Assembly: GCF_000949135.2 (NCBI RefSeq)
Contig: NZ_JTAN02000021.1
Location: forward strand, 1,054,001 to 1,118,000
Length of the DNA stretch: 64,000 nucleotides
DNA from: Burkholderia sp. USMB20
GTDB lineage: Bacteria; Pseudomonadota; Gammaproteobacteria; Burkholderiales; Burkholderiaceae
Direction of reading: 5' to 3'
Shown: positions 1-64,000 of the stretch, in pieces
How the letters are laid out: each line of letters opens with the position of its first letter
Numbering within the stretch: the stretch's first letter is position 1
The notes under the pieces: generated by a model
Told to the model about the DNA's origin: nothing
Seen by the model: only the letters and a program-made list of their open reading frames with translations
Database searches by the model: none
Translations under genes and position numbers: made by a program

Positions 1-120
1 ACGGTTTGCATGATGAAAACTCCCGGAACGCGTCGACGAGACGAGTCGAGTCGAGACAAAACGAGACGCGGGCGGCCGTCGTCGAGCACATGCGCCGGCC
101 GCACGCCCTGCCCGGCTCCG

Positions 121-387
121 TCAGTTCGACGGCGCCATCTTGTCGTCCGACTTCGCCTTGCCCATCTCGTCGTGCGACATCGCGTCTTTCTTCATCGCGT
201 CCTTCTTCATCGCATGCTTCTTCATGGCGTCCTTCTTCATTGCGCCGTCCTTCGCCATCGCGTCGTGCCCCATCGCGTCCTTCGACATCGACGAGCCGTT
301 TTGCGACATCGCGTCGTTCTGCGCATACGCGCCCGTTGCAAGCGTGGCGAAAGCAGCGACACAGGTGGCGATCAGTACGTTTTTCAT
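121..387 (-). CDS. Exported pentapeptide MXKDX repeat protein
   Basis: An 88-residue exported protein of unknown function. The ATG at 387 was chosen because it follows a GGAGAGAT ribosome site and begins a clean signal peptide (MKNVLIATCV..., predicted cleavage after AYA at residue 22); the longer upstream reading is Arg-rich and lacks these. The mature part is a low-complexity series of five-residue units of the MKKDA/MGHDA/MSKDA kind, giving alternating Met, Lys and Asp. Such short MXKDX-repeat proteins are common in Burkholderia and relatives and have no established role. The Met/His/Asp content could suit metal binding, but that is inference. It stands alone, transcribed away from thiC. 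Confidence 0.8.
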   Translation of the reverse strand: MKNVLIATCVAAFATLATGAYAQNDAMSQNGSSMSKDAMGHDAMAKDGAMKKDAMKKHAMKKDAMKKDAMSHDEMGKAKSDDKMAPSN

Positions 388-663
388 GACATCTCTCCAA
401 AACATGGGTTTAAGGAGCCGAATAGACGGACGACATCGCGGGAAATGACAGCCGCTGCGAAATTTTTTTTGTGAGGTCGCGCGAAGGCGCGCCATGTTGC
501 ACCGCTTCGCCGCGGCCGGCCGAGCCGTGGGGCCGCGCGGCGGCGACGCGCGCTGTCATTTCGACGGGCCATCACACCGCCCGCCATGCTGCGGCCGCAC
601 CGGGATGGCCGATCCCGTCCCGGTTGAAACCGCCGCCAAGCCAGTGTATCGTGTGCGCTGCTA

Positions 664-2830
<2,167 letters not shown>

Positions 2831-2885
2831 GCCGGCCAGCGAACGCGGCGGTCCGCACGGACCGCATCGTGGCGCACTGCACCAG

Positions 2886-2909
2886 GCCCGCTTTCGAGCG
2901 GGCTTTTTT
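2886..2909 (+). terminator. Intrinsic terminator after thiC
   Basis: GCCCGC (2886-2891) pairs with GCGGGC (2898-2903) around a TTTCGA loop and is followed by six T residues. It sits 56 bp after the thiC stop codon. Confidence 0.85.
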
Positions 2910-3083
2910 GCGTGCGCGCGCATGCGTCGTGCCTGCCGGCGCAAGGGAAACAATTGATTACGAAACCGCCCGAGCCTTAACAAGTCCTTACAGCAGCCCG
3001 GTGGGACGGCAGGTAGATTGGTTTCATGCGCGGCCGCGATGCGCTCGTGCGACCTTCCGTTCACTATCGCGAGGACAACCATC

Positions 3084-3299
3084 ATGAATGCTTCGATTCG
3101 GCGTTTTGGGGTATGCGCGCTGCTCGTCACGACGGTGGCCAGCCTGTCGGCCTGCGATTCGATGACGCGGCGCCAGCGCGATACGGCAATCGGTGCGGGT
3201 GTCGGCGGCGTCGCGGGCGCGGCGATCGGCGGCAACGCATTGTCGACGCTGGGCGGCGCAGCCGCCGGCGGCATCATCGGCAACCAGGTCGGCAAATAA
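3084..3299 (+). CDS. Small glycine-zipper lipoprotein
   Basis: A 71-residue protein starting at ATG 3084 behind GAGGACAACC. The N-terminus is a lipoprotein signal with lipobox LSAC (Cys at about residue 22), followed by a short basic DSMTRRQRD linker. A glycine-zipper membrane segment follows (repeated GxxxG: IGAGVGGVAGAAIGG, then GAAAGGIIGNQVG). This is the layout of the OsmB / YMGG-like / Rick_17kDa group of small outer-membrane lipoproteins. The precise role is unknown; related proteins are linked to envelope stability and osmotic stress. It is an isolated gene with its own terminator. Confidence 0.8.
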   Translation: MNASIRRFGVCALLVTTVASLSACDSMTRRQRDTAIGAGVGGVAGAAIGGNALSTLGGAAAGGIIGNQVGK

Positions 3300-3351
3300 G
3301 CCGGCCGGCTTACCCGGCTGCCGCGCGACGCGCGGCAAGCTCCGGCCTGAC

Positions 3352-3382
3352 GGCGTTTCCGCGCGGCGGAAGCGCCGTTTTT
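3352..3382 (+). terminator. Intrinsic terminator after the glycine-zipper lipoprotein gene
   Basis: GGCGTTTCCGC pairs with GCGGAAGCGCC (one G-T wobble) across a short loop, followed by GTTTTT. It lies about 50 bp downstream of the stop codon. Confidence 0.7.
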
Positions 3383-3508
3383 CGTATGCGGCGCCGCAAC
3401 ACGACGCAGCGGCCCGGAAATGATCCGTTACCGTTTTGCGCATCTTGTCATCGCCGCGCGGCCTAAGCTTAAGCATCTGCCGATTGCCGGCTCCGCCGGA
3501 GAGACATC

Positions 3509-3769
3509 ATGAACAGGACCCTCGTCGCACTCGCCGCCGCGGCGCTCGCGTGCACGACGCTCGCCGGCTGCTACTACCCGTACGGCTATTATCCCGGCGG
3601 CTATTACGCGGCCGCACCGGTACAGCCGGCGCCCGTGTACGTCGATCCGGGCCCCGCCTACTACTACCCGGCGCCTGCGTATGCGCCGGCATGGGGCGGT
3701 TATTGGGGACCCGCGCTGTCGCTCAATTTCGGCTTCGGCGGACGCGGCGGCTGGCACCACCATCACTGA
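3509..3769 (+). CDS. Small Tyr/Pro-rich lipoprotein
   Basis: An 86-residue protein starting at ATG 3509 after GGAGAGACATC. A signal peptide ends in the lipobox LAGC (Cys at residue 21). The mature chain is rich in Tyr, Pro, Gly and Ala, with repeated YYP/YYA units (YYPYGYYPGGYYAAAP), and ends in a Gly-rich segment with four terminal His. No catalytic domain is visible. Similar short tyrosine-rich envelope lipoproteins are widespread in Burkholderia without assigned function. The gene is separate from its neighbours. Confidence 0.72.
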   Translation: MNRTLVALAAAALACTTLAGCYYPYGYYPGGYYAAAPVQPAPVYVDPGPAYYYPAPAYAPAWGGYWGPALSLNFGFGGRGGWHHHH

Positions 3770-3840
3770 GCGCGCCGCTCCATGCGCAGCCGGTCTCGCG
3801 CGGCCGGTCGCCCCGGGCCGGCGAGCGGCGACCGGCGACA

Positions 3841-3880
3841 TTCCCGTTTCTTGCCGTTTCTTGCCGTTTCTTGCCGTTTC
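3841..3880. repeat. Tandem 10-bp repeat (4 copies)
   Basis: Four consecutive copies of TTGCCGTTTC, the first with one substitution, lie in the intergenic space between the Tyr-rich lipoprotein gene and the EamA transporter gene. No coding role is apparent. Confidence 0.9.
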
Positions 3881-3955
3881 ATCCGATCGTGAAACGACGG
3901 CGCGGTAACGCGGTGTAAGATCCTTTGCATCCCGTCCCCTCGCCCGCCACGCTCG

Positions 3956-4882
3956 ATGTCACCCAAGAACGCCTTTCTGCTGACCGTCCTCGCCGCCCTG
4001 TGGGGCGCGTCGTTCCTGTTCATCCGGGTCGGCGTCGCCGACTTCGGTGTCGCGCCGCTGATGGCGCTGCGCGTGGGTATCGGCGCGCTGTTTCTCACCG
4101 GCTTCGCGCTGACGCGCTTCAAGCCCGCCGAGCTCGGCGCGCAGCTGCGCCGTCGCGCATGGCCGTTGTTCGTCGTCGGCGCGCTGAACTCGGGCATCCC
4201 GTTCTGCCTGTTCGCATTCGCCGAACTGACGCTGTCGGCCGGCGTGACGTCGGTGATCAACGCGACGACGCCGCTGTGGGGCGCGCTCGTCGCCTACCTC
4301 TGGCTGAAGGACAAGCTGTCGCTGCCGCGCGCGCTCGGCCTCGTGATCGGCTTTGCCGGCGTGCTCACGCTCGTGTGGGACCAGGTCGCCAACGCAAGCG
4401 GCAGCACCGGCGCCAGCGCGACCGCGCTGGCCGCCGCCGCCGCGCTCGGCGCGACGCTGCTGTACGGCATCGCGGCCAACTACACGAAGCGCACGCTCAG
4501 CGGCGTCGACCCGCTCGTCAACGCGACCGGCAGCATGATCGGCTCGACCGTGCTGCTGCTGCCGTTCGCGATCGCGACCTGGCCCGCGGCTGCCGTCGGC
4601 GCGCATGCGTGGGGCGCCGTGCTCGCGCTCGGCATCGCCTGCACGGGCATCGCGTATTTCATCTTCTTCTATCTGATCGCGCATGTCGGCCCGGCGCGCG
4701 CGATTACGGTGACGTTCGTGATCCCGGTGTTCGGCCTGCTGTGGGGCGCGCTGTTCCTCGGCGAACATGTGTCGGTCGTGATGATCGAAGGCTGCGCGAT
4801 CGTGCTCGTCGGCACCGCGCTTGCGACCGGCGTGATCAAGCGGATTCCCGGATTGGGCCCGCGCGGCGGCGAAGCGGCCTGA
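3956..4882 (+). CDS. EamA/DMT-family transporter
   Basis: A 308-residue inner-membrane transporter of the drug/metabolite superfamily. Ten hydrophobic segments in two homologous EamA halves can be followed, beginning LLTVLAALWGASFLFIRVGV, with the second half starting near residue 157. The first half carries the usual TLSAGVTSVINATTPLWGAL block and the second half the matching ARAITVTFVIPVFGLLWGAL block. Substrates of this family vary widely (metabolites, amino acids, toxic compounds) and cannot be read from the sequence. No linked regulator or pathway gene is present. Confidence 0.88.
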   Translation: MSPKNAFLLTVLAALWGASFLFIRVGVADFGVAPLMALRVGIGALFLTGFALTRFKPAELGAQLRRRAWPLFVVGALNSGIPFCLFAFAELTLSAGVTSVINATTPLWGALVAYLWLKDKLSLPRALGLVIGFAGVLTLVWDQVANASGSTGASATALAAAAALGATLLYGIAANYTKRTLSGVDPLVNATGSMIGSTVLLLPFAIATWPAAAVGAHAWGAVLALGIACTGIAYFIFFYLIAHVGPARAITVTFVIPVFGLLWGALFLGEHVSVVMIEGCAIVLVGTALATGVIKRIPGLGPRGGEAA

Positions 4883-5346
4883 GCGACGCGCAGGGCCCCG
4901 CGCCTGCCGGTTGCCGGTTGCCGGTTTCCCGCGAGGCGGCGGCCACCGTTCGTCGAGCGCCGCGCATGGACCGGTGCGCGACGGCGCAGGTCGTTTTCAC
5001 CTGATGCCGATGCAGCCGCATGGCTTGCCCGTTTTTCCGTTTTCCCGATCCGCCGGTCTTCTTCGCACGCAATGCACGCGGCACACGCGGCGCTGTCGCC
5101 GCGTGCACGACCGGCGGCCCTTGCGTGTCGCGCTTGCGGGCGGACAGCCCGGTCCACGCGACGGTGTAGCGTTTGCGTCTGGAGTTACCCTGATACGCGC
5201 GCCGCGCCATTCCCGTTACACTCGTAACACTCATCCGCAGAAGGCGGTCACGATGCACCACGTTCTTTCGCGTCCACCTGCGCGTGCGACGGCTTCTGCG
5301 TGGCGCGCACGATACCGTCCCCCGATCGCCCCAGGGCGTCGTTGAC
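4883..5346. other. Intergenic region with a GTTAC-N4-GTAAC inverted repeat
   Basis: About 460 bp without a convincing gene; the open frames here lack plausible composition and ribosome sites. It contains a short GCCGGTT tandem repeat near 4908-4926. At 5215-5228 there is a perfect inverted repeat GTTAC-ACTC-GTAAC, about 120 bp before the EAL gene, which could be an operator for that gene (inference). Confidence 0.5.
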
Positions 5347-6627
5347 ATGAAGGCCGCCCGCGACATCTCTCTCGATTCCCTGCTCGAACGCCTGACACCG
5401 ACGCCCAGCGGCTGGATCGCCACGTATCGCGACACGACGCTGCGCAGCGTGTTCCAACCCGTGCTGTCGATCACGCACAAGCGCGTGGTCGGCTATGAAG
5501 CGCTGCTGCGCGTCGTGGACGAGAACGGTACGCTGGCTTCGCCGGTCGCGCTGTTCGACAAGACGCGTGCCGCTGCCGACGCGCTGCTGCTCGACCGGCT
5601 CGCCCGCTGCCTGCATACGGCCAACTTCGTCGCGCAGGGCATCGGCGACGGCTGGCTGTTCCTGAACGTGACGCCACGCGTGCTCGATTCGGGCCTCGTG
5701 CAGCGCGAATTCGTCGAGGCGCTGTGCCGTCATTTCGCGCTGCCGCCGAACCGCATCGTGCTGGAAGTCGTCGAGCAGCCGTCGCGCGACGAAGCCGCGC
5801 TCGCCCGCACGATCGACATGATCCAGCATCGCGACTTCCTGATCGCGATCGACGATTTCGGCACCGGATTCTCGAATTTCGACCGCGTGTGGCGCGCGCG
5901 ACCCGATATCGTCAAGCTCGATCGCTCGCTCGTCGAGCGCGCGAACGCGTCGGCCGACGATCGCCGCATCATGCATCACCTGGTATCGATGCTCCACCAG
6001 GCCGGCGCGATGGTGCTCGCGGAGGGTGTCGAAAGCGACGACGCGCTGCAGACGCTGATGGAAGCCGATATCGATTTCGTCCAGGGCTTCCAGTTCGGCC
6101 AGCCCGATGCGTCGATCGCGCACGCGAGCGCCGCGGCGCCCGCGATGCTCGACGCCGCGTGGCAACGCTTCATCGCGCGCCGGCATACACCGGCGATCGC
6201 CGAGCAACCGGGCTTCGATGCGATCGAGCGGCTCGTGCTCACTGGCGCGGCTGCCTTTTCCGCGAGCGGCAACCTGCAGGACGCCGCGCAGCGCGTATTC
6301 GCGGTGCCGGCCGCGCGCCGCGTGTTCGTCACGGACGAGATCGGCGAACAGTTCCTGCCGTCGATCGGCGCGCGCCCCGAGGATGGCCAGGCGAGCGGCA
6401 CGCGGCTCGCACCGCTGTTCCCGGAGACGCACAGCAACTGGTCGCGGCGCCCGTACTTCCAGCGCGCGATCGCGGCGCCGGGGCGCGTCGCGCTGATGGG
6501 CCCGCACTTCTCGCTGACCGAAGGCCGCGACTGCTACACGGCGGCCGTCGCCATTCGTGCGCAAAGCCGCCTCGTCGTGTTCTGCGTCGACTTCGTGCTC
6601 GACAGCGCGGGCACCGTGATGCGCTGA
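5347..6627 (+). CDS. EAL-domain cyclic-di-GMP phosphodiesterase with C-terminal YkuI-like sensor region
   Basis: Predicted c-di-GMP phosphodiesterase of 426 residues. The EAL domain covers about residues 30-250 and keeps the catalytic set: E51 of the EALLR signature, N107, E140, the D169-D170 pair in DDFGTGF, K190, E226 in LAEGVE and Q246. It should therefore hydrolyse c-di-GMP. The C-terminal ~170 residues contain a NWSRRPYF...YTAAVAI region resembling the PAS/Cache-like YkuI_C domain. No transmembrane segment is visible, so the protein is probably cytoplasmic. ATG 5347 was taken in preference to 5284 because it begins the conserved sequence. It converges closely with arfB. Confidence 0.9.
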   Translation: MKAARDISLDSLLERLTPTPSGWIATYRDTTLRSVFQPVLSITHKRVVGYEALLRVVDENGTLASPVALFDKTRAAADALLLDRLARCLHTANFVAQGIGDGWLFLNVTPRVLDSGLVQREFVEALCRHFALPPNRIVLEVVEQPSRDEAALARTIDMIQHRDFLIAIDDFGTGFSNFDRVWRARPDIVKLDRSLVERANASADDRRIMHHLVSMLHQAGAMVLAEGVESDDALQTLMEADIDFVQGFQFGQPDASIAHASAAAPAMLDAAWQRFIARRHTPAIAEQPGFDAIERLVLTGAAAFSASGNLQDAAQRVFAVPAARRVFVTDEIGEQFLPSIGARPEDGQASGTRLAPLFPETHSNWSRRPYFQRAIAAPGRVALMGPHFSLTEGRDCYTAAVAIRAQSRLVVFCVDFVLDSAGTVMR

Positions 6628-6670
6628 CGGGCGCGGCGGCGCCCGCCATGCCGGCCGGGTCGATCTTCCG

Positions 6671-7075
6671 TCAGTCGATCACCTTCCCTCTTCCGGATTT
6701 CACCACGCTGCGGCGCGACTTGTGTTCGAGCCGCCGCTCCTTCGATGCGCGCGTCGGCCGTGTCGCCACGCGCGCGCGCGGCGTGAACGCGACGCTGCCG
6801 ATCAACGCATCGAGCCGCGCGAGCGCTGCCTCGCGGTTTTTCTCCTGCGTGCGGTATTCCTGCGACTTGATCACGACGATGCCGTCGCGCGTGATGCGCT
6901 GGTCGGACAGCGCGAGCAGCCGCTCCTTGATGACGGGCGGCAGCGACGACGCGCGGATGTCGAAGCGCAGGTGAATCGCGCTCGATACCTTGTTGACGTT
7001 CTGGCCGCCCGCGCCCTGCGCGCGCACGGCGGTCCATTCGACTTCGGCCGGATCGAGCGTGTAGCGGATCATCAT
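6671..7075 (-). CDS. arfB: Alternative ribosome-rescue factor ArfB (YaeJ family)
   Basis: A 134-residue peptidyl-tRNA hydrolase that rescues ribosomes stalled on non-stop mRNA. The GGQ catalytic motif ([10 protein letters not shown], residues 21-30) follows a release-factor domain 3-like core. The C-terminal tail is strongly basic ([20 protein letters not shown]), as needed to enter the empty mRNA channel. There are two adjacent ATG codons (7075 and 7072). The start overlaps the recD stop as ATGATGA, so it is the last gene of the recCBD operon and probably translationally coupled to recD. Confidence 0.93.
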
Positions 7076-9378
7076 CGCGACGTCTCCTTGCGGCGCCGCG
7101 CGAGCGCCTCGTCGACGCGGGCCGCGAGGCCCGAATCGCGTTGCGTGCGCGTCGCGACCGCCTGCGCCAGCACACGCCGCGGGCCGATCACCTGCACGCG
7201 CGCACGCGCGCGCGTGACGGCCGTATAGACGAGTTCGCGCGTGAGCACGCGGCTGAACGACGCCGGCAGCACGAGCGCGGCCTCGTCGAATTCGGAGCCT
7301 TGCGATTTGTGGACGGTCAGCGCGAACGCCGTTTCGTGCGGCGGCAGCGCTGCAGGCGACACGGCGCGCGCGGAGCCGTCCGCGCGGCGGAACCACACGC
7401 GCAGCACGCCGTGCGCGTCCGGCAGCGCGATGCCGATGTCACCGTTGAACAGCCCGAGCGCATAGTCGTTGCGCGTCACCATGATCGGCCGCCCGGTGAA
7501 CCAGTGTGCGCCGACCGCGAGCGGCACGCGCGCGGCATGCCGCACATGCGTGGCCACCAGCGCATTGACGTGCTCGGCGCCGCGCGAGCCCGTGCGCGTC
7601 GCGCACAGGATCCGGAAGCGGTTGAGCGCATCGAACAACGGCAACGGGTCGGGCACCGGCGCGGACAACGCGGCGCGCAACGCATCGAGGTAGGCGCCGA
7701 ACCGGCGCGCGAGCCGCTCGACGGTCGACGCCGCAAGCGTGTCGCCCGCATCGTCATGAAACGACGCGGCCGCAGCCTCGTCCGTCGGCAACGCGTCGAG
7801 CGCGCCCTGCACGTCGCCGCGACGGATCGCGAGCGACAGGCGGCCGATCGCCGAATCGAGACCGAAGCGGTAATTGCGTTCGAGCCACACGACGCAGTCC
7901 GCGAGCGGTGCGGGTGCGGGGGACGCGGCGGCAACGCCTTCGGCGGCGCGCGTTGCAACGGTCGACGCCCATGCCGAATCGCCCGCAGCGGCCGGATCGA
8001 ACGGCGTGAGCTCGACCGCGTCGAGCCACGCGAGTTCGCCGGCCTCGATCCATGCAGGATCGGTGGCCGCCGAGGTGCGATCGGTGTCGGTCGGTGCAAG
8101 CGCCGCAGGCGGCAACGAAGCCGCGGGTGGCGCGGCATCGGCCGGCGAAACCGCTTCAGCCTGCGGCTCGTCGTCGAACAGCGACGCCTGGCGCGTATCC
8201 ACGTTCCGCCGCGCCGACGCCTTGCGCGCGGGAGCAGCCGGTAACGGAACGGATGCTGGCGCTGGAATTGGCGCGGCAACCGCCCCGGCCGCCCCCGCCG
8301 CCTCGCCGTCCGGCACCGGCAACGCCGCGACGAAAGCCGCTTCGTCGATCCCGAGCGCGTCCGCGATGCGCGTGCGCGCCGTGGCGGTAAACGTCGGCCG
8401 GGCGCTGAGTTCGGCGAACACGGCGCCGGCCTCGACCGCGGCAAGCTGGTCCTTGTCGCCGAGCAACACGAGCCGAGCGCCGGGCGCGAGCGCATCGAGC
8501 AGATGCGCGGCGAGCGCGACGTCGATCATCGACGCCTCGTCGACCACGATCAGGTCGTACGGCAACGGATTGTCGCGATGATGGCGGAAGCCCGCCGCGC
8601 CGCCGCCGCCCAGCAGGCGGTGCAGCGTGTACGACGTGTCCGGCAGGCGCGCGGCAAGTTCCGGCGGCAGGTCGCCCGCCCGCGCGTGCAGCGCTTCCTG
8701 CATCCGCTGCGCGGCCTTGCCGGTCGGTGCCGCCAGCGCGATGCGCAAGCCCGGATGCGCGTCGAGCAGGCACGCCAGCACGCCGACGACGGTCGTCGTC
8801 TTGCCGGTGCCGGGGCCGCCGCTGACAATCGTCACGCGTCCCGTCAGCGCAGCGATCGCCGCGACGCGCTGCCAGTCCACGTCGCCCGTCGCGGGCCCGA
8901 AGTAACGCGCGAGACTGTCGCGCAACCGGTCCGGCGACAGCGCGTCGCCCGGCGCGGCGACGCCGGCCTGCGCGACGAGCGCATCGGCGAGCCGACGTTC
9001 GTAGTCGAAATAGCGCGACAGATACAGATGGTCGAGCCGGTCGACGATCAGCGGCCGCTCGTCGCCGCGCGCGAGCGTGCCGAACGCCACCACGCCGCTC
9101 GCGGCAAGCGCCGCGCGCACGTCGTCGACCGGTTCCTCGTAGCGTTGCGCGAGCGCGCCGAGCGACACGCACACGTGACCGCCCGCGGTCGCCCGGCTCG
9201 TCGCGAACGCGGCGCGCGCCGCCCAGCGCGCGGCCGCGGCCGGCGCACCCGCGCGGCGCGACAGGTCGCCAATGCGCCGCGCGAACCCTTCCGCGAGCGC
9301 GATGCCGAAATCCGCGGGCTCAGGCAGGCGCGCGACGAGGCCACCGGTGAATTCGAGCGTATCGTCGGTGACGTTCAT
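7072..9378 (-). CDS. recD: Exodeoxyribonuclease V alpha subunit RecD
   Basis: 5'-3' helicase subunit of RecBCD, which processes double-strand breaks for recombination. It has Walker [11 protein letters not shown] (about 187-196), Walker [10 protein letters not shown] (about 278-286) and helicase motif VI region [12 protein letters not shown] (about 688-699). At 768 residues it is much longer than the roughly 610 residues of E. coli RecD. The extra length is mostly an Ala/Pro-rich, probably disordered insertion at about 350-490. That insertion holds [10 protein letters not shown] (396-405), matching the pentapeptide clamp-binding motif. The ATG overlaps the recB stop (ATGA). Confidence 0.96.
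8176..8190 (-). other. Putative sliding-clamp binding motif QASLF in the RecD insertion
   Basis: Codons 397-401 of recD read Q-A-S-L-F, fitting the QxSLF/QLSLF consensus used by bacterial proteins to dock on the DNA polymerase III beta clamp. It sits in an Ala/Pro-rich linker between helicase motifs, flanked by charged residues, as such motifs often are. Function is inference from the motif alone. Confidence 0.4.
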
Positions 9379-12300
9379 GCGCGGCCCCCTTCCATCATCC
9401 GGTCGAGCGCGTCGACGAGTTCGCGCGCGGGCCGCCGCGCATGCACGCCGGCCGGTTCGCCGCCGCTGCGCCAGCCGGGCCGCACGCCGCGCACGAACAG
9501 GTACAGGTAGCCCGCCATGTGCGTGTCGTAGTCATAGTCGGGCAGCCGCCCGCGCAGATAGCGATGCAGCGCGACCGTATAGAGCAGTGCCTGCAGGTGA
9601 TACGCGTGATCGGCCATCGCGACGTCGAGCGCGCGCGGACCATAGGCATCCGGCGTATTGCCGAGGTGGTTCGACTTCCAGTCGACGATCCAGAAGCGGC
9701 CGTCGTGTTCGACGATCATGTCGATGAAACCCTTGATGAAACCGGCGAGCATGCCCGCGTCCAGCGCAACGTCCGGATAGCCGTGCGCGACCAGCAGCCG
9801 GCGCAGCGCGCCCAGCTCGAGCGACGGCGCCGGAAACAGGAAACCCATTTCGTCGAGCCGCCTGGCGGGATCGAGATCCGCAAGCCGCATGCCCGGCACG
9901 AGCTCCGTGCGCACGACATCGCCGACGAGCCGCGCCATCATCGCCGGCAGGCGCGTCGCGAGTTCGGGCTCGGCCTCGACCGGCCGGTCGTGCAGCGCGC
10001 CGAGCGCCGCCCGGTGCCACGAATCGGGCTCGGTGAACCGGCTGAGTTCGAACAGGCGGTGCAGGCATTCACCCGCTGCCGCACCGCGCGGAAACACGAG
10101 GATGTCGTCGTCCGGCGGCTCGACCGCCGCCGTGTCGGCCACGACGAACGCGCCGTCCGGCGCCACGGCGGCAAGGGCATCGTGATCGGGCCGCAGCTCG
10201 TCGTCCGGCACGAGCGAGACGCCTGCTTCCTCGCGTGCCATCGACGCGGTCAGCGAACTGAAGCTCGCCATCCGCCACGCATCGCGCAACACGCGCGTCG
10301 CATGACGTGCCGCGAGTGTCTGCGATGCATCGTGCCCGGCCGCGAGCCGCTCACGGCGCGCCGGCACCGGCAACGGTGCAACGCTCACGGGCCCGCTCGC
10401 GAGTGCTTGCCACGCCGCGTCGAGCGCCGCTTCGTCGGGCGGCTCGTCGAGCCACGCGTCGAACGACTGGCCGGCGCCGGCCACGAGCCAGTTCAGCACG
10501 CTGCGCCGCGCCTCGCGGGTCGAGCGCGACGACAGATAAGGCCCGGCGACGAGATAGCACCGATAGACCGCGCGCGTGAGCGCCACGTAGACGAGCCGCG
10601 CGCGTTCGGCCGCCTGTTCGCGCAGCGCCTGGCGCGCGGCATGCTCGGCGGCCTCGTCGTCGCACCCGTAATGCAGCACGGCGTCGCCCGCGTCGTCGTG
10701 ATACTCGCGGGCGTCGGGCAGCGCCGACGCGGGCGGCTCGCGCAGCCCGCCGTCGTTCAGGAACGGACAGAACACGACCGCGTATTCGAGGCCCTTCGAC
10801 TTGTGCACGGTCACGATCTGCACGAGGTTGCGATCGGATTCGAGACGCAACTGGGCTTCCTCGCCGCCGCCGTCGAGCCGTTGCGCGGCGAGCCAGCGCA
10901 GCGTCGGCGCGATGCCCGGCTGCGCGGACGCGCGCGCCTGCGTCAGCTCGGCCAGATGGTTGATGTCGGTCACGCGGCGTTCGCCGTCCGCGCCGGCCAT
11001 CAGCCGCTCGGCGATCCGCAACTCGCGCGTGAACGTGCGCCACATCACCGCGAAGCCGCGTTCGCGCCACAGCAGCCGATAACGCGAGAAGCGCTCGACC
11101 CAGCTCATCGCGTCCGCACTGTCGTCCGCTTCGCGCGACGCGTCGCCGTCGCCCTGCTCCATTCGCCACAGCGCACCCGCATCGAGGCCGAACCAGTCGG
11201 CTGCCAGCGCCGCGCGCAGGCGCCGCAGGTCGCCCGGCGCATCGATCGCCGCCAGCACGCGCTCGAGCTGCTCCGCGTCGCCGGTCGAAAACACCGACGC
11301 CTGCGCGAGCTCGACGCTGCCGATGCCCCACGTCGCGAGCACGCGCTTCACGAGGCTGCCCTGCCGGTGCGTCTGCACCAGCACCGCGATGTCGCCCGGC
11401 GACAGCGGCGTACGCCCGAGCCGCACATGCCCTTCGCGCGCGCCGCGCATCAGCCGGGCAATCTCGGCCGCGCACGCCTGCGCGGCCTGTGCCTGCGCGT
11501 CGCGCTTGAGCAGCGTGCCGTCGCCGCCCGGCAGCGCCCAGATCCGGAAATCGCCGGCCGGGACTGGATCGGTGCCGTCGACGAACGGTGCGCGCACGCG
11601 CGTGCCGGCTCGCACCGCGTAATAGTCGAGCCCGTCGAGCACGAACGCGCGCGGGTTCGACATGAAGAAGCGGTTGCACGCATCGACGATCGCCGGCGTC
11701 GAGCGCTGGTTGACCGCGAGCGTGTAGCACGCGCTCGCGCTGGCTCGCGCGGCGAGATACGTGTGCAGATCCGCCGCACGGAAACTGTAGATGGCCTGCT
11801 TCGGATCGCCGACGAGAAAGAGCGGGCCGCCCGGCGCGAAGATCCGGTCGAAGATCGCGAACTGCAGCGGGTCGGTATCCTGGAATTCGTCGATCAGCGC
11901 GGCCGGATAGCGCGCGCGCAGCGTCTCGGCGAGCCACGGATGCGCATGCAGCGCGTGATACAGGTTCGCGAGCAGGTCGTCGAACGACACGACGCGGCGC
12001 GTGCGCTTGCGTTCGGCCAGCGCGCCCGGCGCGGTGTCGAGCCAGTCGGCGATCAGCGCGAGCCAGCGCGCGCGCTGCGCGGCCTCGGCCGCGGCCACCG
12101 CCGCTTCGAGCGCATCGGCGACATCGAAGAACGCATGCTCGGGCGTTGCGCCGCCCTTTTTCGTCGCTTTCACGAGCGCGGTGCGCGTGAGCTTGAGCGC
12201 CGCCTTCGGCAGCGCGGCCGCGGCATTGCCCTGCGCGAAATGCGCGGACCATGCTGCGAGCGCATCGGCGAGCGCGTCGGGCTTGTGCGAACGCTGGTTG

Positions 12301-13079
12301 AGCGCGGGCTGCGCGGTGCGCAGCAACGCATCGATCGCGTCGCGCTCGGCGGCCCACATCCGTGCGGCCTCCGCAAAGCACTCGGCGGCAGCGGCCTCGG
12401 CCGATTCGTCCGGTTCGACGACGCCGTCCCAGCGCAGTGCGGCGAGCGGCTTCTTCAGCCGGCGTGCCAGCTGCGCGTCGAGCGCGGCAGGCCCCGCGCC
12501 CGAATCGACGAGCCACGTCGCGAAGCCCGGCCAGCGTGCGGCCATCGGTTCGACACGCGTGCGCCAGAAGTCGGCCGCAAGCTCGAAGCGCAGCGCCGCA
12601 TCGTCGGCCTGCATGTCGAACGCGAACGGCATCGCGGCCGCGAACGGCGCTTCCTGCAGCGCACGCTGGCAGAACGCGTGGATCGTGTGGATCGCCGCCT
12701 GGTCGAATGCGCGCAACGCACGCCGGATCCGCTTCGCGGCAGTCTCGGGGTCGAGCGCGCCGGCTGTGCCGAGCGTCGTCTCGAGCAGGCGCGCGACGAA
12801 CGGATCGCCGCCGTCGTCACCGGTATCGAGCGCATGGGCGAGCTGCGCCAGCCGGCCGCGGATCCGCTCGTGCAATTCGGCCGTCGCCGCCTTCGTGAAG
12901 GTCACGACGAGGATTTCGTCCGCGCCGAGATCCTTCTCCAGCAACAGGCGCACGTAAAGCGCGCAAATGTTCCAGGTCTTGCCGGTACCGGCCGACGCCT
13001 CGATCTGGTTGACGCCGTCGAGCGGGCACGCGAACACGTCGAGTTCGAGCGCCGCCTGCGGCTGGGATGCGGCGCTCAT
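9375..13079 (-). CDS. recB: Exodeoxyribonuclease V beta subunit RecB
   Basis: 3'-5' helicase and nuclease subunit of RecBCD, 1234 residues. Walker A is EASAGTGKTWN (residues 27-37). The UvrD-type block DEFQDTDPLQFAIFDRIF, the VNQRSTPAIVDACNRFF block and TVHKSKGLEYAVVF follow. The C-terminal PD-(D/E)XK nuclease is intact, with DMIVEHDGRFWIVDWKSNHLG (D1133, K1135) and the following QALLY motif. The start at 13079 overlaps the recC stop (ATGA); an open frame continues upstream through recC but is only a shadow of that gene. It overlaps recD at the 3' end. Confidence 0.97.
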   Translation of the reverse strand: MSAASQPQAALELDVFACPLDGVNQIEASAGTGKTWNICALYVRLLLEKDLGADEILVVTFTKAATAELHERIRGRLAQLAHALDTGDDGGDPFVARLLETTLGTAGALDPETAAKRIRRALRAFDQAAIHTIHAFCQRALQEAPFAAAMPFAFDMQADDAALRFELAADFWRTRVEPMAARWPGFATWLVDSGAGPAALDAQLARRLKKPLAALRWDGVVEPDESAEAAAAECFAEAARMWAAERDAIDALLRTAQPALNQRSHKPDALADALAAWSAHFAQGNAAAALPKAALKLTRTALVKATKKGGATPEHAFFDVADALEAAVAAAEAAQRARWLALIADWLDTAPGALAERKRTRRVVSFDDLLANLYHALHAHPWLAETLRARYPAALIDEFQDTDPLQFAIFDRIFAPGGPLFLVGDPKQAIYSFRAADLHTYLAARASASACYTLAVNQRSTPAIVDACNRFFMSNPRAFVLDGLDYYAVRAGTRVRAPFVDGTDPVPAGDFRIWALPGGDGTLLKRDAQAQAAQACAAEIARLMRGAREGHVRLGRTPLSPGDIAVLVQTHRQGSLVKRVLATWGIGSVELAQASVFSTGDAEQLERVLAAIDAPGDLRRLRAALAADWFGLDAGALWRMEQGDGDASREADDSADAMSWVERFSRYRLLWRERGFAVMWRTFTRELRIAERLMAGADGERRVTDINHLAELTQARASAQPGIAPTLRWLAAQRLDGGGEEAQLRLESDRNLVQIVTVHKSKGLEYAVVFCPFLNDGGLREPPASALPDAREYHDDAGDAVLHYGCDDEAAEHAARQALREQAAERARLVYVALTRAVYRCYLVAGPYLSSRSTREARRSVLNWLVAGAGQSFDAWLDEPPDEAALDAAWQALASGPVSVAPLPVPARRERLAAGHDASQTLAARHATRVLRDAWRMASFSSLTASMAREEAGVSLVPDDELRPDHDALAAVAPDGAFVVADTAAVEPPDDDILVFPRGAAAGECLHRLFELSRFTEPDSWHRAALGALHDRPVEAEPELATRLPAMMARLVGDVVRTELVPGMRLADLDPARRLDEMGFLFPAPSLELGALRRLLVAHGYPDVALDAGMLAGFIKGFIDMIVEHDGRFWIVDWKSNHLGNTPDAYGPRALDVAMADHAYHLQALLYTVALHRYLRGRLPDYDYDTHMAGYLYLFVRGVRPGWRSGGEPAGVHARRPARELVDALDRMMEGGRA

Positions 13080-16000
13080 GCGACCTCCTTCAGGTGTTCC
13101 AGCATCGGCTCGAACACGAGCCGCGCGAGCGTGCCGAACGGCTCGTCGAGCGACGGATGCGCGCCGCGCCATGCGATCGCGATGGCCGGATCGTCGGCTT
13201 CGCTCACCACGCGCTCGTTGATCCATACGCTCGCGGCCTTCGCCTCGCCGTCGGACACGCACGCCCATGCGCTGCGCGGGAAGAAGCGCAGCGGCATGCG
13301 CCGCCCCGCGCGAAACAGCGCGGCCAGCGGCGCGAGGTGCTCGAGCGGCGCCGCGACCGGCGTCAGCTCGAAGGCGCCGCCGCTGCCGAACCACAGCGTG
13401 CGGCGCGGACCCTCGGGCTCCACCGCGCAATAGACGAGATGCGCGAGCCACGCGGACAGGTAGTCGCGCGCGCTCGGCCGTGCATAGCGATAGATGATCT
13501 GGCCGGCCGGCGTCAGCCGGTTCAGCGTGCCGTGCAGCTCGAGCGGTGCACTCACCGCATCGCGCGACAGCATCGCGTCGTCGGCGCCGAACAGCGCGTG
13601 GTCGGTGTCGGGCCATGCGGGCGCGATCGCGAGCGCGAACGGCCGCCGTTCCATGCCGTCGGCCAGCGCGCGCCGCACGTTCGACGCAAGCTGCGTCATC
13701 GAGCCGAGCGCCTGGTCGCGCCACACCGCGCCCGTCGCGCCGCCCGGCAGTTCCGGGCTGGCGTCCGCGATGCGCAGCGCATGATCGTGCACGCCGCCTT
13801 CGTCCGATTCGATCAAAAGCGGCAGCACGCGCTCGGCGAGCGCGTCGCTGCCCGCGAAGTCGAGCGCGAACGGTTCGGTATCGAGCAGTTCGGCCTGCGC
13901 GTCGGACAGCACGATGCCGAGCCGCGCACGCAGCAGCGCGCGGGCCGGATGCCGCCAGAACCGTTCGAATTCGCTGAACGCGACGGGCTCGACCGGCTCG
14001 GCCGGCAGCGGCTGCGCGAAAAACGGCTGCTCGCGCGTCGCGTCGCGCGCGGCTTCGGCTGCCAGCAGCGACGCGAGTGTCGCGCGCTCGGCGTCGTACG
14101 AAGCCAGTTCGCTGCCGGGCCGGAAATACTCGGCCGCGAACGGTTGCAGCGGATGTTCGACGATGAACGCGCGCCGCGCGGCATCGACCGCGTCCGGCGC
14201 GGCGTCCTCGCCGGCCGTGACGAGCGCGAGATGGTCGAGCAGTTCGTCGACGAGCGCCGCGGGCGGCAACGGCGCGTTGTCGCGAATGCTGCGCCCCGTA
14301 TACGCAATCAGCAGCCGGTCGCGCGCGGCGAGCAGCAGGTCGAGGAACAGGTTGCGCTCGTCGTCGCGGCGCTGCCGGTCGCCGAGCTTCGGCAACACGG
14401 CCATCAGGTCGAACTCGTCCGCGCGGGCGAGGCTCGGCAGCACGCCGTCGTCCATCCCGAGCAGGCACACGACGCGGTACGGCAGCCCGCGCAAGCTCGT
14501 CAGCGACGAGAACGTGACGCCGCCCCACGGCACCCCGCCGCGCGCCGGATCGTCGAGCGCGGCGGCCAGCCCCGCGCGCACGACGGCCGCGGGCAACGCC
14601 TCGTCGGGCGCGCCTTCCGTCATCGCGGCGAGCATCGCGTCGAGCGCGTCGCGCACGCCCGAGAGCGCATCGGCATACGCGGCGCCTGAGTCGAAGAACC
14701 GTGCGAGCGTGTCGGCGAACAGTTCGCTCCATGCGCGCGGCGTGTGTGCGTCGGCAAGCCGTCGCGAGAAGCCGTCGAGATCGTCCGTGAAGCGCGCGAG
14801 CCGGCCGAGCAGTTCGGCCTCGCTGCCGGTGGCCGCCTCGATCGGCAGCCACGCGCCGACCGGTGCCGCGCCTTCGGGCATCGCATAGCCGAGGAACAGC
14901 CGCGCGAGCGCATCGGAAAACGTATGGCGCGGCGCAGGCACCGCCGCATCGTCGCTCGCCGTCGGCGACAGCCCGCGCCGCGCGCCGGCGGCCGCGAGCC
15001 AGGTCTGCACCGTCTCGAGCGCGGCCGCGTCGATGCCGTAACGGGCCGCCACCGCGTCGACGCGCAGCCATTCGACCAGCTCCGGCGCGCCGACCTGCCG
15101 TTCCGGCAACGCGAGCCATTCGAGCAGCACGCGCGCGACCGGGTTCGCCTGCGACGGCGGCAGGCCGGTGATCCGGTAAGGCACGCGCGCGCCGCCGGCG
15201 CCCGCCGTGCCGAACACGGCATCGATCAGCGGCCCGGCCGCGGCTAGATCGGCGACCGCCACCAGCACGTCGGACGGCTGCAGCGTCGCGTCCGCATCGA
15301 ACCACGCGAGCAGGCGGTCGTGCAGCACCTCGAGCTGGCGCGCGAGGCTGTGGCACACGTGCACCTCGATCCCGCGCTCGACCGGCGCTTCGCCGAGCGC
15401 GGCCTCCGGCTGCAGGTCGAGGATCGCGTTCTGTACGCGCGCAAGCCAGGTCGGCGCGGGATTCCCGACGAAACGCGACGCATCGCCCGACGCGGCGCTT
15501 TCAGTCAGTTCGTGCAACATGTGCAGCTGCGCCTGCGTCTGCCGGCCCCACTCGGCGAGCAGCGGATGGCCGACTTCCTGGTAGTCGAGCCGGCCGGCCG
15601 CGTCGAGCGCCTCGGCATGCGCGGCGGTGACGATGTCGAACCAGAATTCGCGGCACGGGTTGAGCGCATAGACGCGCACGTCGATCCAGCGCGACAGCTC
15701 GCGCAGCAGCGCGACGTGCAGCGGCGGCATCGTCGGCAGCGCGAACACGCTGACCGATTCCGGCCAGTCGGCACGCGGGACGGTTTCGGGATCGAGGTTG
15801 CGCGCCTCCACGAGGAAGCGATGCGCGGGCGGCGTGCCGCTGTCGCTCAGCTCCGCGAGCAGCGCGCGCCACAGGGCGGCCTGCCAGCGCTCGTCGTCGC
15901 GTGCGGCGTCGCTGATCCCGCGCGGCGCGGCGTCGCCCGCGAGCACCGATTCGCCGGCCTGCCACGCGGCCAGCCATTCGGGCCGGTAAGTCAGGTAATG

Positions 16001-16414
16001 ATCGAGCACGGCCGCGACGCGCTGCGCGAGCTCATAGCGCATTGCATCGTCGGACGCGGACAGATACGCGGCCAGCCGCGGCGACGCGAGCCACGGCGCG
16101 CCGCCCGCGCCCTGCGCGAACAGCCGGTAGCAGCGCCACACGAGGCGATCGGGTGCGAACGGCGAGCGCGCCGGCACCGTCAGCACGCGGCCGATCTGCG
16201 CCCACAGCCATTGCGCGAGATACGTGAACTCGACGTTCGCGCACACGCCGTGGCGCGCGGCGATGTCGAGTTCCAGACGGCGGCGCAGCGCCGCGCTCGG
16301 CACGATGACCTGCTGCGGCGCCCACGGGCCGTTGCGGGCCGGGAACGCGGCCAGGTCGTCGAGCAGCGCGTCGGCCAGCGTCTCGTGACGGTTCGAATAG
16401 AAGAGATGGAGCAT
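13076..16414 (-). CDS. recC: Exodeoxyribonuclease V gamma subunit RecC
   Basis: Chi-recognition and scaffold subunit of RecBCD, 1112 residues, close to the family length. The N-terminus MLHLFYSNRHETLADALL followed by a PVIVPS-type block (QQVIVPSAALRRRLELDIA) is characteristic of RecC. The TFSSLTSLRGLPYRVVCLLGMDDGVLPS region is also typical; RecC keeps a degenerate helicase/nuclease fold. It is the first gene of recC-recB-recD-arfB, without the ptrA gene found inside the E. coli locus. The promoter should lie in the 180 bp shared with the divergent FUSC gene. Confidence 0.96.
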   Translation of the reverse strand: MLHLFYSNRHETLADALLDDLAAFPARNGPWAPQQVIVPSAALRRRLELDIAARHGVCANVEFTYLAQWLWAQIGRVLTVPARSPFAPDRLVWRCYRLFAQGAGGAPWLASPRLAAYLSASDDAMRYELAQRVAAVLDHYLTYRPEWLAAWQAGESVLAGDAAPRGISDAARDDERWQAALWRALLAELSDSGTPPAHRFLVEARNLDPETVPRADWPESVSVFALPTMPPLHVALLRELSRWIDVRVYALNPCREFWFDIVTAAHAEALDAAGRLDYQEVGHPLLAEWGRQTQAQLHMLHELTESAASGDASRFVGNPAPTWLARVQNAILDLQPEAALGEAPVERGIEVHVCHSLARQLEVLHDRLLAWFDADATLQPSDVLVAVADLAAAGPLIDAVFGTAGAGGARVPYRITGLPPSQANPVARVLLEWLALPERQVGAPELVEWLRVDAVAARYGIDAAALETVQTWLAAAGARRGLSPTASDDAAVPAPRHTFSDALARLFLGYAMPEGAAPVGAWLPIEAATGSEAELLGRLARFTDDLDGFSRRLADAHTPRAWSELFADTLARFFDSGAAYADALSGVRDALDAMLAAMTEGAPDEALPAAVVRAGLAAALDDPARGGVPWGGVTFSSLTSLRGLPYRVVCLLGMDDGVLPSLARADEFDLMAVLPKLGDRQRRDDERNLFLDLLLAARDRLLIAYTGRSIRDNAPLPPAALVDELLDHLALVTAGEDAAPDAVDAARRAFIVEHPLQPFAAEYFRPGSELASYDAERATLASLLAAEAARDATREQPFFAQPLPAEPVEPVAFSEFERFWRHPARALLRARLGIVLSDAQAELLDTEPFALDFAGSDALAERVLPLLIESDEGGVHDHALRIADASPELPGGATGAVWRDQALGSMTQLASNVRRALADGMERRPFALAIAPAWPDTDHALFGADDAMLSRDAVSAPLELHGTLNRLTPAGQIIYRYARPSARDYLSAWLAHLVYCAVEPEGPRRTLWFGSGGAFELTPVAAPLEHLAPLAALFRAGRRMPLRFFPRSAWACVSDGEAKAASVWINERVVSEADDPAIAIAWRGAHPSLDEPFGTLARLVFEPMLEHLKEVA

Positions 16415-16595
16415 GAAGCGGGTGTCGGAGCCTCGCGCCGGACGGGCCGGGCGAACGGGAGCACCAAGGATAGCAAAAGGGCCGTCGCGATGAACGTCGT
16501 CCGAACGGCCAGGTTTTGCGGACCGCGAAATACGATAGACTCGTCGCCAGTCAATACGCCGCCCCGGGCGTCTTCGTCTGTCATTCAGCCCATCG

Positions 16596-18887
16596 ATGCG
16601 CTATTCGGTCGAAATCAGAAAGTTTTTCTACAGCCAGTACTTTTTCGGCGGCCTGCGGATCGCGGTCGGCGTATCGCTGCCGGCCGTGCTGTGCCTGATC
16701 GTGTTTCACAACCGGGAGCTCGGCTTCACGATCTCGACCGGCGCGCTCGGCGCGTGCGTCGTCGACATGCCGGGCCCGCTGAAGTACAAGCACAACGAAA
16801 TGCTCGCGTGCAGCGTGATCGGCTTCCTGGCCGCGCTCGCGACCGGCCTCGCCACGCCGAACATCTTTGCGCTGTGGCTGACGATCGTGCCGCTCACGTT
16901 CGTGCTGTCGCTGATCGTCGTCTACGGCAACCGCTGGCCGCAGATCAGCTTCGCGACGCTGTTCATGATGGTGATGACGCTCGAGGAGAAGTTCACGCCG
17001 CTGCAGGCGTTCATCAATGCCGGCTGGATTCTCGCGGGCGGCCTCTGGTACACGTACTGGGCGACGCTCGTGTCGCAATGGCAGGCGCGCCGGATCGAGC
17101 AGCAGGCGCTCGCCGAAAGCCTGTTCGCGTGCGCCGACTACCTGCTCGCGCGCGCGCGGTTCTACGATCTCGACGCCGATCTCGACGAGTGCTACCGCAA
17201 TCTCGTCGCGAAGCAGATCACCGCGGTCGAAACGCAGGAAACCGCGCGCGACATCGTGTTGCGCAACCTGCCGAAGCTGCGCCGCGGCAAGCTCGATCCC
17301 GGCCGCGCGACGATGTACAACCTGTTCATCAACAGCGTCGACCTGCACGAACTGTTCGTTGGCGCACACACCGACTACCCGCTCATACGCAACACGTTCG
17401 GCGGCTCCGACCTGATCATTTTCTATCGCGACCTGATCTGCAAGGCGGCCGCCGATCTCGAGGAGATCGGTCTCGCGGTGCTCGAGAACCGCGCGCCGCA
17501 TTCGCGCATCAGCGTGAAGGCCGAACTGCGCGCGATCGAGTACGAGATCGAGCTGATGCGCAAGAAGAGCTTCCCGGCCACCAACGCGGAAGCCTACGCG
17601 GCCGTGCTCGCGACGTTCCGGCGCATCTGGAGCGCGACGCGCCTGATCGACCGGATGCGCCGCAACCTGTCGGGCCATGCCGACCCGCAGCAGACCGAAC
17701 TGAAGATCGACAAGGCGCTCACGCGCTTCCTGCAGCGGCGCCGGATGTCGCCGCTGCTGATCTTCTCGAACCTGAACATGCGCTCGCCGAGCTTCCGCCA
17801 CGCGCTGCGCGTGACGATCGCGGTCGCGGTCGGCTTCTGGCTCGGCCGGCTGCTGCCGCTCACGAACGCGTACTGGATCGTGATGACGACCATCATCATC
17901 CTGAAGCCCGGCTACTCGCTCACCAAGCAGCGCAACGCCCAGCGTATCGTCGGCACGCTGATCGGCTGCGCGGCGAGCATCGCGCTGATCTACACGGTCA
18001 AGGAGCCGCACCTGCTGATCGCGATCATGTTCGGGTCGATGGTGATGAGCTACAGCCTGCTTCTGTTCAACTACGCGGCGAGCGTCGTATTCACGTCGTC
18101 TTATGTACTGCTGATGTTCCACCTGCTCGCGCCGGGCAGCATGCGGATCATCGGCGAGCGCGCGATCGACACGGTGGTCGGCTGCATGATCGCGATCGCC
18201 GCGAGCCGCCTGTTCCCGTACTGGGAATACCGGCTGATGGGCAAGCTCGTCACCGACATGCTGACGTCGACCCGCAAGTATTTCGAGGCCGTCTGGCGCG
18301 CCGGGCGCGGTGCATCGCCGCCGCCGGTGCCGGCCGCCGACGGCGCGGCCGTCGTGCCGGTCGTCGCCGCGGCGATCGAGACACCGGCCGCCGCCCTCGA
18401 CGACGACTACCGCTACCGCCTCGCGCGCAAGGACGTGCACATCGCGTTCGCGAACCTCGGCCAGGCGTTCCAGCGGATGATGATCGAGCCGAAGGCGCAC
18501 CAGCGCTTCGTGCCCGAACTGAACGACCTGCTCGTGCAGACGCACGTGCTCGGCGCGCAGATCACCGCCGCCGCACCGCTGATCCGAAGCGCATGCGCGG
18601 CCGACGCGCACCTCGTCCACGACGATGCGCTGCGCCGCGGCCTGTCCGCCGTGCTCGAGAATCTCGAGAAGGCGGAAGCCGGCGAGCCGCCGCCGGCCGA
18701 CCAGCTCGACGCGACGAAGCAGATCACGCGCGAGCTCGACGCGATGGTCGTGTCCGCGGAAAAATCCGACGCGGTGGGCGCCGAGCTCACGCACGACCTG
18801 AAGGTGCTCGCGCACCAGTGCAAGCAGATGCTCGCGTCGTCGCTGCTGATCCGCAAGGACGCAAGCGTCATTCGCCTGCCCGCATGA
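16596..18887 (+). CDS. FUSC-family inner-membrane protein (YccS/AaeB-like)
   Basis: A 763-residue protein of the fusaric-acid-resistance/YccS superfamily. It shows the duplicated layout of the family: an N-terminal block of about five or six membrane helices (residues 15-150), a long cytoplasmic helical region (about 150-400), a second membrane block (about 400-550, with TNAYWIVMTTIIILKPGYSLT and QRIVGTLIGCAA, the FUSC signature) and a cytoplasmic C-terminus. Family members export aromatic carboxylic acids or have unknown substrates. No membrane-fusion (HlyD) or outer-membrane partner is adjacent, which argues against a tripartite pump and for a YccS-like protein. Divergent from recC. Confidence 0.88.
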   Translation: MRYSVEIRKFFYSQYFFGGLRIAVGVSLPAVLCLIVFHNRELGFTISTGALGACVVDMPGPLKYKHNEMLACSVIGFLAALATGLATPNIFALWLTIVPLTFVLSLIVVYGNRWPQISFATLFMMVMTLEEKFTPLQAFINAGWILAGGLWYTYWATLVSQWQARRIEQQALAESLFACADYLLARARFYDLDADLDECYRNLVAKQITAVETQETARDIVLRNLPKLRRGKLDPGRATMYNLFINSVDLHELFVGAHTDYPLIRNTFGGSDLIIFYRDLICKAAADLEEIGLAVLENRAPHSRISVKAELRAIEYEIELMRKKSFPATNAEAYAAVLATFRRIWSATRLIDRMRRNLSGHADPQQTELKIDKALTRFLQRRRMSPLLIFSNLNMRSPSFRHALRVTIAVAVGFWLGRLLPLTNAYWIVMTTIIILKPGYSLTKQRNAQRIVGTLIGCAASIALIYTVKEPHLLIAIMFGSMVMSYSLLLFNYAASVVFTSSYVLLMFHLLAPGSMRIIGERAIDTVVGCMIAIAASRLFPYWEYRLMGKLVTDMLTSTRKYFEAVWRAGRGASPPPVPAADGAAVVPVVAAAIETPAAALDDDYRYRLARKDVHIAFANLGQAFQRMMIEPKAHQRFVPELNDLLVQTHVLGAQITAAAPLIRSACAADAHLVHDDALRRGLSAVLENLEKAEAGEPPPADQLDATKQITRELDAMVVSAEKSDAVGAELTHDLKVLAHQCKQMLASSLLIRKDASVIRLPA

Positions 18888-19092
18888 CGGCATGAAGTTG
18901 TCCCGCCACCGGCCGCCCGCGCATGCAGGCCGGCCGGCGGCGCGCCCCGCTCCCGCAATCCCCTTCCGACGCATGCCCCGCCCGCCCCGCACGCCCCACA
19001 GGGCCCGCGCGCCCGCCGCGCGATGGCCCCACGCCCGATTCCGCTGGTTGCGCCAGTCAGGGAATACCCGATTCCGGTCACATGGCCCGGCT

Positions 19093-19131
19093 TGTTATCA
19101 TTCGTTCACATTTAAGTTGTATAGACAACTT
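19093..19131 (+). promoter_or_regulatory. Promoter with HutC-like operator upstream of the permease gene
   Basis: AAGTTGTATAGACAACTT (19114-19131) is an 18-bp near-perfect palindrome with the TTGTATAGACAA core typical of GntR/HutC-family operators. A TTGTTA box (19093-19098) and TTGTAT (19117-19122) are 18 bp apart and could be the -35 and -10 elements, so a bound repressor would cover the -10. The site lies about 60 bp before the permease start. The assignment to HutC is inference; no hut gene is in the window. Confidence 0.55.
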
Positions 19132-19191
19132 GAGCCATCGGGACCGGCCCCGCTTGCCCGGTCCGTCGCATAAAACGATATCGGAGACTCG

Positions 19192-20559
19192 ATGAAAAAC
19201 TTGCAGCGCCACCTGAGCGCGCGGCACATCCGCTTTCTCGCGCTGGGCTCGGCGATCGGCACCGGCCTGTTCTACGGCTCGGCGTCCGCGATCCAGCTCG
19301 CGGGCCCGGCGGTGATCCTGGCCTATATCCTGGGCGGCGCGGCCGTCTACATGGTGATGCGCGCGCTCGGCGAGATGGCCGTGCGCGAGCCCGTCGCCGG
19401 CTCGTTCGGCCACTACGCGACGGAAAACCTCGGGCCGTTCGCGGGCTTCGTCACCGGCTGGACCTACACGCTCGAAATGGTGATCGTCGCGATCGCCGAC
19501 ATCACCGCGTTCGGCATCTACATGGGCTTCTGGTTTCCGGATGTCCCGCAATGGATCTGGGTGCTCGGCGTCGTCGCGGTCATCTGCGGGCTGAACCTGT
19601 GCCACGTGAAGGTGTTCGGCGAGCTCGAATTCTGGCTGTCGATCATCAAGGTCGGCGCGATCGTCGCGATGATCGGCGGCGGCGGCGCGATCCTGCTGAG
19701 CGGCATGCATTTCGGCCATTCGGCCGACGTGCCGACGTTCGCGAACCTGTGGAACCATGGCGGCTTCTTCCCGAACGGGATCGGCGGGTTGATCGCGTCG
19801 CTGTCAGTCGTGATCTTCGCGTACGGCGGCATCGAGGTGATCGGGATGAGCGCCGGCGAGGCGAAGGACCCGGAGCGCGTGATTCCGCGCGCGATCAACG
19901 CGGTGCCCGCGCGCATCCTGCTGTTCTACGTGCTGACGATGGTCGTGCTGATGTCGATCAGCCCGTGGACCGGCGTCGGCAGCGACGGCAGCCCGTTCGT
20001 GCAGATCTTCTCGGCGCTCGGCGTGAAGTCGGCCGCGACGATCCTCAACCTCGTGGTGATCAGCGCGGCGATCTCGGCGATCAACAGCGACATCTTCGGC
20101 GCGGGCCGGATGATGTTCGGGATGGCGCGGCAGGGCCAGGCGCCGCGCGTGCTGATGACGACGTCGCGACACGGCGTGCCGTGGGTCACGGTGCTCGTGA
20201 TGGCCGGCGCGCTGCTGGTCGGCGTGCTGCTCAACTACCTGATGCCGAAGGACGTGTTCCTGGTGGTCGCGGCGATCGCGACGTTCGCGACCGTGTGGGT
20301 GTGGCTGATGATCCTGCTGTCGCAGGTCGCGATGCGCCGTCGCCTGTCGAGCGCGGAAGTCGCGGCGCTGAAGTTCAAAGTGCCGCTGTGGCCCGTCGCG
20401 CCCGCGCTGACGATCGCGTTCATGGGCTTCGTGATCGTGATGCTCGGCTGGTTCGAGGATACGCGTGTCGCGCTCTACGTCGGTGCGGCATGGCTCGCGC
20501 TGCTCGCGGCCGTGTTCTACGCTCGGATCCGCCCGAAGTTTGCGCCTGCGTCACGATGA
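19192..20559 (+). CDS. AAT-family amino-acid permease (ProY/HutT-like)
   Basis: A 455-residue APC-superfamily amino-acid:proton symporter with about 12 membrane helices. It opens with [20 protein letters not shown], the substrate-contacting TM1 signature of the AAT group, and [21 protein letters not shown] is the TM6-loop signature. The sequence most resembles the ProY/HutT branch (proline or histidine uptake). The HutC-like operator upstream favours histidine, but that is inference. ATG 19192 follows CGGAGACTCG. It is a single-gene unit. Confidence 0.88.
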
Positions 20560-20720
20560 CGCACACCTGATCCTTGCATGCGGCGCGCCGGCTTCGGCGC
20601 CCGCGTCTCCCCCGGCACGGCGCGACGCCTCGCGCATCGCCCGCCGCGGCTTCTACCCTTCCCGCCGTTTCCGCGCATCGCCGGCTGCCCGACCGGGCCA
20701 CGAAGCGATCATGCGCATCC

Positions 20721-20981
<261 letters not shown>

Positions 20982-21100
20982 GGTCGGTGCGGCTCCGTCG
21001 AATTCGTTGAAGCGGGCATTCTACGCGCTTGCGCCCGTGCCGCGACGCCCCGTCTCCGTGTCCCTCCCCGTTCCTTCCGCATCACTTTCCATCACCTTTC

Positions 21101-21119
21101 ATTTGATAATCATTCCCAT
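21101..21119 (+). promoter_or_regulatory. Fur-box-like site upstream of the iron ABC transporter
   Basis: ATTTGATAATCATTCCCAT contains GATAATCATTC, matching most of one half of the Fur consensus GATAATGATAATCATTATC. It lies about 105 bp before the substrate-binding protein gene in an A+T-rich patch, which fits iron-dependent repression. Binding is inferred. Confidence 0.55.
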
Positions 21120-21224
21120 TTCGATCTAGAATCCGAAATCTTTCGCTTTGTAATGTTTCGGGTCGCTCGGGCGGCAGGCACGCCCCGGAACGCTTCCTCG
21201 TCCGCCTGCCTCATCGGAGTCTCC

Positions 21225-22265
21225 ATGTCGAATCCGCGCACCCGCCTGCTGCCGCTCGCCGGCGCCCTCGCCCTTGCCGCCGCGTTCGCGTCGCTGGCCC
21301 ACGCGGCCGAGGAAGTGAGCCTGTACACCACCCGCGAACCGAAGCTGATCCAGCCGCTGATCGACGCGTTCACGAAACAGAGCGGCGTCAAGGTCAATAC
21401 GGTGTTCGTGAAGGACGGCCTGCTCGAGCGCGTGAAGGCGGAAGGCGCGCAGTCGCCGGCGGACGTGCTGATGACGGTCGACATCGGCAACCTGCTCGAT
21501 CTCGTCGACGGCGGGCTCGCGCAGCCGGTGCGCTCGAAGGTGCTCGACGACGCGATCCCCGCGAACCTGCGCGGCGCGCAGGGCGACTGGTACGCGCTGT
21601 CGCTGCGCGATCGCGTGCTGTACGTGGAGAAGGACCTGAAGGTCGACGCGTTCCGCTACGAGGATCTCGCCGATCCGAAATGGAAGGGCAAGGTCTGCAT
21701 CCGCTCGGGGCAGCATCCGTACAACACGGCACTCGTCGCGGCGATGATCGCGCACGACGGCGAAGCCGCGACCGAAAAGTGGCTGCGCGGCGTGAAGGCG
21801 AACCTCGCGCGCAAGGCGACGGGCGGCGACCGCGACGTCGCGCGCGACATTCTCGGCGGCATCTGCGACGTCGGCCTCGCGAACGCGTACTACGTCGGTC
21901 ACATGAAGAACGCGGAAGCCGGCAGCGACGCGCGCAAGTGGGGCAACGCGATCAAGGTCGTGCGGCCGACGTTCGCGAACGCGAAGAGCGGCGGCACGCA
22001 CGTCAACATCAGCGGCGCGACGGTCGCGAAGCACGCGCCGCACAAGGCCAACGCGGTGAAGCTGCTCGAGTACCTCGTGTCGCCGGAAGCGCAGGCGCTG
22101 TATGCGCAGGCGAACTACGAATACCCGGTGCGCGCGAACGTGAAGCTCGACCCGGTGATCGCGAGCTTCGGCACGCTGAAGGTCGACCCGCTGCCGCTGG
22201 CCGACATCGCGAAGCACCGCAAGGCGGCCAGCCAGCTCGTCGACAAGGTCGGCTTTGACAACTGA
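21225..22265 (+). CDS. Fe(3+) ABC transporter periplasmic binding protein (FbpA/FutA-like)
   Basis: A 346-residue periplasmic ferric-iron binding protein. A signal peptide (cleavage after AHA, residue 27) precedes EEVSLYTTREPKLIQPLIDAF, the standard N-terminal block of the iron-binding family 1 extracellular proteins. The GDWYALSLRDRVLYVEKD block and tyrosines near the C-terminus (NAYYVG) that ligate iron are present. It is the first gene of a three-gene uptake operon; the permease start overlaps its stop. A Fur-box-like site upstream suggests repression by iron. ATG 21225 starts the signal peptide. Confidence 0.9.
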   Translation: MSNPRTRLLPLAGALALAAAFASLAHAAEEVSLYTTREPKLIQPLIDAFTKQSGVKVNTVFVKDGLLERVKAEGAQSPADVLMTVDIGNLLDLVDGGLAQPVRSKVLDDAIPANLRGAQGDWYALSLRDRVLYVEKDLKVDAFRYEDLADPKWKGKVCIRSGQHPYNTALVAAMIAHDGEAATEKWLRGVKANLARKATGGDRDVARDILGGICDVGLANAYYVGHMKNAEAGSDARKWGNAIKVVRPTFANAKSGGTHVNISGATVAKHAPHKANAVKLLEYLVSPEAQALYAQANYEYPVRANVKLDPVIASFGTLKVDPLPLADIAKHRKAASQLVDKVGFDN

Positions 22266-23931
22266 TACAGCGTTCGTGCGCGCGCGCCACCGGCCGCTCG
22301 GTTCGCGCGCGGGCAGCCTCTGGCTGGGCGCGGCCGTCGCGATCGCCGCGGTGGTCGCCGCGCCGCTCGCGGTGCTGGTCGCCGCCGCGCTCGGCGCCGA
22401 TCTCGCGCACTGGCAGCACCTCGCCGAATTCGTGCTGCCGCAGGCGCTTGCCAATACGCTGCTGCTGCTCGCGGGCGTCGGCGCGATTGTCACGGTCGTC
22501 GGCACCGGCTGCGCGTGGCTCGTCACCGCGTACGATTTTCCGGGCCGCCGGACGCTGACCTGGGCGCTGCTGCTGCCGCTCGCGGTGCCCACCTACATCG
22601 TCGCGTTCGCGTATCTCGACCTGCTCCACCCGATCGGCCCCGTGCAGGGCGCGATCCGCTGGCTGCTCGGCTTCGACCGCCCGCGCCAGTTCCGCCTGCC
22701 CGACCTGCGCTCGCTGCCCGGCGCGATCTTCGTGCTCGGCTTCGTGCTGTATCCGTATGTGTACCTGAGCACGCGCGCGATGTTCGTCACGCAGTCCGCG
22801 AGCCTCCTCGAAGCCGCGCGCACGCTCGGCGCCGGACGCATCGCGACGTTCTGGCGCGTCGTCGTCCCGCTCGCGCGGCCCGCGATCGCGGTCGGCGTGA
22901 GCCTCGCACTGCTCGAAACGCTGAACGACATCGGCGCGTCGGAATTCCTCGGCGTGCAGACGCTGACCGTCTCGGTCTACACCACGTGGATCACGCGCTC
23001 CGATCTCGCGGGCGCCGCGCAGGTCGCGCTCGCGATGCTCGCGATCGTGGTCGGCATGATCGTGCTCGAACGCCACGGGCGCCGCCGCCAGCGCTACGCG
23101 CACGGCCGCCGCATGCGTCCGCTCGCACCGCGCAAGCTGACGGGCGCGGCCGCGTGGAGCGCCGCCGCGCTCGGCTGGCTGCCGGTGCTGCTCGGCTTCG
23201 GCGCGCCGGCCGCGTACCTCGCGGTCGAGACCGGCAAGCGGCTGCATCTCGTCGGCGGCGTATCCGCGCAGTTGCTGACCGGGCTTGCGAATACGCTGAC
23301 GATCGCCGCCGCCGCAACGGTCGCGACGCTCGCATGCGGGCTGGTCGTCGCGTGGGCGGCGCGCGCGCAGCGCGACAGCGCGCGCGCGGGCCCGGCCCGC
23401 GTGTGCGCGCGAATCGCGAGCCTCGGCTACGCGGTGCCGGGCACCGTGCTCGCGATCGGCCTGCTGATCCCGTTCGCGGCCGCCGACCGGCTGCTGGGTG
23501 CCGCGCTCGGCCGCGACGGGCTGCTGCTGATGGGGTCGGCGGCCGCGCTCGTGATCGCGTACACCGTGCGCTTTCTCGCGATCTCGGCCGGCAGCATCGA
23601 AGCCGGCCTCGCGCGCATTCCGCCGTCGCTCGAACAGGCCGCGCGCTCGCTCGGCGAGACGGCCGGCGGCACGCTGCGCCGCGTGCACCTGCCGCTGCTG
23701 CGGCCCGCGCTCACGACGAGCGCGCTGCTCGTCTTCGTCGATGCGATGAAGGAGCTGCCGGCGACGCTGCTGCTGCGTCCGCTGAATTTCGACACGCTCG
23801 CGACCTGGCTGTATGCGGAAGCCGCGCGCGGCACCTACGAGGAAGGCGCGGTCGCCGCGCTCGCGATCGTGCTGGCCGGGCTCGTGCCCGTGATCCTGCT
23901 CGCACGCACCCGTCACAAGATCGGAGCCTGA
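22255..23931 (+). CDS. Fe(3+) ABC transporter permease (FbpB-like, fused double domain)
   Basis: A 558-residue inner-membrane permease with two tandem binding-protein-dependent transport domains, each of about six helices. EAA loops are visible in both halves (SLLEAARTLGAGRIATFWRVVVPLARPAI near 181-209 and PSLEQAARSLGETAGG...VHLPLLRPAL near 460-488). The fused form is usual for ferric-iron importers. The start is TTG at 22255, overlapping the last codons of the binding-protein gene and preceded by AAGG; a GTG at 22276 is possible but has no ribosome site. Confidence 0.9.
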   Translation: MTTDTAFVRARHRPLGSRAGSLWLGAAVAIAAVVAAPLAVLVAAALGADLAHWQHLAEFVLPQALANTLLLLAGVGAIVTVVGTGCAWLVTAYDFPGRRTLTWALLLPLAVPTYIVAFAYLDLLHPIGPVQGAIRWLLGFDRPRQFRLPDLRSLPGAIFVLGFVLYPYVYLSTRAMFVTQSASLLEAARTLGAGRIATFWRVVVPLARPAIAVGVSLALLETLNDIGASEFLGVQTLTVSVYTTWITRSDLAGAAQVALAMLAIVVGMIVLERHGRRRQRYAHGRRMRPLAPRKLTGAAAWSAAALGWLPVLLGFGAPAAYLAVETGKRLHLVGGVSAQLLTGLANTLTIAAAATVATLACGLVVAWAARAQRDSARAGPARVCARIASLGYAVPGTVLAIGLLIPFAAADRLLGAALGRDGLLLMGSAAALVIAYTVRFLAISAGSIEAGLARIPPSLEQAARSLGETAGGTLRRVHLPLLRPALTTSALLVFVDAMKELPATLLLRPLNFDTLATWLYAEAARGTYEEGAVAALAIVLAGLVPVILLARTRHKIGA

Positions 23932-23935
23932 CACC

Positions 23936-24709
23936 GTGAACCTGCTCGAACTCGACGACCTCTGCGTCGCCTACGATACGCCGCACGGCCGCCGCTCGGT
24001 GGTCGACGGGCTGAGCCTCGCGCTGCCGCGCGGCGACATCGGCTGCCTGCTCGGCGCATCGGGCTGCGGCAAGACCACCGTGCTGCGCGCGATCGCGGGC
24101 TTCGAGCCCGTGCGCATGGGGCGCATCGTGCTGGACGGCACGCCCGTCTCGGCACCGTCGCTCGACGTGCCGCCCGAGCGGCGGCGCATCGGCATGATGT
24201 TCCAGGACTATGCGCTGTTCCCGCACCTGAGCGCGGCCGACAACGTCGCGTTCGGCCTGCGGCGCATGCCGAAGGCCGAGCGGCGCGCCCGCGTCGCGGA
24301 CCTGCTCGAACTCGTCGGCCTCGCCGCGTCAGGCAGCGCGTATCCGCACGAACTGTCGGGCGGCCAGCAGCAGCGCGTCGCCCTCGCCCGCGCGCTCGCG
24401 CCGTCGCCTGAGCTGCTGCTGCTCGACGAGCCGTTCTCGAATCTCGACGTCGATACGCGCGAGCGGCTCGCGTTCGAGCTGCGCGACATCCTCAAGCGCA
24501 CGGGTCACACCGCGATCCTCGTCACGCACAACCAGGCTGAAGCGTTCGCGATCGCCGACCGGATCGGCGTGATGAAGGACGGTCGGCTCGCGCAATGGGA
24601 CACGCCGTACGCGCTGCATCACCATCCGGCCAGCCCGTTCGTCGCGGAGTTCGTGCGCCGCGACGCGCTGGCGGACGAACGTGCACGCGCCATGTCGCGC
24701 GGCCGCTGA
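23936..24709 (+). CDS. Fe(3+) ABC transporter ATPase (FbpC-like)
   Basis: A 257-residue ABC ATPase that powers ferric-iron import. Walker [10 protein letters not shown] (near residue 38), Q-loop [10 protein letters not shown], signature [15 protein letters not shown], Walker [13 protein letters not shown] and the H-loop VTHNQ are all intact. At 257 residues it stops soon after the ATPase core, so it lacks the C-terminal regulatory domain found in about 350-residue FbpC proteins. The start is GTG 23936 behind GGAG, four bases after the permease stop. Confidence 0.9.
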
Positions 24710-24797
24710 GCGGGCCATCACGACGACGGCGAGCCTCGGCGGCAGGAACACGCAATCCACCCTCCCGTACCGACGCGATGCATTGCCGTTCCGCGCG

Positions 24798-25268
24798 CTA
24801 CGCCGGCTCGGCCAGATCGCGCACCGGCAGCGCGGTCGAATACTTGATCTGCTCCATCGCGAACGACGAGCTCACGTCGAACAGCGGCACCGCGCGGATC
24901 AGTTGCTTGTACACGCGATCGAAATCGTCGATGCCGGCCACCACCACCCGCAGCAGATAGTCGGTCTCGCCGCTCATCCGGTAGACCTCGACGACTTCCG
25001 GCATGTCGCACACGACCTGCGTGAAACGCTGCGCCCACTCCTCGGTGTGCTGGTTCGTGCGGATCGCGACGAACACGGTCGTGCCGACCCCGAGCTTGCG
25101 CGGATCGCACAGCGCGACCTGCGCGCGGATCGCGCCGGTTTCCTTGAGCCGCTGCACGCGCTTCCAGCAGGGCGTCTGCGACAGGTTCACGCGCTGCGCG
25201 AGTTCCGCGATCGGCAATGTGGCATCTGCCTGCAACAGCTCCAGCAGCTTGCGATCGATGGCATCCAT
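24798..25268 (-). CDS. Lrp/AsnC-family transcriptional regulator
   Basis: A 156-residue DNA-binding protein. An N-terminal helix-turn-helix (MDAIDRKLLELLQADATLPIAELAQRVNLSQTPCWKRVQRL) is followed by the RAM/ligand-binding domain (VFVAIRTNQHTEEWAQRF, VYRMSGETDYLLRVVV). Members sense amino acids and act as octamers. The SQTPCWKR recognition helix is the form seen in Lrp-like regulators of beta- and gamma-proteobacteria. A palindromic Lrp-type box lies 19-35 bp upstream of the start, suggesting autoregulation. The target is not evident: it converges with the iron transporter and has no divergent partner gene. Confidence 0.9.
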   Translation of the reverse strand: MDAIDRKLLELLQADATLPIAELAQRVNLSQTPCWKRVQRLKETGAIRAQVALCDPRKLGVGTTVFVAIRTNQHTEEWAQRFTQVVCDMPEVVEVYRMSGETDYLLRVVVAGIDDFDRVYKQLIRAVPLFDVSSSFAMEQIKYSTALPVRDLAEPA

Positions 25269-25286
25269 TTACCCAGTCCCTCGTAG

Positions 25287-25303
25287 ATAGAAATTTTTTC
25301 TAT
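25287..25303 (-). promoter_or_regulatory. Lrp-type operator upstream of the lrp-like gene
   Basis: ATAGAAATTTTTTCTAT is a palindrome in an otherwise GC-rich region. Its core TAGAAATTTTTTCTA fits the E. coli Lrp consensus YAGHAWATTWTDCTR at 14 of 15 positions. It lies just before the start of the Lrp-family gene, as an autoregulatory site would. Confidence 0.55.
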
Positions 25304-25434
25304 GCATCCTGCATGACGGGGAACAATATGGAAACCGCTGCGCGGCGTCGACCGGGATAAATACCAATCAGGCTGGGACGGATCCGCGTCGCGCACGGGT
25401 CGCGTGCGCATCGCTCCATGAATCATCGGCGCCC

Positions 25435-25477
25435 AAACGAAACGGGCGATTCCACCCGTCGAGATGGAATCGCCCGT
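25435..25477 (-). terminator. Probable terminator after the oxidoreductase gene
   Basis: ACGGGCGATTCCA (25442-25454) and TGGAATCGCCCGT (25465-25477) form a perfect 13-bp stem. On the minus strand it is followed by TTCGTTTG, a weak T-rich tail. It sits about 80 bp downstream of the minus-strand oxidoreductase stop. Confidence 0.6.
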
Positions 25478-25556
25478 GGTCACTGCGGCTGCGCTGCGTG
25501 CCGCGCGCCGCTCACGGCGAATGCGGCACTCGCGTGCCGCCTCGCCACGATGCCGC

Positions 25557-26198
25557 TCAATACGCGACGGTCGCGATCTCGCGCACGAAGCTGTCTTGCT
25601 CGAGCGCATCGACGAACGCGACCGCATAGTCTTCTGCCGAGATCTTGCTGTTGCCCTGTGCGTCCACGATCAGCTTGCCGACGCCCGTGCGGAACGTGCC
25701 CGTGCGCTCGCCCGGTGCGATCAGCGCGGCCGGCGCGAAGAACGTCCAGTCGAGATCGCCGACCGTCTTCAGATAGTCGAGCGCATCGCGGTGCGCGAGC
25801 GCGACCGCCTTGTACGCGTCCGGGAAACCTTCGGTGTCGACCAGCTGCTTGCCCGGCGCGACCTCGAGCGACCCGGCGCCACCCACCACCACGAGCCGCT
25901 TCAGCCCCGCCTGGCGCGTGCTTTCCACCAGCGCCTTCGCCGCGGCGACGACCTTCGCGGGATCGTCCTGTTTCGGGCTGTACGCGCTGGCGACGACGTC
26001 GTGGCCCGGCAGCGCGGCCGCGATGCTGGCCGCATCGAACAGGTCGGCCGCCTTCGCGGTGATGCCGTCGGCCGCCGCCCCCGGATGGCGCGACAGCGCG
26101 GTCACGCGATGGCCGCGGCGCGCGGCTTCCGCAGCAATGCGCGAGCCGATCATCCCGGTGGCGCCAAACAGTGCGATGTTCAAGGAACGTTGCGTCAT
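25557..26198 (-). CDS. NAD(P)-binding oxidoreductase (NmrA/SDR-atypical, YwnB-like)
   Basis: A 213-residue Rossmann-fold protein with the nucleotide-binding motif GATGMIG (residues 11-17) near the N-terminus. The [11 protein letters not shown] and [17 protein letters not shown] blocks are typical of the NAD(P)H-binding YwnB/YesF-like branch of atypical short-chain dehydrogenases. The catalytic Tyr-x3-Lys of classical SDRs is not obvious, so it may act as a quinone or flavin reductase or as a redox sensor. ATG 26198 has GGAG seven bases upstream. It shares an operator-like palindrome with the adjacent Rrf2-type regulator gene, suggesting that regulator controls it. Confidence 0.85.
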
Positions 26199-26221
26199 GT
26201 CGATTCTCCAGAAATAAATAA

Positions 26222-26238
26222 GTAACTACAGCAATTAC
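26222..26238 (-). promoter_or_regulatory. Rrf2-type operator candidate, site 1 (oxidoreductase promoter)
   Basis: GTAACTACAGCAATTAC, with GTAA/TTAC arms and a nine-base spacer, lies 24 bp before the oxidoreductase start in an A+T-rich patch. It matches 13 of 17 bases, at the same spacing, of the site upstream of the Rrf2-type gene. Confidence 0.6.
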
Positions 26239-26337
26239 ATATAAGACCGAAAAAAAACGGAGCCGCACTCCGTCGCGCCGGGCGCCGCGCAATGCGCGCC
26301 ATCCGGCCTCCTGCCCTGCCTCATCCGCTGCCTGCGC

Positions 26338-26793
26338 TCAGCCGCTCGCGCTCCCCGCCGGCCGGCCGCGCTGCTCCGATGCGAGCACGTCGGCCGTGAC
26401 GTCCGCGAGCGTGCGCGTGGCAAGCGATGCTTCCATCGCGCGCTGCGCGTCGCCGATATAGTCGATCAGCACGCCCTGGATGTGCCGCCCGACGAGACAC
26501 GCGGGATTCGGCGCCTCGCGGTGCAGCGCGAACAGCTGCGCATCGTCGACCGCGCGATACACGTCGAGCAGCGTGATCTCGCCCGGCTCGCGCGCCAGCA
26601 GCGCCCCGCCGCCCGCGCCGAGCTGCGACGTGGTCAGCCCCGCGGCCGCCAGCATCGACAACAGACGGCGAATCAGCGCCGGATTCGTGTTCACGCTGCC
26701 CGCGATGATGTCGGACGACAGCGGCGCGCCTTCCTGCATCGACAGCAAGGCGAGCACGTGAACGGCAAACGCGAACCGGCTGCTGGTATTCAT
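26338..26793 (-). CDS. Rrf2-family transcriptional regulator (YwnA-like)
   Basis: A 151-residue regulator with the winged-helix N-terminus of Rrf2 proteins (RFAFAVHVLALLSMQEGAPLSSDIIAGSVNTNPALIRRLLSMLAAAGL) and the GAGGGALLAREPGEITLLDVYRAV wing/linker. Only one cysteine lies in the region where IscR/NsrR carry three (NPACLVG), so an iron-sulfur cluster is unlikely; it belongs with the YwnA/Rrf2 type that does not bind a cluster. It is upstream of, and in the same direction as, the oxidoreductase gene. Both genes have the GTAA-N9-TTAC palindrome, indicating autoregulation and control of that neighbour. Confidence 0.88.
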   Translation of the reverse strand: MNTSSRFAFAVHVLALLSMQEGAPLSSDIIAGSVNTNPALIRRLLSMLAAAGLTTSQLGAGGGALLAREPGEITLLDVYRAVDDAQLFALHREAPNPACLVGRHIQGVLIDYIGDAQRAMEASLATRTLADVTADVLASEQRGRPAGSASG

Positions 26794-26842
26794 TCCTCAC
26801 TCACTCGGCGACGCCGGCCCGAACGGCAGCCGGCGACAATGT

Positions 26843-26859
26843 GTAACCACTATAATTAC
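26843..26859 (-). promoter_or_regulatory. Rrf2-type operator candidate, site 2 (regulator promoter)
   Basis: GTAACCACTATAATTAC (arms GTAA/TTAC, nine-base spacer) lies about 50 bp before the Rrf2-type gene. It is a near copy of the element before the oxidoreductase gene. Confidence 0.6.
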
Positions 26860-26883
26860 ATTTCTCGGATTGCGCAAGGGCCG

Positions 26884-27312
26884 CTACTCGCCGCTGGCCG
26901 GCTTCGCACCCGATGCGTTCTGCTGGCTCCACTGCTGGAGCTTCTTGCCGGCCTCCGCGATCTTCGCGCCGGCTTCCGATGCCGCGTGCGCGACGACCGC
27001 GGAAGCGGCCGCATCGATCTGCGCCTGCGCGGCGGACGCGAGGCCGCTCGCCGACAGCGGCGGCACCGCCGATGCCGCGCTCGCGATGCCGGCCTTCGCG
27101 GCATTGATCTGCTGGTTGACGGTGCTCGCCACCTGGTCGAGCGCCTTGGCCGCGTTGTTCGCGGCGTCGGCGGCCGCGCTCGCGGCCGTATCGGGTTGCG
27201 TGGCCGGCGTGCCGGACTTCTCGCAGCCTGCGAGCAACAACAGCGCGCCGACGGCCGCGGCCGCCAGCACGGACCCGGGCATGCGACGCGCCCGCGAAGT
27301 CTTCATCTTCAT
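26884..27312 (-). CDS. Ala-rich lipoprotein with long helical region
   Basis: A 142-residue predicted lipoprotein. ATG 27312 was selected because it has GGAG seven bases upstream; a second ATG lies two codons later, and the longer open frame upstream is implausible. The signal peptide ends in LLAGC. The mature part is almost entirely Ala/Ser/Asp/Gln with heptad-like spacing (DAANNAAKALDQVASTVNQQINAAKAG...), suggesting an extended or coiled-coil periplasmic helix. Function is unknown; the composition recalls other small envelope helix proteins but no family can be named with confidence. Confidence 0.72.
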   Translation of the reverse strand: MKMKTSRARRMPGSVLAAAAVGALLLLAGCEKSGTPATQPDTAASAAADAANNAAKALDQVASTVNQQINAAKAGIASAASAVPPLSASGLASAAQAQIDAAASAVVAHAASEAGAKIAEAGKKLQQWSQQNASGAKPASGE

Positions 27313-27506
27313 CAGCAATCTCCGGCCGTGCGCCGCACGGCCTGCAGGGTTGGACCGGTGTCGATGATACCGCCTCCGCAACGGGGCCAACGCCGACTCC
27401 CGATTAAGAATGCCTTTCAATTTCGGAATTGTCTGATTCAATCGCACGCGCGCCGACACTGAATTGGGCAGGCTCCAATCCGCTCTACGCGCTTTCCGCT
27501 TCCTTC

Positions 27507-27842
27507 ATGGCTTTCCTCATCGACTGGTTCATCACGCTGGCCGCCGTGCTCGCCGCCACCCTGTTCCTGTGTCTTCGCGCCCCCTCCGCGACACGCCTGC
27601 GTGATGCCGGGCACAGGCGCCGCGTCGCGTGCGCCCGGCTGCTCGCGCAGGCGGTGATCGGCTTCTGGACGGCCGCGCTGATCGTCCAGCAAGGCATCCT
27701 CGGCGCCGACGGCGACGACCCGTCGCGCGCGGGCCTCGCCGCGCTGTCGTTCGCGGCGCTCGGGCTCTCGAGCGTCGCCGTCTACTGGTGCGCCAGCGCG
27801 TGGCGGCTGCGGCGCCCGCGCGCGCTGTTCGCGCGCCGCTGA
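27507..27842 (+). CDS. Small hypothetical inner-membrane protein
   Basis: A 111-residue protein with three hydrophobic stretches (FLIDWFITLAAVLAATLFLCL, VIGFWTAALIVQQGIL and ALSFAALGLSSVAVYWCASA) separated by Arg-rich loops, ending in RRPRALFARR. The start is uncertain: ATG 27507 is used here, but the frame is open from a TTG at 27429 and neither has a strong ribosome site. No family is recognised. It lies between a divergent lipoprotein gene and the amt promoter. Confidence 0.5.
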   Translation: MAFLIDWFITLAAVLAATLFLCLRAPSATRLRDAGHRRRVACARLLAQAVIGFWTAALIVQQGILGADGDDPSRAGLAALSFAALGLSSVAVYWCASAWRLRRPRALFARR

Positions 27843-28044
27843 CGCGCCAGACCGGTGCATCGCGGCGCACCACGCCGCACCGCGGCGCGCATCGAACGCA
27901 CCAGTTGCGCACGCATCGCACCACGCACGTGCATCCGTTATGGCAGCCGCGGCGCACGCGGCCTGCCCCGCCATCGTGCAGGCATCACCGGAATGCCGCA
28001 CCAAACGGCCCCCTGCACCAATTGCACGCAGCCGTTCACCAAGT

Positions 28045-28060
28045 TGGCCCGATACTTGCA
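28045..28060 (+). promoter_or_regulatory. Sigma-54 promoter of amt
   Basis: TGGCCCGATACTTGCA fits the RpoN consensus TGGCACGN4TTGCA, with the invariant GG (-24) and GC (-12) exactly ten bases apart. It lies 36 bp before the amt start. An upstream TGCACCAATTGCAC (28014-28027) resembles an NtrC half-site pair. Together they indicate nitrogen-limitation control. Confidence 0.75.
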
Positions 28061-28095
28061 TTCCTCGCCCGTTTTTTGCGCAAGGAAGCCACGGC

Positions 28096-29289
28096 ATGGA
28101 TGGTCTGAAATCCGGCGTCGATACACTGTTCCTGTTGATCGGCGCCGTCATGGTGCTCGCGATGCACGCGGGCTTCGCATTTCTCGAGCTCGGCACGGTC
28201 CGCAAGAAGAACCAGGTCAACGCGCTCGTGAAGATCCTGGTCGACTTCTCGGTGTCGACGCTCGCGTACTTCTTCATCGGCTATACGATCGCGTACGGCG
28301 TCGAGTTCTTCGACGACATCGGCACGCTGTCGCAGCACAACGGCTATGCGCTCGTGCGCTTCTTCTTCCTGCTGACGTTCGCGGCGGCGATCCCCGCGAT
28401 CGTGTCCGGCGGCATCGCGGAGCGCGCGAAATTCAATCCGCAGCTCGTCGCGACGCTGATCATCGTCGGCTTCATCTATCCGTTCTTCGAAGGGATCGCA
28501 TGGAACGAACGCTTCGGCGTGCAAGCCTGGCTCACGCATGCATTCGGCGCGCCGTTCCACGATTTCGCGGGCTCGGTCGTCGTGCACGCATTCGGCGGCT
28601 GGGTCGCGCTGCCGGCCGTGCTGCTGCTCGGCGCCCGCCACGGCCGCTATGCGAAGGACGGCCGGATCGCCGCGCATCCGCCGTCGAACATCCCGTTCCT
28701 CGCGCTCGGCGCGTGGGTGCTCGCGGTCGGCTGGTTCGGCTTCAACGTGATGAGCGCGCAGACGCTCGACAAGATCAGCGGCCTCGTCGCCGTGAACTCG
28801 CTGATGGCGATGGTCGGCGGCACGCTCGCCGCATGGATGGCCGGCCGCAACGATCCGGGCTTCACGTACAACGGCCCGCTCGCGGGCCTCGTCGCCGTCT
28901 GCGCGGGCTCCGACGTGATGCACCCGATCGGCGCGCTCGTCACGGGTGCCGCGGCCGGCGCACTGTTCGTCGCGATGTTCACCTGCGTGCAGAACAAGTG
29001 GCGCATCGACGACGTGCTCGGCGTGTGGCCGCTGCACGGGATGTGCGGCGCGCTCGGCGGCCTCGCGGCCGGCGTGTTCGGGCAACCCGCGTTCGGCGGC
29101 CTCGGCGGCGTGTCGTTCGTGTCGCAGTTGATCGGCACGCTCGGCGGCATCGCGATCGCCAGCGCGGGCGGCACGCTCGTGTACGGCGCGCTGAAGGCGA
29201 CCGTCGGGCTGCGCCTCGATCGCGAAGCCGAATTCGACGGTGCCGACCTGTCGATCCACCGCATCTCGGCGACGCCCGAGCGCGACTGA
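28096..29289 (+). CDS. amt: Ammonium transporter Amt
   Basis: A 397-residue ammonium channel with about 11 membrane helices. Family landmarks include the N-terminal DTLFLLIGAVMVLAMHAGFAFLE..GTVRKKN, the DFAGSVVVHAFGGW block carrying the first pore histidine, and the later VWPLHGMCGALGGLAAG block carrying the second. ATG 28096 has AAGGA upstream; the longer upstream open frame was rejected because it lacks family sequence. Unusually it is not next to a glnK (PII) gene, so it is probably a secondary Amt. The sigma-54 promoter upstream suggests NtrC/RpoN control. Confidence 0.95.
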   Translation: MDGLKSGVDTLFLLIGAVMVLAMHAGFAFLELGTVRKKNQVNALVKILVDFSVSTLAYFFIGYTIAYGVEFFDDIGTLSQHNGYALVRFFFLLTFAAAIPAIVSGGIAERAKFNPQLVATLIIVGFIYPFFEGIAWNERFGVQAWLTHAFGAPFHDFAGSVVVHAFGGWVALPAVLLLGARHGRYAKDGRIAAHPPSNIPFLALGAWVLAVGWFGFNVMSAQTLDKISGLVAVNSLMAMVGGTLAAWMAGRNDPGFTYNGPLAGLVAVCAGSDVMHPIGALVTGAAAGALFVAMFTCVQNKWRIDDVLGVWPLHGMCGALGGLAAGVFGQPAFGGLGGVSFVSQLIGTLGGIAIASAGGTLVYGALKATVGLRLDREAEFDGADLSIHRISATPERD

Positions 29290-29480
29290 GCGCAAACGCT
29301 TGCGACCGGCGTCCGGCAGCCCGCCTGACGGACGCCCGACACATCATTACGTTTTCTATTCAAAAAACTTTCATCTAGCGTCCCTACACTTCGGTCCAGT
29401 TTTCAACTTGCCTTCGCCTTGCTTGCTGATCGCCTGCTTCGCGGAAGGCCATTCTTCCAATATCTGAAACTGGACTCCAC

Positions 29481-31439
29481 ATGCCCGCGTTGCCCAATGC
29501 TTCCCGTCGTCAGGCCCTGAAGATCCTCGCCGGCGCGCCCATGCTGCCCCTCTCCGGCCTCGCGCTGCCGGCCCTGCTGACCGGCTGCGGCGGCGACGAC
29601 AATCCGGTGGCGGCGACGCCGGCCGCCGCGTACACGTCGGCGGCGTTCTCGGCGATGGCCGCGCCCACGCTCGACAACGCGGCCGCGATGGCCACGACGA
29701 CGGTCGGCTCGACGCTGTCGGTGTCGTTCTCGGACGGCTCGTCGCGCAACTTCAAGCTCGCGTACCGACCGTTCTTCGTGACCGGCGACATGGTGCCGGA
29801 CGGCAAGGGCGGCACGACCCTCGCGGGCGGCTATTACGACATCAACAACCAGCCGATCATCGACCGCTCGGTGGCGGGCAAGGAGCGCCAGTTCTACTCG
29901 GACTGCCCGGACGGCAGCTCGCTGCTGACGCTGAAGAACGCCAGCGTCGCCGGCGTGAAGGGCAACACGGTGTTCGCGGTCGTGCAGTTCGAATACACGA
30001 CGCGCGACCAGGCAAGCGCGTCACAGTACGGCCAGCTGCCGTCGCCGATCGCGGTGATCACGCTCGACCAGGATCCGTCCAGCGGCGCGCTGAAGGTCGT
30101 CAAGTATCACAACGTCGACACGTCGAAGGCGCACGGCCTGTGGATCACGTGCGGCGCGAGCCTGTCGCCGTGGGGCACGCACCTGTCGAGCGAGGAATAC
30201 GAGCCGGATGCGACGAAGGCCGCGACCGACGCCCAGTTCAAGGCATTCAGCCGGAACACGTTCGGCGACGAGACGAAGGCGAACCCCTACCACTACGGCC
30301 ACCTGCCCGAGATCACGGTGAATCCGGACGGCACCGGCACGGTGAAGAAGCACTACTGCCTCGGCCGCATCTCGCACGAGCTGATCCAGGTGATGCCGGA
30401 CCAGCGCACCGTGATGATGGGTGACGACGCCACCAACGGCGGCCTGTTCATGTTCGTCGCCGACAAGGCGGCCGACCTGTCGGCCGGCACGCTGTACGTC
30501 GCGAAGTGGACGCAGACGTCGTCCGCCGGCGCGGGCAGCGCGACGCTCACCTGGATCAAAATCGGCCACGCGACGAGCAGCGAGATCGAGACGCTCGCGA
30601 ACACGCTGAAGGCGTCGGACATCATGGACCTGACGACGACCGACCCGAACGACGCGAGCTACACGAAGATCCACTTCGGCGGCAAGTTCAACTGGATGCG
30701 CGTGAAGCCCGGGATGGAAAAGGCGGCCGCGTTCCTCGAGACGCACCGCTACGCGGCGCTGATCGGCGGCAGCATGGCGTTCACGAAGCTCGAAGGCACG
30801 ACGGTCAACGCGAAGGACAAGATCGTCTACACGGCGATGTCGCGGATCGAGACGTCGATGGTCAGCGGCAATGCGGTGTCGCGCGACGTCGCGGTGGACA
30901 AGAAGATCGCCGCGGGCGCCGTCTATGCGCTGAACCTGAAGGCCGGCCAGCGCGACAAGTCGGGCAGCGCGATCGACAGCGAGTGGGTGCCGGTCGACAT
31001 GAGCGCGCCGGCCGCGCTCGTCGGCGAGGACCTCGCCGCGGCCGATGCGCTCGGCAACCTCGCGAACCCGGACAAGATCGCGAACCCCGACAACCTGAAG
31101 TTCTCCGAAAAGCTGCGCACGCTGTTCATCGGCGAAGACTCGGGCATGCACGTGAACAACTTCCTGTGGGCGTACAACGTCGACACGAAATCGCTCGCGC
31201 GCGTGCTGTCGTGCCCGGCCGGCGCCGAATCGACGGGCCTGCACGCGGTCGACGAGATCAATGGCTGGACCTACGTGATGAGCAACTTCCAGCACGTGGG
31301 CGACTGGGAGACGCCGCTGCACGACAAGGTCAAGGCGACGCTCGACCCGCTGGTGCGCGCGAACTACAAGGACCGCTTCGGCGCGAGCGTCGGCTACCTG
31401 ACGGCCGAGCCGACCAGCATCAAGCTCGCGAAGGCCTGA
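29481..31439 (+). CDS. PhoX-family (DUF839) phosphatase, Tat-exported
   Basis: A 652-residue protein of the PhoX alkaline-phosphatase family (Ca/Fe-dependent, unrelated to PhoA). The twin-arginine signal SRRQALK (8-14) is followed by a hydrophobic stretch ending LLTGC (Cys36), so it may also be lipidated. PhoX/DUF839 blocks are clear: HGLWITCGASLSPWGTHLSSEEYEPD, LGRISHELIQVMPDQRTVMMGDDATNGG and FIGEDSGMHVNNFLWAYNVDT, which supply the acidic metal ligands. ATG 29481 begins the signal. It converges with the secretion-like cluster at 31.6-41.6 kb, making it a candidate cargo (inference). No convincing Pho box was seen. Confidence 0.88.
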   Translation: MPALPNASRRQALKILAGAPMLPLSGLALPALLTGCGGDDNPVAATPAAAYTSAAFSAMAAPTLDNAAAMATTTVGSTLSVSFSDGSSRNFKLAYRPFFVTGDMVPDGKGGTTLAGGYYDINNQPIIDRSVAGKERQFYSDCPDGSSLLTLKNASVAGVKGNTVFAVVQFEYTTRDQASASQYGQLPSPIAVITLDQDPSSGALKVVKYHNVDTSKAHGLWITCGASLSPWGTHLSSEEYEPDATKAATDAQFKAFSRNTFGDETKANPYHYGHLPEITVNPDGTGTVKKHYCLGRISHELIQVMPDQRTVMMGDDATNGGLFMFVADKAADLSAGTLYVAKWTQTSSAGAGSATLTWIKIGHATSSEIETLANTLKASDIMDLTTTDPNDASYTKIHFGGKFNWMRVKPGMEKAAAFLETHRYAALIGGSMAFTKLEGTTVNAKDKIVYTAMSRIETSMVSGNAVSRDVAVDKKIAAGAVYALNLKAGQRDKSGSAIDSEWVPVDMSAPAALVGEDLAAADALGNLANPDKIANPDNLKFSEKLRTLFIGEDSGMHVNNFLWAYNVDTKSLARVLSCPAGAESTGLHAVDEINGWTYVMSNFQHVGDWETPLHDKVKATLDPLVRANYKDRFGASVGYLTAEPTSIKLAKA

Positions 31440-31444
31440 GCCTC

Positions 31445-31542
31445 TGACCGGGCGTCCCTGGCCGGGCGCACCTAACCGGGCGTCCCTGGTCGGACGTCCC
31501 TAACCGGGCGTCCCTAACCAGGCGCCCCTAGCCGGGCGCCCC
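31445..31542. repeat. 14-bp tandem repeat, 7 copies
   Basis: Seven contiguous imperfect copies of TAACCGGGCGTCCC begin immediately after the PhoX gene stop codon. Copies differ at one to four positions. The array lies between the phosphatase stop and its terminator, so it is transcribed as 3' untranslated RNA. Confidence 0.93.
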
Positions 31543-31586
31543 TTTCTTCATCACGTTTCATTCGTCGGCGCTCCACGCCGTTTTAC

Positions 31587-31619
31587 GCGCGATGCCCGTT
31601 GCGGGCGTCGCGCTTTTTT
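31587..31619 (+). terminator. Intrinsic terminator after the PhoX gene
   Basis: GCGCGATGCCCG and CGGGCGTCGCGC pair over 12 bp (one G-T) with a TTG loop, followed by six T residues. It separates phoX from the convergent secretion-like cluster. Confidence 0.88.
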
Positions 31620-31654
31620 GCGTGCGGCCTCTATCGCGTGGTACCGAATCCGCG

Positions 31655-32269
31655 TCAACGCAAGCCCGTCGGCACCTGTCCGGGCAGCGAGCCGCCCGGA
31701 AAACCGGACAGGCTCGGCGCACTGGCCGGCCGCGCCGGCGCCGCCGGCGACGCTTCGTCAGCCGATGCGGCCATACCCGGTGCGAGGTAAAGAAACTTCC
31801 ATTGCCGATAGGTTTCGAGGCCCTCGAAGTCCCTGTATCGATCCGGAAATCCCGCGCGCTTGATCGGCGCGCCATCCGAGCTGCTGGATACGCCGTAGAA
31901 CCGGTCGGCCCGCCACAGGAACGACCAGTCGTTCTTGCCGCTGACCGGATCCGGATATGCGCGGCGCAGATGATGCATGGGCGTGGCAAAGCGCGTATCG
32001 TCCAGCAGGTCGTCGACCGTTTGCGGATATACGCGCCCGACACGGTAGTACGCGACGATGGCCCTGCGGTACTGATCGCCGACGAACAGCAGTTGCCGCT
32101 CCTGTTCGCGGCGCCGCTGCAGCGACCAGACATCCAGCGCGCCGGCCAGCGCGATCGACATCAGCATCAGCGCGATCAGCAGCGCGAGCAGCACGAGCCC
32201 GCGCTGCCGCCCGCCGCGCAGGCGCGCATGCATCGCACGCGCGCGCGCGGCCCGGCCGGACCGGCTCAT
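31655..32269 (-). CDS. Atypical minor pseudopilin (GspK-like in lacking Glu5)
   Basis: A 204-residue pseudopilin-like protein and the last gene of the cluster. The N-terminal helix follows a basic leader ending QRG, then LVLLALLIALMLMSIALAG, but position +1 is Leu rather than Phe and the conserved Glu at +5 is Ala. Loss of Glu5 is a hallmark of tip-located minor pseudopilins such as GspK. The globular part (residues 60-170) has pilin-like VGDQYRRAIVAYYR and YPDPVSGKNDW blocks and ends in a Pro/Ala-rich tail. ATG 32269 overlaps the stop of the preceding pseudopilin gene (ATGA). Confidence 0.75.
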   Translation of the reverse strand: MSRSGRAARARAMHARLRGGRQRGLVLLALLIALMLMSIALAGALDVWSLQRRREQERQLLFVGDQYRRAIVAYYRVGRVYPQTVDDLLDDTRFATPMHHLRRAYPDPVSGKNDWSFLWRADRFYGVSSSSDGAPIKRAGFPDRYRDFEGLETYRQWKFLYLAPGMAASADEASPAAPARPASAPSLSGFPGGSLPGQVPTGLR

Positions 32270-32682
32270 TTCACCGCCCCGGCCACGCCCGCCGTTCCCG
32301 CCGTTCCCGCCACGCCCGGCGGCGCGCCTTGCACACCGCTCGCGGGCCCCACATCGTAGACGCCCGGCTTGGTGTCGTCCGGCGATGCGATCGTCGCCCA
32401 TTTGTCGTCGCCGTTCACCGGATCGACCGGAACCGCGCGCAAGTAGTGCTTCGCGACCAGTTCGTCGAGCGTGTCGGGGTATTGCCCGTTGTCACCGTAA
32501 TACTGGTCGATCGCATTGCGCATCACCGCGAGGTTCTGCCGCCGCACCTGTTCCTTCCCGCGCTCGATGCTGTGCATGTAGCGCGGCACGGCCAAGGTCA
32601 GAAGCAGCCCGATGATGGCCATCACGACCACGATTTCGATCAGCGTAAAGCCGCGGATCCTGCGCATGCGAGCGGGTTTCAT
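32266..32682 (-). CDS. Type II secretion/pilus pseudopilin (GspG-like)
   Basis: A 138-residue pseudopilin. The prepilin peptidase site RIRG|FTLIEIVVVMAIIGLLLT has the Gly-1, Phe+1 and Glu+5 residues, followed by LAVPRYMHSIERGKEQVRRQNL and a QYYGDNGQYPDTLDEL block typical of major-pseudopilin folds (compare the GspG at 41.1 kb). It ends in a Gly/Ala/Val-rich tail. The leader is only about 11 residues. It is followed by, and overlaps, the last gene of the cluster. Confidence 0.88.
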   Translation of the reverse strand: MKPARMRRIRGFTLIEIVVVMAIIGLLLTLAVPRYMHSIERGKEQVRRQNLAVMRNAIDQYYGDNGQYPDTLDELVAKHYLRAVPVDPVNGDDKWATIASPDDTKPGVYDVGPASGVQGAPPGVAGTAGTAGVAGAVK

Positions 32683-32691
32683 GATGAACCG

Positions 32692-33225
32692 TCACCATTG
32701 TTTGTACGGAATGCCGTTGATGCCGACGCGAGCGGATTTCGAGGTCACGTCGAACACGTCCTTGCCGGGCTCCATGCCGGCAGGAGCCGCGTCGGCCGAC
32801 GGGTCCGGCGGCGTGCCGTACGCGCGCACATCCCAGGTGTCCTCGGCCGGCGTATCAGGATCGCCGGCGAAGAACGGATCGCGCGGCACGCGGCGCAGGA
32901 ACGTCATCATGCCGCCCTTCGGGTCGCGGACGTTCTTCACGCCCGTCACGAGCACGGCCAGCGACGGCGGATAGCCGGACGCTTCCGCCTCCTTTTCGAT
33001 CTGCCCCGCATCGCTCGCATCCTTGTACGCATCGAGCGCCGTGCGAATCTCGCGCAACGCGGCACTCAGCTCCTGCTCCTTCTGACGCTGCACGATCAGT
33101 TCGGAGAACGGCATGATCGCGAGCGCGAGGATCGACACGAGCGCGAGCGTGATGACCATCTCGATCAACGTGAAGCCGCGCCGGCCGACGCGGCCAATGC
33201 GAGGCGCTGCGCGGCGGGCGTTCAC
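32692..33225 (-). CDS. Type II secretion/pilus pseudopilin
   Basis: A 177-residue pseudopilin with cleavage site GRRG|FTLIEMVITLALVSILALA, containing Phe+1 and Glu+5. The following helix IVQRQKEQELSAALREIRTALDAYKDAS is unusually long and charged, and the C-terminal domain contains RRVPRDPFF..PDTPAEDTWDVRAY, resembling GspG/GspH-type proteins. The start is GTG 33225. It lies three bases after the stop codon that the secretin gene would have if its tail frameshifts are repaired, supporting translational coupling. Confidence 0.85.
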   Translation of the reverse strand: MNARRAAPRIGRVGRRGFTLIEMVITLALVSILALAIMPFSELIVQRQKEQELSAALREIRTALDAYKDASDAGQIEKEAEASGYPPSLAVLVTGVKNVRDPKGGMMTFLRRVPRDPFFAGDPDTPAEDTWDVRAYGTPPDPSADAAPAGMEPGKDVFDVTSKSARVGINGIPYKQW

Positions 33226-33228
33226 GGC

Positions 33229-33666
33229 TCACTTCCCGATCGGGCGAAGCGGGTTTTCGTTCGGGATATCGCCCGCCGGCATCTGCAGCGTCGGAGCGGG
33301 CGACGCCGGCGCGGCGGCCGGCGCATTGGCCGCCGCGGCGCCTGCTCGGCCGGTGCCGGCGACGCAACCGGCGTCACGGTGGTGCCCGGCGCGGGCGCCA
33401 CTTCATTGCCGCCGCGCGGCGCCTGCGCCGCGCCGCAGCCGGCTGCTCCGCCGCGGCGGCCCGGGCCGGCGCGGGCAATCCCGGCTGAGACCTCGAAAAC
33501 CGCCGCCGTACGGGTCGGGCGCGGCGTCGTGCGCGGTGCGGCCGGCAGCTGCCCGAACGCGCCGCTCTGCGGCGATGGCTGCGCACGGTTCGCCGCGGCC
33601 TCCAGCGGCGACGGCGCGCCGCCCGACGTCCCGCCGCCACGCTGCCCGGAACGACCTTCGCCTCCG
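33229..33666 (-). other. Scrambled 3' part of the secretin gene (apparent multiple frameshifts)
   Basis: Plausible protein sequence jumps between all three frames here. The secretin frame turns Arg-rich after KVVPGS. A second frame gives PSPLEAAANRAQPSPQSGAFG, then a third AAPDPYGGGF, the first frame again GLPAPARAAAAEQPAAA, the second APAPGTTVTPVASPAPA, and the third APTLQMPAGDIPNENPLRPIGK ending at a stop (33229-33231). The flanks are clean. Several single-base indels in one very GC-rich stretch suggest sequence error or a decayed tail. Confidence 0.6.
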
Positions 33667-35557
33667 GCGCCGCGGGGGCCTTCGCCTCTGGCGCCGCCGG
33701 CGCCTTCGCGTCCGTCGCCGCGGGCGCCTCCGCATTCAGCGCCACCGGGTCGAGTCGCAACTGGTCGGCATGCACGTTGACGTCGGTGCCCGACCACACT
33801 TCCTGCGTGTCCGCATCCGCCGCAACCTGCGGGCGGACGATATGCGGCGTGATCTGCAGCACGATCTCGGTCTTCTTGTGATCGCCGCCGTGATCCGAGA
33901 ACAGGCGGCCGAGCACCGGCAACTGGCCAAGGCCCGGCACCTTGTTCGCGTTGCGGCGGTCCTCGTCCGAGATCAGGCCGCCCATGATCTGCGTTTCGCC
34001 GTCCCGAAGCCGCAGGCTGGTCGACGCACTGCGCGTGCCGATCTGATACGCGAGCGAACTCAGCCCCTGCGAGTTGCCGCTCGAGATCGTGTTGGTGATG
34101 TTGCTGACTTCGAGATTCAGCTTGATGCCGACGTCGCCGTCGCGATAAACCTGCGGCTCGACCTCGAGCTTGATGCCCACGTCGAGGTACTGGATCATCT
34201 GCGTAAATGACGGGCCGCTGGTGCTCGGCGTGCTCGAGCTCGAAATCACCGGCACCTTGTCGCCGATCATGATGCGCGCCTTCTCCTTGTTGCGCGCGCG
34301 GATGCGCGGGCTCGCGAGGAGGTTCGCGTCGGTGTCGGTCAGCTTGAAGTCCGCGGTGGCCGACAGGCCGCTCACGTTCAGCGCATTGATCGGCAGATGA
34401 TGCAGCACGCCCCAGGTATCGGCCGAGCTCGGCGTCGACACCGTAAACGAGTTGGGCCAGTTGATGCCGAGTTGCGATATCCGGTCGTGCGATACCTCCA
34501 GCACCTCGACCTCGAGCATCACCTCCGGCTCCGGCAAGTCCTGGGCGGTGATCATTTCCTCGGCGACCTTGATCGTGTCCGGCGTGCCGCGGATCGTCAC
34601 CGAGTTCGCGCGCTCGTCGATCACGGCCTCCTTCACCTTCAGCAGGCTCTTCAGCAGCGACTGGATCTGCTTCGCATCGACGTTCGACAGCTGGAACGTG
34701 CGCACCTTGAGCTCCTGGTATTCGAGCTCCTTGGCCGGCGTCGCCGGGTAGATGAACAGCGTGTTCGCATTCATCTGCTTCTTGTCGAGCTGGTTCTGCA
34801 ACAGGATCATGTCGACCGTGTCCTGCAGCGACGCGTTCTGCACGAAGATCGTCGTCTTCAGGTCGGCGCGCACGTCGCGATCGAAAATGACGTTCAGCCC
34901 GGACGTCCGCGACAAGGCCTCGAACACCATCCGCACGTTCGCGTCGCGGAACTGCAGCGACACCGGCGTGCGCATGATCGACGACGCCGCGAGCTTGTCG
35001 TCGCGGTCCGCGTGTTGCTGGCGGCGCTTTTCGTCGAGTTCCGCCTGCATCCGCATCGCCATCGCGTTGGCCGGATCCTCGACCAGCACGCGATGCACGC
35101 GTTCGGCGGCCTGCGTGTACGAACCGCGCTTCATCATGCGGTCCGCTTCCTGCAGGATCGCGAGATGCTTGCGGTCCTGGTCGATCATCGCGCCGATCCG
35201 GCGCGCGCGCTCGCTGGTCGGATCGAGCTGCTTCGCCATGTAGACGGAGCGCGCCGCGTCGTCGAATTCGTTCTGCTGACGAAACGCGTCCGCGTTGTCG
35301 AGCAGCTGGGCGACCGAGTCGTTGCGCTCGTGCAACGCGTCGATCTTCACCTGCGCATTGGTCGGATCGTCCTGAAGGTTCGGCACATGCGCGCAGCCGC
35401 CGCATGCGAGCAGCGCCACGGCGATCGCCAGCGCGCGTTGCGTCGCGCAGCGGGGCGCCGGTGCGGGTCGCGCACCGGCCGGGGTGACGGAGCCAAGGCG
35501 TGTCGACGGGCCGCCGTCCCCGTTGCGGCGCACATTCCGTGTCAGTACGGTTTCCAT
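33374..35557 (-). CDS. gspD: Secretin of type II secretion/pilus system (GspD-like), frameshifted 3' end
   Basis: Outer-membrane secretin forming the exit channel. As read it is 727 residues. A lipoprotein-like signal ends LLAC (Cys52). Residues ~70-170 contain TPR-like repeats, then N-domains (FRDANVRMVFEALSRTSGLNVIFDRDV, TLFIYPATPAKELEYQELKVRTFQL) and the secretin core with VEVLEVSHDRISQLGINWP, DANLLASPRIRARNKEKARIMIGDKVPV and LRDGETQIMGGLISDEDRRNANKVPGLGQLPVLGRLF. The TPR region before the N-domains is not standard for GspD. After about residue 640 the frame degrades to Arg-rich sequence; the likely true stop is at 33229. The core is complete, so the product may still function. Confidence 0.87.
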   Translation of the reverse strand: METVLTRNVRRNGDGGPSTRLGSVTPAGARPAPAPRCATQRALAIAVALLACGGCAHVPNLQDDPTNAQVKIDALHERNDSVAQLLDNADAFRQQNEFDDAARSVYMAKQLDPTSERARRIGAMIDQDRKHLAILQEADRMMKRGSYTQAAERVHRVLVEDPANAMAMRMQAELDEKRRQQHADRDDKLAASSIMRTPVSLQFRDANVRMVFEALSRTSGLNVIFDRDVRADLKTTIFVQNASLQDTVDMILLQNQLDKKQMNANTLFIYPATPAKELEYQELKVRTFQLSNVDAKQIQSLLKSLLKVKEAVIDERANSVTIRGTPDTIKVAEEMITAQDLPEPEVMLEVEVLEVSHDRISQLGINWPNSFTVSTPSSADTWGVLHHLPINALNVSGLSATADFKLTDTDANLLASPRIRARNKEKARIMIGDKVPVISSSSTPSTSGPSFTQMIQYLDVGIKLEVEPQVYRDGDVGIKLNLEVSNITNTISSGNSQGLSSLAYQIGTRSASTSLRLRDGETQIMGGLISDEDRRNANKVPGLGQLPVLGRLFSDHGGDHKKTEIVLQITPHIVRPQVAADADTQEVWSGTDVNVHADQLRLDPVALNAEAPAATDAKAPAAPEAKAPAAPEAKVVPGSVAAGRRAARRRRWRPRRTVRSHRRRAARSGSCRPHRARRRARPVRRRFSRSQPGLPAPARAAAAEQPAAARRRRRAAAMKWRPRRAPP

Positions 35558-36199
35558 TTACTTTCCTTCCACTGAAATGGGCACCATCTGGATCTGGTTC
35601 AGCGGCAGATAGGTGAGCACCACGTTCGCCTCGGACACCGACTCGACGCGATACTGGCTGTCGATCACATCGCCCGGCGAAACGATCAGCAACTGGTCTC
35701 CGTTGCCGAGAAACACTTGCGGCTTCGCCGACTTGGCATCCTGCTGGCCGAGATAGACGAACGGCACCGGCGGCGCGGTCGGCGGCGCCGGACGCGTTTC
35801 GGGCGGCGGCGGCACGACGGGCGGCGGCGGCAGCCATGACGACGCCGTGAAGGGATCGTGCGCAGCTTCGACGGACACGGGCGCACGCAATGCGGCGAGC
35901 TGTTCCCGCGCGGTCGCCGCCGCGTCATGCGGCGCGGGTACGTCATGCGCCGCGGGCAACGACGCGGGCGCAGGCGCGGCGGCATGCGAGGCCGCCGCAA
36001 GGCCTGCGCGTGCGCGTGCCGGCGCGGGCGCCACGCGCGCACCGTCGCGATGGACGATGCCGCTTGCCGCGGCCGGTGCCGGCTGCTGCATCGCCGCCAC
36101 CAGCACGCGATATCCGGTACCGGCGACGACGAGGCAGCCCAGCACGAGCACAAGCACGAGTCGATTGCGCGAAGCGGGTTTGATCACGGCGGAGATCAT
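35558..36199 (-). CDS. Inner-membrane protein, PilP/GspC-like
   Basis: A 213-residue bitopic protein. A short cytoplasmic N-terminus and a single helix (RLVLVLVLGCLVVAGTGYRVLVA) lead into a long Ala/Pro-rich periplasmic linker with a polyproline stretch (PPPPVVPPPPETRPAP). The C-terminal small domain (FVYLGQQDAKSAKPQVFLGNGDQLLIVSPGDVIDSQYRVESVSEANVVLTYLPLNQIQMV) has the HR/PilP-type beta fold. Such proteins connect the inner-membrane platform to the secretin, whose gene follows at once. It overlaps the previous gene by ATGA. I cannot choose between the GspC and PilP names. Confidence 0.78.
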   Translation of the reverse strand: MISAVIKPASRNRLVLVLVLGCLVVAGTGYRVLVAAMQQPAPAAASGIVHRDGARVAPAPARARAGLAAASHAAAPAPASLPAAHDVPAPHDAAATAREQLAALRAPVSVEAAHDPFTASSWLPPPPVVPPPPETRPAPPTAPPVPFVYLGQQDAKSAKPQVFLGNGDQLLIVSPGDVIDSQYRVESVSEANVVLTYLPLNQIQMVPISVEGK

Positions 36200-36762
36200 G
36201 GCTGGGCGCTCCGATAGACGAGTTCGAAACGAACCCGCGCGTCGAGAATGCTGCTGCCCACCGCCGGACGCTCGACGTGGATTTCCTGCAGCGCCGCGTT
36301 CGGCACGTGGTTCAGCACCGATGCGAGAAAATGCCGGATCGCGCCGTACTGATCCTTCACGGGCAGCATCACCTGGTAGCGCGTGAAGCGCGCCCCCGAC
36401 TCGGTCGTCATCTGGTACTCGGCGGAGCCGAGCGCCAGATGGCTGTCGCGCGCCTGCTCGAAGATCGACGCGATGTCGTCCGCGCTTTGCGAAAAGCGCG
36501 GAAAGAGCGCCGGCAACGTGTCGAGCATCGTCGCGTCCGCCGCCGTGCCGCGCACGTCGGCCGGACGCTGGCCGCGTGCGGCGCGCGCGACGCCCGCCGG
36601 AACCTGCATCGCGCGCGTGTCGGCCTCCACGCCGGCGAGCGCCGCATACGTGATGCCCGCGGCACCGAGCATCAGGATCCCGGCGAGCCCCGGCAGACCG
36701 AATGCGCGCCGCCACGCGAACCGAAGCGTGAGCAGGCGGTCCGCGAAACGATCGGCTTTCAT
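36196..36762 (-). CDS. Inner-membrane platform protein, PilO/GspM-like
   Basis: A 188-residue bitopic protein. A basic N-terminus (residues 1-22) and one membrane helix (LAGILMLGAAGITYAALAGV) precede a periplasmic domain with a helical stretch (MLDTLPALFPRFSQSADDIASIFEQAR) and a ferredoxin-like alpha/beta part (YQVMLPVKDQYGAIRHFLASVLNHVPNAALQEIHVER). That is the layout of PilO and GspM. It overlaps its neighbours on both sides by ATGA, so it is co-translated with the PilN- and PilP-like proteins. Confidence 0.72.
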   Translation of the reverse strand: MKADRFADRLLTLRFAWRRAFGLPGLAGILMLGAAGITYAALAGVEADTRAMQVPAGVARAARGQRPADVRGTAADATMLDTLPALFPRFSQSADDIASIFEQARDSHLALGSAEYQMTTESGARFTRYQVMLPVKDQYGAIRHFLASVLNHVPNAALQEIHVERPAVGSSILDARVRFELVYRSAQP

Positions 36763-37289
36763 GATTTCCTCCAGACGGCCGTGATCTGGAAACGCACCGG
36801 CTTTCCCGCCACGTTCTCCTCGACGAGGTGGCCGTTGAGCGTCGCCTCGCGCAGCACGTCGCTCGTCTGCAAGTACTTCAGGTACGCGATCATCGCGTCC
36901 GGGTCCTTCGCTTCGGCCGTGATGCGAATCTGGCCCTGTGCCGGGTTCTGGTCGATGCCGATCAGTGCGACGTCATGGCCCGGATAGTCTTCGACGATCG
37001 AGAAGAGCGTCTGCCACGGCACGGTCAGTTCGCGCAGCACGGCCTGGCTCTGCTTTTCCGCGAGCCGGGCGGCCGCGGTCGGCGGCGGCTTCACAACGTG
37101 TTGTTGCGCGAACGTGCGATGCTGAACGAGCGCCAGCGCGTCCCGGATGCGATCGTTCTCCGCATACGCGTGCCAGAGCCGGACGGCGCACGCGCCCCAC
37201 AGCAGCGCGGCGACGCCGAGCAGGATCGCGCCGCTCACGCCGATACGGGCGCGGCGCCGGCAAAAATCGATGTCGAGCGTGCGGCTCAT
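36759..37289 (-). CDS. Inner-membrane platform protein, PilN-like
   Basis: A 176-residue bitopic protein with an N-terminal cytoplasmic segment (MSRTLDIDFCRRRARIG), one membrane helix (VSGAILLGVAALLWGACAVRLW), a coiled stretch, and a periplasmic domain with LTVPWQTLFSIVEDYPGHDVALIGIDQNPAQGQIRITAEAKDPDAMIAYLKYLQ. This is the PilN / fimbrial-assembly fold. The N-terminus of PilN normally contacts PilM, and the gene before it is PilM-like. ATG 37289 overlaps that stop (ATGA). Confidence 0.76.
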   Translation of the reverse strand: MSRTLDIDFCRRRARIGVSGAILLGVAALLWGACAVRLWHAYAENDRIRDALALVQHRTFAQQHVVKPPPTAAARLAEKQSQAVLRELTVPWQTLFSIVEDYPGHDVALIGIDQNPAQGQIRITAEAKDPDAMIAYLKYLQTSDVLREATLNGHLVEENVAGKPVRFQITAVWRKS

Positions 37290-38152
37290 GATGCGTACTC
37301 CAGCAACCGGCGCGCAGGCGAACCGTCGAGCGCCGCGCGGCCCGGCAGCACGGCCGCGGCAAAACGCGCCTCGAACGGCGCGGCATCCGTGTCGACGCCG
37401 CACAGATAGACCTTGCAGTCGTCGCGCGTCAGGCCCGTGCGCGTCGCCGAGCGCTCGAACAGCTGCTCGGCGAGTTCGGCAAGCCTCGCCGCATCGCCGG
37501 ACTCGCCCGGAAAGAGGCGCTGCGCGTCGTACGCGGTCCACTCGCCGCGCTCGATCATGACCGCCTGCAGCAACGCCTCGCCGACGACGAGCAGCATCGC
37601 GTCGCCGTCCGGCTTCACCGCAACCCGATCGAGCGTCTCCGGAAGTCCCGCGCGCAGGCAGCGGATGCGGACGTCGCCGGCTGCGCCCGTCCCGAGAATG
37701 CCGTCGTACAGCGTGCGCGGCAGCGCGCTGGCAAAGAGCACACGGCCGCCGCGCCGCACGTCGAAGCGCGTGACCAGCGACTCGGCGGCGACCCCGTAGG
37801 TGTCGGAGAAATGCGCGAGCGCGATGTCCTCGAGCTCGCGCGCGTGCAGCGCGCGGAAGTCGCCGCGCAGGATCGCATGGCAACACCAGAAATCGTCGAG
37901 CACGACGTGCGCGCCGCGCTTGGGCGGCCGCTTCGCGTTGCCGTCGCTGCCGGCCGTCGCGGCCAGCGCGGCACCCAGCGCGTCGAGCACCCCCGTCTCG
38001 CTCCCGAACCGTTCGTCGGGGATGACGACGCTGAGCGGATCGGCGGCGAACCCGCTCCGGCCCGGCCGCCACGGTGCGCGCGGGCGGATGCCGACGACGA
38101 TCTCGCGCGTGCCGACGCCGATCGCGAGCCGATCATTCGACCATGGTGACAC
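37286..38152 (-). CDS. Cytoplasmic platform protein, PilM/GspL-like
   Basis: A 288-residue protein probably of actin-like fold that recruits the ATPase to the membrane platform. Visible pieces are an N-terminal strand region (DRLAIGVGTREIVVGIR), VVLDDFWCCHAILRGDF and a KPDGDAMLLVVGEALLQAVMIERGEW segment. There is no transmembrane helix, which fits PilM better than full-length GspL. The GTG start at 38152 lies inside the end of the gspE-like gene (20-base overlap). Assignment rests on position between GspE and PilN-like genes and on weak sequence features. Confidence 0.65.
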   Translation of the reverse strand: MSPWSNDRLAIGVGTREIVVGIRPRAPWRPGRSGFAADPLSVVIPDERFGSETGVLDALGAALAATAGSDGNAKRPPKRGAHVVLDDFWCCHAILRGDFRALHARELEDIALAHFSDTYGVAAESLVTRFDVRRGGRVLFASALPRTLYDGILGTGAAGDVRIRCLRAGLPETLDRVAVKPDGDAMLLVVGEALLQAVMIERGEWTAYDAQRLFPGESGDAARLAELAEQLFERSATRTGLTRDDCKVYLCGVDTDAAPFEARFAAAVLPGRAALDGSPARRLLEYAS

Positions 38153-39851
38153 GATTGATCTCCTCGAGCGTCGTTTCGCCGCGCCTCACCAGGTCGATCG
38201 CCGATGCGCGCAACGTCGTCATGCCGTAGCGCAGCGCCGCCGCCTTGATGTGCCCGAGCGGCGCGCGCTCCGACAGCAGTTGCCGCAGTTCGTCGTTCAT
38301 GCGCAGCGCCTCCGCGATCGCGCGCCGGCCGCGATAGCCGCTGCCGCGGCACATCGCGCACCCGGTACCGCGGCGAAACAGGTAGCTGCCGGCCGTGTCG
38401 GGGTCGATGCCCGAGCGGGCGAGCGCATCCGCGTCGACCTTGTCCTCGTCCAGGCAGTCCGGACAGCACTGGCGCAGCAGCCGCTGCGCAATCACGCCGT
38501 TCAGCGCCGATACGAAGCTGTACGGATCGACCTCCATGTTCGTGAAACGGCCGATCACGTCGAACACGTTGTTCGCATGCACGGTGGTGAACACCTGGTG
38601 GCCGGTCAGCGCGGCCTGCACGGCGATCTGCGCGGTTTCGGGATCGCGGATTTCGCCGACCATGATCTTGTCCGGATCGTGCCGCAGGATCGACCGCAAG
38701 CCGCGCGCGAACGTCAGGCCCTTCGCCTCGTTGACCGGTATCTGCAGGATCTCGCCGAGCTGGTATTCGACCGGATCCTCGATCGTCACGATCTTCTCGA
38801 GCCCGTTGTTGATTTCGGTGAGGATTGCATAAAGCGTCGTGGTCTTGCCGCTGCCGGTGGGGCCCGTGACGAGCAGCATCCCGTACGGCATCGACGCGAC
38901 CGACCGCATGAAGCGCGTGTCGGCGGGCTGGAACCCCAGCGCCTCGAGCGTCAGGCCGCCCGACGCCTGGGACAGCTGGTAGCGGTCGAGAATCCGCAAC
39001 ACCGCGTCCTCGCCGAACTGGTTCGGCATGATCGATACGCGAAAATCGATCTCACGTCCGGCGTACATCGCCTTGAAGCGCCCGTCCTGCGGAATGCGGC
39101 GCTCCGCGATATCGAGCTCGGAGATCACCTTCACGCGCGACAGCACCTGGTCCGCGACGTCGCGGCCCTCGACGCGCCCGACCACCGTCAGCACGCCATC
39201 GACCCGGCACTTGATCATCAAGCCGTTCGCCCGGCATTCGAGGTGGATGTCGCTCGCCAGCATCTTGAGCGCGTCGTAGATCGTCGAATTGAGCAGCCGC
39301 ACCACCGGGCTGTCGTCGCTGCTGATGCCCTGCAGCGTCAGGGCGAGCGACGCCGGATCGGGCGCATTCTGGATCGGATCGTCGAACGCGAGCGAATCCA
39401 TCGCGCGGATGTCCTTCTCGCGCACGGCGAGATAGGCGCCCAGGTCGCCCGCGCTCGCGAGCGCCCATCCGTACGGCAGCGCGGGGTGCGCACGCATCCG
39501 GTGCTCGATCCAGCCGCGCGTGCGCGCATCGAGCGGATCGGCGATCGCGAACAGCAGCGCGCCGCAATCGGGATCGCGCAGGCACACGCAAAGGCGCGCC
39601 GTTGCCTCGACGAACGGCACCAGCTCGAAATCCGGCACCAGGCGATTCAGTTCACGCATGCCGATCGGCTTCATCCGGAATTGCGCCGCGAGCCGCTCGC
39701 GCATCTCGTCCGCGCCCAGCGCCGTCTGCGCCGTCAATGCCTCGAGCGCGCGCAGGCCCGAACCGTGCCGTTCGCCGAGCGTGCGCAGCAGGTCGCGCAG
39801 TTCGGCGTCCGCGTCGGGCGGGTTGTCGGGGGAGGATGTGAGGGTGTCCAC
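38133..39851 (-). CDS. gspE: Type II secretion/pilus assembly ATPase GspE
   Basis: Hexameric cytoplasmic ATPase, 572 residues, driving pseudopilus assembly. It has the N-terminal GspE/PilB MshEN-type domain, then Walker A GPTGSGKTT (330-338), Asp box TIEDPVEYQL (356-365), Walker B IMVGEIRDPETAQIA (396-410), His box LTGHQVFTTVHANN (415-428), and the zinc-binding CX2C pairs C463/C466 and C498/C501. All catalytic elements are intact. The start is GTG 39851, with GGAG upstream. The sequence is of the GspE/PilB/MshE assembly type rather than the PilT retraction type; no PilT-like gene is present. Confidence 0.94.
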   Translation of the reverse strand: MDTLTSSPDNPPDADAELRDLLRTLGERHGSGLRALEALTAQTALGADEMRERLAAQFRMKPIGMRELNRLVPDFELVPFVEATARLCVCLRDPDCGALLFAIADPLDARTRGWIEHRMRAHPALPYGWALASAGDLGAYLAVREKDIRAMDSLAFDDPIQNAPDPASLALTLQGISSDDSPVVRLLNSTIYDALKMLASDIHLECRANGLMIKCRVDGVLTVVGRVEGRDVADQVLSRVKVISELDIAERRIPQDGRFKAMYAGREIDFRVSIMPNQFGEDAVLRILDRYQLSQASGGLTLEALGFQPADTRFMRSVASMPYGMLLVTGPTGSGKTTTLYAILTEINNGLEKIVTIEDPVEYQLGEILQIPVNEAKGLTFARGLRSILRHDPDKIMVGEIRDPETAQIAVQAALTGHQVFTTVHANNVFDVIGRFTNMEVDPYSFVSALNGVIAQRLLRQCCPDCLDEDKVDADALARSGIDPDTAGSYLFRRGTGCAMCRGSGYRGRRAIAEALRMNDELRQLLSERAPLGHIKAAALRYGMTTLRASAIDLVRRGETTLEEINRVTMVE

Positions 39852-39869
39852 GCGCGTCTCCGGGGCGGC

Positions 39870-41072
39870 CTACTGAATGCTCGACGCGATCTCGAAGATC
39901 GGCATGTACATCAACACGACGATGCCGCCGATCACCACGCCGATCACGATCATCATCATGGGTTCGATCAGGCGCGAAATCAGGTCGATCGTGCGCGACA
40001 CCTGCGCTTCCTGAAACGCGGCGATCCGGTCGAGGACGGGCCCGAGGCCGCCGGTCTTCTCGGCCACCGTCAGCAGCCGGTAGCCGATTGCATTCGCGAG
40101 ACCGGCCTGCTGGAACGCGTCGGACATCTTCGCGCCGTTGCGGACCTGCTGCAGCGCGCGCGCCAGCGCGGCCTGGTCCGCGCGGCCGACCAGGCCGCGT
40201 GCGAGATCGAACGCGCGAATGGCGGGAATGCCGCCGTCGACCAGCATCGCCGTCGTGCGATAGAACTGCGACTGGCGAAACACGCGGAAGTGTTGCCCGA
40301 TGCCGGGCAGCGCCAGCAGCCGATCCGCGAGCCAGATGCGCAGAGCCGGCCGCCGCAGCGCGATACCGGCGGCCACGGCCAGCACCGCGAGGCCGCCGGC
40401 CAGCTCGGTGCCGTGCGCGTGCACCATGCCGCCCCACGCCATCAGCAGCCGCGACATCAGCGGCAGCTCGCGTCCGCTGTGTTCGAGCAGCGTCGCGAAG
40501 CGCGGCACCACGAAGCCGAGCAGGAACAGCACGACGGCCGCACCGACAAACAGCAGCACCGTCGGGTAGATCGCCGCCGACACGACCCGCGCGCGCAACT
40601 CGCGCAGCGTCGCGCTGTTGTGCGAATAGCGCGTCAGGCTGTCGGCCAGGCCGCCGGTCTGCTCGCTCGCCTTCACGCACGCCACCAGCACCGGCGGAAA
40701 GATCGGGCTCGCATGCTCGAGCGCCGCCGACAGCGACTGCCCTTCCTCGAGCTGCCGCAGCAGATCGCGGCACACCTGCGCGGACGCCTCGCGCCGCGCG
40801 TTGCCGCCGAGCGTGCGCAACGCGTCGACGAGGCCCACACCCGCATCGAGCAGCGCCGCCAGTTCGCGCGCGAACATGTCGACGTCGAACCGCGCACGCG
40901 GCATGCCGAGCCGGTTCGCGCCGCGCCGCTGCCGCCCGGCGTCCGTGCTGACCGATACGACGCGAAGGCCCCGCGCACGCGCGAGCGAGGCCGCGTTCGC
41001 CGGCGAATCGCTGTCGATGCGAAGCGTCTGCACCGAGCCGCTCGTATCGAATACATGCAGCACGAATTTCAC
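39870..41072 (-). CDS. gspF: Inner-membrane platform protein GspF
   Basis: A 400-residue polytopic inner-membrane protein with the duplicated T2SSF domain: first copy MFARELAALLDAGVGLVDALRTL (about 67-89), second copy FYRTTAMLVDGGIPAIRAFDLA (about 272-293). Three membrane segments include AAIYPTVLLFVGAAVVLFLLGFVVP and the C-terminal IEPMMMIVIGVVIGGIVVLMYMPIF. It works with GspE in extruding the pseudopilus. The GTG start at 41072 is supported by AGGAG seven bases upstream; an open frame continuing further upstream is only the shadow of gspG. Confidence 0.93.
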   Translation of the reverse strand: MKFVLHVFDTSGSVQTLRIDSDSPANAASLARARGLRVVSVSTDAGRQRRGANRLGMPRARFDVDMFARELAALLDAGVGLVDALRTLGGNARREASAQVCRDLLRQLEEGQSLSAALEHASPIFPPVLVACVKASEQTGGLADSLTRYSHNSATLRELRARVVSAAIYPTVLLFVGAAVVLFLLGFVVPRFATLLEHSGRELPLMSRLLMAWGGMVHAHGTELAGGLAVLAVAAGIALRRPALRIWLADRLLALPGIGQHFRVFRQSQFYRTTAMLVDGGIPAIRAFDLARGLVGRADQAALARALQQVRNGAKMSDAFQQAGLANAIGYRLLTVAEKTGGLGPVLDRIAAFQEAQVSRTIDLISRLIEPMMMIVIGVVIGGIVVLMYMPIFEIASSIQ

Positions 41073-41128
41073 GTCGGGTCTCCTTGCGAACTGCTCACGA
41101 CGCGCGCCGCGGTCGCGGCCACGCGCCC

Positions 41129-41611
41129 CTACCACGACGAGATCGTCACGTTCTCGCCGGTACCGCCGCCGCGTCCGTCCTTGCCGAGCGAGAACAGGTC
41201 GTAGTCGCCGTGCTCGCCCGGTGAACGATACTGATAGGGCCGGTCCCACGGATCCGCCGGGACGGCCTTCTGCAGATAGGGGCCGCTCCACCGCGATGCG
41301 CTTTGCGGCTTGTTCACGAGCGCATCCAGCCCTTCCTCGGTCGTCGGATAGGTACCGACGTCGAGCCGGTATTGATCCAGCGCCTGACCGAGCGACACGA
41401 TCTGCGCACGCGCGATCTTGACGTTGGACTTGCCGACCTGTTCGAAATACCGTGGCGCCACGAGCCCTGCCAGCAACCCGATGATGACCATCACGACCAG
41501 CAGCTCGAGCAGCGTGAAGCCGCGACTCGCACACGCGCGGCACACGCGTCGTTCGTCACGCTGCCGCCGGCCCGGCGCGCCGGCCGGGAACGAGAACGAT
41601 TCGTGGCTCAC
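41129..41611 (-). CDS. gspG: Major pseudopilin GspG
   Basis: Major pseudopilin, about 160 residues. The prepilin peptidase site SRG|FTLLELLVVMVIIGLLAGLVAPRYFEQVGKS is the GspG consensus, followed by AQIVSLGQALDQYRLDVGTYPTTEEGLDALV and WSGPYLQKAVPADPWDRPYQYRSPGEHGDYDLFSLGKDGRGGG, the calcium-binding GspG fold. GTG 41611 is preferred because GGGAGG lies five bases upstream; a GTG at 41677 would give a longer leader. The leader before the cleavage site is about 30 residues either way, longer than usual. It is the first gene of the eleven-gene cluster. Confidence 0.92.
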   Translation of the reverse strand: MSHESFSFPAGAPGRRQRDERRVCRACASRGFTLLELLVVMVIIGLLAGLVAPRYFEQVGKSNVKIARAQIVSLGQALDQYRLDVGTYPTTEEGLDALVNKPQSASRWSGPYLQKAVPADPWDRPYQYRSPGEHGDYDLFSLGKDGRGGGTGENVTISSW

Positions 41612-41720
41612 GGCTGCCTCCCTGTATCGACCCGCGGCACCGGCGCCGCCGATGCCGTTGATTGCATTCTTGTTCACGCCGGTACGGGTCAGAAGTAGGG
41701 AGTGCCGTCCATCCCCATGG

Positions 41721-41765
41721 GTAAATCCCCCCCTGTTGGGCCCTGCCCCAATGGAGGGGGTTTAC
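41721..41765. promoter_or_regulatory. 45-bp imperfect palindrome between gspG and the regulator gene
   Basis: Outer arms GTAAATCCCCC and GGGGGTTTAC enclose inner arms TTGGG and CCCCAA. The element spans the end of the response-regulator gene (stop at 41762) and the upstream region of gspG. It could be a terminator-like hairpin for the regulator mRNA or an operator controlling gspG (inference). Confidence 0.55.
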
Positions 41766-42436
41766 ACACGGTCGTCGTCGTTCAGCGCGAGCACACCGAC
41801 GTCGATCGCGAAGTGAACGAGGCCGGTCAGGTTCACGACGCCGAGCTTGCGCATGAGATTGGCGCGGTGCTTGTCCACCGTTTTCGGACTGACCTTCAGG
41901 CACTCGCCGACCTGCCGGCTCGTGTGCCCTTCGACGACGAGGCGCAACACCGTGCGCTCGCGACTCGTCAGCGCATTCCACAATCGCGCCCGGTGCGCGT
42001 TCGCGTCGTGCAGCCCGTGCAGGCCGGCGCGGGCGCGATAGGCGTCGAGGCTGACCACGCATTTGCCCTGCATCACGAAGCGCATCTCGCGCACCAGGTC
42101 GGCGAACGGCGAATCCTTGACCACGTAACCGTCCGCGCCGGCGGCAAACGCTTCCCTGACGTTGTCTTCGCTGCGATGGACCGTGAGGACGACGATCCGC
42201 GCATGCGGCACGTCGCGCTTGATCGTCGCGATCGCTTCGAAGCCGCTGCCGCCCGGCATGGACAGATCCATCAGGATCAGGTCGGGCCGCGTCTTCTCGG
42301 CGAGCCGGCAGGCCTCGACTCCGCCGCTCGCCGCGCCGACGATGCAGTAGTCGGCCAGCTCGGAAACCAGGTGACTCAGGCCGACCCGCAACAGATGCTG
42401 ATCCTCGACGATCAGCACACGGTGCTTGTTGTCCAA
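41762..42436 (-). CDS. NarL/LuxR-family response regulator (paralogue 1)
   Basis: A 224-residue two-component response regulator. The receiver domain (MDNKHRVLIVEDQHLLRVGL) has phospho-acceptor D57 in PDLILMDLSMPGG, T in VVLTVH and K in YVVKD. A C-terminal LuxR-type helix-turn-helix follows (LTSRERTVLRLVVEGHTSRQVGECLKVSPKTVDKHRANLMRKLGV). The start is TTG 42436 behind AAAGGAG. It lies directly upstream of gspG in the same direction and closely resembles the regulator at 44.9 kb, so it probably controls the secretion-like cluster, with the nearby soluble kinase as partner (inference). Confidence 0.92.
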   Translation of the reverse strand: MDNKHRVLIVEDQHLLRVGLSHLVSELADYCIVGAASGGVEACRLAEKTRPDLILMDLSMPGGSGFEAIATIKRDVPHARIVVLTVHRSEDNVREAFAAGADGYVVKDSPFADLVREMRFVMQGKCVVSLDAYRARAGLHGLHDANAHRARLWNALTSRERTVLRLVVEGHTSRQVGECLKVSPKTVDKHRANLMRKLGVVNLTGLVHFAIDVGVLALNDDDRV

Positions 42437-42465
42437 TTTCGACGCTCCTTTCAGAGACGCGATAC

Positions 42466-43503
42466 CTAGTTGGACGCGACGACATCGCGATAGGCCGCGA
42501 GCAGCTCGGTCGGCGTCGCGAAGCCGTCGATACGCAGCCACGGCTGGCCCGGCGCGGCCCGCACGAACGTCACCGGCGTGTGGTTCATCTTGTCGCCGCG
42601 ATACACGTTGAACGCGCGTTGCGCGGCGACGCTCGCGTCGACGGTACCGGTGTAGTGCTGCCATTCGGGGCCGGCTTCGAAGCGTGCCGCGTAGGTCCTG
42701 AGCCGCTCGGGCGTGTCCGCCTCCGGATCGATCGAGATCGACATGATGTGCACCTTGTCGCGATCGGCGCCGAGTTCGCCCTGCAGCTGCTCGAGCGTCT
42801 GGCTGATCATCGGGCAGATGGTCGTGCAACTGGTGTAGATGAATGTCAGGATCACCGGCCGGCCGTCGTCCAGTTCCTTGACCAGCGAGACGGTCCGGCC
42901 GTCGTCGCGCACGAGCTGGACCGACGGCTCGGCATACTGGACCATCGTGTGCACGGTGCCCGGCATCACGGCGTGATGATGCATGTGCATGCCGGCGGCT
43001 TCGGTCGCGCCGTCGGTCATCTGCGAGGCGGCCTTGTCCGCCGGTTTTGCGGCGGGTGCGGCCGGTGCGGGCGCCGCGGGGCTATCGTCGGCGGGCGCCG
43101 CGGCGGGCTGCGTCATGGGCTCGGTAGCGGGCTCCGTCGCCTGCTCCGCGGCGGGCTGCATCGCGGGTTCGGTAGCCGGCTCCATCGCGTGCTCCGCGGA
43201 GGGCTGCATCGCGGGCTCGGTGGCCGGCTCCATCGCGTGCTCCGCGGCGTGCGTCGACGCGCTGTCGGCGGCGTTTCCGGCGGGATCTTCGCCACCGTTC
43301 TGCATGGTCATTCCCGTCATACTCTCGACGGCATCCGGCGCGGCATTCTGCGTGACGCTCGTGTTCGCGGCGGCGTTTTCCGCGGCCGCACCGCCGGCGT
43401 TCTCGATCGCGCTGCCGTCGGGCGCACACCATGCGGGCGTCGCGGCAAGCGCAACGCCCGCGACCACGAGTGCGCCCATCGTCGATCTTCCGATCCTGTT
43501 CAT
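42466..43503 (-). CDS. SCO1/SenC-family copper-type protein with Met/Glu/Pro repeats
   Basis: A 345-residue exported thioredoxin-fold protein. The signal peptide is cleaved near AWCA (residue 27). Residues 87-134 hold three copies of a 16-residue repeat (AEHAMEPATEPAMQPA and variants), followed by a Met/His-rich stretch GMHMHHHAVM. The SCO domain starts near 185, with the copper-binding C226-x3-C230 (TSCTTICPM) and H308 (KMNHTPVTFV). SCO proteins deliver copper to cytochrome oxidase or act as thiol-redox proteins. ATG 43503 has GGGAGG upstream. Its placement among regulators of the secretion-like cluster is unusual, as no oxidase gene is near. Confidence 0.9.
   Translation of the reverse strand: MNRIGRSTMGALVVAGVALAATPAWCAPDGSAIENAGGAAAENAAANTSVTQNAAPDAVESMTGMTMQNGGEDPAGNAADSASTHAAEHAMEPATEPAMQPSAEHAMEPATEPAMQPAAEQATEPATEPMTQPAAAPADDSPAAPAPAAPAAKPADKAASQMTDGATEAAGMHMHHHAVMPGTVHTMVQYAEPSVQLVRDDGRTVSLVKELDDGRPVILTFIYTSCTTICPMISQTLEQLQGELGADRDKVHIMSISIDPEADTPERLRTYAARFEAGPEWQHYTGTVDASVAAQRAFNVYRGDKMNHTPVTFVRAAPGQPWLRIDGFATPTELLAAYRDVVASN
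43102..43245 (-). repeat. Three in-frame 48-bp repeats in the SCO-family gene
   Basis: Codons 87-134 form three 16-codon units: AEHAMEPATEPAMQPS, AEHAMEPATEPAMQPA and AEQATEPATEPMTQPA. The first two are nearly identical, as after recent duplication. Confidence 0.85.
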
Positions 43504-43628
43504 ACCAGCCTCCCTGAGACGCGCCCAGGCAGCGGACAATTCCGTGCCCCGCCACTGAAGTGTCATGAATCCGGTCGCGAGCGTCATGGGATGACGCCCC
43601 CCAAACGCCGGTAGGACATGCCCGCTTG

Positions 43629-43686
43629 GCGGGATTTCCCGTTGCATACGGAAGGTATTTCCCCAGGACCTACGCGCGAAATCCCC
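43629..43686. promoter_or_regulatory. Clustered GGGATTTCCC-like motifs in the SCO/kinase intergenic region
   Basis: Between the divergent SCO and histidine-kinase genes lie GGGATTTCCC (43631-43640, palindromic), GGTATTTCCCC (43654-43664) and GAAATCCCC (43678-43686). They resemble the GTAAATCCCCC arms of the palindrome at 41721-41765, so they may be binding sites for one of the linked response regulators. This is pattern evidence only. Confidence 0.4.
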
Positions 43687-43765
43687 ATGTTGCGGGCCGA
43701 GTCGGTCACGTCCTAGAATGATCGAAACCTTACGGTTTCCTGAAAACTGCGCTTCGGGAGCTACC

Positions 43766-44884
43766 ATGACTGAACGCCAGCCCGAAGGGCTACGGATCAG
43801 GCTGCTCGATCTGATCGATGCGATGCGCAAGCTGCGCAGTGCGCTGCGTACCGATGATCGCCGCAGCGCTGTCGTCACCGATGCGCGTGGAGCGGCGCTC
43901 GCCATTCTCGCCGACGACGGCACCTTCGTATCGGTCAATCGCAGTGCCGCGGCGCTGTTCGGCTATACGGCCGCCGAACTCGTCGGCCGGCATCTGTCCG
44001 ACCTGGCGCCCGACGACGCCCACGCCGAGCTGGCGAGCGAGCTGTCCACGAGCGTCGCCCTTCAGCATCATTCGTTTACTGCGATGCTCAGCGGGCGAAG
44101 CGGCCATCCCGCGCGATTCGTCGTACATCAGCAGGCACTTCCCGACGCGCACCTGTCGCTGACGCTGTTCGAGGAACCGTCGACGCCCGAGCCCGAACGG
44201 CGCGGCGCCGCGGCGAACGATGCGGGCGTGCATGCCTGCAACACTTATCTCCTGATGGGCCAGCAGAAGGAACGGCATCGGCTTGCCGCGGAATTGCACG
44301 ACGGGCTCGGCCAGGCGCTGACGCTCATCAAGCTGATGAACGAGGACGCGCTCATGCGCATTCGCCGCGGCGAGATCGCCGACGCGACGACGCTGCTCGA
44401 CGACGCCGTGCTGCGCATCCGCGAGACGATCGGCGAAGTCCGCCAGATCTGCGGCGAACTGAGGCCGCCGATACTCGACAAGCTCGGACTGCCGGCCGCG
44501 CTCGCTTCGCTGTGCCGGCGCATCGAGCGCGACGCGGACCCGCTGTCGGTGGAGTTCAATTGCGACGTCGACGACGACGACATACCGGATCATCTGAAGG
44601 CCGACGCGTTCAGAGTCGCGCAGGAGGCACTCCACAACATCGTCAAGCATGCACAGGCCACCGAGATCGTGCTCAGCCTGCAACACGATGCGGGCGGCCT
44701 GCTGCTGACGATCGACGACAACGGCGTCGGCTACGAGCGTCGCCCGCTTGCGACGGACGACGCGCGCACGGCGGGGCTCGGCCTGATCGGCATGCAGCAC
44801 CGCGTCGAGGCGCACGGCGGCACGTTTGCGATCCAGTCGTCCGCCGCGACGGGTACGCGCGTCTCGGCAACCTGGCCGCTCTGA
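43766..44884 (+). CDS. Soluble PAS-containing NarL-type sensor histidine kinase
   Basis: A 372-residue kinase without any membrane helix. A PAS domain covers about residues 40-135 (ILADDGTFVSVNRSAAALFGYTAAELVGRHLSDLAP). A HisKA_3 dimerisation domain has the phospho-accepting H178 in RLAAELHDGLGQALTLIK, and an HATPase_c domain has VAQEALHNIVKHAQA, IDDNGVGYE and GLGLIGMQHRVEAHGG. This HPK7 architecture pairs with NarL/LuxR-type response regulators, two of which flank it. ATG 43766 (GGGAG five bases upstream) was chosen over 43718, which lacks a ribosome site. It presumably senses a cytoplasmic signal. Confidence 0.92.
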   Translation: MTERQPEGLRIRLLDLIDAMRKLRSALRTDDRRSAVVTDARGAALAILADDGTFVSVNRSAAALFGYTAAELVGRHLSDLAPDDAHAELASELSTSVALQHHSFTAMLSGRSGHPARFVVHQQALPDAHLSLTLFEEPSTPEPERRGAAANDAGVHACNTYLLMGQQKERHRLAAELHDGLGQALTLIKLMNEDALMRIRRGEIADATTLLDDAVLRIRETIGEVRQICGELRPPILDKLGLPAALASLCRRIERDADPLSVEFNCDVDDDDIPDHLKADAFRVAQEALHNIVKHAQATEIVLSLQHDAGGLLLTIDDNGVGYERRPLATDDARTAGLGLIGMQHRVEAHGGTFAIQSSAATGTRVSATWPL

Positions 44885-44897
44885 CGCGCAGCCACGC

Positions 44898-45677
44898 TCA
44901 GCCCTTCACGCCGCCCGCCGGATAGTCGTCCAGCCGCGCGACGGCGCCTGCCGCCTGCACGCCGTCGGCGACCGCGTGCGTCGACACCTCGTCCACGTTC
45001 GGCTCCGCGCATTTCGCCGCGAGTGTCGTCAACAGACCCATGTTCATCGCGACGAGCACCAGCTCCGTCAGATTCGCGAGATGGAGCTTGTGCATCATGC
45101 TTGCCCGATACTTCTCGATCGTCTTCGGGCTCAGGTTCAGGTACTGACCGACCTGCCGGTTGGTGCGCCCTTCCGCGATCAGTTTCAGCACGCTGCGTTC
45201 GCGTGCGGTCAGGATGTCCCACGCCTTTTTCGGCGCGGGCATTTCGCGACCGCTGACGAACGAGTCGACCATGTAGCCGTATACGTCGGCACTCAGGTGC
45301 TTCTTCCCCTGCATGACCATGCGCATCGCGAGCAGCAATTCGTCGAACGAAACGTCCTTGAGCACGTAGCCGTCGACACCCGCGCGCAGCGCCTCGCGCA
45401 CATACTCTTCGCTCTGGTGCACCGTGAGCGCGACGATCCGGACGGACGGCGTTCGACGCTTGATCGTCGCGCTCGCATCGATGCCGTTCATCCCGCGCAT
45501 CGACAGATCCATCAGGATCAGGTCCGGCGCGAGCGTCATTGCCTGATGGCATGCCTCCTTGCCGTCCCGCGCTTCGCCGACGACTTCGTAATCGCCTTGT
45601 GCGCAAAGCATCGACCGGAGCCCGTTTCTCAGCAGATCGTGATCTTCTGCAATTATCACGCGATATTTAGTATTCAC
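44898..45677 (-). CDS. NarL/LuxR-family response regulator (paralogue 2)
   Basis: A 259-residue response regulator. The receiver domain (KYRVIIAEDHDLLRNGLRSML) has D57 in PDLILMDLSMRG and K in YVLKD. The LuxR-type helix-turn-helix reads LTARERSVLKLIAEGRTNRQVGQYLNLSPKTIEKYRASMMHKL. A C-terminal extension of about 45 residues, ending DDYPAGGVKG, is absent from paralogue 1. The start is GTG 45677; a longer open frame upstream is not supported. It is convergent with the kinase gene (13-bp gap). The extensive similarity to the regulator at 41.8 kb indicates a local duplication. Confidence 0.92.
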   Translation of the reverse strand: MNTKYRVIIAEDHDLLRNGLRSMLCAQGDYEVVGEARDGKEACHQAMTLAPDLILMDLSMRGMNGIDASATIKRRTPSVRIVALTVHQSEEYVREALRAGVDGYVLKDVSFDELLLAMRMVMQGKKHLSADVYGYMVDSFVSGREMPAPKKAWDILTARERSVLKLIAEGRTNRQVGQYLNLSPKTIEKYRASMMHKLHLANLTELVLVAMNMGLLTTLAAKCAEPNVDEVSTHAVADGVQAAGAVARLDDYPAGGVKG

Positions 45678-46210
45678 GACTTCCCCCAAGTGTTCCCGCG
45701 CTTGCACCCCCGTTGGACATCGATGCCTCGGTTGCACGGTGCCGGACGCCCTTTCTGATGATTTCCTCGGTCCGGTCTGGTGGCCCGCCTCGCGAGCGAT
45801 TGGCCACGCTCCTCGTCCGAGCAAGGATCGCGCCACCGCGCGGCGCGCGAGCGCCCGCGCCGGGCATGCATCTGCGGAAACGTCGTGCGACGACGGGAAT
45901 GTTTCAGGCGTGAATCGTTTCGGGGTGGTGCGTCGCATCAGTAAGACTACGGATGGCGGGACTATCCGATCGCTTTCGCCGCGCGAGAAATGATTTCTTC
46001 TGCAACCACGGTTGCATCGAGCAGAAAACAACTGTTGCGCGTAAGGATCGTCAACTTCGCCGGATTACCGAATCTTACCGGCGATTCCTTGTGTAACAGT
46101 TTTGCACCGCCACCTCGGCAGCGTCTCCGCCGGCATCGAATTGTAGGAGGATGCCCCATTGTCGATGCGATCAACCGACCACGAAAATGCAGATGCAGGA
46201 GGCCTGAAAG
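45678..46210. other. Intergenic region between response regulator 2 and the transglycosylase gene
   Basis: About 530 bp without a convincing gene; it is less GC-rich near 45900-46150, as expected for divergent promoters. AGGAGG at 46197-46202 serves the transglycosylase start. A small frame of 18 codons (46151-46207), preceded by TAGGAGG and ending three bases before the transglycosylase ATG, could be a leader peptide, but its ribosome site abuts the ATG and it is weakly supported. Confidence 0.4.
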
Positions 46211-46849
46211 ATGCACTGCCAACCTTCGTCCGGATTACGAAAGACCATCATCGTCGCAGCATGCGCGGGAATCGGCTCGGCATGGTCGTGCGCCGCTCAC
46301 GCGCAGATATTCGGCATGGTGGCAAAGAACGGGGTCATCGTCCTGACCAACGTGCCCACTACGGTCAATCTGAAAGTGATCGTCGCGGCCGCGAGGCCGG
46401 CCGCCAGGCCGGCCGCATCCACGACGAAGCGTGTCGCGCCGAAACACGTCGTCGCGTCGTCGTTCGAGGACGTGATCGCCGAAGCGAGCCGGTCGTTCAA
46501 CGTTCCGCCCGAACTCCTTCGCGCCGTGATCGACGTCGAATCGGGATACAACCCGAAGGCGGTATCGGACAAAGGCGCGCTCGGGCTCATGCAACTGATG
46601 CCGGAAACGGCCCGGCGCTTCTCGGGCGGCGACATGTTCGATCCGCGCGCCAACGTGCTGACCGGCGCACGGTATCTGCGCTTCCTGCTCGACCTGTTCA
46701 AGGAAAACGTCGAACTCACGCTCGCTGCGTACAACGCCGGAGAGAATGCCGTGATTCGGGCCGGGTATCGCATCCCGGCGATGCCGCAGACGCGCGAGTA
46801 CGTGCCGCGCGTGCTCGCGCGCTACAAGCGGCTGCTCGCCGCGAATTGA
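46211..46849 (+). CDS. Exported lytic transglycosylase (SLT domain)
   Basis: A 212-residue periplasmic peptidoglycan-cleaving enzyme. The signal peptide is cleaved after AHA (residue 31). The SLT domain starts near residue 84, with catalytic E110 in AVIDVESGYNPKAVSDKGALGLMQLMPETARRF and the later ELTLAAYNAGENAV block, both classical for Slt/MltC-type enzymes. AGGAGG lies eight bases before ATG 46211. Small transglycosylases of this kind often accompany trans-envelope machines and open the wall for secretin or pilus assembly, which fits its position next to the type II-like cluster and its regulators (inference). Confidence 0.9.
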   Translation: MHCQPSSGLRKTIIVAACAGIGSAWSCAAHAQIFGMVAKNGVIVLTNVPTTVNLKVIVAAARPAARPAASTTKRVAPKHVVASSFEDVIAEASRSFNVPPELLRAVIDVESGYNPKAVSDKGALGLMQLMPETARRFSGGDMFDPRANVLTGARYLRFLLDLFKENVELTLAAYNAGENAVIRAGYRIPAMPQTREYVPRVLARYKRLLAAN

Positions 46850-47006
46850 AAAACGCGGAAAAACGCGCAACACGCGCGACCCGCGGCAGCCTGCGCGCGG
46901 CAACGCTGCCGGCAGCCTGCGCACGGCGCGCTGCCGGGCGCCATGAAGCGATGGCGTCCGGCAACGTGTAGCGCCGTAGCGGCCGGCATTCGGGCCGCCC
47001 CGCCAC

Positions 47007-47516
47007 TCATGGAAATGCCGGGACCGTCGGATCCTCTCCCTGCAGATGCGCATCCGTATGGTGAAGCCTGATCGCGTCTTCGATCTCGCGAACGCGGTCG
47101 GTCGGCACGTCGATCATCATCAGCAGCTCGCCGTGCTCGATGCCCTCCTCGAAACGCTTCAGGCGCGTGCTCGGCATGTCGATGCCGATCATCGTCGCCA
47201 CCCATGCGCCGAAGGCCGCGCCGAACAGCGTGATCGCCACGACGATGCCGCCGCCGATCGGCAAACCCGCGGGCTGGACCAGCAGCAGGATCAGCCCCAT
47301 CAGCATGCCGGTCGCAGAGCCGACCGCGGTGCCGCGCGCGAGCGACGGCAGCAGGTCGCTGCGTTGCACCAGCGTGGCTTCCGGCAAGTCGTCGCGCCAG
47401 ACATCGTGATTCGCGAGGCAATGGATATGTCGCCACTCGATTCGCAGCGACAGCAGCTCGCCGACGATCGACCGCGCGCATTGCGCCGTCGGCAACAGAA
47501 AATAGACGCGTCTCAT
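47007..47516 (-). CDS. Hypothetical membrane protein with glycine-rich helical hairpin
   Basis: A 169-residue protein. An N-terminal alpha/beta-like part (MRRVYFLLPTAQCARSIVGELLSLRIEWRHIHCLANHD) precedes two hydrophobic Gly-rich helices (GTAVGSATGMLMGLILLLVQPAG and GGIVVAITLFGAAFGAWVATMIGI) and a C-terminal soluble part ending LHHTDAHLQGEDPTVPAFP. The pattern resembles DUF1269/general-stress 17M-like proteins with a central membrane hairpin. ATG 47516 begins the conserved-looking sequence; the longer upstream frame is unlikely. It stands alone and its function is unknown. Confidence 0.7.
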   Translation of the reverse strand: MRRVYFLLPTAQCARSIVGELLSLRIEWRHIHCLANHDVWRDDLPEATLVQRSDLLPSLARGTAVGSATGMLMGLILLLVQPAGLPIGGGIVVAITLFGAAFGAWVATMIGIDMPSTRLKRFEEGIEHGELLMMIDVPTDRVREIEDAIRLHHTDAHLQGEDPTVPAFP

Positions 47517-47651
47517 GGCAGTTCCTCCTGCGTCGCATCCGGAATGCGGCGATGCTCGTTCGGACATTCTGGTCCGGCACGCCGGCGGCGGGTAGGGGTA
47601 ATGCTCGCCGAAGTGCATGGGTAGAACATGGTAGGCAACGCCGCGCATGCG

Positions 47652-48842
47652 TCAGAGTTGCCCGTAGCTGTGCAGCCCCGACAGGAACATGTTGACGCCG
47701 AGGAACGCGAACGTCGTCACGAGCAGGCCGGTGAGCGCCCACCAGGCGGCAACCGCGCCGCGCAGGCCCTTCATCAGGCGCATGTGCAGCCAGGCCGCGT
47801 AGTTGAGCCACACGATCAGCGCCCAGGTTTCCTTCGGGTCCCAGCTCCAGTAGCCTCCCCATGCTTCGGCGGCCCACAGCGCGCCGAGAATCGTCGCGAT
47901 CGTGAAGAACGCGAAGCCGACCGCGATCGACTTGTACATTACGTCGTCGAGCACCTCGAGCGTCGGCAGGCGATCGGCGAGCACGCCGCGCTCCTTCATC
48001 AGGTACGCGACCGACACCATCGCCGACAGCGCGAAGCTGCCGTAGCCGATGAAGTTCGCCGGCACGTGGATCTTCATCCACCAGCTCTGCAGCGCCGGCA
48101 CGAGCGGCTGGATCTGCTGCGCGTCGCGCGCGACCGAGTACCACATCAGGAAGCCGACGGCCGCGCTGATGACCAGCAGCACGAACGCGCCGAGCGCGCG
48201 CGTGCCGTAGTGGCCTTCGTAATACAGGTAGAGCAGCGCGGTGATCAGGCTGAACAGCACGAACACTTCGTATAGGTTCGACACCGGGATATGCCCGACG
48301 TCGGCGCCGATCAGGTAGGACTCGTACCAGCGCACCATCAGGCCGGTGAAGCCCATCAGCACGGCGACCCACGTGAGCTTCTGGCCGATCGCGGCGCCCG
48401 ACTCCGAGCGCGCGAGCAGACCGATCCAGTAGAAGATCGTCGCGAGCACGAACAGCGCGCTCATCCACAGGATCGCGGACTGGCTCGACAGGAAGTATTT
48501 GAGGAAGAACGCCGCATCGGCGCGCGCGAGATCGCCCTGGTAGATCTGGATCGACAGCAGCGACAGCACGGCGATCGACGCCATCATCAGCCGCGCGGGC
48601 TTCCAGCGCCAGCCGAGCACGACGAGCGCCGGCACGGTGCCGATCATCACCGCCTTGTCGTAGTAATTCATGTGTTCGTTGTAATGCACGAACGCATAGC
48701 CCGCGCCGACCACGAGTGCCAGTGCGAACAGCCAGTCGATGACCGACAGGCGCGCGAGGAACGGACGGTCGTCGAACAACGGCGCCGGATTCGGGGCCTG
48801 GACCGGCCCCGAACGGGAAGAGGAAACTTGCGTGAGATCCAT
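47652..48842 (-). CDS. ccsB: Cytochrome c biogenesis protein CcsB (CcsA/ResC family)
   Basis: A 396-residue polytopic membrane protein, the heme-handling half of the system II cytochrome c synthase. The tryptophan-rich WWD signature AAEAWGGYWSWDPKETWALI is present near residue 320, with conserved histidines in the flanking helices (KIHVPANFIGYG). Together with ResB it exports heme and attaches it to apocytochrome c in the periplasm. ATG 48842 lies four bases after the resB stop, so the two are co-expressed; the longer frame to 48905 would overlap resB. Cytochrome c4, a likely client, is next upstream. Confidence 0.95.
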   Translation of the reverse strand: MDLTQVSSSRSGPVQAPNPAPLFDDRPFLARLSVIDWLFALALVVGAGYAFVHYNEHMNYYDKAVMIGTVPALVVLGWRWKPARLMMASIAVLSLLSIQIYQGDLARADAAFFLKYFLSSQSAILWMSALFVLATIFYWIGLLARSESGAAIGQKLTWVAVLMGFTGLMVRWYESYLIGADVGHIPVSNLYEVFVLFSLITALLYLYYEGHYGTRALGAFVLLVISAAVGFLMWYSVARDAQQIQPLVPALQSWWMKIHVPANFIGYGSFALSAMVSVAYLMKERGVLADRLPTLEVLDDVMYKSIAVGFAFFTIATILGALWAAEAWGGYWSWDPKETWALIVWLNYAAWLHMRLMKGLRGAVAAWWALTGLLVTTFAFLGVNMFLSGLHSYGQL

Positions 48843-48846
48843 GATG

Positions 48847-51057
48847 TTACCGGGTGGAATTCTCGGAATCGCCGCCGGCAGGCGGACGGGCAGTCGCTGC
48901 CGCACCGGCGGGCGCGGCGTCGCGCGGTGCGGCGCGCAAGGCGGCGCCGGCCGCGTCGCGCGTCTGCACGAATTCTTTCTCGAAATCGAAGGTCTTGCGG
49001 GCCGTGGACATCGCCATCACCACATCGACGCCCGAACCGGCATCCTTGAGCCAGAACCAGAGGCGCCGCTCGCGCACGTAGAACATCGAGAAGATGCCGG
49101 CGACCAGCAGCAGGCTGCCAAGATACACCAGATTCTTGCCGGGTGCGCGCGTCAACTGAAATACCGAAGCTTGCACCTGCTTGAAGGAGTCAAGCTGCAA
49201 ATAGACCGGCGATCCATACAAGAAGCTGTCCGATAGCGCATTGATCGCGTTCTGCACGAAGCGGATCGTGTCGGCGCCCTGTTGGGCAGCCGGCTCGCCG
49301 GCGCGCTCGCGCGCGATCTGCCAGACCTCCCACATCGAACCCTCGAGCATGCGCAGCAGCAGGCTCGCCGCCTTCTCCTGCTCGGCCTTCGGCACCGAAC
49401 GATCGATGAAGGTCGCCACCGCCTGGAAGCCGCCGACCGGCTGGCCGTCGGCGCCGCGGCCGATGCTGTCGTCGCTCGCCGCAAAAAGGGTCAGCACCTT
49501 GAACGCGCTGTCCTGCAGGCGGCCACGCAGCGACGCTTCGGTCGTCGGCAGCGAACGCTGCGCGAAGCGCGCGGCGGCGTCGGCACGCACGGCCGGATCC
49601 TCGAGCGCGGCGCGCAGGCGCATCCATTCGCCGATCGAATCCTGGCTGTCGGCCGGAATCCGCATGTAGCGGAACGGATCGTTCGGGCTCGCGCGCACGC
49701 CGGCGAGGAACACGCGCGTGCCGCCCATGTCGACCGGCAGCATGTAGTTGTTGAATTCGCGCGCCTGGCCGTCCTTGCCGCGAATCTTGTACTGCACCGA
49801 CGGGCCGATGTTGTGGAGCTGCACCGGCTTCGACGTCTTCGCGCCCGAACCGAGCCGCTCGTCGAACGCTTCCTTCAGCGACGCCGTCTTCGCGACGCCG
49901 CGCACGTCCGGCTTGCCGTTCGCGTCGGCCATGTTCTCGACGTTGATCGCGCGAAAGTCGGAGAACTCGATCGTGTCGCCGTCGCTGCCCGGCATCTGCA
50001 GCGGCGCCGTGCTGCCGATCGTGCCCTTCACTGCGAAGGTCTTCGCGTTGCCGCCCGTCATCGGGTAGGCCGTCATCTCCATCTGCGAGCCGCCGTCCTG
50101 GAAGCTCGACTGGTAGATCGACACGCCCTTGTACGTGAACGGCTTGTTGACCTCGACGCGCGCCGGGATCTTCTGGCCCGTCTCGCGATCGATCACGACG
50201 ATGTCGCTCGCGAACAGCTTCGGCATCCCGGTCGTGTAGTAGTCGACGATGAACTTGTTGAGCTGGATCGAGAACGGCAGGTCCTGGATCAGCGAGCCGC
50301 TCGGCTGGTTCAGGATCGCGGTCGACACGAACTGGCCTTCCGGCACCCACGCGTAGCCGCGGAACGTCGGGTTCGACACGGACAGCCGGTGGTCGGGCGA
50401 GATTTCGCTGATCGTCGCGCTCGTGTTGACCGGGCTCTTGCCGAACATCCACATCTGGAATTTGATCGGCAGGTTGCTGTCCAGCAGGCCGCCGATACAG
50501 ATCACGACGATCGCAAGGTGCGCGGAGATGTAGCCCCACTTCGTCAGCGCGCCGCGCTTCGCGGAAATCAGCGTCGCGCCGTCGGTTTCACGCACGACGT
50601 GCTTGTAGCCGGCCTTGGTGACGAACGTGGCGAGCGTGGCCGCGACGGTCGCGCGCGTGCCGGACGCCGAGTATTCGGCCTTGTGGTGGAACGCGCGCAG
50701 GCTGCCTTCGCGGACCTTGTCCTTCCAGCTCTTCGCATCGGCAAGCATCTTCGGCGCATTGCGGATCACGCACAGCGAGATCGACACGACGAGGAAGATC
50801 AGGATCAGCATGAACCACCAGGCGCTGTACACGTTGTACAGGCCCAGCGAGCGGAAAATGTCCGCCCAGAACGGCCCGAACTGGTTCACGTAGTTCGGAT
50901 ACGGGTCGTCCTGCGTCAGGACCGTGCCGACGATGCTAGCGATCGACAGCACTACCAGCAGCGCGATCGCGAAGCGCATCGAGCTCAGCAGCTCGATCGC
51001 GCGCCTGGACGCACTTTGACCCGACTTCGACTGCAACCCCGACGTGGTAACGCTCAT
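48847..51057 (-). CDS. resB: Cytochrome c biogenesis protein ResB (Ccs1 family)
   Basis: A 736-residue membrane protein of the system II cytochrome c maturation complex. It has N-terminal helices (RFAIALLVVLSIASIVGTVLTQ and AWWFMLILIFLVVSISLCVIRNAPKM), a third helix near residue 175 (YISAHLAIVVICIGGLLDSNLP) carrying a conserved His, a very large periplasmic domain, and a last helix (LVYLGSLLLVAGIFSMFYVRERRLW). ResB channels heme and reduces apocytochrome thiols with CcsB. ATG 51057 is the first in-frame start. It is longer than many orthologues because of the extended periplasmic domain. Confidence 0.95.
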   Translation of the reverse strand: MSVTTSGLQSKSGQSASRRAIELLSSMRFAIALLVVLSIASIVGTVLTQDDPYPNYVNQFGPFWADIFRSLGLYNVYSAWWFMLILIFLVVSISLCVIRNAPKMLADAKSWKDKVREGSLRAFHHKAEYSASGTRATVAATLATFVTKAGYKHVVRETDGATLISAKRGALTKWGYISAHLAIVVICIGGLLDSNLPIKFQMWMFGKSPVNTSATISEISPDHRLSVSNPTFRGYAWVPEGQFVSTAILNQPSGSLIQDLPFSIQLNKFIVDYYTTGMPKLFASDIVVIDRETGQKIPARVEVNKPFTYKGVSIYQSSFQDGGSQMEMTAYPMTGGNAKTFAVKGTIGSTAPLQMPGSDGDTIEFSDFRAINVENMADANGKPDVRGVAKTASLKEAFDERLGSGAKTSKPVQLHNIGPSVQYKIRGKDGQAREFNNYMLPVDMGGTRVFLAGVRASPNDPFRYMRIPADSQDSIGEWMRLRAALEDPAVRADAAARFAQRSLPTTEASLRGRLQDSAFKVLTLFAASDDSIGRGADGQPVGGFQAVATFIDRSVPKAEQEKAASLLLRMLEGSMWEVWQIARERAGEPAAQQGADTIRFVQNAINALSDSFLYGSPVYLQLDSFKQVQASVFQLTRAPGKNLVYLGSLLLVAGIFSMFYVRERRLWFWLKDAGSGVDVVMAMSTARKTFDFEKEFVQTRDAAGAALRAAPRDAAPAGAAATARPPAGGDSENSTR

Positions 51058-51105
51058 TCAAACTCCGACTAAGGGGAAACAGCCCCTACGCTCACTATGT
51101 TCGCT

Positions 51106-51119
51106 GCCCCCGAGGGGGC
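51106..51119. repeat. Intergenic hairpin GCCCCCGAGGGGGC
   Basis: A 14-bp near-perfect palindrome in the resB/cytochrome c4 gap, flanked by shorter inverted repeats (AGGGG/CCCCT at 51072-51086). Similar C-rich/G-rich hairpins occur in many Burkholderia intergenic regions. Confidence 0.6.
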
Positions 51120-51155
51120 GGTCAGCACGCTGGGGACGACCCGGCGAATGCCGAC

Positions 51156-51202
51156 AAAAAAGGGCGAGGCAACCGCAATCACGCGGCGCCCCACCCTTTT
51201 TC
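51156..51202 (-). terminator. Probable terminator after the cytochrome c4 gene
   Basis: On the minus strand AAAAAGGG and CCCTTTTTT form a stem around a GC-rich inner structure and finish in T residues, about 60-100 bp downstream of the cytochrome c4 stop. It would separate that gene from resB-ccsB. Confidence 0.5.
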
Positions 51203-51259
51203 TTGTTCTGACGCCGGCCGCCCTTCGGGCGCCCGGTCATTCCATTCGCGACCGTCCGG

Positions 51260-51913
51260 TCAACGCAGGCCCGCGATGTAATCCGCGACGGCCTTGATCT
51301 CGTTGTCCGACAGACGCGCTGCGATCTGATGCATCGCCTCGTTGTTGTTGCGCGCACCGACACCCTGCTGGAACGCGGTCAACTGGGCAACCGTGTAATC
51401 GGCCCATTGCCCCGACAGACGCGGATACTGGACCGGAATCCCCTGCCCCGTCGGCCCGTGGCAGCTCGCGCAGGCGGGTACACCCTTTTCCGCGATGCCG
51501 CCGCGATAGATCTTCTGGCCGATCGGCACGGTCGCCGCGTCGCGTGCGGTGCCGAGCTTCGTCGTCTGCGATCCGTAATACGCAGCGACGTTGCGCATGT
51601 CGTCCGCGCTCAACGCGCTCGCGAACCCGACCATCACCGGATTGGTCCGCGCCGGCCCCTTCGCGCCCGGCTGGGCCTTGAAGTCGTTCAATTGCTTGAC
51701 CAGATAGTCAGGATGCTGGCCGGCCAGCTTCGGGAAACTGCCCGACGCGCTATTGCCGTCCGCGCCGTGACACGACGCGCAAACTTGCCCGGCAATCGCC
51801 TTGCCGCGGTCCAGATCCGGCTTTGCCGCATCCGCCGCATTTGCCTCCGCTACGAAACCTACGAACCCTGCTGCAACCTGAAGCACCATCAGAGACTTGC
51901 ACAGTCGATTCAT
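51260..51913 (-). CDS. Diheme cytochrome c4
   Basis: A 217-residue exported electron carrier of the cytochrome c4 family. The signal peptide is cleaved after EANA. Two homologous domains each hold a heme site, [10 protein letters not shown] and [10 protein letters not shown], with distal Met ligands in NPVMVGFA and EAMHQIAA. Cytochrome c4 passes electrons to terminal oxidases in the periplasm. ATG 51913 is used; a GTG two codons upstream is possible. It lies upstream of resB-ccsB, the machinery that attaches its hemes, and is divergent from engB. Confidence 0.93.
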
Positions 51914-52130
51914 TCGCACACCCTGTTTCGTCTTGTGGGAATTTGAGGTTCTGCAAAAAACGACGTCGACCAGTCTACCGCAGAAGCTGCATAAAAGCGC
52001 GAGGCAGGCGCCCGCAGCCCTTCGGCAAAACCGCCGTATTGTACAATATCGCGCTGAAAGCTCCCGCGCCTATCGGGGCTACCCCGCCTCCACCAAGCGG
52101 CTCGCGCCGCCCCGTCCCACCGGTTTCCCC

Positions 52131-52790
52131 ATGGCCTTTTTGCTCCACCAAGCCCGCTTCTACACGACCGTCAACCATCTGCGCGACCTGCCGCCGACGG
52201 TACAACCGGAAATCGCGTTCGCGGGCCGCTCGAATGCCGGCAAATCGACGGCGATCAACGTGCTGTGCAACCAGAAGCGGCTCGCCTTCGCGTCGAAGAC
52301 GCCCGGCCGCACCCAGCACATCAACTACTTCTCCGTCGGCCCGGCCGCCGAGCCCGTCGCGAACCTCGTCGACCTGCCCGGCTACGGCTACGCGGAAGTG
52401 CCGGGGGCCGCGAAGGCCCACTGGGAAATGCTGCTGTCGTCCTACCTCGCGACGCGTTCGCAGCTGTGCGGCCTGATCCTGATGATGGATTCGCGCCGCC
52501 CGTTGACCGACCTCGATCGCCGGATGATCGAGTGGTTCGCGCCGACCGGCAAGCCGATCCACACGCTGCTGACGAAGTGCGACAAATTGACGCGGCAGGA
52601 AAGCATCAACGCGCTGCGCAACACGCAGAAGGGACTCGACGCGTACCGTGACCAGGGCGTGAAGGGCAAGCTGACGGTCCAGCTGTTCTCGGCGCTGAAG
52701 CGCACGGGGCTCGACGAGGCCCATGAACTGATCGAGAGCTGGGTGCGGCCGTCCGTCGCCGACGAAAAAAGCGAGCCTGTAGCACAATGA
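52131..52790 (+). CDS. engB: Ribosome-biogenesis GTPase EngB/YsxC (YihA)
   Basis: A 219-residue TrmE-Era-EngA-EngB-Septin-type GTPase needed for large-subunit assembly. G1 is [13 protein letters not shown]2 includes [12 protein letters not shown]3 is [11 protein letters not shown]4 is TKCDKL and G5 includes SALKRTG. ATG 52131 begins the standard [17 protein letters not shown] start; the open frame continues upstream but without family sequence. The divergent neighbour is cytochrome c4. Downstream lies the minus-strand small RNA and then hemB. Confidence 0.95.
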
Positions 52791-52856
52791 GCGGGCAACG
52801 CGCGGCCGGGACCGGCCGTGCGCACCTGACGGCACCTGCGGATTCGGCCGGCTCAT

Positions 52857-52960
52857 AAAAAAACCCGCCGTTGAACGGCGGGTCAAACAGCCTAATCGAA
52901 TAACGACAGGCACCCGCTCAGGGAGGAGAAGCGGGGAGCTGCACGCGACGCGTGCCGCTC
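52857..52960 (-). ncRNA. anti-hemB-type small RNA
   Basis: The engB-hemB gap on the minus strand has the form of a small RNA gene. A TATGAT -10 box lies at 52968-52973, followed by about 70 nt of structured GC-rich sequence including CTCCTCCCTGAGCGGG. It ends in a perfect stem ACCCGCCGTT/AACGGCGGGT with seven T residues (forward A-run at 52857-52863). The position upstream of and antisense to hemB matches the anti-hemB RNA motif known from Burkholderia. The 5' end is estimated from the -10 box. Confidence 0.7.
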
Positions 52961-53010
52961 GATCGCTATCATATACCAACGCTCTCGAAAATGACCTAAG
53001 GGTTCCGTAA

Positions 53011-54042
<1,032 letters not shown>

Positions 54043-54065
54043 GCCGCGCGCCGGCCGGCACAAGG

Positions 54066-54103
54066 AAAAACGGCGGGACACTTCGGTGTCCCGCCGTTTT
54101 TTT
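54066..54103. terminator. Bidirectional terminator between hemB and dsbD
   Basis: CGGCGGGACAC and GTGTCCCGCCG form an 11-bp stem with a TTCG tetraloop. It has seven T on the plus side and five A on the other side, so it can serve both convergent genes. Confidence 0.93.
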
Positions 54104-54152
54104 GCATCGTCCGGCCGGCGCAGCTGGCCGCCCGTGCGCCGACCAGCGCGCG

Positions 54153-56000
54153 TTACACCGTCGGTACCGCCGCGCGATCGAGGCTGCGCAGGAACGTCTC
54201 GGCCGCCTGATAACCGACCACACGGCCGATTTCGTTGCCGTTGCGATCGAAGAAGATGATTCCCGGCGGCCCGAACAGGTTGAAGCGCTTGAGCAGCGCC
54301 TGGTCGTCCGGATTGTTCGCGGTGACGTCGGCACGCACCAGGTGAAGCTGCGCGAGCCGCGCCTGCACGCGCGAATCGGTGAACGTCAGATGCTCCATCT
54401 CCTTGCAGCTCACGCACCAGTCGGCGTAGAAGTCGAGCATCACGGGCTGGCCCGACGTCTTCAGCAGCGCGTCGAGCTCGCGACTGGAGCGCACCGACGC
54501 GAACGCGGGACCCTGCGCTCCGGCCGCCGCACCGGCTGCCGACGCATCGCCCGACGCAACCGTGCGCGCCGCGAGCACGGCCAGCGGCTTCACGGGGTCG
54601 TTGGAGCCCGCGGCAAGACCGACGAGCAGCGTTGCAGCCCAGATCGCGAGCGCGGCACCGAGGCCGCGGCCGAGACGGCGCCAGATCGATGCGGCGCCGG
54701 CATGCGGCGTGAACAGGCCGAGCGCCGCGGCCGCGACAAGCAGCCACAATGCGGCGAGCACCATCTTCAGCGCGCCCGCGAGCACCGGCCACACGATCCA
54801 CAGCGCGGCGGCAAGCAGCACGATGCCGAAGAACACCTTCACGCCGTCCATCCATGCGCCCGCGCGCGGCAGCACCGTACCGGCACCGATGCCGACGACG
54901 AGCAGCGGTACGCCGAGCCCCAGCCCCATTGCGAACAACGCGGCGCCGCCGAGCAGCGCATTGCCGGTGTGCGCGATGAACGCGAGCACCGCAAACAGCG
55001 GCGCCGTCATGCATGCGCCGACGACCAGCGCCGACAACGCCCCCATCGCGGCGACCGCGACGAAGTGGCCGCCCCGGCGCGCGCTCGAGGCTTCCGCCGC
55101 GCCGTTCTGCCAGCGCTCGGGCAGCGCGATGTCCTTGCCGGAAATCAGCGATACGGCGAATGCGGTGAGCAGCACGCCGAATGCACCGAGCACCCACGGG
55201 TTCTGCAGCCATGCGCCCAGGCTCTGGCCGACCAGCGCCGCCGCGATGCCCAGCACCGTATAGACGAGCGCCATGCCGACCACGTACGTCAGCGACAGCG
55301 CGAAACCGCGTGCGTGCGTCGCGCGCGTGCCCTGGCCGATGATGATCGCGGACACGATCGGAATCATCGGATACGAGCAGGGCAGGAGACTCAGCACGAC
55401 GCCGGCGACGAAATACAGCGCGACGATGGTGAAGAAACCGTGCCCCTCGAGCAGCGACTGCGCGAAATCCGCGCTCGTGACCTTGTCGAACCAGCTGCCC
55501 GAAGCCGCCGTGCGATCGACCGGCGCGGCCGCGCCCAGCGCTGCGCCGTCGACCTTCACGACGTGCTCCGCAGGCGGATAGCAGATTCCTTCGTCGGCGC
55601 ATCCTTGCGACGTCACCGCGAGCTCGAACGGCCCCGCCGCCTGCTTGACCGGAACATGAATCACGACCTCGTCTCGATAGGTCTCGACTTCCTTCTGGAA
55701 CGTCTGGTCGAACTTCACGTGGCCGGCCGGGAATTGCGGATCGCCGAGCGTCGCCTGCCCGCCCTTCACCGCGAACGCGAACCGCTCGCGGTACAGGTAA
55801 TAGCCGCTGGCAACCTTGAAACGGACGTCCACCTGCCCCGGCGATTCGCTCGCGCTGAACTTGAACGCGACCGACGGATCGAGAAAATCGTCGGCCGCGC
55901 GCGCGACCGACAGGCCGCCCAGCACGAACATGAACGACATCAGGACTGCGAGAAACCGCAGCACGCGCACGCGCACGGAAAGCGCCATACCGTTAAACAT
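54153..56000 (-). CDS. dsbD: Thiol:disulfide interchange protein DsbD
   Basis: A 615-residue protein that carries electrons from cytoplasmic thioredoxin to the periplasm. After a signal peptide (ending SVARAADD), the N-terminal DsbD-alpha domain has the redox pair in GCADEGICYPPAEH. Eight membrane helices contain the two conserved cysteines (LLPCSYPMIPI and GACMTAPLFA). The C-terminal thioredoxin-like domain has YADWCVSCKEME (C529, C532). It supplies reductant for cytochrome c maturation by the nearby ResB-CcsB system. ATG 56000 lies inside the end of cutA. Confidence 0.95.
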   Translation of the reverse strand: MFNGMALSVRVRVLRFLAVLMSFMFVLGGLSVARAADDFLDPSVAFKFSASESPGQVDVRFKVASGYYLYRERFAFAVKGGQATLGDPQFPAGHVKFDQTFQKEVETYRDEVVIHVPVKQAAGPFELAVTSQGCADEGICYPPAEHVVKVDGAALGAAAPVDRTAASGSWFDKVTSADFAQSLLEGHGFFTIVALYFVAGVVLSLLPCSYPMIPIVSAIIIGQGTRATHARGFALSLTYVVGMALVYTVLGIAAALVGQSLGAWLQNPWVLGAFGVLLTAFAVSLISGKDIALPERWQNGAAEASSARRGGHFVAVAAMGALSALVVGACMTAPLFAVLAFIAHTGNALLGGAALFAMGLGLGVPLLVVGIGAGTVLPRAGAWMDGVKVFFGIVLLAAALWIVWPVLAGALKMVLAALWLLVAAAALGLFTPHAGAASIWRRLGRGLGAALAIWAATLLVGLAAGSNDPVKPLAVLAARTVASGDASAAGAAAGAQGPAFASVRSSRELDALLKTSGQPVMLDFYADWCVSCKEMEHLTFTDSRVQARLAQLHLVRADVTANNPDDQALLKRFNLFGPPGIIFFDRNGNEIGRVVGYQAAETFLRSLDRAAVPTV

Positions 56001-56319
56001 GAAATAGACGTTGAGTTTCGCTGGTCACCCACTGGCCGTACGCGGCCGTAGCCGTCGCCTGCCACGAGACGATTTCCGGCGTCTCGTACGGATGATGCGC
56101 GAGAATAAATCGCTCCAGTTCGAGCGAGCGGACGGGGCTCGTCTTGAACAGCAACTGGATCTCGTCGGCCGTCTCGACCTTGCCCTGCCAGTGATAGCGC
56201 GACTTGATCGCACCAAGCTCCGACACGCACGCGGCAAGCCGCGCGTCGAGCGCGCCGTCGGCGAGCGCCGCGGCCGTCGCCGCATCCGGCACCGTCGTCA
56301 GCATCAATACCACCACCAT
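55993..56319 (-). CDS. cutA: Divalent-cation tolerance protein CutA
   Basis: A 108-residue trimeric PII-like protein. The VVVLMLTTVPDAATAAALA start, LAACVSEL, SRYHWQGKVETADEIQLLFKTS and HPYETPEIVSW blocks are the CutA1 signature. It is linked historically to copper tolerance, but its biochemical function is unclear. The frame overlaps the dsbD start by eight bases, and the same cutA-dsbD pairing is known in other proteobacteria, supporting a two-gene operon. Confidence 0.95.
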   Translation of the reverse strand: MVVVLMLTTVPDAATAAALADGALDARLAACVSELGAIKSRYHWQGKVETADEIQLLFKTSPVRSLELERFILAHHPYETPEIVSWQATATAAYGQWVTSETQRLFHV

Positions 56320-56465
56320 ACGCGCCCTCCTGACTGGCCTTTACCGGCTTCCGCCGCCACGAATCGCCCATCGAGGGCGCGCGCCGATAACTGCATATCG
56401 TAGCGCAGCCCGCGCGACGCTGCCGGCACCGGCCTGCGACAATCGATCGCAGCCGAGGCGCCGCC

Positions 56466-56499
56466 AAAAACAAAAAGGGCCAAGCAATTGCTCGGCCCT
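56466..56499 (-). terminator. Terminator after rplQ (end of alpha operon)
   Basis: On the minus strand AGGGCCGAGCAATTGCTTGGCCCT forms a long stem with one mismatch, followed by TTTTGTTTTT. It lies 27 bp beyond the rplQ stop. Confidence 0.9.
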
Positions 56500-56525
56500 T
56501 TCGGATCCTGCTGCGTACCGGAAGC

Positions 56526-56921
56526 TTACTCGGCTTCTTGCACGTTTTCCGTTTCGTCGACTTCCGGACGATCGAGCAGCTCGACCAGTGCCATCGGTGC
56601 GTTGTCACCGACGCGGAAGCCGAACTTCAGCACGCGCAGGTAGCCGCCCGGACGGTTCGCGAAACGCGGACCGAGCACGTCGAACAGCTTCGCCACCGAG
56701 TCACGATCGCGCAGGCGGTTGAACGCCAGGCGACGGTTTGCCAGCGACGGCTTCTTGCCGAGCGTGATCAGCGGCTCGACGACTTTACGGAGTTCCTTCG
56801 CCTTCGGCAGCGTCGTCTTGATGACTTCGTGCTCGATCAGCGAGTTGGACATGTTACGGAGCATAGCCAGACGGTGGCTGCTCGTGCGGTTCAGTTTCCG
56901 CAGACCATGACGATGGCGCAT
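56526..56921 (-). CDS. rplQ: 50S ribosomal protein L17
   Basis: A 131-residue large-subunit protein. The [24 protein letters not shown] start and the [16 protein letters not shown] block are family-typical. It ends in an acidic tail ([14 protein letters not shown]). It is the last gene of the alpha operon, separated from rpoA by a strong hairpin and followed by a terminator. Confidence 0.98.
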
Positions 56922-56992
56922 TTCAGTTTCCTTGATTCAAAGTTTTGATCCAGCTCTTCTATCGCACCTCTGGGGTGCACGGGCCGGTAGAG

Positions 56993-57033
56993 AAAAAAGC
57001 AAGATGCGGATTTTAAAGGAAAATCCGCATCTT
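56993..57033 (-). terminator. Intrinsic terminator/attenuator between rpoA and rplQ
   Basis: AAGATGCGGATTTT and AAAATCCGCATCTT form a perfect 14-bp stem with a five-base loop, and TTGCTTTTTTC follows on the minus strand. It would end part of the rpoA transcripts before rplQ. Confidence 0.85.
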
Positions 57034-57068
57034 TGCCAACTACTGCTACAGCCGGGCTACAACCGGGC

Positions 57069-58046
57069 TTACTTGTCGAGACCAGCCGGCGGCCAGTTTT
57101 CGAGCTTCATGCCCAGCGTGAGACCGCGCGAAGCGAGCACTTCCTTGATCTCGTTGAGCGACTTGCGACCGAGGTTCGGCGTCTTCAGCAGCTCGTTTTC
57201 CGTGCGCTGGATCAGGTCGCCGATGTAGTAGATGTTCTCGGCCTTCAGGCAGTTCGCCGAACGAACCGTCAGCTCGAGATCGTCCACCGGACGCAGCAGG
57301 ATCGGATCGATCTGCGGTGCGCGCGACGGTGCTTCGGCAGCCGTTTCCGTGCCTTCCAGCGCCGCGAACACGGACAGCTGGTCGACCAGGATGCGGGCCG
57401 ATTGACGGATCGCCTCTTCCGGGGTGATCACGCCGCTCGTCTCGATGTTCATCACGAGCTTGTCGAGGTCGGTACGCTGCTCGACACGTGCGCTTTCAAC
57501 GGCGTAGCTCACGCGGCGAACCGGCGAGAACGATGCGTCGAGGACGATGCGGCCGATGATCTTGGCCGTGTCTTCGCCGTAGCGACGGACGTTGCCGGGC
57601 ACATAGCCGCGACCCTTTTCGATCTTGATCTGAACGTCGAGCTTGCCGCCCTTCGACAGGTGTGCGATCACGTGATTCGGGTTGATGACTTCGCAATCGT
57701 GCGCCAGCTCGATATCGCCGGCCGTGACGACGCCTTCGCCTTCCTTGCGCAGGGTCACCGTCACTTCGTCACGGTTGTGCAGCTTGAACACCACACCCTT
57801 CAGGTTCAGCAGCAGGTTGACGACGTCCTCTTGCACGCCGTCAAGCGTCGAATACTCGTGCACCACGCCAGCGATCGTGACTTCGGTCGGCGCGTAGCCA
57901 ACCATCGACGACAGCAGCACGCGGCGAAGCGCATTGCCCAAGGTGTGGCCGTAACCGCGTTCGAACGGTTCCATGACCACCCTCGCGTGGTTCTCGCCCA
58001 GCGATTCCACGGCGATGATCTTGGGTTTCAGCAAACTGGTTTGCAT
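57069..58046 (-). CDS. rpoA: DNA-directed RNA polymerase alpha subunit
   Basis: A 325-residue polymerase subunit. The N-terminal assembly domain begins [49 protein letters not shown] flexible linker ([12 protein letters not shown]) leads to the C-terminal domain ([55 protein letters not shown]) that contacts UP elements and activators. It is the fourth gene of the alpha operon in the usual order after rpsD. Confidence 0.98.
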
Positions 58047-58065
58047 GGGCTTTCCTTTTCAATAC

Positions 58066-58160
58066 CCTCGGCTCGTTACACCGATAAGGCTGACCGGTAA
58101 CAACCAGAAAATAAACAGCCGAGGCCCCTCCTTGCATAACGCAATCGGGGTACCTCGGCC
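58066..58160. repeat. Three GCCGAGG/CCTCGGC elements in the rpsD-rpoA spacer
   Basis: CCTCGGCT (58066-58073), AGCCGAGG (58117-58124) and CCTCGGCC (58153-58160) can form two mutually exclusive hairpins in the 124-bp spacer. A regulatory RNA role is possible but unproven. Confidence 0.5.
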
Positions 58161-58170
58161 GTCAATCGGA

Positions 58171-58794
58171 TTAACGCGAATACAATTCGACGATCAGGCT
58201 TTCGTTGATGTCGCCTGCGATTTCAGCGCGTTCCGGCATTTGCTTGAACGTGCCTTCGAACTTCTTCGCATCGACTGCAACCCAGCTCGGCATGCCGCCT
58301 TGCTCGGCCAGCGACAGCGCTTCGACGATACGCGCCTGCTTCTTCGCCTTTTCGCGGATCGCGACGACGTCACCCGCCTTCACTTGCTGCGACGGCACGT
58401 TCGCGACGACGCCGTTCACCGTGATCGACTTGTGGCTCACCAGCTGACGCGCTTCAGCGCGGGTCGAGCCGAAACCCATGCGATACACGACGTTGTCGAG
58501 ACGCGACTCGAGCAGTTGCAGCAGGTTTTCACCCGTGTTGCCCTTGCGGCGGTCGGCTTCAGCGAAGTAGCGGCGGAACTGACGCTCCAGCACGCCGTAA
58601 ATACGCTTGACCTTCTGCTTTTCGCGCAGCTGCGTACCATAGTCGGACGTACGTGCGCCCGAGGTACGGCCGTGCTGACCCGGCTTGCTGTCGAGCTTGC
58701 ACTTGTCGGCGAGCGAGCGGCGCGCGCTCTTCAGGAACAGGTCGGTGCCTTCACGGCGGGACAGCTTGGCCTTAGGGCCGATATAACGTGCCAC
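58171..58794 (-). CDS. rpsD: 30S ribosomal protein S4
   Basis: A 207-residue small-subunit primary binding protein, and in many bacteria the repressor of the alpha operon. It has the N-terminal [31 protein letters not shown] and S4 domain [31 protein letters not shown] blocks. GTG 58794 was chosen, with AAGGA seven bases upstream and exact family length; an in-frame ATG at 58812 would add six non-conserved residues. Confidence 0.97.
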
Positions 58795-58879
58795 TTTGCA
58801 TTCCTTTATCAATCAGTCACGCGGACCGGAATCCGCGCTAGTTCGCGCCCTTTGGGGCGAACGGTGGGCTTAGTCAATC

Positions 58880-58917
58880 AAAAAAGCAACGCCCGTCGAC
58901 GCTACGCGGCGACAGGC
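58880..58917 (-). terminator. Terminator-like hairpin between rpsK and rpsD
   Basis: On the minus strand GCCTGTCG pairs with CGACGGGC (one G-T), followed by GTTGCTTTTTTG. It may attenuate transcription within the operon. Confidence 0.5.
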
Positions 58918-58950
58918 AAATGCGCCAGCACGAACGTGCCAGCAGCATTC

Positions 58951-59352
58951 TTAGATACGACGGCGCTTCGGCGGACGGCAGCCGTTGTGCGGAATCGGGG
59001 TGACGTCCGAAATCGCGGTGATCTTGATGCCGAGGCCATGCAGTGCACGCACTGCCGACTCACGACCCGGGCCCGGGCCCTTGATCCGCACTTCCAGATT
59101 CTTCACGCCATATTCCATCGCCACGCGACCGGCCGACTCAGCAGCAACCTGAGCAGCGAACGGCGTCGACTTGCGCGAGCCCTTGAAGCCCTGGCCGCCC
59201 GACGTCGCCCATGCCAGTGCATTGCCCTGGCGATCGGTGATCGTGATGATCGTGTTGTTGAACGACGCGTGAACGTGAACCACGCCTTCAGCGACGTTCT
59301 TCTTAACCTTCTTGCGAACGCGTTGCGCCGCGGTGTTCGAAGCCTTAGCCAT
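58951..59352 (-). CDS. rpsK: 30S ribosomal protein S11
   Basis: A 133-residue small-subunit platform protein. The conserved [26 protein letters not shown] block, the [13 protein letters not shown] block and the C-terminal [12 protein letters not shown] are all present. It lies between rpsM and rpsD in the canonical alpha operon order. Confidence 0.98.
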
Positions 59353-59380
59353 TACGTTTTCCTGTAACTGTCAGTTCCGC

Positions 59381-59746
59381 TTACTTCTTCAGCGCTTGCG
59401 CTGCACGACGCGGACCCTTGCGGGTACGTGCGTTCGTACGCGTACGCTGACCGCGCATCGGCAGGCCCTTGCGATGACGAACGCCACGGTAGCAACCGAG
59501 GTCCATCAGGCGCTTGATGTTCATCGTCACTTCACGGCGCAGATCGCCTTCGACGATGAACTTGCCCACTTCTTCACGCAGCTTTTCGAGGTCTGCGTCG
59601 GTCAGGTCCTTGACCTTCTTCGAGAATTCCACGCCAGCTGCCGTGCAGATGCTGCGCGAGCGCGTGCGGCCGATACCGAAGATTGCCGTCAGGCCGATCT
59701 CGGTATGCTGGTGATTCGGGATGTTAACCCCTGCGATACGAGCCAT
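59381..59746 (-). CDS. rpsM: 30S ribosomal protein S13
   Basis: A 121-residue head protein contacting P-site tRNA and the 50S subunit. [57 protein letters not shown] and the basic C-terminal tail are family-typical. It follows rpmJ. Confidence 0.98.
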
Positions 59747-59784
59747 TGTTTTTCCTCAAACAAAAAGCGCAAACAAACGCGCGG

Positions 59785-59901
59785 TCAGCCTTGGCGCTGC
59801 TTGTGGCGCGGATCCGAGCTGCAGATCACGCGAACGACGCCTTTGCGCTTGATGATCTTGCAATTGCGGCAAATGCGCTTAACCGATGCCATCACTTTCA
59901 T
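59785..59901 (-). CDS. rpmJ: 50S ribosomal protein L36
   Basis: A 38-residue protein, [20 protein letters not shown] followed by [18 protein letters not shown]. The zinc ligands C11, C14, C27 and H33 are retained, so it is the zinc-binding (C+) form of L36. It was located by reading the infA-rpsM gap, as it is short. Confidence 0.96.
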
Positions 59902-59921
59902 GATAATACCCTTTTTTCAAA

Positions 59922-60140
59922 TCACTTCGCCCGGAACACGATCCGCGCACGAGACAGATCGTAAGGCGTCAATTCAACCGTCACCTTGTCGCCCGGCAGG
60001 ATGCGGATGTAGTGCATCCGCATCTTCCCGGAGATATGCCCCAACACGACATGGCCGTTTTCCAGCTTCACGCGGAAGGTCGCATTCGGGAGGTTTTCGA
60101 TCACCTCACCTTGCATCTGGATTACATCGTCTTTGGCCAT
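59922..60140 (-). CDS. infA: Translation initiation factor IF-1
   Basis: A 72-residue OB-fold initiation factor ([61 protein letters not shown] block, basic end ARIVFRAK). It lies between secY and rpmJ, the usual position. Beta-proteobacteria often carry a second infA elsewhere. Confidence 0.97.
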
Positions 60141-60149
60141 AGTCCTTGA

Positions 60150-61499
60150 TTAACGCATTGGGATGTTGCCGCCCTTGAAGTTTGCCTTCTTGAGCAGCGA
60201 CTCATACTGTTGCGACATAACGTACGACTGCACCTGCGCCATGAAGTCCATCGTGACGACGACAATGATCAGCAGCGACGTTCCACCAAAATAAAACGGC
60301 ACGTTCCAGCGCAGCACCAGGAATTCCGGCAGCAGACACACGAAGACGATGTAGATCGCACCGGCCAGCGTCAGACGCGTGAGGATGCGGTCGATATATC
60401 GTGCGGTCTGGTCGCCCGGACGAATGCCCGGAACAAACGCGCCGCTCTTCTTCAGGTTGTCCGCGGTTTCCCTGCTGTTGAACACCAGTGCGGTGTAGAA
60501 GAAGCAGAAAAACACGATCGCCAGCGTGTACAGCAGCACATAGACCGGCTGGCCCGGCTTCAGCGCCTCCGCGACGTTATGCAACGTGTTGGAGATCCAG
60601 CTTCCCGACGGCTGACCCGTGCTGAACCAGCCGAGAATCGTGGCCGGGAACAGGATGATCGACGATGCGAAGATCGGCGGGATCACGCCCGACATGTTCA
60701 GCTTCAGCGGCAAGTGCGACGACTGGCCACCGTAGATCTTGTTGCCGACCTGGCGCTTCGCGTAGTTCACGAGGATCTTGCGCTGACCGCGTTCGATGAA
60801 CACGACCAGGTAAGTCACCGCGGCGATCAGAACGACGATGATGATCGCCGAAATGATGCTCATCGAACCCGTACGCACCAGCTCGAACAGCCCACCGACG
60901 GCATTCGGGAACCCTGCTGCGATCCCGCCGAAGATGATGATCGAGATGCCGTTGCCCAGACCACGCTCGGTGATCTGCTCACCCAGCCACATCAGGAACA
61001 TCGTGCCGGTAACCAGCGTCACGACCGTCGTCAGCCGGAACAGCATGCCGGGGTCGATCACGAGGCCCGGCTGGTTTTCCAGCGCAGCCGCGATACCGAA
61101 CGCCTGGAAGGTCGCGAGCACCACGGTGAAATACCGCGTGTACTGCGTGATCTTCCGTTGCCCTGCCTGCCCTTCCTTCTTCAGCGCCTCGAGTTGCGGC
61201 GAGACGATCGCCAGCAACTGCATGATGATCGACGCCGAGATGTACGGCATGATCCCCAGCGCAAAGATCGTGAAGCGGGAAAGCGCGCCACCCGAGAACA
61301 TGTTGAACATGCCCAGGATGCCGCCCGCCTGGCTCTGGAACAGCTTCGCCAGTTGATCCGGATCGATGCCCGGCACGGGGATGTGCGCGCCGATGCGATA
61401 GACGATCAGCGCCAGGAGCAGGAACATCGCTCGCCGACGCAGATCGCCGAATTTCGCCGTGCTTCGACCGGGTTTTGCAAGACTCGGGCTGTTAGCCAA
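60150..61499 (-). CDS. secY: Protein translocase subunit SecY
   Basis: A 449-residue central pore of the Sec translocon with ten membrane helices. Landmarks are [34 protein letters not shown]-type TM2/3 sequence, [20 protein letters not shown], the cytosolic loop [45 protein letters not shown] and the C-terminal [10 protein letters not shown]. The start is TTG 61499, with GGAG seven bases upstream, where many orthologues begin. It is encoded in the spc operon after rplO. Confidence 0.97.
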
Positions 61500-61541
61500 G
61501 TACCTTCTCCGATGAATGCAAGTAACGACGCGCTACGCGTG

Positions 61542-61976
61542 TCACTCGGCGAACGAACCGCCAGCCGCTTCGATCGCAGCGCGCGCACCCTTGGTGGCGC
61601 CGAGACCCTTCACGACGATCTTGCGCTTCAGTTCGCCCGTCGCGATGATCTTTGCGCTCTTCGTCAGCTCGCCGACCAGGCCGGCTTGCTTCAGTGCGAG
61701 CAGATCGATTTCATCGACCGGCAGCTTCTCGAGGTCGCCCAGGCGCACTTCACCGACGAATTCCTTCGTCAGCGACGTGAAGCCGCGCTTCGGCAGACGA
61801 CGTTGCAGCGGCATCTGACCGCCTTCGAAACCGACTTTGTGGAAGCCGCCCGAACGCGATTTCTGACCCTTGTGACCACGGCCAGCCGTCTTGCCGAGGC
61901 CCGAACCGATGCCACGGCCGACACGACGCTTGGCGTGCTTTGCACCAGCGGCCGGCTTCAGGTTATTCAATTCCAT
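61542..61976 (-). CDS. rplO: 50S ribosomal protein L15
   Basis: A 144-residue large-subunit protein. It opens [44 protein letters not shown], the diagnostic Gly/Arg-rich extension, and ends with GAKATKGA-type sequence [28 protein letters not shown] precedes ATG 61976. Confidence 0.98.
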
Positions 61977-62002
61977 ATCAACTCCTTGATCCGTAGGGCC
62001 GC

Positions 62003-62185
62003 TTACGCGATGACCTTAACGAGGTACGAGACCTTGTTGATCATGCCGCGGACCGCCGGCGTATCCTGCAGCTCGCTAACCGAGTTGAGTCGGCGCAGGC
62101 CCAGGCCACGCACGGTCGCACGGTGCGATTCGCGGGTCCCGATCAGGCTCTTGACGAGCTGAACCTTGACAGTTTTTTCAGACAT
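62003..62185 (-). CDS. rpmD: 50S ribosomal protein L30
   Basis: A 60-residue protein ([20 protein letters not shown], later [30 protein letters not shown]). ATG 62185 is used in place of an ATG three codons upstream because it gives the family start and length. Confidence 0.97.
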
Positions 62186-62200
62186 GGTGACCACCCGGGC

Positions 62201-62719
62201 TTAGCCCAAAATATCTTCGACGGACTTGCCGCGCTTCGCCGCGATGTCTGCCGGGGTCGACTGCTTGCGCAGACCGTCCAGCGTGGCGCGAACGAGGTTG
62301 TACGGGTTCGTCGAACCGTGGCTCTTCGCCACGACGTTCTGAACGCCCATCACGTCGAACACTGCGCGCATCGGGCCGCCGGCGATCACGCCCGTACCTG
62401 CCTTCGCCGGAGCGAGGAGGACAGCGGATGCGCCATGCTTGCCGTGCACTTCGTGCTGCAGCGTGCCGTTCTTGAGCGGCACCTTGAACATGTTGCGGCG
62501 AGCTTGTTCCATTGCCTTCTGGACAGCGACCGGCACTTCCTTCGCCTTGCCCTTGCCCATACCGATGCGGCCATCACCGTCGCCAACCACGGTCAGTGCG
62601 GCGAAGCCGAGAATACGGCCACCCTTCACGACCTTGGTCACGCGATTGACCGAAATCATCTTTTCGCGAAGGCCGTCGTCGCGCTCGTCAGCCTGAACTT
62701 TCGCTTGCATCTTTGCCAT
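62201..62719 (-). CDS. rpsE: 30S ribosomal protein S5
   Basis: A 172-residue protein important for decoding accuracy. The S5 signature region [44 protein letters not shown] and the C-terminal fold ([26 protein letters not shown]) are intact. Confidence 0.98.
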
Positions 62720-62733
62720 GACGAATTCCTTCC

Positions 62734-63099
62734 TTAGAACTTGAGCCCAGCTTCGCGAGCTGCCTCAGCCAGCGCCTTGACGCGGCCGTGGTAGCGGAAG
62801 CCCGAGCGGTCGAAGGCGACGGATTCGATGCCGGCAGCCTTTGCCTTCTCGGCAATACGCTTGCCGATCAGCGTCGCGGCATTAACGTTGCCGCCCTTGC
62901 CCGACTTGTCGGCCAGTTCAGCGCGCACTTCTGCTTCGAGCGTCGACGCGCTGGCGAGCACCTTGGTGCCGCAGGGCGAGAACACTTGAGCGTAGATGTG
63001 CGTGTTCGTGCGATGCACGGCGAGACGCGCGACCTGCAGCTCAGCGATCTTGATACGCGTCTGGCGAGCGCGGCGCAGGCGAGATTGAGTCTTATCCAT
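62734..63099 (-). CDS. rplR: 50S ribosomal protein L18
   Basis: A 121-residue 5S rRNA-binding protein. The basic N-terminus [18 protein letters not shown], the [12 protein letters not shown] block and the C-terminal [29 protein letters not shown] are family-typical. Confidence 0.98.
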
Positions 63100-63111
63100 G
63101 ATTGCGCACCC

Positions 63112-63642
63112 TTACTTCTTCTTCGTTTCTTTGAGGATCACAACCTCGTCGGAATAGCGCACGCCCTTGCCCTTGTACGGCTCCGGCGGACGGTAACCGC
63201 GGACTTCCGCAGCCACTTGACCGACTTGTTGCTTGTTGATCCCCTTGATCACGATTTCGGTTTGCGTCGGGGTTTCAGCCTTGACGCCTTCCGGCATCTG
63301 GTGCACCACCGGGTGCGAGAAACCCAGCGACAGGTTCAGCTTGTCGCCTTGCGCTTGCGCACGATAACCGACGCCAACCAGCGTCAGCTTGCGCTCGAAA
63401 CCCTTGGTCACGCCGTGCACGGCATTCGCGATGATCGCGCGCATCGTGCCCGACAGTGCGTTTGCTTCGCGGCTTTCGTCGACCGGCGACAGATTCAGCG
63501 TGCCGTCGTTGTTCGCCACGTTCACGAGCGGATTGATCGCTTGCGTGATGGTGCCCAGCGGGCCCTTGACGGTGATCGCACCGTCGGCCAGCTTGACTTC
63601 CGCGCCTTGCAGCGCGATCGGGCTCTTACCTACTCGAGACAT
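63112..63642 (-). CDS. rplF: 50S ribosomal protein L6
   Basis: A 176-residue large-subunit protein with two homologous domains. [37 protein letters not shown] and the C-terminal [25 protein letters not shown] are conserved. Confidence 0.98.
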
Positions 63643-63660
63643 GTTTCTCTCTCCTCGGCT

Positions 63661-64000
63661 TTAAGCAACGTAGCAGATGACTTCGCCGCCGACGCCGGTA
63701 GCGCGCGCCTTGCGGTCGGTCATCACGCCCTTCGGCGTCGACACGATTGCCACACCCAGGCCGTTCATGACCTGCGGAATGTCGTTACGGCCGCGGTACA
63801 CGCGCAGACCAGGCTTCGACACGCGCTCGAGGCGTTCGATGACCGGGCGACCTGCGTAGTACTTCAGCGCGATATTCAGTTCGGACTTCGCACCTTCCGC
63901 CTTGACGGCGAAATCGTCGATATAACCTTCGTCCTTCAGGACTTGCGCGATTGCAACCTTGACCTTCGACGAGGGCATCGCGACCGATACCTTCTCGACC
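63661..64000 (-). CDS. rpsH: 30S ribosomal protein S8 (5' end beyond the window)
   Basis: The C-terminal ~112 residues of S8 are present: [30 protein letters not shown], then [55 protein letters not shown]. The start codon and the first ~19 residues lie outside the window on the right, so the gene is cut by the window boundary, not truncated in the genome. Confidence 0.97.

What the first reader, a model, noticed from the sequence alone, without database searches (positions are those of the whole stretch)
31655..41611. Eleven-gene type II secretion / type IV pilus hybrid with unusual composition
Seen: GspG, GspF, GspE, then PilM-, PilN-, PilO- and PilP-like proteins, a lipoprotein secretin with TPR-like repeats ahead of its N-domains, and three more pseudopilins (one lacking Phe+1 and Glu+5), nearly all overlapping by ATGA. 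Known: canonical gsp operons carry gspC-D-E-F-G-H-I-J-K-L-M-N, and T4P platform operons are pilM-N-O-P-Q. Here a GspG/E/F front end is joined to a PilMNOP-like platform, with no PilT retraction ATPase and no prepilin peptidase. I infer a separate, poorly classified secretion or short-pilus machine.
Basis: partly seen in the sequence, partly recalled or inferred. Interest (0 to 1): 0.75.

Follow-up and report, generated by a model that had tools for sequence, protein, structure and literature searches.

The report
Eleven-gene secretion machine beside copper oxidases
A Burkholderia chromosome carries an eleven-gene machine, a sister of the known type II secretion systems, that most likely pushes large copper-containing oxidases out of the cell; the machine looks like one already reported from a manganese-oxidizing Pseudomonas, so the locus is a new member of a little-studied kind rather than something wholly new.

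Summary
Their order (G-F-E-PilM-PilN-PilO-PilP-secretin-three pseudopilins) recurs in Beta- and Gammaproteobacteria. Trees of ATPase, platform and secretin put the family on one branch, apart from canonical GspE/F/D and PilB/C (caveats told). New here: in 37 genomes of the window's genus, the window-type ATPase and a distinctive multicopper oxidase occur in the same 11 and in none of the other 26, about 24 kb apart in the six with unbroken contigs; a distant genome, G282, has both too. The window lacks the oxidases because it passes from the module to the native cytochrome-c-biogenesis locus inside a ccsA-like gene that relatives hold twice: misassembly or recombination. The secretin is a lipoprotein with a TPR domain, perhaps a built-in pilotin. 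Elsewhere the family sits beside chitinase, RHS, subtilase or glucanase genes.

The parts
41129..41677 (-). G: major pseudopilin (GspG)
   Evidence: TIGR01710 176.3 bits, cut-off 88.85; Pfam T2SSG 4.6e-43
39870..41072 (-). F: inner-membrane platform protein (GspF/PilC type)
   Evidence: T2SSF 7.4e-49, two stretches; TIGR02120 255.8 under cut-off 424; own branch
38133..39851 (-). E: assembly ATPase (GspE/PilB type)
   Evidence: T2SSE 6.7e-118; GspE 459.5 under 630.25, PilB 445 under 675.65; own branch 100/100
37286..38152 (-). M: PilM-fold cytoplasmic protein
   Evidence: AlphaFold model pLDDT 89.5; PilM best match
36759..37289 (-). N: PilN-like inner-membrane protein
   Evidence: Pfam PilN in 22 of 24 family members at E up to 0.05
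36196..36762 (-). O: PilO/GspM-b-like inner-membrane protein
   Evidence: Pfam PilO 12 of 24, T2SSM_b 11 of 24, none for the window's own; PDB PilO 2.3e-5
35558..36199 (-). P: PilP-like (GspC-like position) protein
   Evidence: weak: TIGR03021 0.0048, PDB PilP 0.024; conserved position
33374..35557 (-). D: lipoprotein secretin with N-terminal TPR-type domain; C-terminal tail out of the frame kept in relatives
   Evidence: Secretin 1.4e-41, STN, Secretin_N; lipobox 44 of 51; TPR in 23 of 24 relatives, window fits their profile; frame
32692..33225 (-). X1: minor pseudopilin
   Evidence: N_methyl 9.8e-8; family HMM 245.8 bits
32266..32682 (-). X2: GspG-like second pseudopilin
   Evidence: N_methyl 3.8e-8, T2SSG 2.3e-4; family HMM 205.9 bits
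31655..32269 (-). X3: minor pseudopilin without Glu+5 (a GspK trait, recalled), here also without Phe+1
   Evidence: family alignment of 22; family HMM 229.6 bits
41762..42418 (-). LuxR-type response regulator, travels with the module
   Evidence: Pfam Response_reg, GerE; beside the machine in 11 of 11 system-bearing genomes of the genus
42466..43479 (-). SCO1/SenC copper chaperone, travels with the module
   Evidence: Pfam SCO1-SenC 4.4e-21; in the same 11 of 11; SCO1 in 24 of 92 loci overall
43823..44884 (+). PAS histidine kinase, travels with the module
   Evidence: Pfam PAS, HisKA_3, HATPase_c; in the same 11 of 11
44898..45611 (-). second LuxR-type response regulator
   Evidence: Pfam; in the same 11 of 11
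46316..46849 (+). lytic transglycosylase (SLT), possible wall-opening partner
   Evidence: Pfam SLT 1.5e-28; in the same 11 of 11; 19 of 92 loci overall; beside G in Pseudomonas
47007..47516 (-). small protein of unknown function kept in the module
   Evidence: in the same 11 of 11 genomes; not seen in L169 and L002
47652..48779 (-). ccsA-like cytochrome-c-assembly gene, present twice in relatives; here the window passes from module to native locus

Best explanation
It is a secretion machine of the type IV filament superfamily that works like a type II secretion system but belongs to its own lineage. The ATPase E, held by the PilM-fold protein M and platform F, drives polymerisation of a short periplasmic pseudopilus of G with X1-X3 at the tip; N, O and P link the platform to an outer-membrane secretin that brings its own lipid anchor and TPR domain, probably a built-in pilotin; the SLT enzyme may open the wall; prepilin peptidase comes from elsewhere in the genome. 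In this Burkholderia lineage the dedicated cargo is most likely a pair of multicopper oxidases with a very large Ig/cadherin-like protein, matured with SCO1-supplied copper, periplasmic cytochromes c and a ccsA-like factor, under two-component control. Shown: gene content, order, lineage, co-occurrence and linkage with the oxidases. Inferred: secretion, cargo, pilotin role, copper supply and metal-oxidizing function.
For: All eleven in order G-F-E-M-N-O-P-D-X1-X2-X3 in 36 of 80 fetched loci, another order in 5, E to X3 only in 15, ordered part-sets in 23 (many cut by contig ends), one other. One branch for E (100/100, all of 200 bootstrap trees), F (100) and D (99). Family-HMM score gaps among loci numbered above 90: E 657 or more against 505 or less (leaving out L110, a family member cut by its locus end, 525), F 400 against 275, D 616 against 134. 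Multicopper oxidase MCO2 at 75% identity or more in the same 11 of 37 genomes of the genus as the window-type E, 0 of the other 26 (1.2e-9 by simple count, kinship not corrected). MCO1, MCO2 and the big protein lie together in 6 of 6 fetched loci, about 24 kb from E. A genome of another family, G282, has the same trio on the other side of the machine, next to X3. In Pseudomonas the machine flanks mnxG (genes match the mnxG operon in PMC11409713). Multicopper-oxidase Pfam hits beside the system also in Glaciimonas, Sideroxydans, Nitrosospira and Ramlibacter records. Prepilin peptidase elsewhere in 12 of 12 genomes. TPR lipoproteins PilF and TadD pilot secretins (PMC10499894, passages).
Against: The window itself holds no oxidase. 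In a class-wide sample the oxidase trio is beside only 1 of 12 places, so it is not the general cargo; other subtypes stand beside chitinase (4 of 4 fetched loci) or an RHS protein (2 of 2). Linkage does not show transport. The window's secretin gene is out of frame at its C-terminus, and E of G282 is split over two frames. Two non-family ATPases, L146 and L148, also fall below both GspE and PilB cut-offs, so a missed cut-off alone does not make a separate system. The careful E tree warns that long branches meet at the family stem. hhalign against single E. coli GspL, GspM and GspC gave nothing. The 11 of 37 are one genus, so the independent events are few.
Confidence: 0.74

Rival explanations
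1. A short or long surface pilus (MSHA-like adhesin fibre) with G as pilin; the oxidases are unrelated neighbours.
For: PilMNOP-type platform; a TPR lipoprotein element recalls MshN and PilF; MSHA loci also lack a prepilin peptidase (PMC6668835 passage).
Against: G is a full GspG match and the secretin scores MshL 120.6, under the cut-off of 250.2; no second ATPase; neighbours include large exported enzymes.
Confidence: 0.1
2. A general secretion system whose substrate here is the neighbouring PhoX phosphatase (29481-31439).
For: Adjacent and convergent; the PhoX-type UxpB is cargo of an Xcp-type system in P. putida WCS358 (PMC4509608 passage).
Against: PhoX is in 35 of 37 genomes of the genus with or without the system and beside it in only 7 of the 11 system genomes.
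Confidence: 0.06
3. A decaying or silent locus in this strain: secretin tail out of frame and cargo cut off.
For: Secretin frame; the window's join at the ccsA-like gene.
Against: The other ten genes are open; the secretin domain ends before the frame change; the join lies in a gene that relatives hold twice, so it may be an assembly error.
Confidence: 0.1

Closest known systems
Xcm 'Gsp-related pathway' of Pseudomonas putida GB-1 (de Vrind et al. 2003; title and one citing passage seen, paper not seen)
   Same: A second T2SS-like locus in P. putida needed for export of the Mn-oxidizing factor (title); the family here sits around mnxG in Pseudomonas. A search of P. capeferrum 20A1 with F found three GspF/PilC-type proteins, one of this family, which fits Xcp, Xcm and pilC as told for WCS358.
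   Different: MnxG was not found in any of 37 genomes of the window's genus, which have another oxidase pair; identity of Xcm with this family is inferred, no Xcm sequence was compared.
Geobacter/Pelobacter Pul (OxpG) 'atypical' type II system (PMC3543383 section 18 part 1 seen; Mehta 2006 title only)
   Same: Pseudopilins PulG, OxpG and TklG, and a multicopper oxidase (OmpB) as cargo.
   Different: No Geobacter sequence was at hand; kinship untested.
Canonical type II secretion system (Gsp)
   Same: GspG at equivalog level, GspE/F/D homologues, no PilT.
   Different: E, F, D under cut-offs and on another branch; PilM- and PilN-like parts are separate genes; three further pseudopilin genes; secretin with TPR and one Secretin_N domain.
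Type IVa pilus (PilBCDMNOPQ)
   Same: PilM fold, PilN, PilO, weak PilP.
   Different: GspG-type major pilin, no second ATPase in the window, ATPase outside the PilB rows of the tree.

Membership tests
Canonical type II secretion system | GspE/GspF/GspD at equivalog level | tested here: not met
   459.5 under 630.25, 255.8 under 424, 181.5 under 351.35 bits; four canonical GspE controls pass
Canonical type II secretion system | GspG major pseudopilin | tested here: met
   176.3 over 88.85
[quoted passage not shown]
   two separate genes, M and N
Canonical type II secretion system | Core proteins inside the T2SS clade | tested here: not met
   own branch in E, F, D trees; sister group open
[quoted passage not shown]
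   cargo linkage only
Type IVa pilus | PilB at equivalog level and among PilB rows of the tree | tested here: not met
   445 under 675.65; outside PilB rows
Type IVa pilus | PilT retraction ATPase in the locus | tested here: not met
   one ATPase ORF of this kind in the window
Type IVa pilus | PilMNO platform | tested here: met
MSHA pilus | MshL secretin | tested here: not met
   120.6 under 250.2
Xcm pathway of P. putida | Orthologous machine linked to a Mn oxidase | tested here: inconclusive
   family flanks mnxG in Pseudomonas; no Xcm sequence compared
Geobacter Pul/OxpG system | Sequence kinship | not tested
   no Geobacter genome was reached

The most novel reading that the evidence does not exclude
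A class of its own beside T2SS and T4aP: a cargo-swapping exporter whose secretin carries its own lipid anchor and TPR pilotin, of which the Burkholderia branch exports a large extracellular copper-redox assembly (two multicopper oxidases, a 2,700-residue Ig-like scaffold and cytochromes) that oxidizes a metal such as manganese outside the cell, in a genus not noted for it (that last point recalled).
Probability: 0.3. Interest if true: 0.7.

Novelty: new member of a known kind. Interest (0 to 1): 0.45.

Why it matters
If right, a machine known by name from one manganese oxidizer is a widespread exporter with its own gene set, and its neighbours predict the cargo: multicopper oxidases here, chitinase, RHS proteins, subtilase or glucanase elsewhere. 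It gives Burkholderia relatives a testable extracellular metal-oxidizing module and shows a secretin with a TPR element in cis, a simple model for how pilotins work. It also warns that a duplicated gene can hide the cargo of a locus from anyone who reads one contig.
Full report
What is there. The window is a stretch of chromosome with 67% G+C. On the - strand from 41677 to 31655 lie eleven genes: G, F, E, M, N, O, P, D, X1, X2, X3. Four of the ten junctions are ATGA overlaps (M/N, N/O, O/P, X2/X3), E and M overlap by 20 bases, P and D abut; the rest have gaps. With family HMMs each gene is the top hit of its own model in the window; there is no second ATPase of this kind, and no prepilin peptidase by a probe that does find one in a control locus.

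What the proteins are. G passes the curated GspG model. E, F and D match GspE or PilB, GspF, and GspD or PilQ, but stay below the curated cut-offs, whereas four canonical GspE proteins from relatives pass; two other non-family ATPases of that test, L146 and L148, also miss both cut-offs. M has no sequence match, but its predicted structure (mean pLDDT 89.5) is an actin-like fold nearest to PilM. Only two columns of its family alignment are nearly invariant, so a conserved nucleotide site is doubtful; that is inference. N is PilN-like in 22 of 24 members at E up to 0.05. O matches PilO in 12 and T2SSM_b in 11 of 24, the window's own in neither. P is PilP-like only weakly. D has a lipobox-like motif (loose pattern) in 44 of 51 members and TPR matches between lipid anchor and N-domains in 23 of 24 relatives; the window's own stretch gives no Pfam TPR hit but fits the relatives' profile at 129.5 bits. 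D has one STN and one Secretin_N domain. X3 lacks Glu+5, a trait I recall for the tip pseudopilin GspK; most relatives keep Phe+1, the window does not.

Where it belongs. A scan of one genome per species returned 80 loci, the cap, with relatives of E. All eleven genes in the window's order are in 36 of 80, in another order in 5; 15 have E to X3 only (the Pseudomonas records among them), 23 an ordered part, many cut by contig ends, and one another layout. In a class-wide sample 11 of 369 genomes have the secretin at E 1e-40 or better. The ten genomes other than G001 give twelve places: seven with the full order (in G282 E is split over two frames), three with G moved to between X2 and X3, two incomplete. 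Trees of E (careful, 27 family rows and 20 others, 100/100), F (quick, 30 and 29, 100) and D (quick, 29 and 9, 99) put the family on one side of a branch. An earlier quick E tree had one outside row inside the family, on a branch of 2.46. The careful tree warns that long branches meet at the stem, so the sister group is open.

Accessory genes. In Pseudomonas sp. DTU12.3 the machine surrounds mnxG: G and F diverge from an SLT gene and a 1,974-residue multicopper oxidase, followed in one direction by further genes that match, in order, the published mnxG operon (beta-propeller, two SCO1, binding-protein/cytochrome c, SurA-like; PMC11409713, passages), then a response regulator and E-M-N-O-P-D-X1-X2-X3 (Pfam names of homologues; SurA named only from the paper). 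In the window an SLT, two response regulators, a histidine kinase and SCO1 stand before G. They stay with the machine in 11 of 11 system-bearing genomes of the genus, both in the 7 where it lies beside phoX and in the 4 where it lies elsewhere.

Cargo. Upstream in Paraburkholderia caribensis are a 2,744-residue open frame with Ig- and cadherin-like domains and two multicopper oxidases. The second oxidase has orthologues at 75% identity or more in 11 of 37 genomes of the window's genus, exactly the 11 with the window-type E (90% or more); the other 26 have at best weak local hits. By simple counting the chance is 1.2e-9; kinship is not corrected for. In 6 of 6 fetched loci both oxidases and the big protein lie together, about 24 kb from E on the same contig. 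In four drafts (G001, G003, G005, G016) the oxidase contig ends in the ccsA-like gene in which the machine's contig also ends; for the eleventh, G013, I saw no such link. In G282, of another family, the trio stands next to X3, on the other side of the machine. Elsewhere the family stands beside other exported enzymes: multicopper oxidases in Glaciimonas, Sideroxydans, Nitrosospira and Ramlibacter records, a GH2/GH64 protein in Pandoraea, a subtilase in G058, RHS and FG-GAP proteins on a Janthinobacterium plasmid. A 46-48% subtype in the genus stands beside a GH18 chitinase in 4 of 4 fetched loci, and a 51% subtype beside an RHS protein in 2 of 2. Against a universal oxidase cargo: in the class sample the trio is beside 1 of 12 places. 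PhoX is no specific partner.

Why the window hides it. Relatives have two ccsA-like genes, one in the module and one beside resB in the native cytochrome-c-biogenesis locus. Window 46008-48771 matches the module place and 47658-53047 the native place. In the six system genomes whose contigs run through, the two places are apart (0.9 Mb in G002); in the other five the machine's contig breaks in this gene. The window passes from one to the other. This is either an assembly join through a repeat of about 1.1 kb or a real recombination; the data cannot tell. The secretin's tail also departs from the frame that relatives keep open up to X1.

Mechanism and known kinds. Shown are content, order, lineage, co-occurrence and linkage. 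Inferred by homology are an E-driven pseudopilus and passage of folded cargo through D. TPR lipoproteins PilF and TadD pilot secretins (PMC10499894, passages), so a secretin with both anchor and TPR may pilot itself; this is my inference. PulL is a PilM-PilN fusion (PMC10191384, passage), so separate M and N may be the older state. The pathway needed for export of the Mn-oxidizing factor of P. putida (title), called Xcm in PMC4509608 (passage), is very likely this family: WCS358 is said there to have Xcp-type and Xcm loci and pilA, pilC, pilD genes, and a search of P. capeferrum 20A1 found three GspF/PilC-type proteins, one of this family. That WCS358 belongs to P. capeferrum is recalled. Geobacter's Pul system exports the multicopper oxidase OmpB with PulG, OxpG and TklG (PMC3543383, section 18 part 1). 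Neither of the two experimental papers was seen.

Verdict. A real member of a widespread, T2SS-like but separate lineage, probably already met in Pseudomonas under another name. The tie to a multicopper-oxidase module in this genus, the self-anchored TPR secretin and the swapping of cargo did not turn up as described together in my ten paper searches, which cover open-licence papers only.

Noticed in passing
47652-48779: The window passes from the secretion module to the native resB/ccs locus inside a ccsA-like gene that relatives carry twice at separate places: assembly chimera or recombination.
   Followed up: yes
33374-33650: The secretin's C-terminal tail reads out of the frame that close relatives keep open (ORFs of 777 and 785 aa reaching X1); it lies after the secretin domain.
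   Followed up: partly
L135 1243-4242, L136, L137, L138: A second subtype of the eleven-gene machine in the genus (46-48% in E) stands beside a GH18 chitinase in 4 of 4 fetched loci.
   Followed up: partly
L130 15551-17917, L131 12154-13512: A third subtype in the genus (51% in E) stands beside an RHS/TIG-repeat protein in 2 of 2 fetched loci.
   Followed up: partly
L210 (G282:C48): A genome of another family holds the whole machine with the oxidase trio next to X3; its ATPase gene is split over two frames.
   Followed up: partly
L170 (Janthinobacterium lividum plasmid p356839): The machine, with rearranged gene order, sits between two sets of FG-GAP plus RHS-repeat genes.
   Followed up: no
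L125 10670-12000; L043 17972-18871: In Pseudomonas records the cluster is followed by a CsgG-type curli export gene (12 loci), in L125 with a small protein before it.
   Followed up: no
L034: A metagenome bin labelled Bordetella parapertussis carries part of this machine; the label looks doubtful to me.
   Followed up: no
G308:C30, G346:C6, G090:C49: A variant with G between X2 and X3 and lower family scores, perhaps a further subtype.
   Followed up: no
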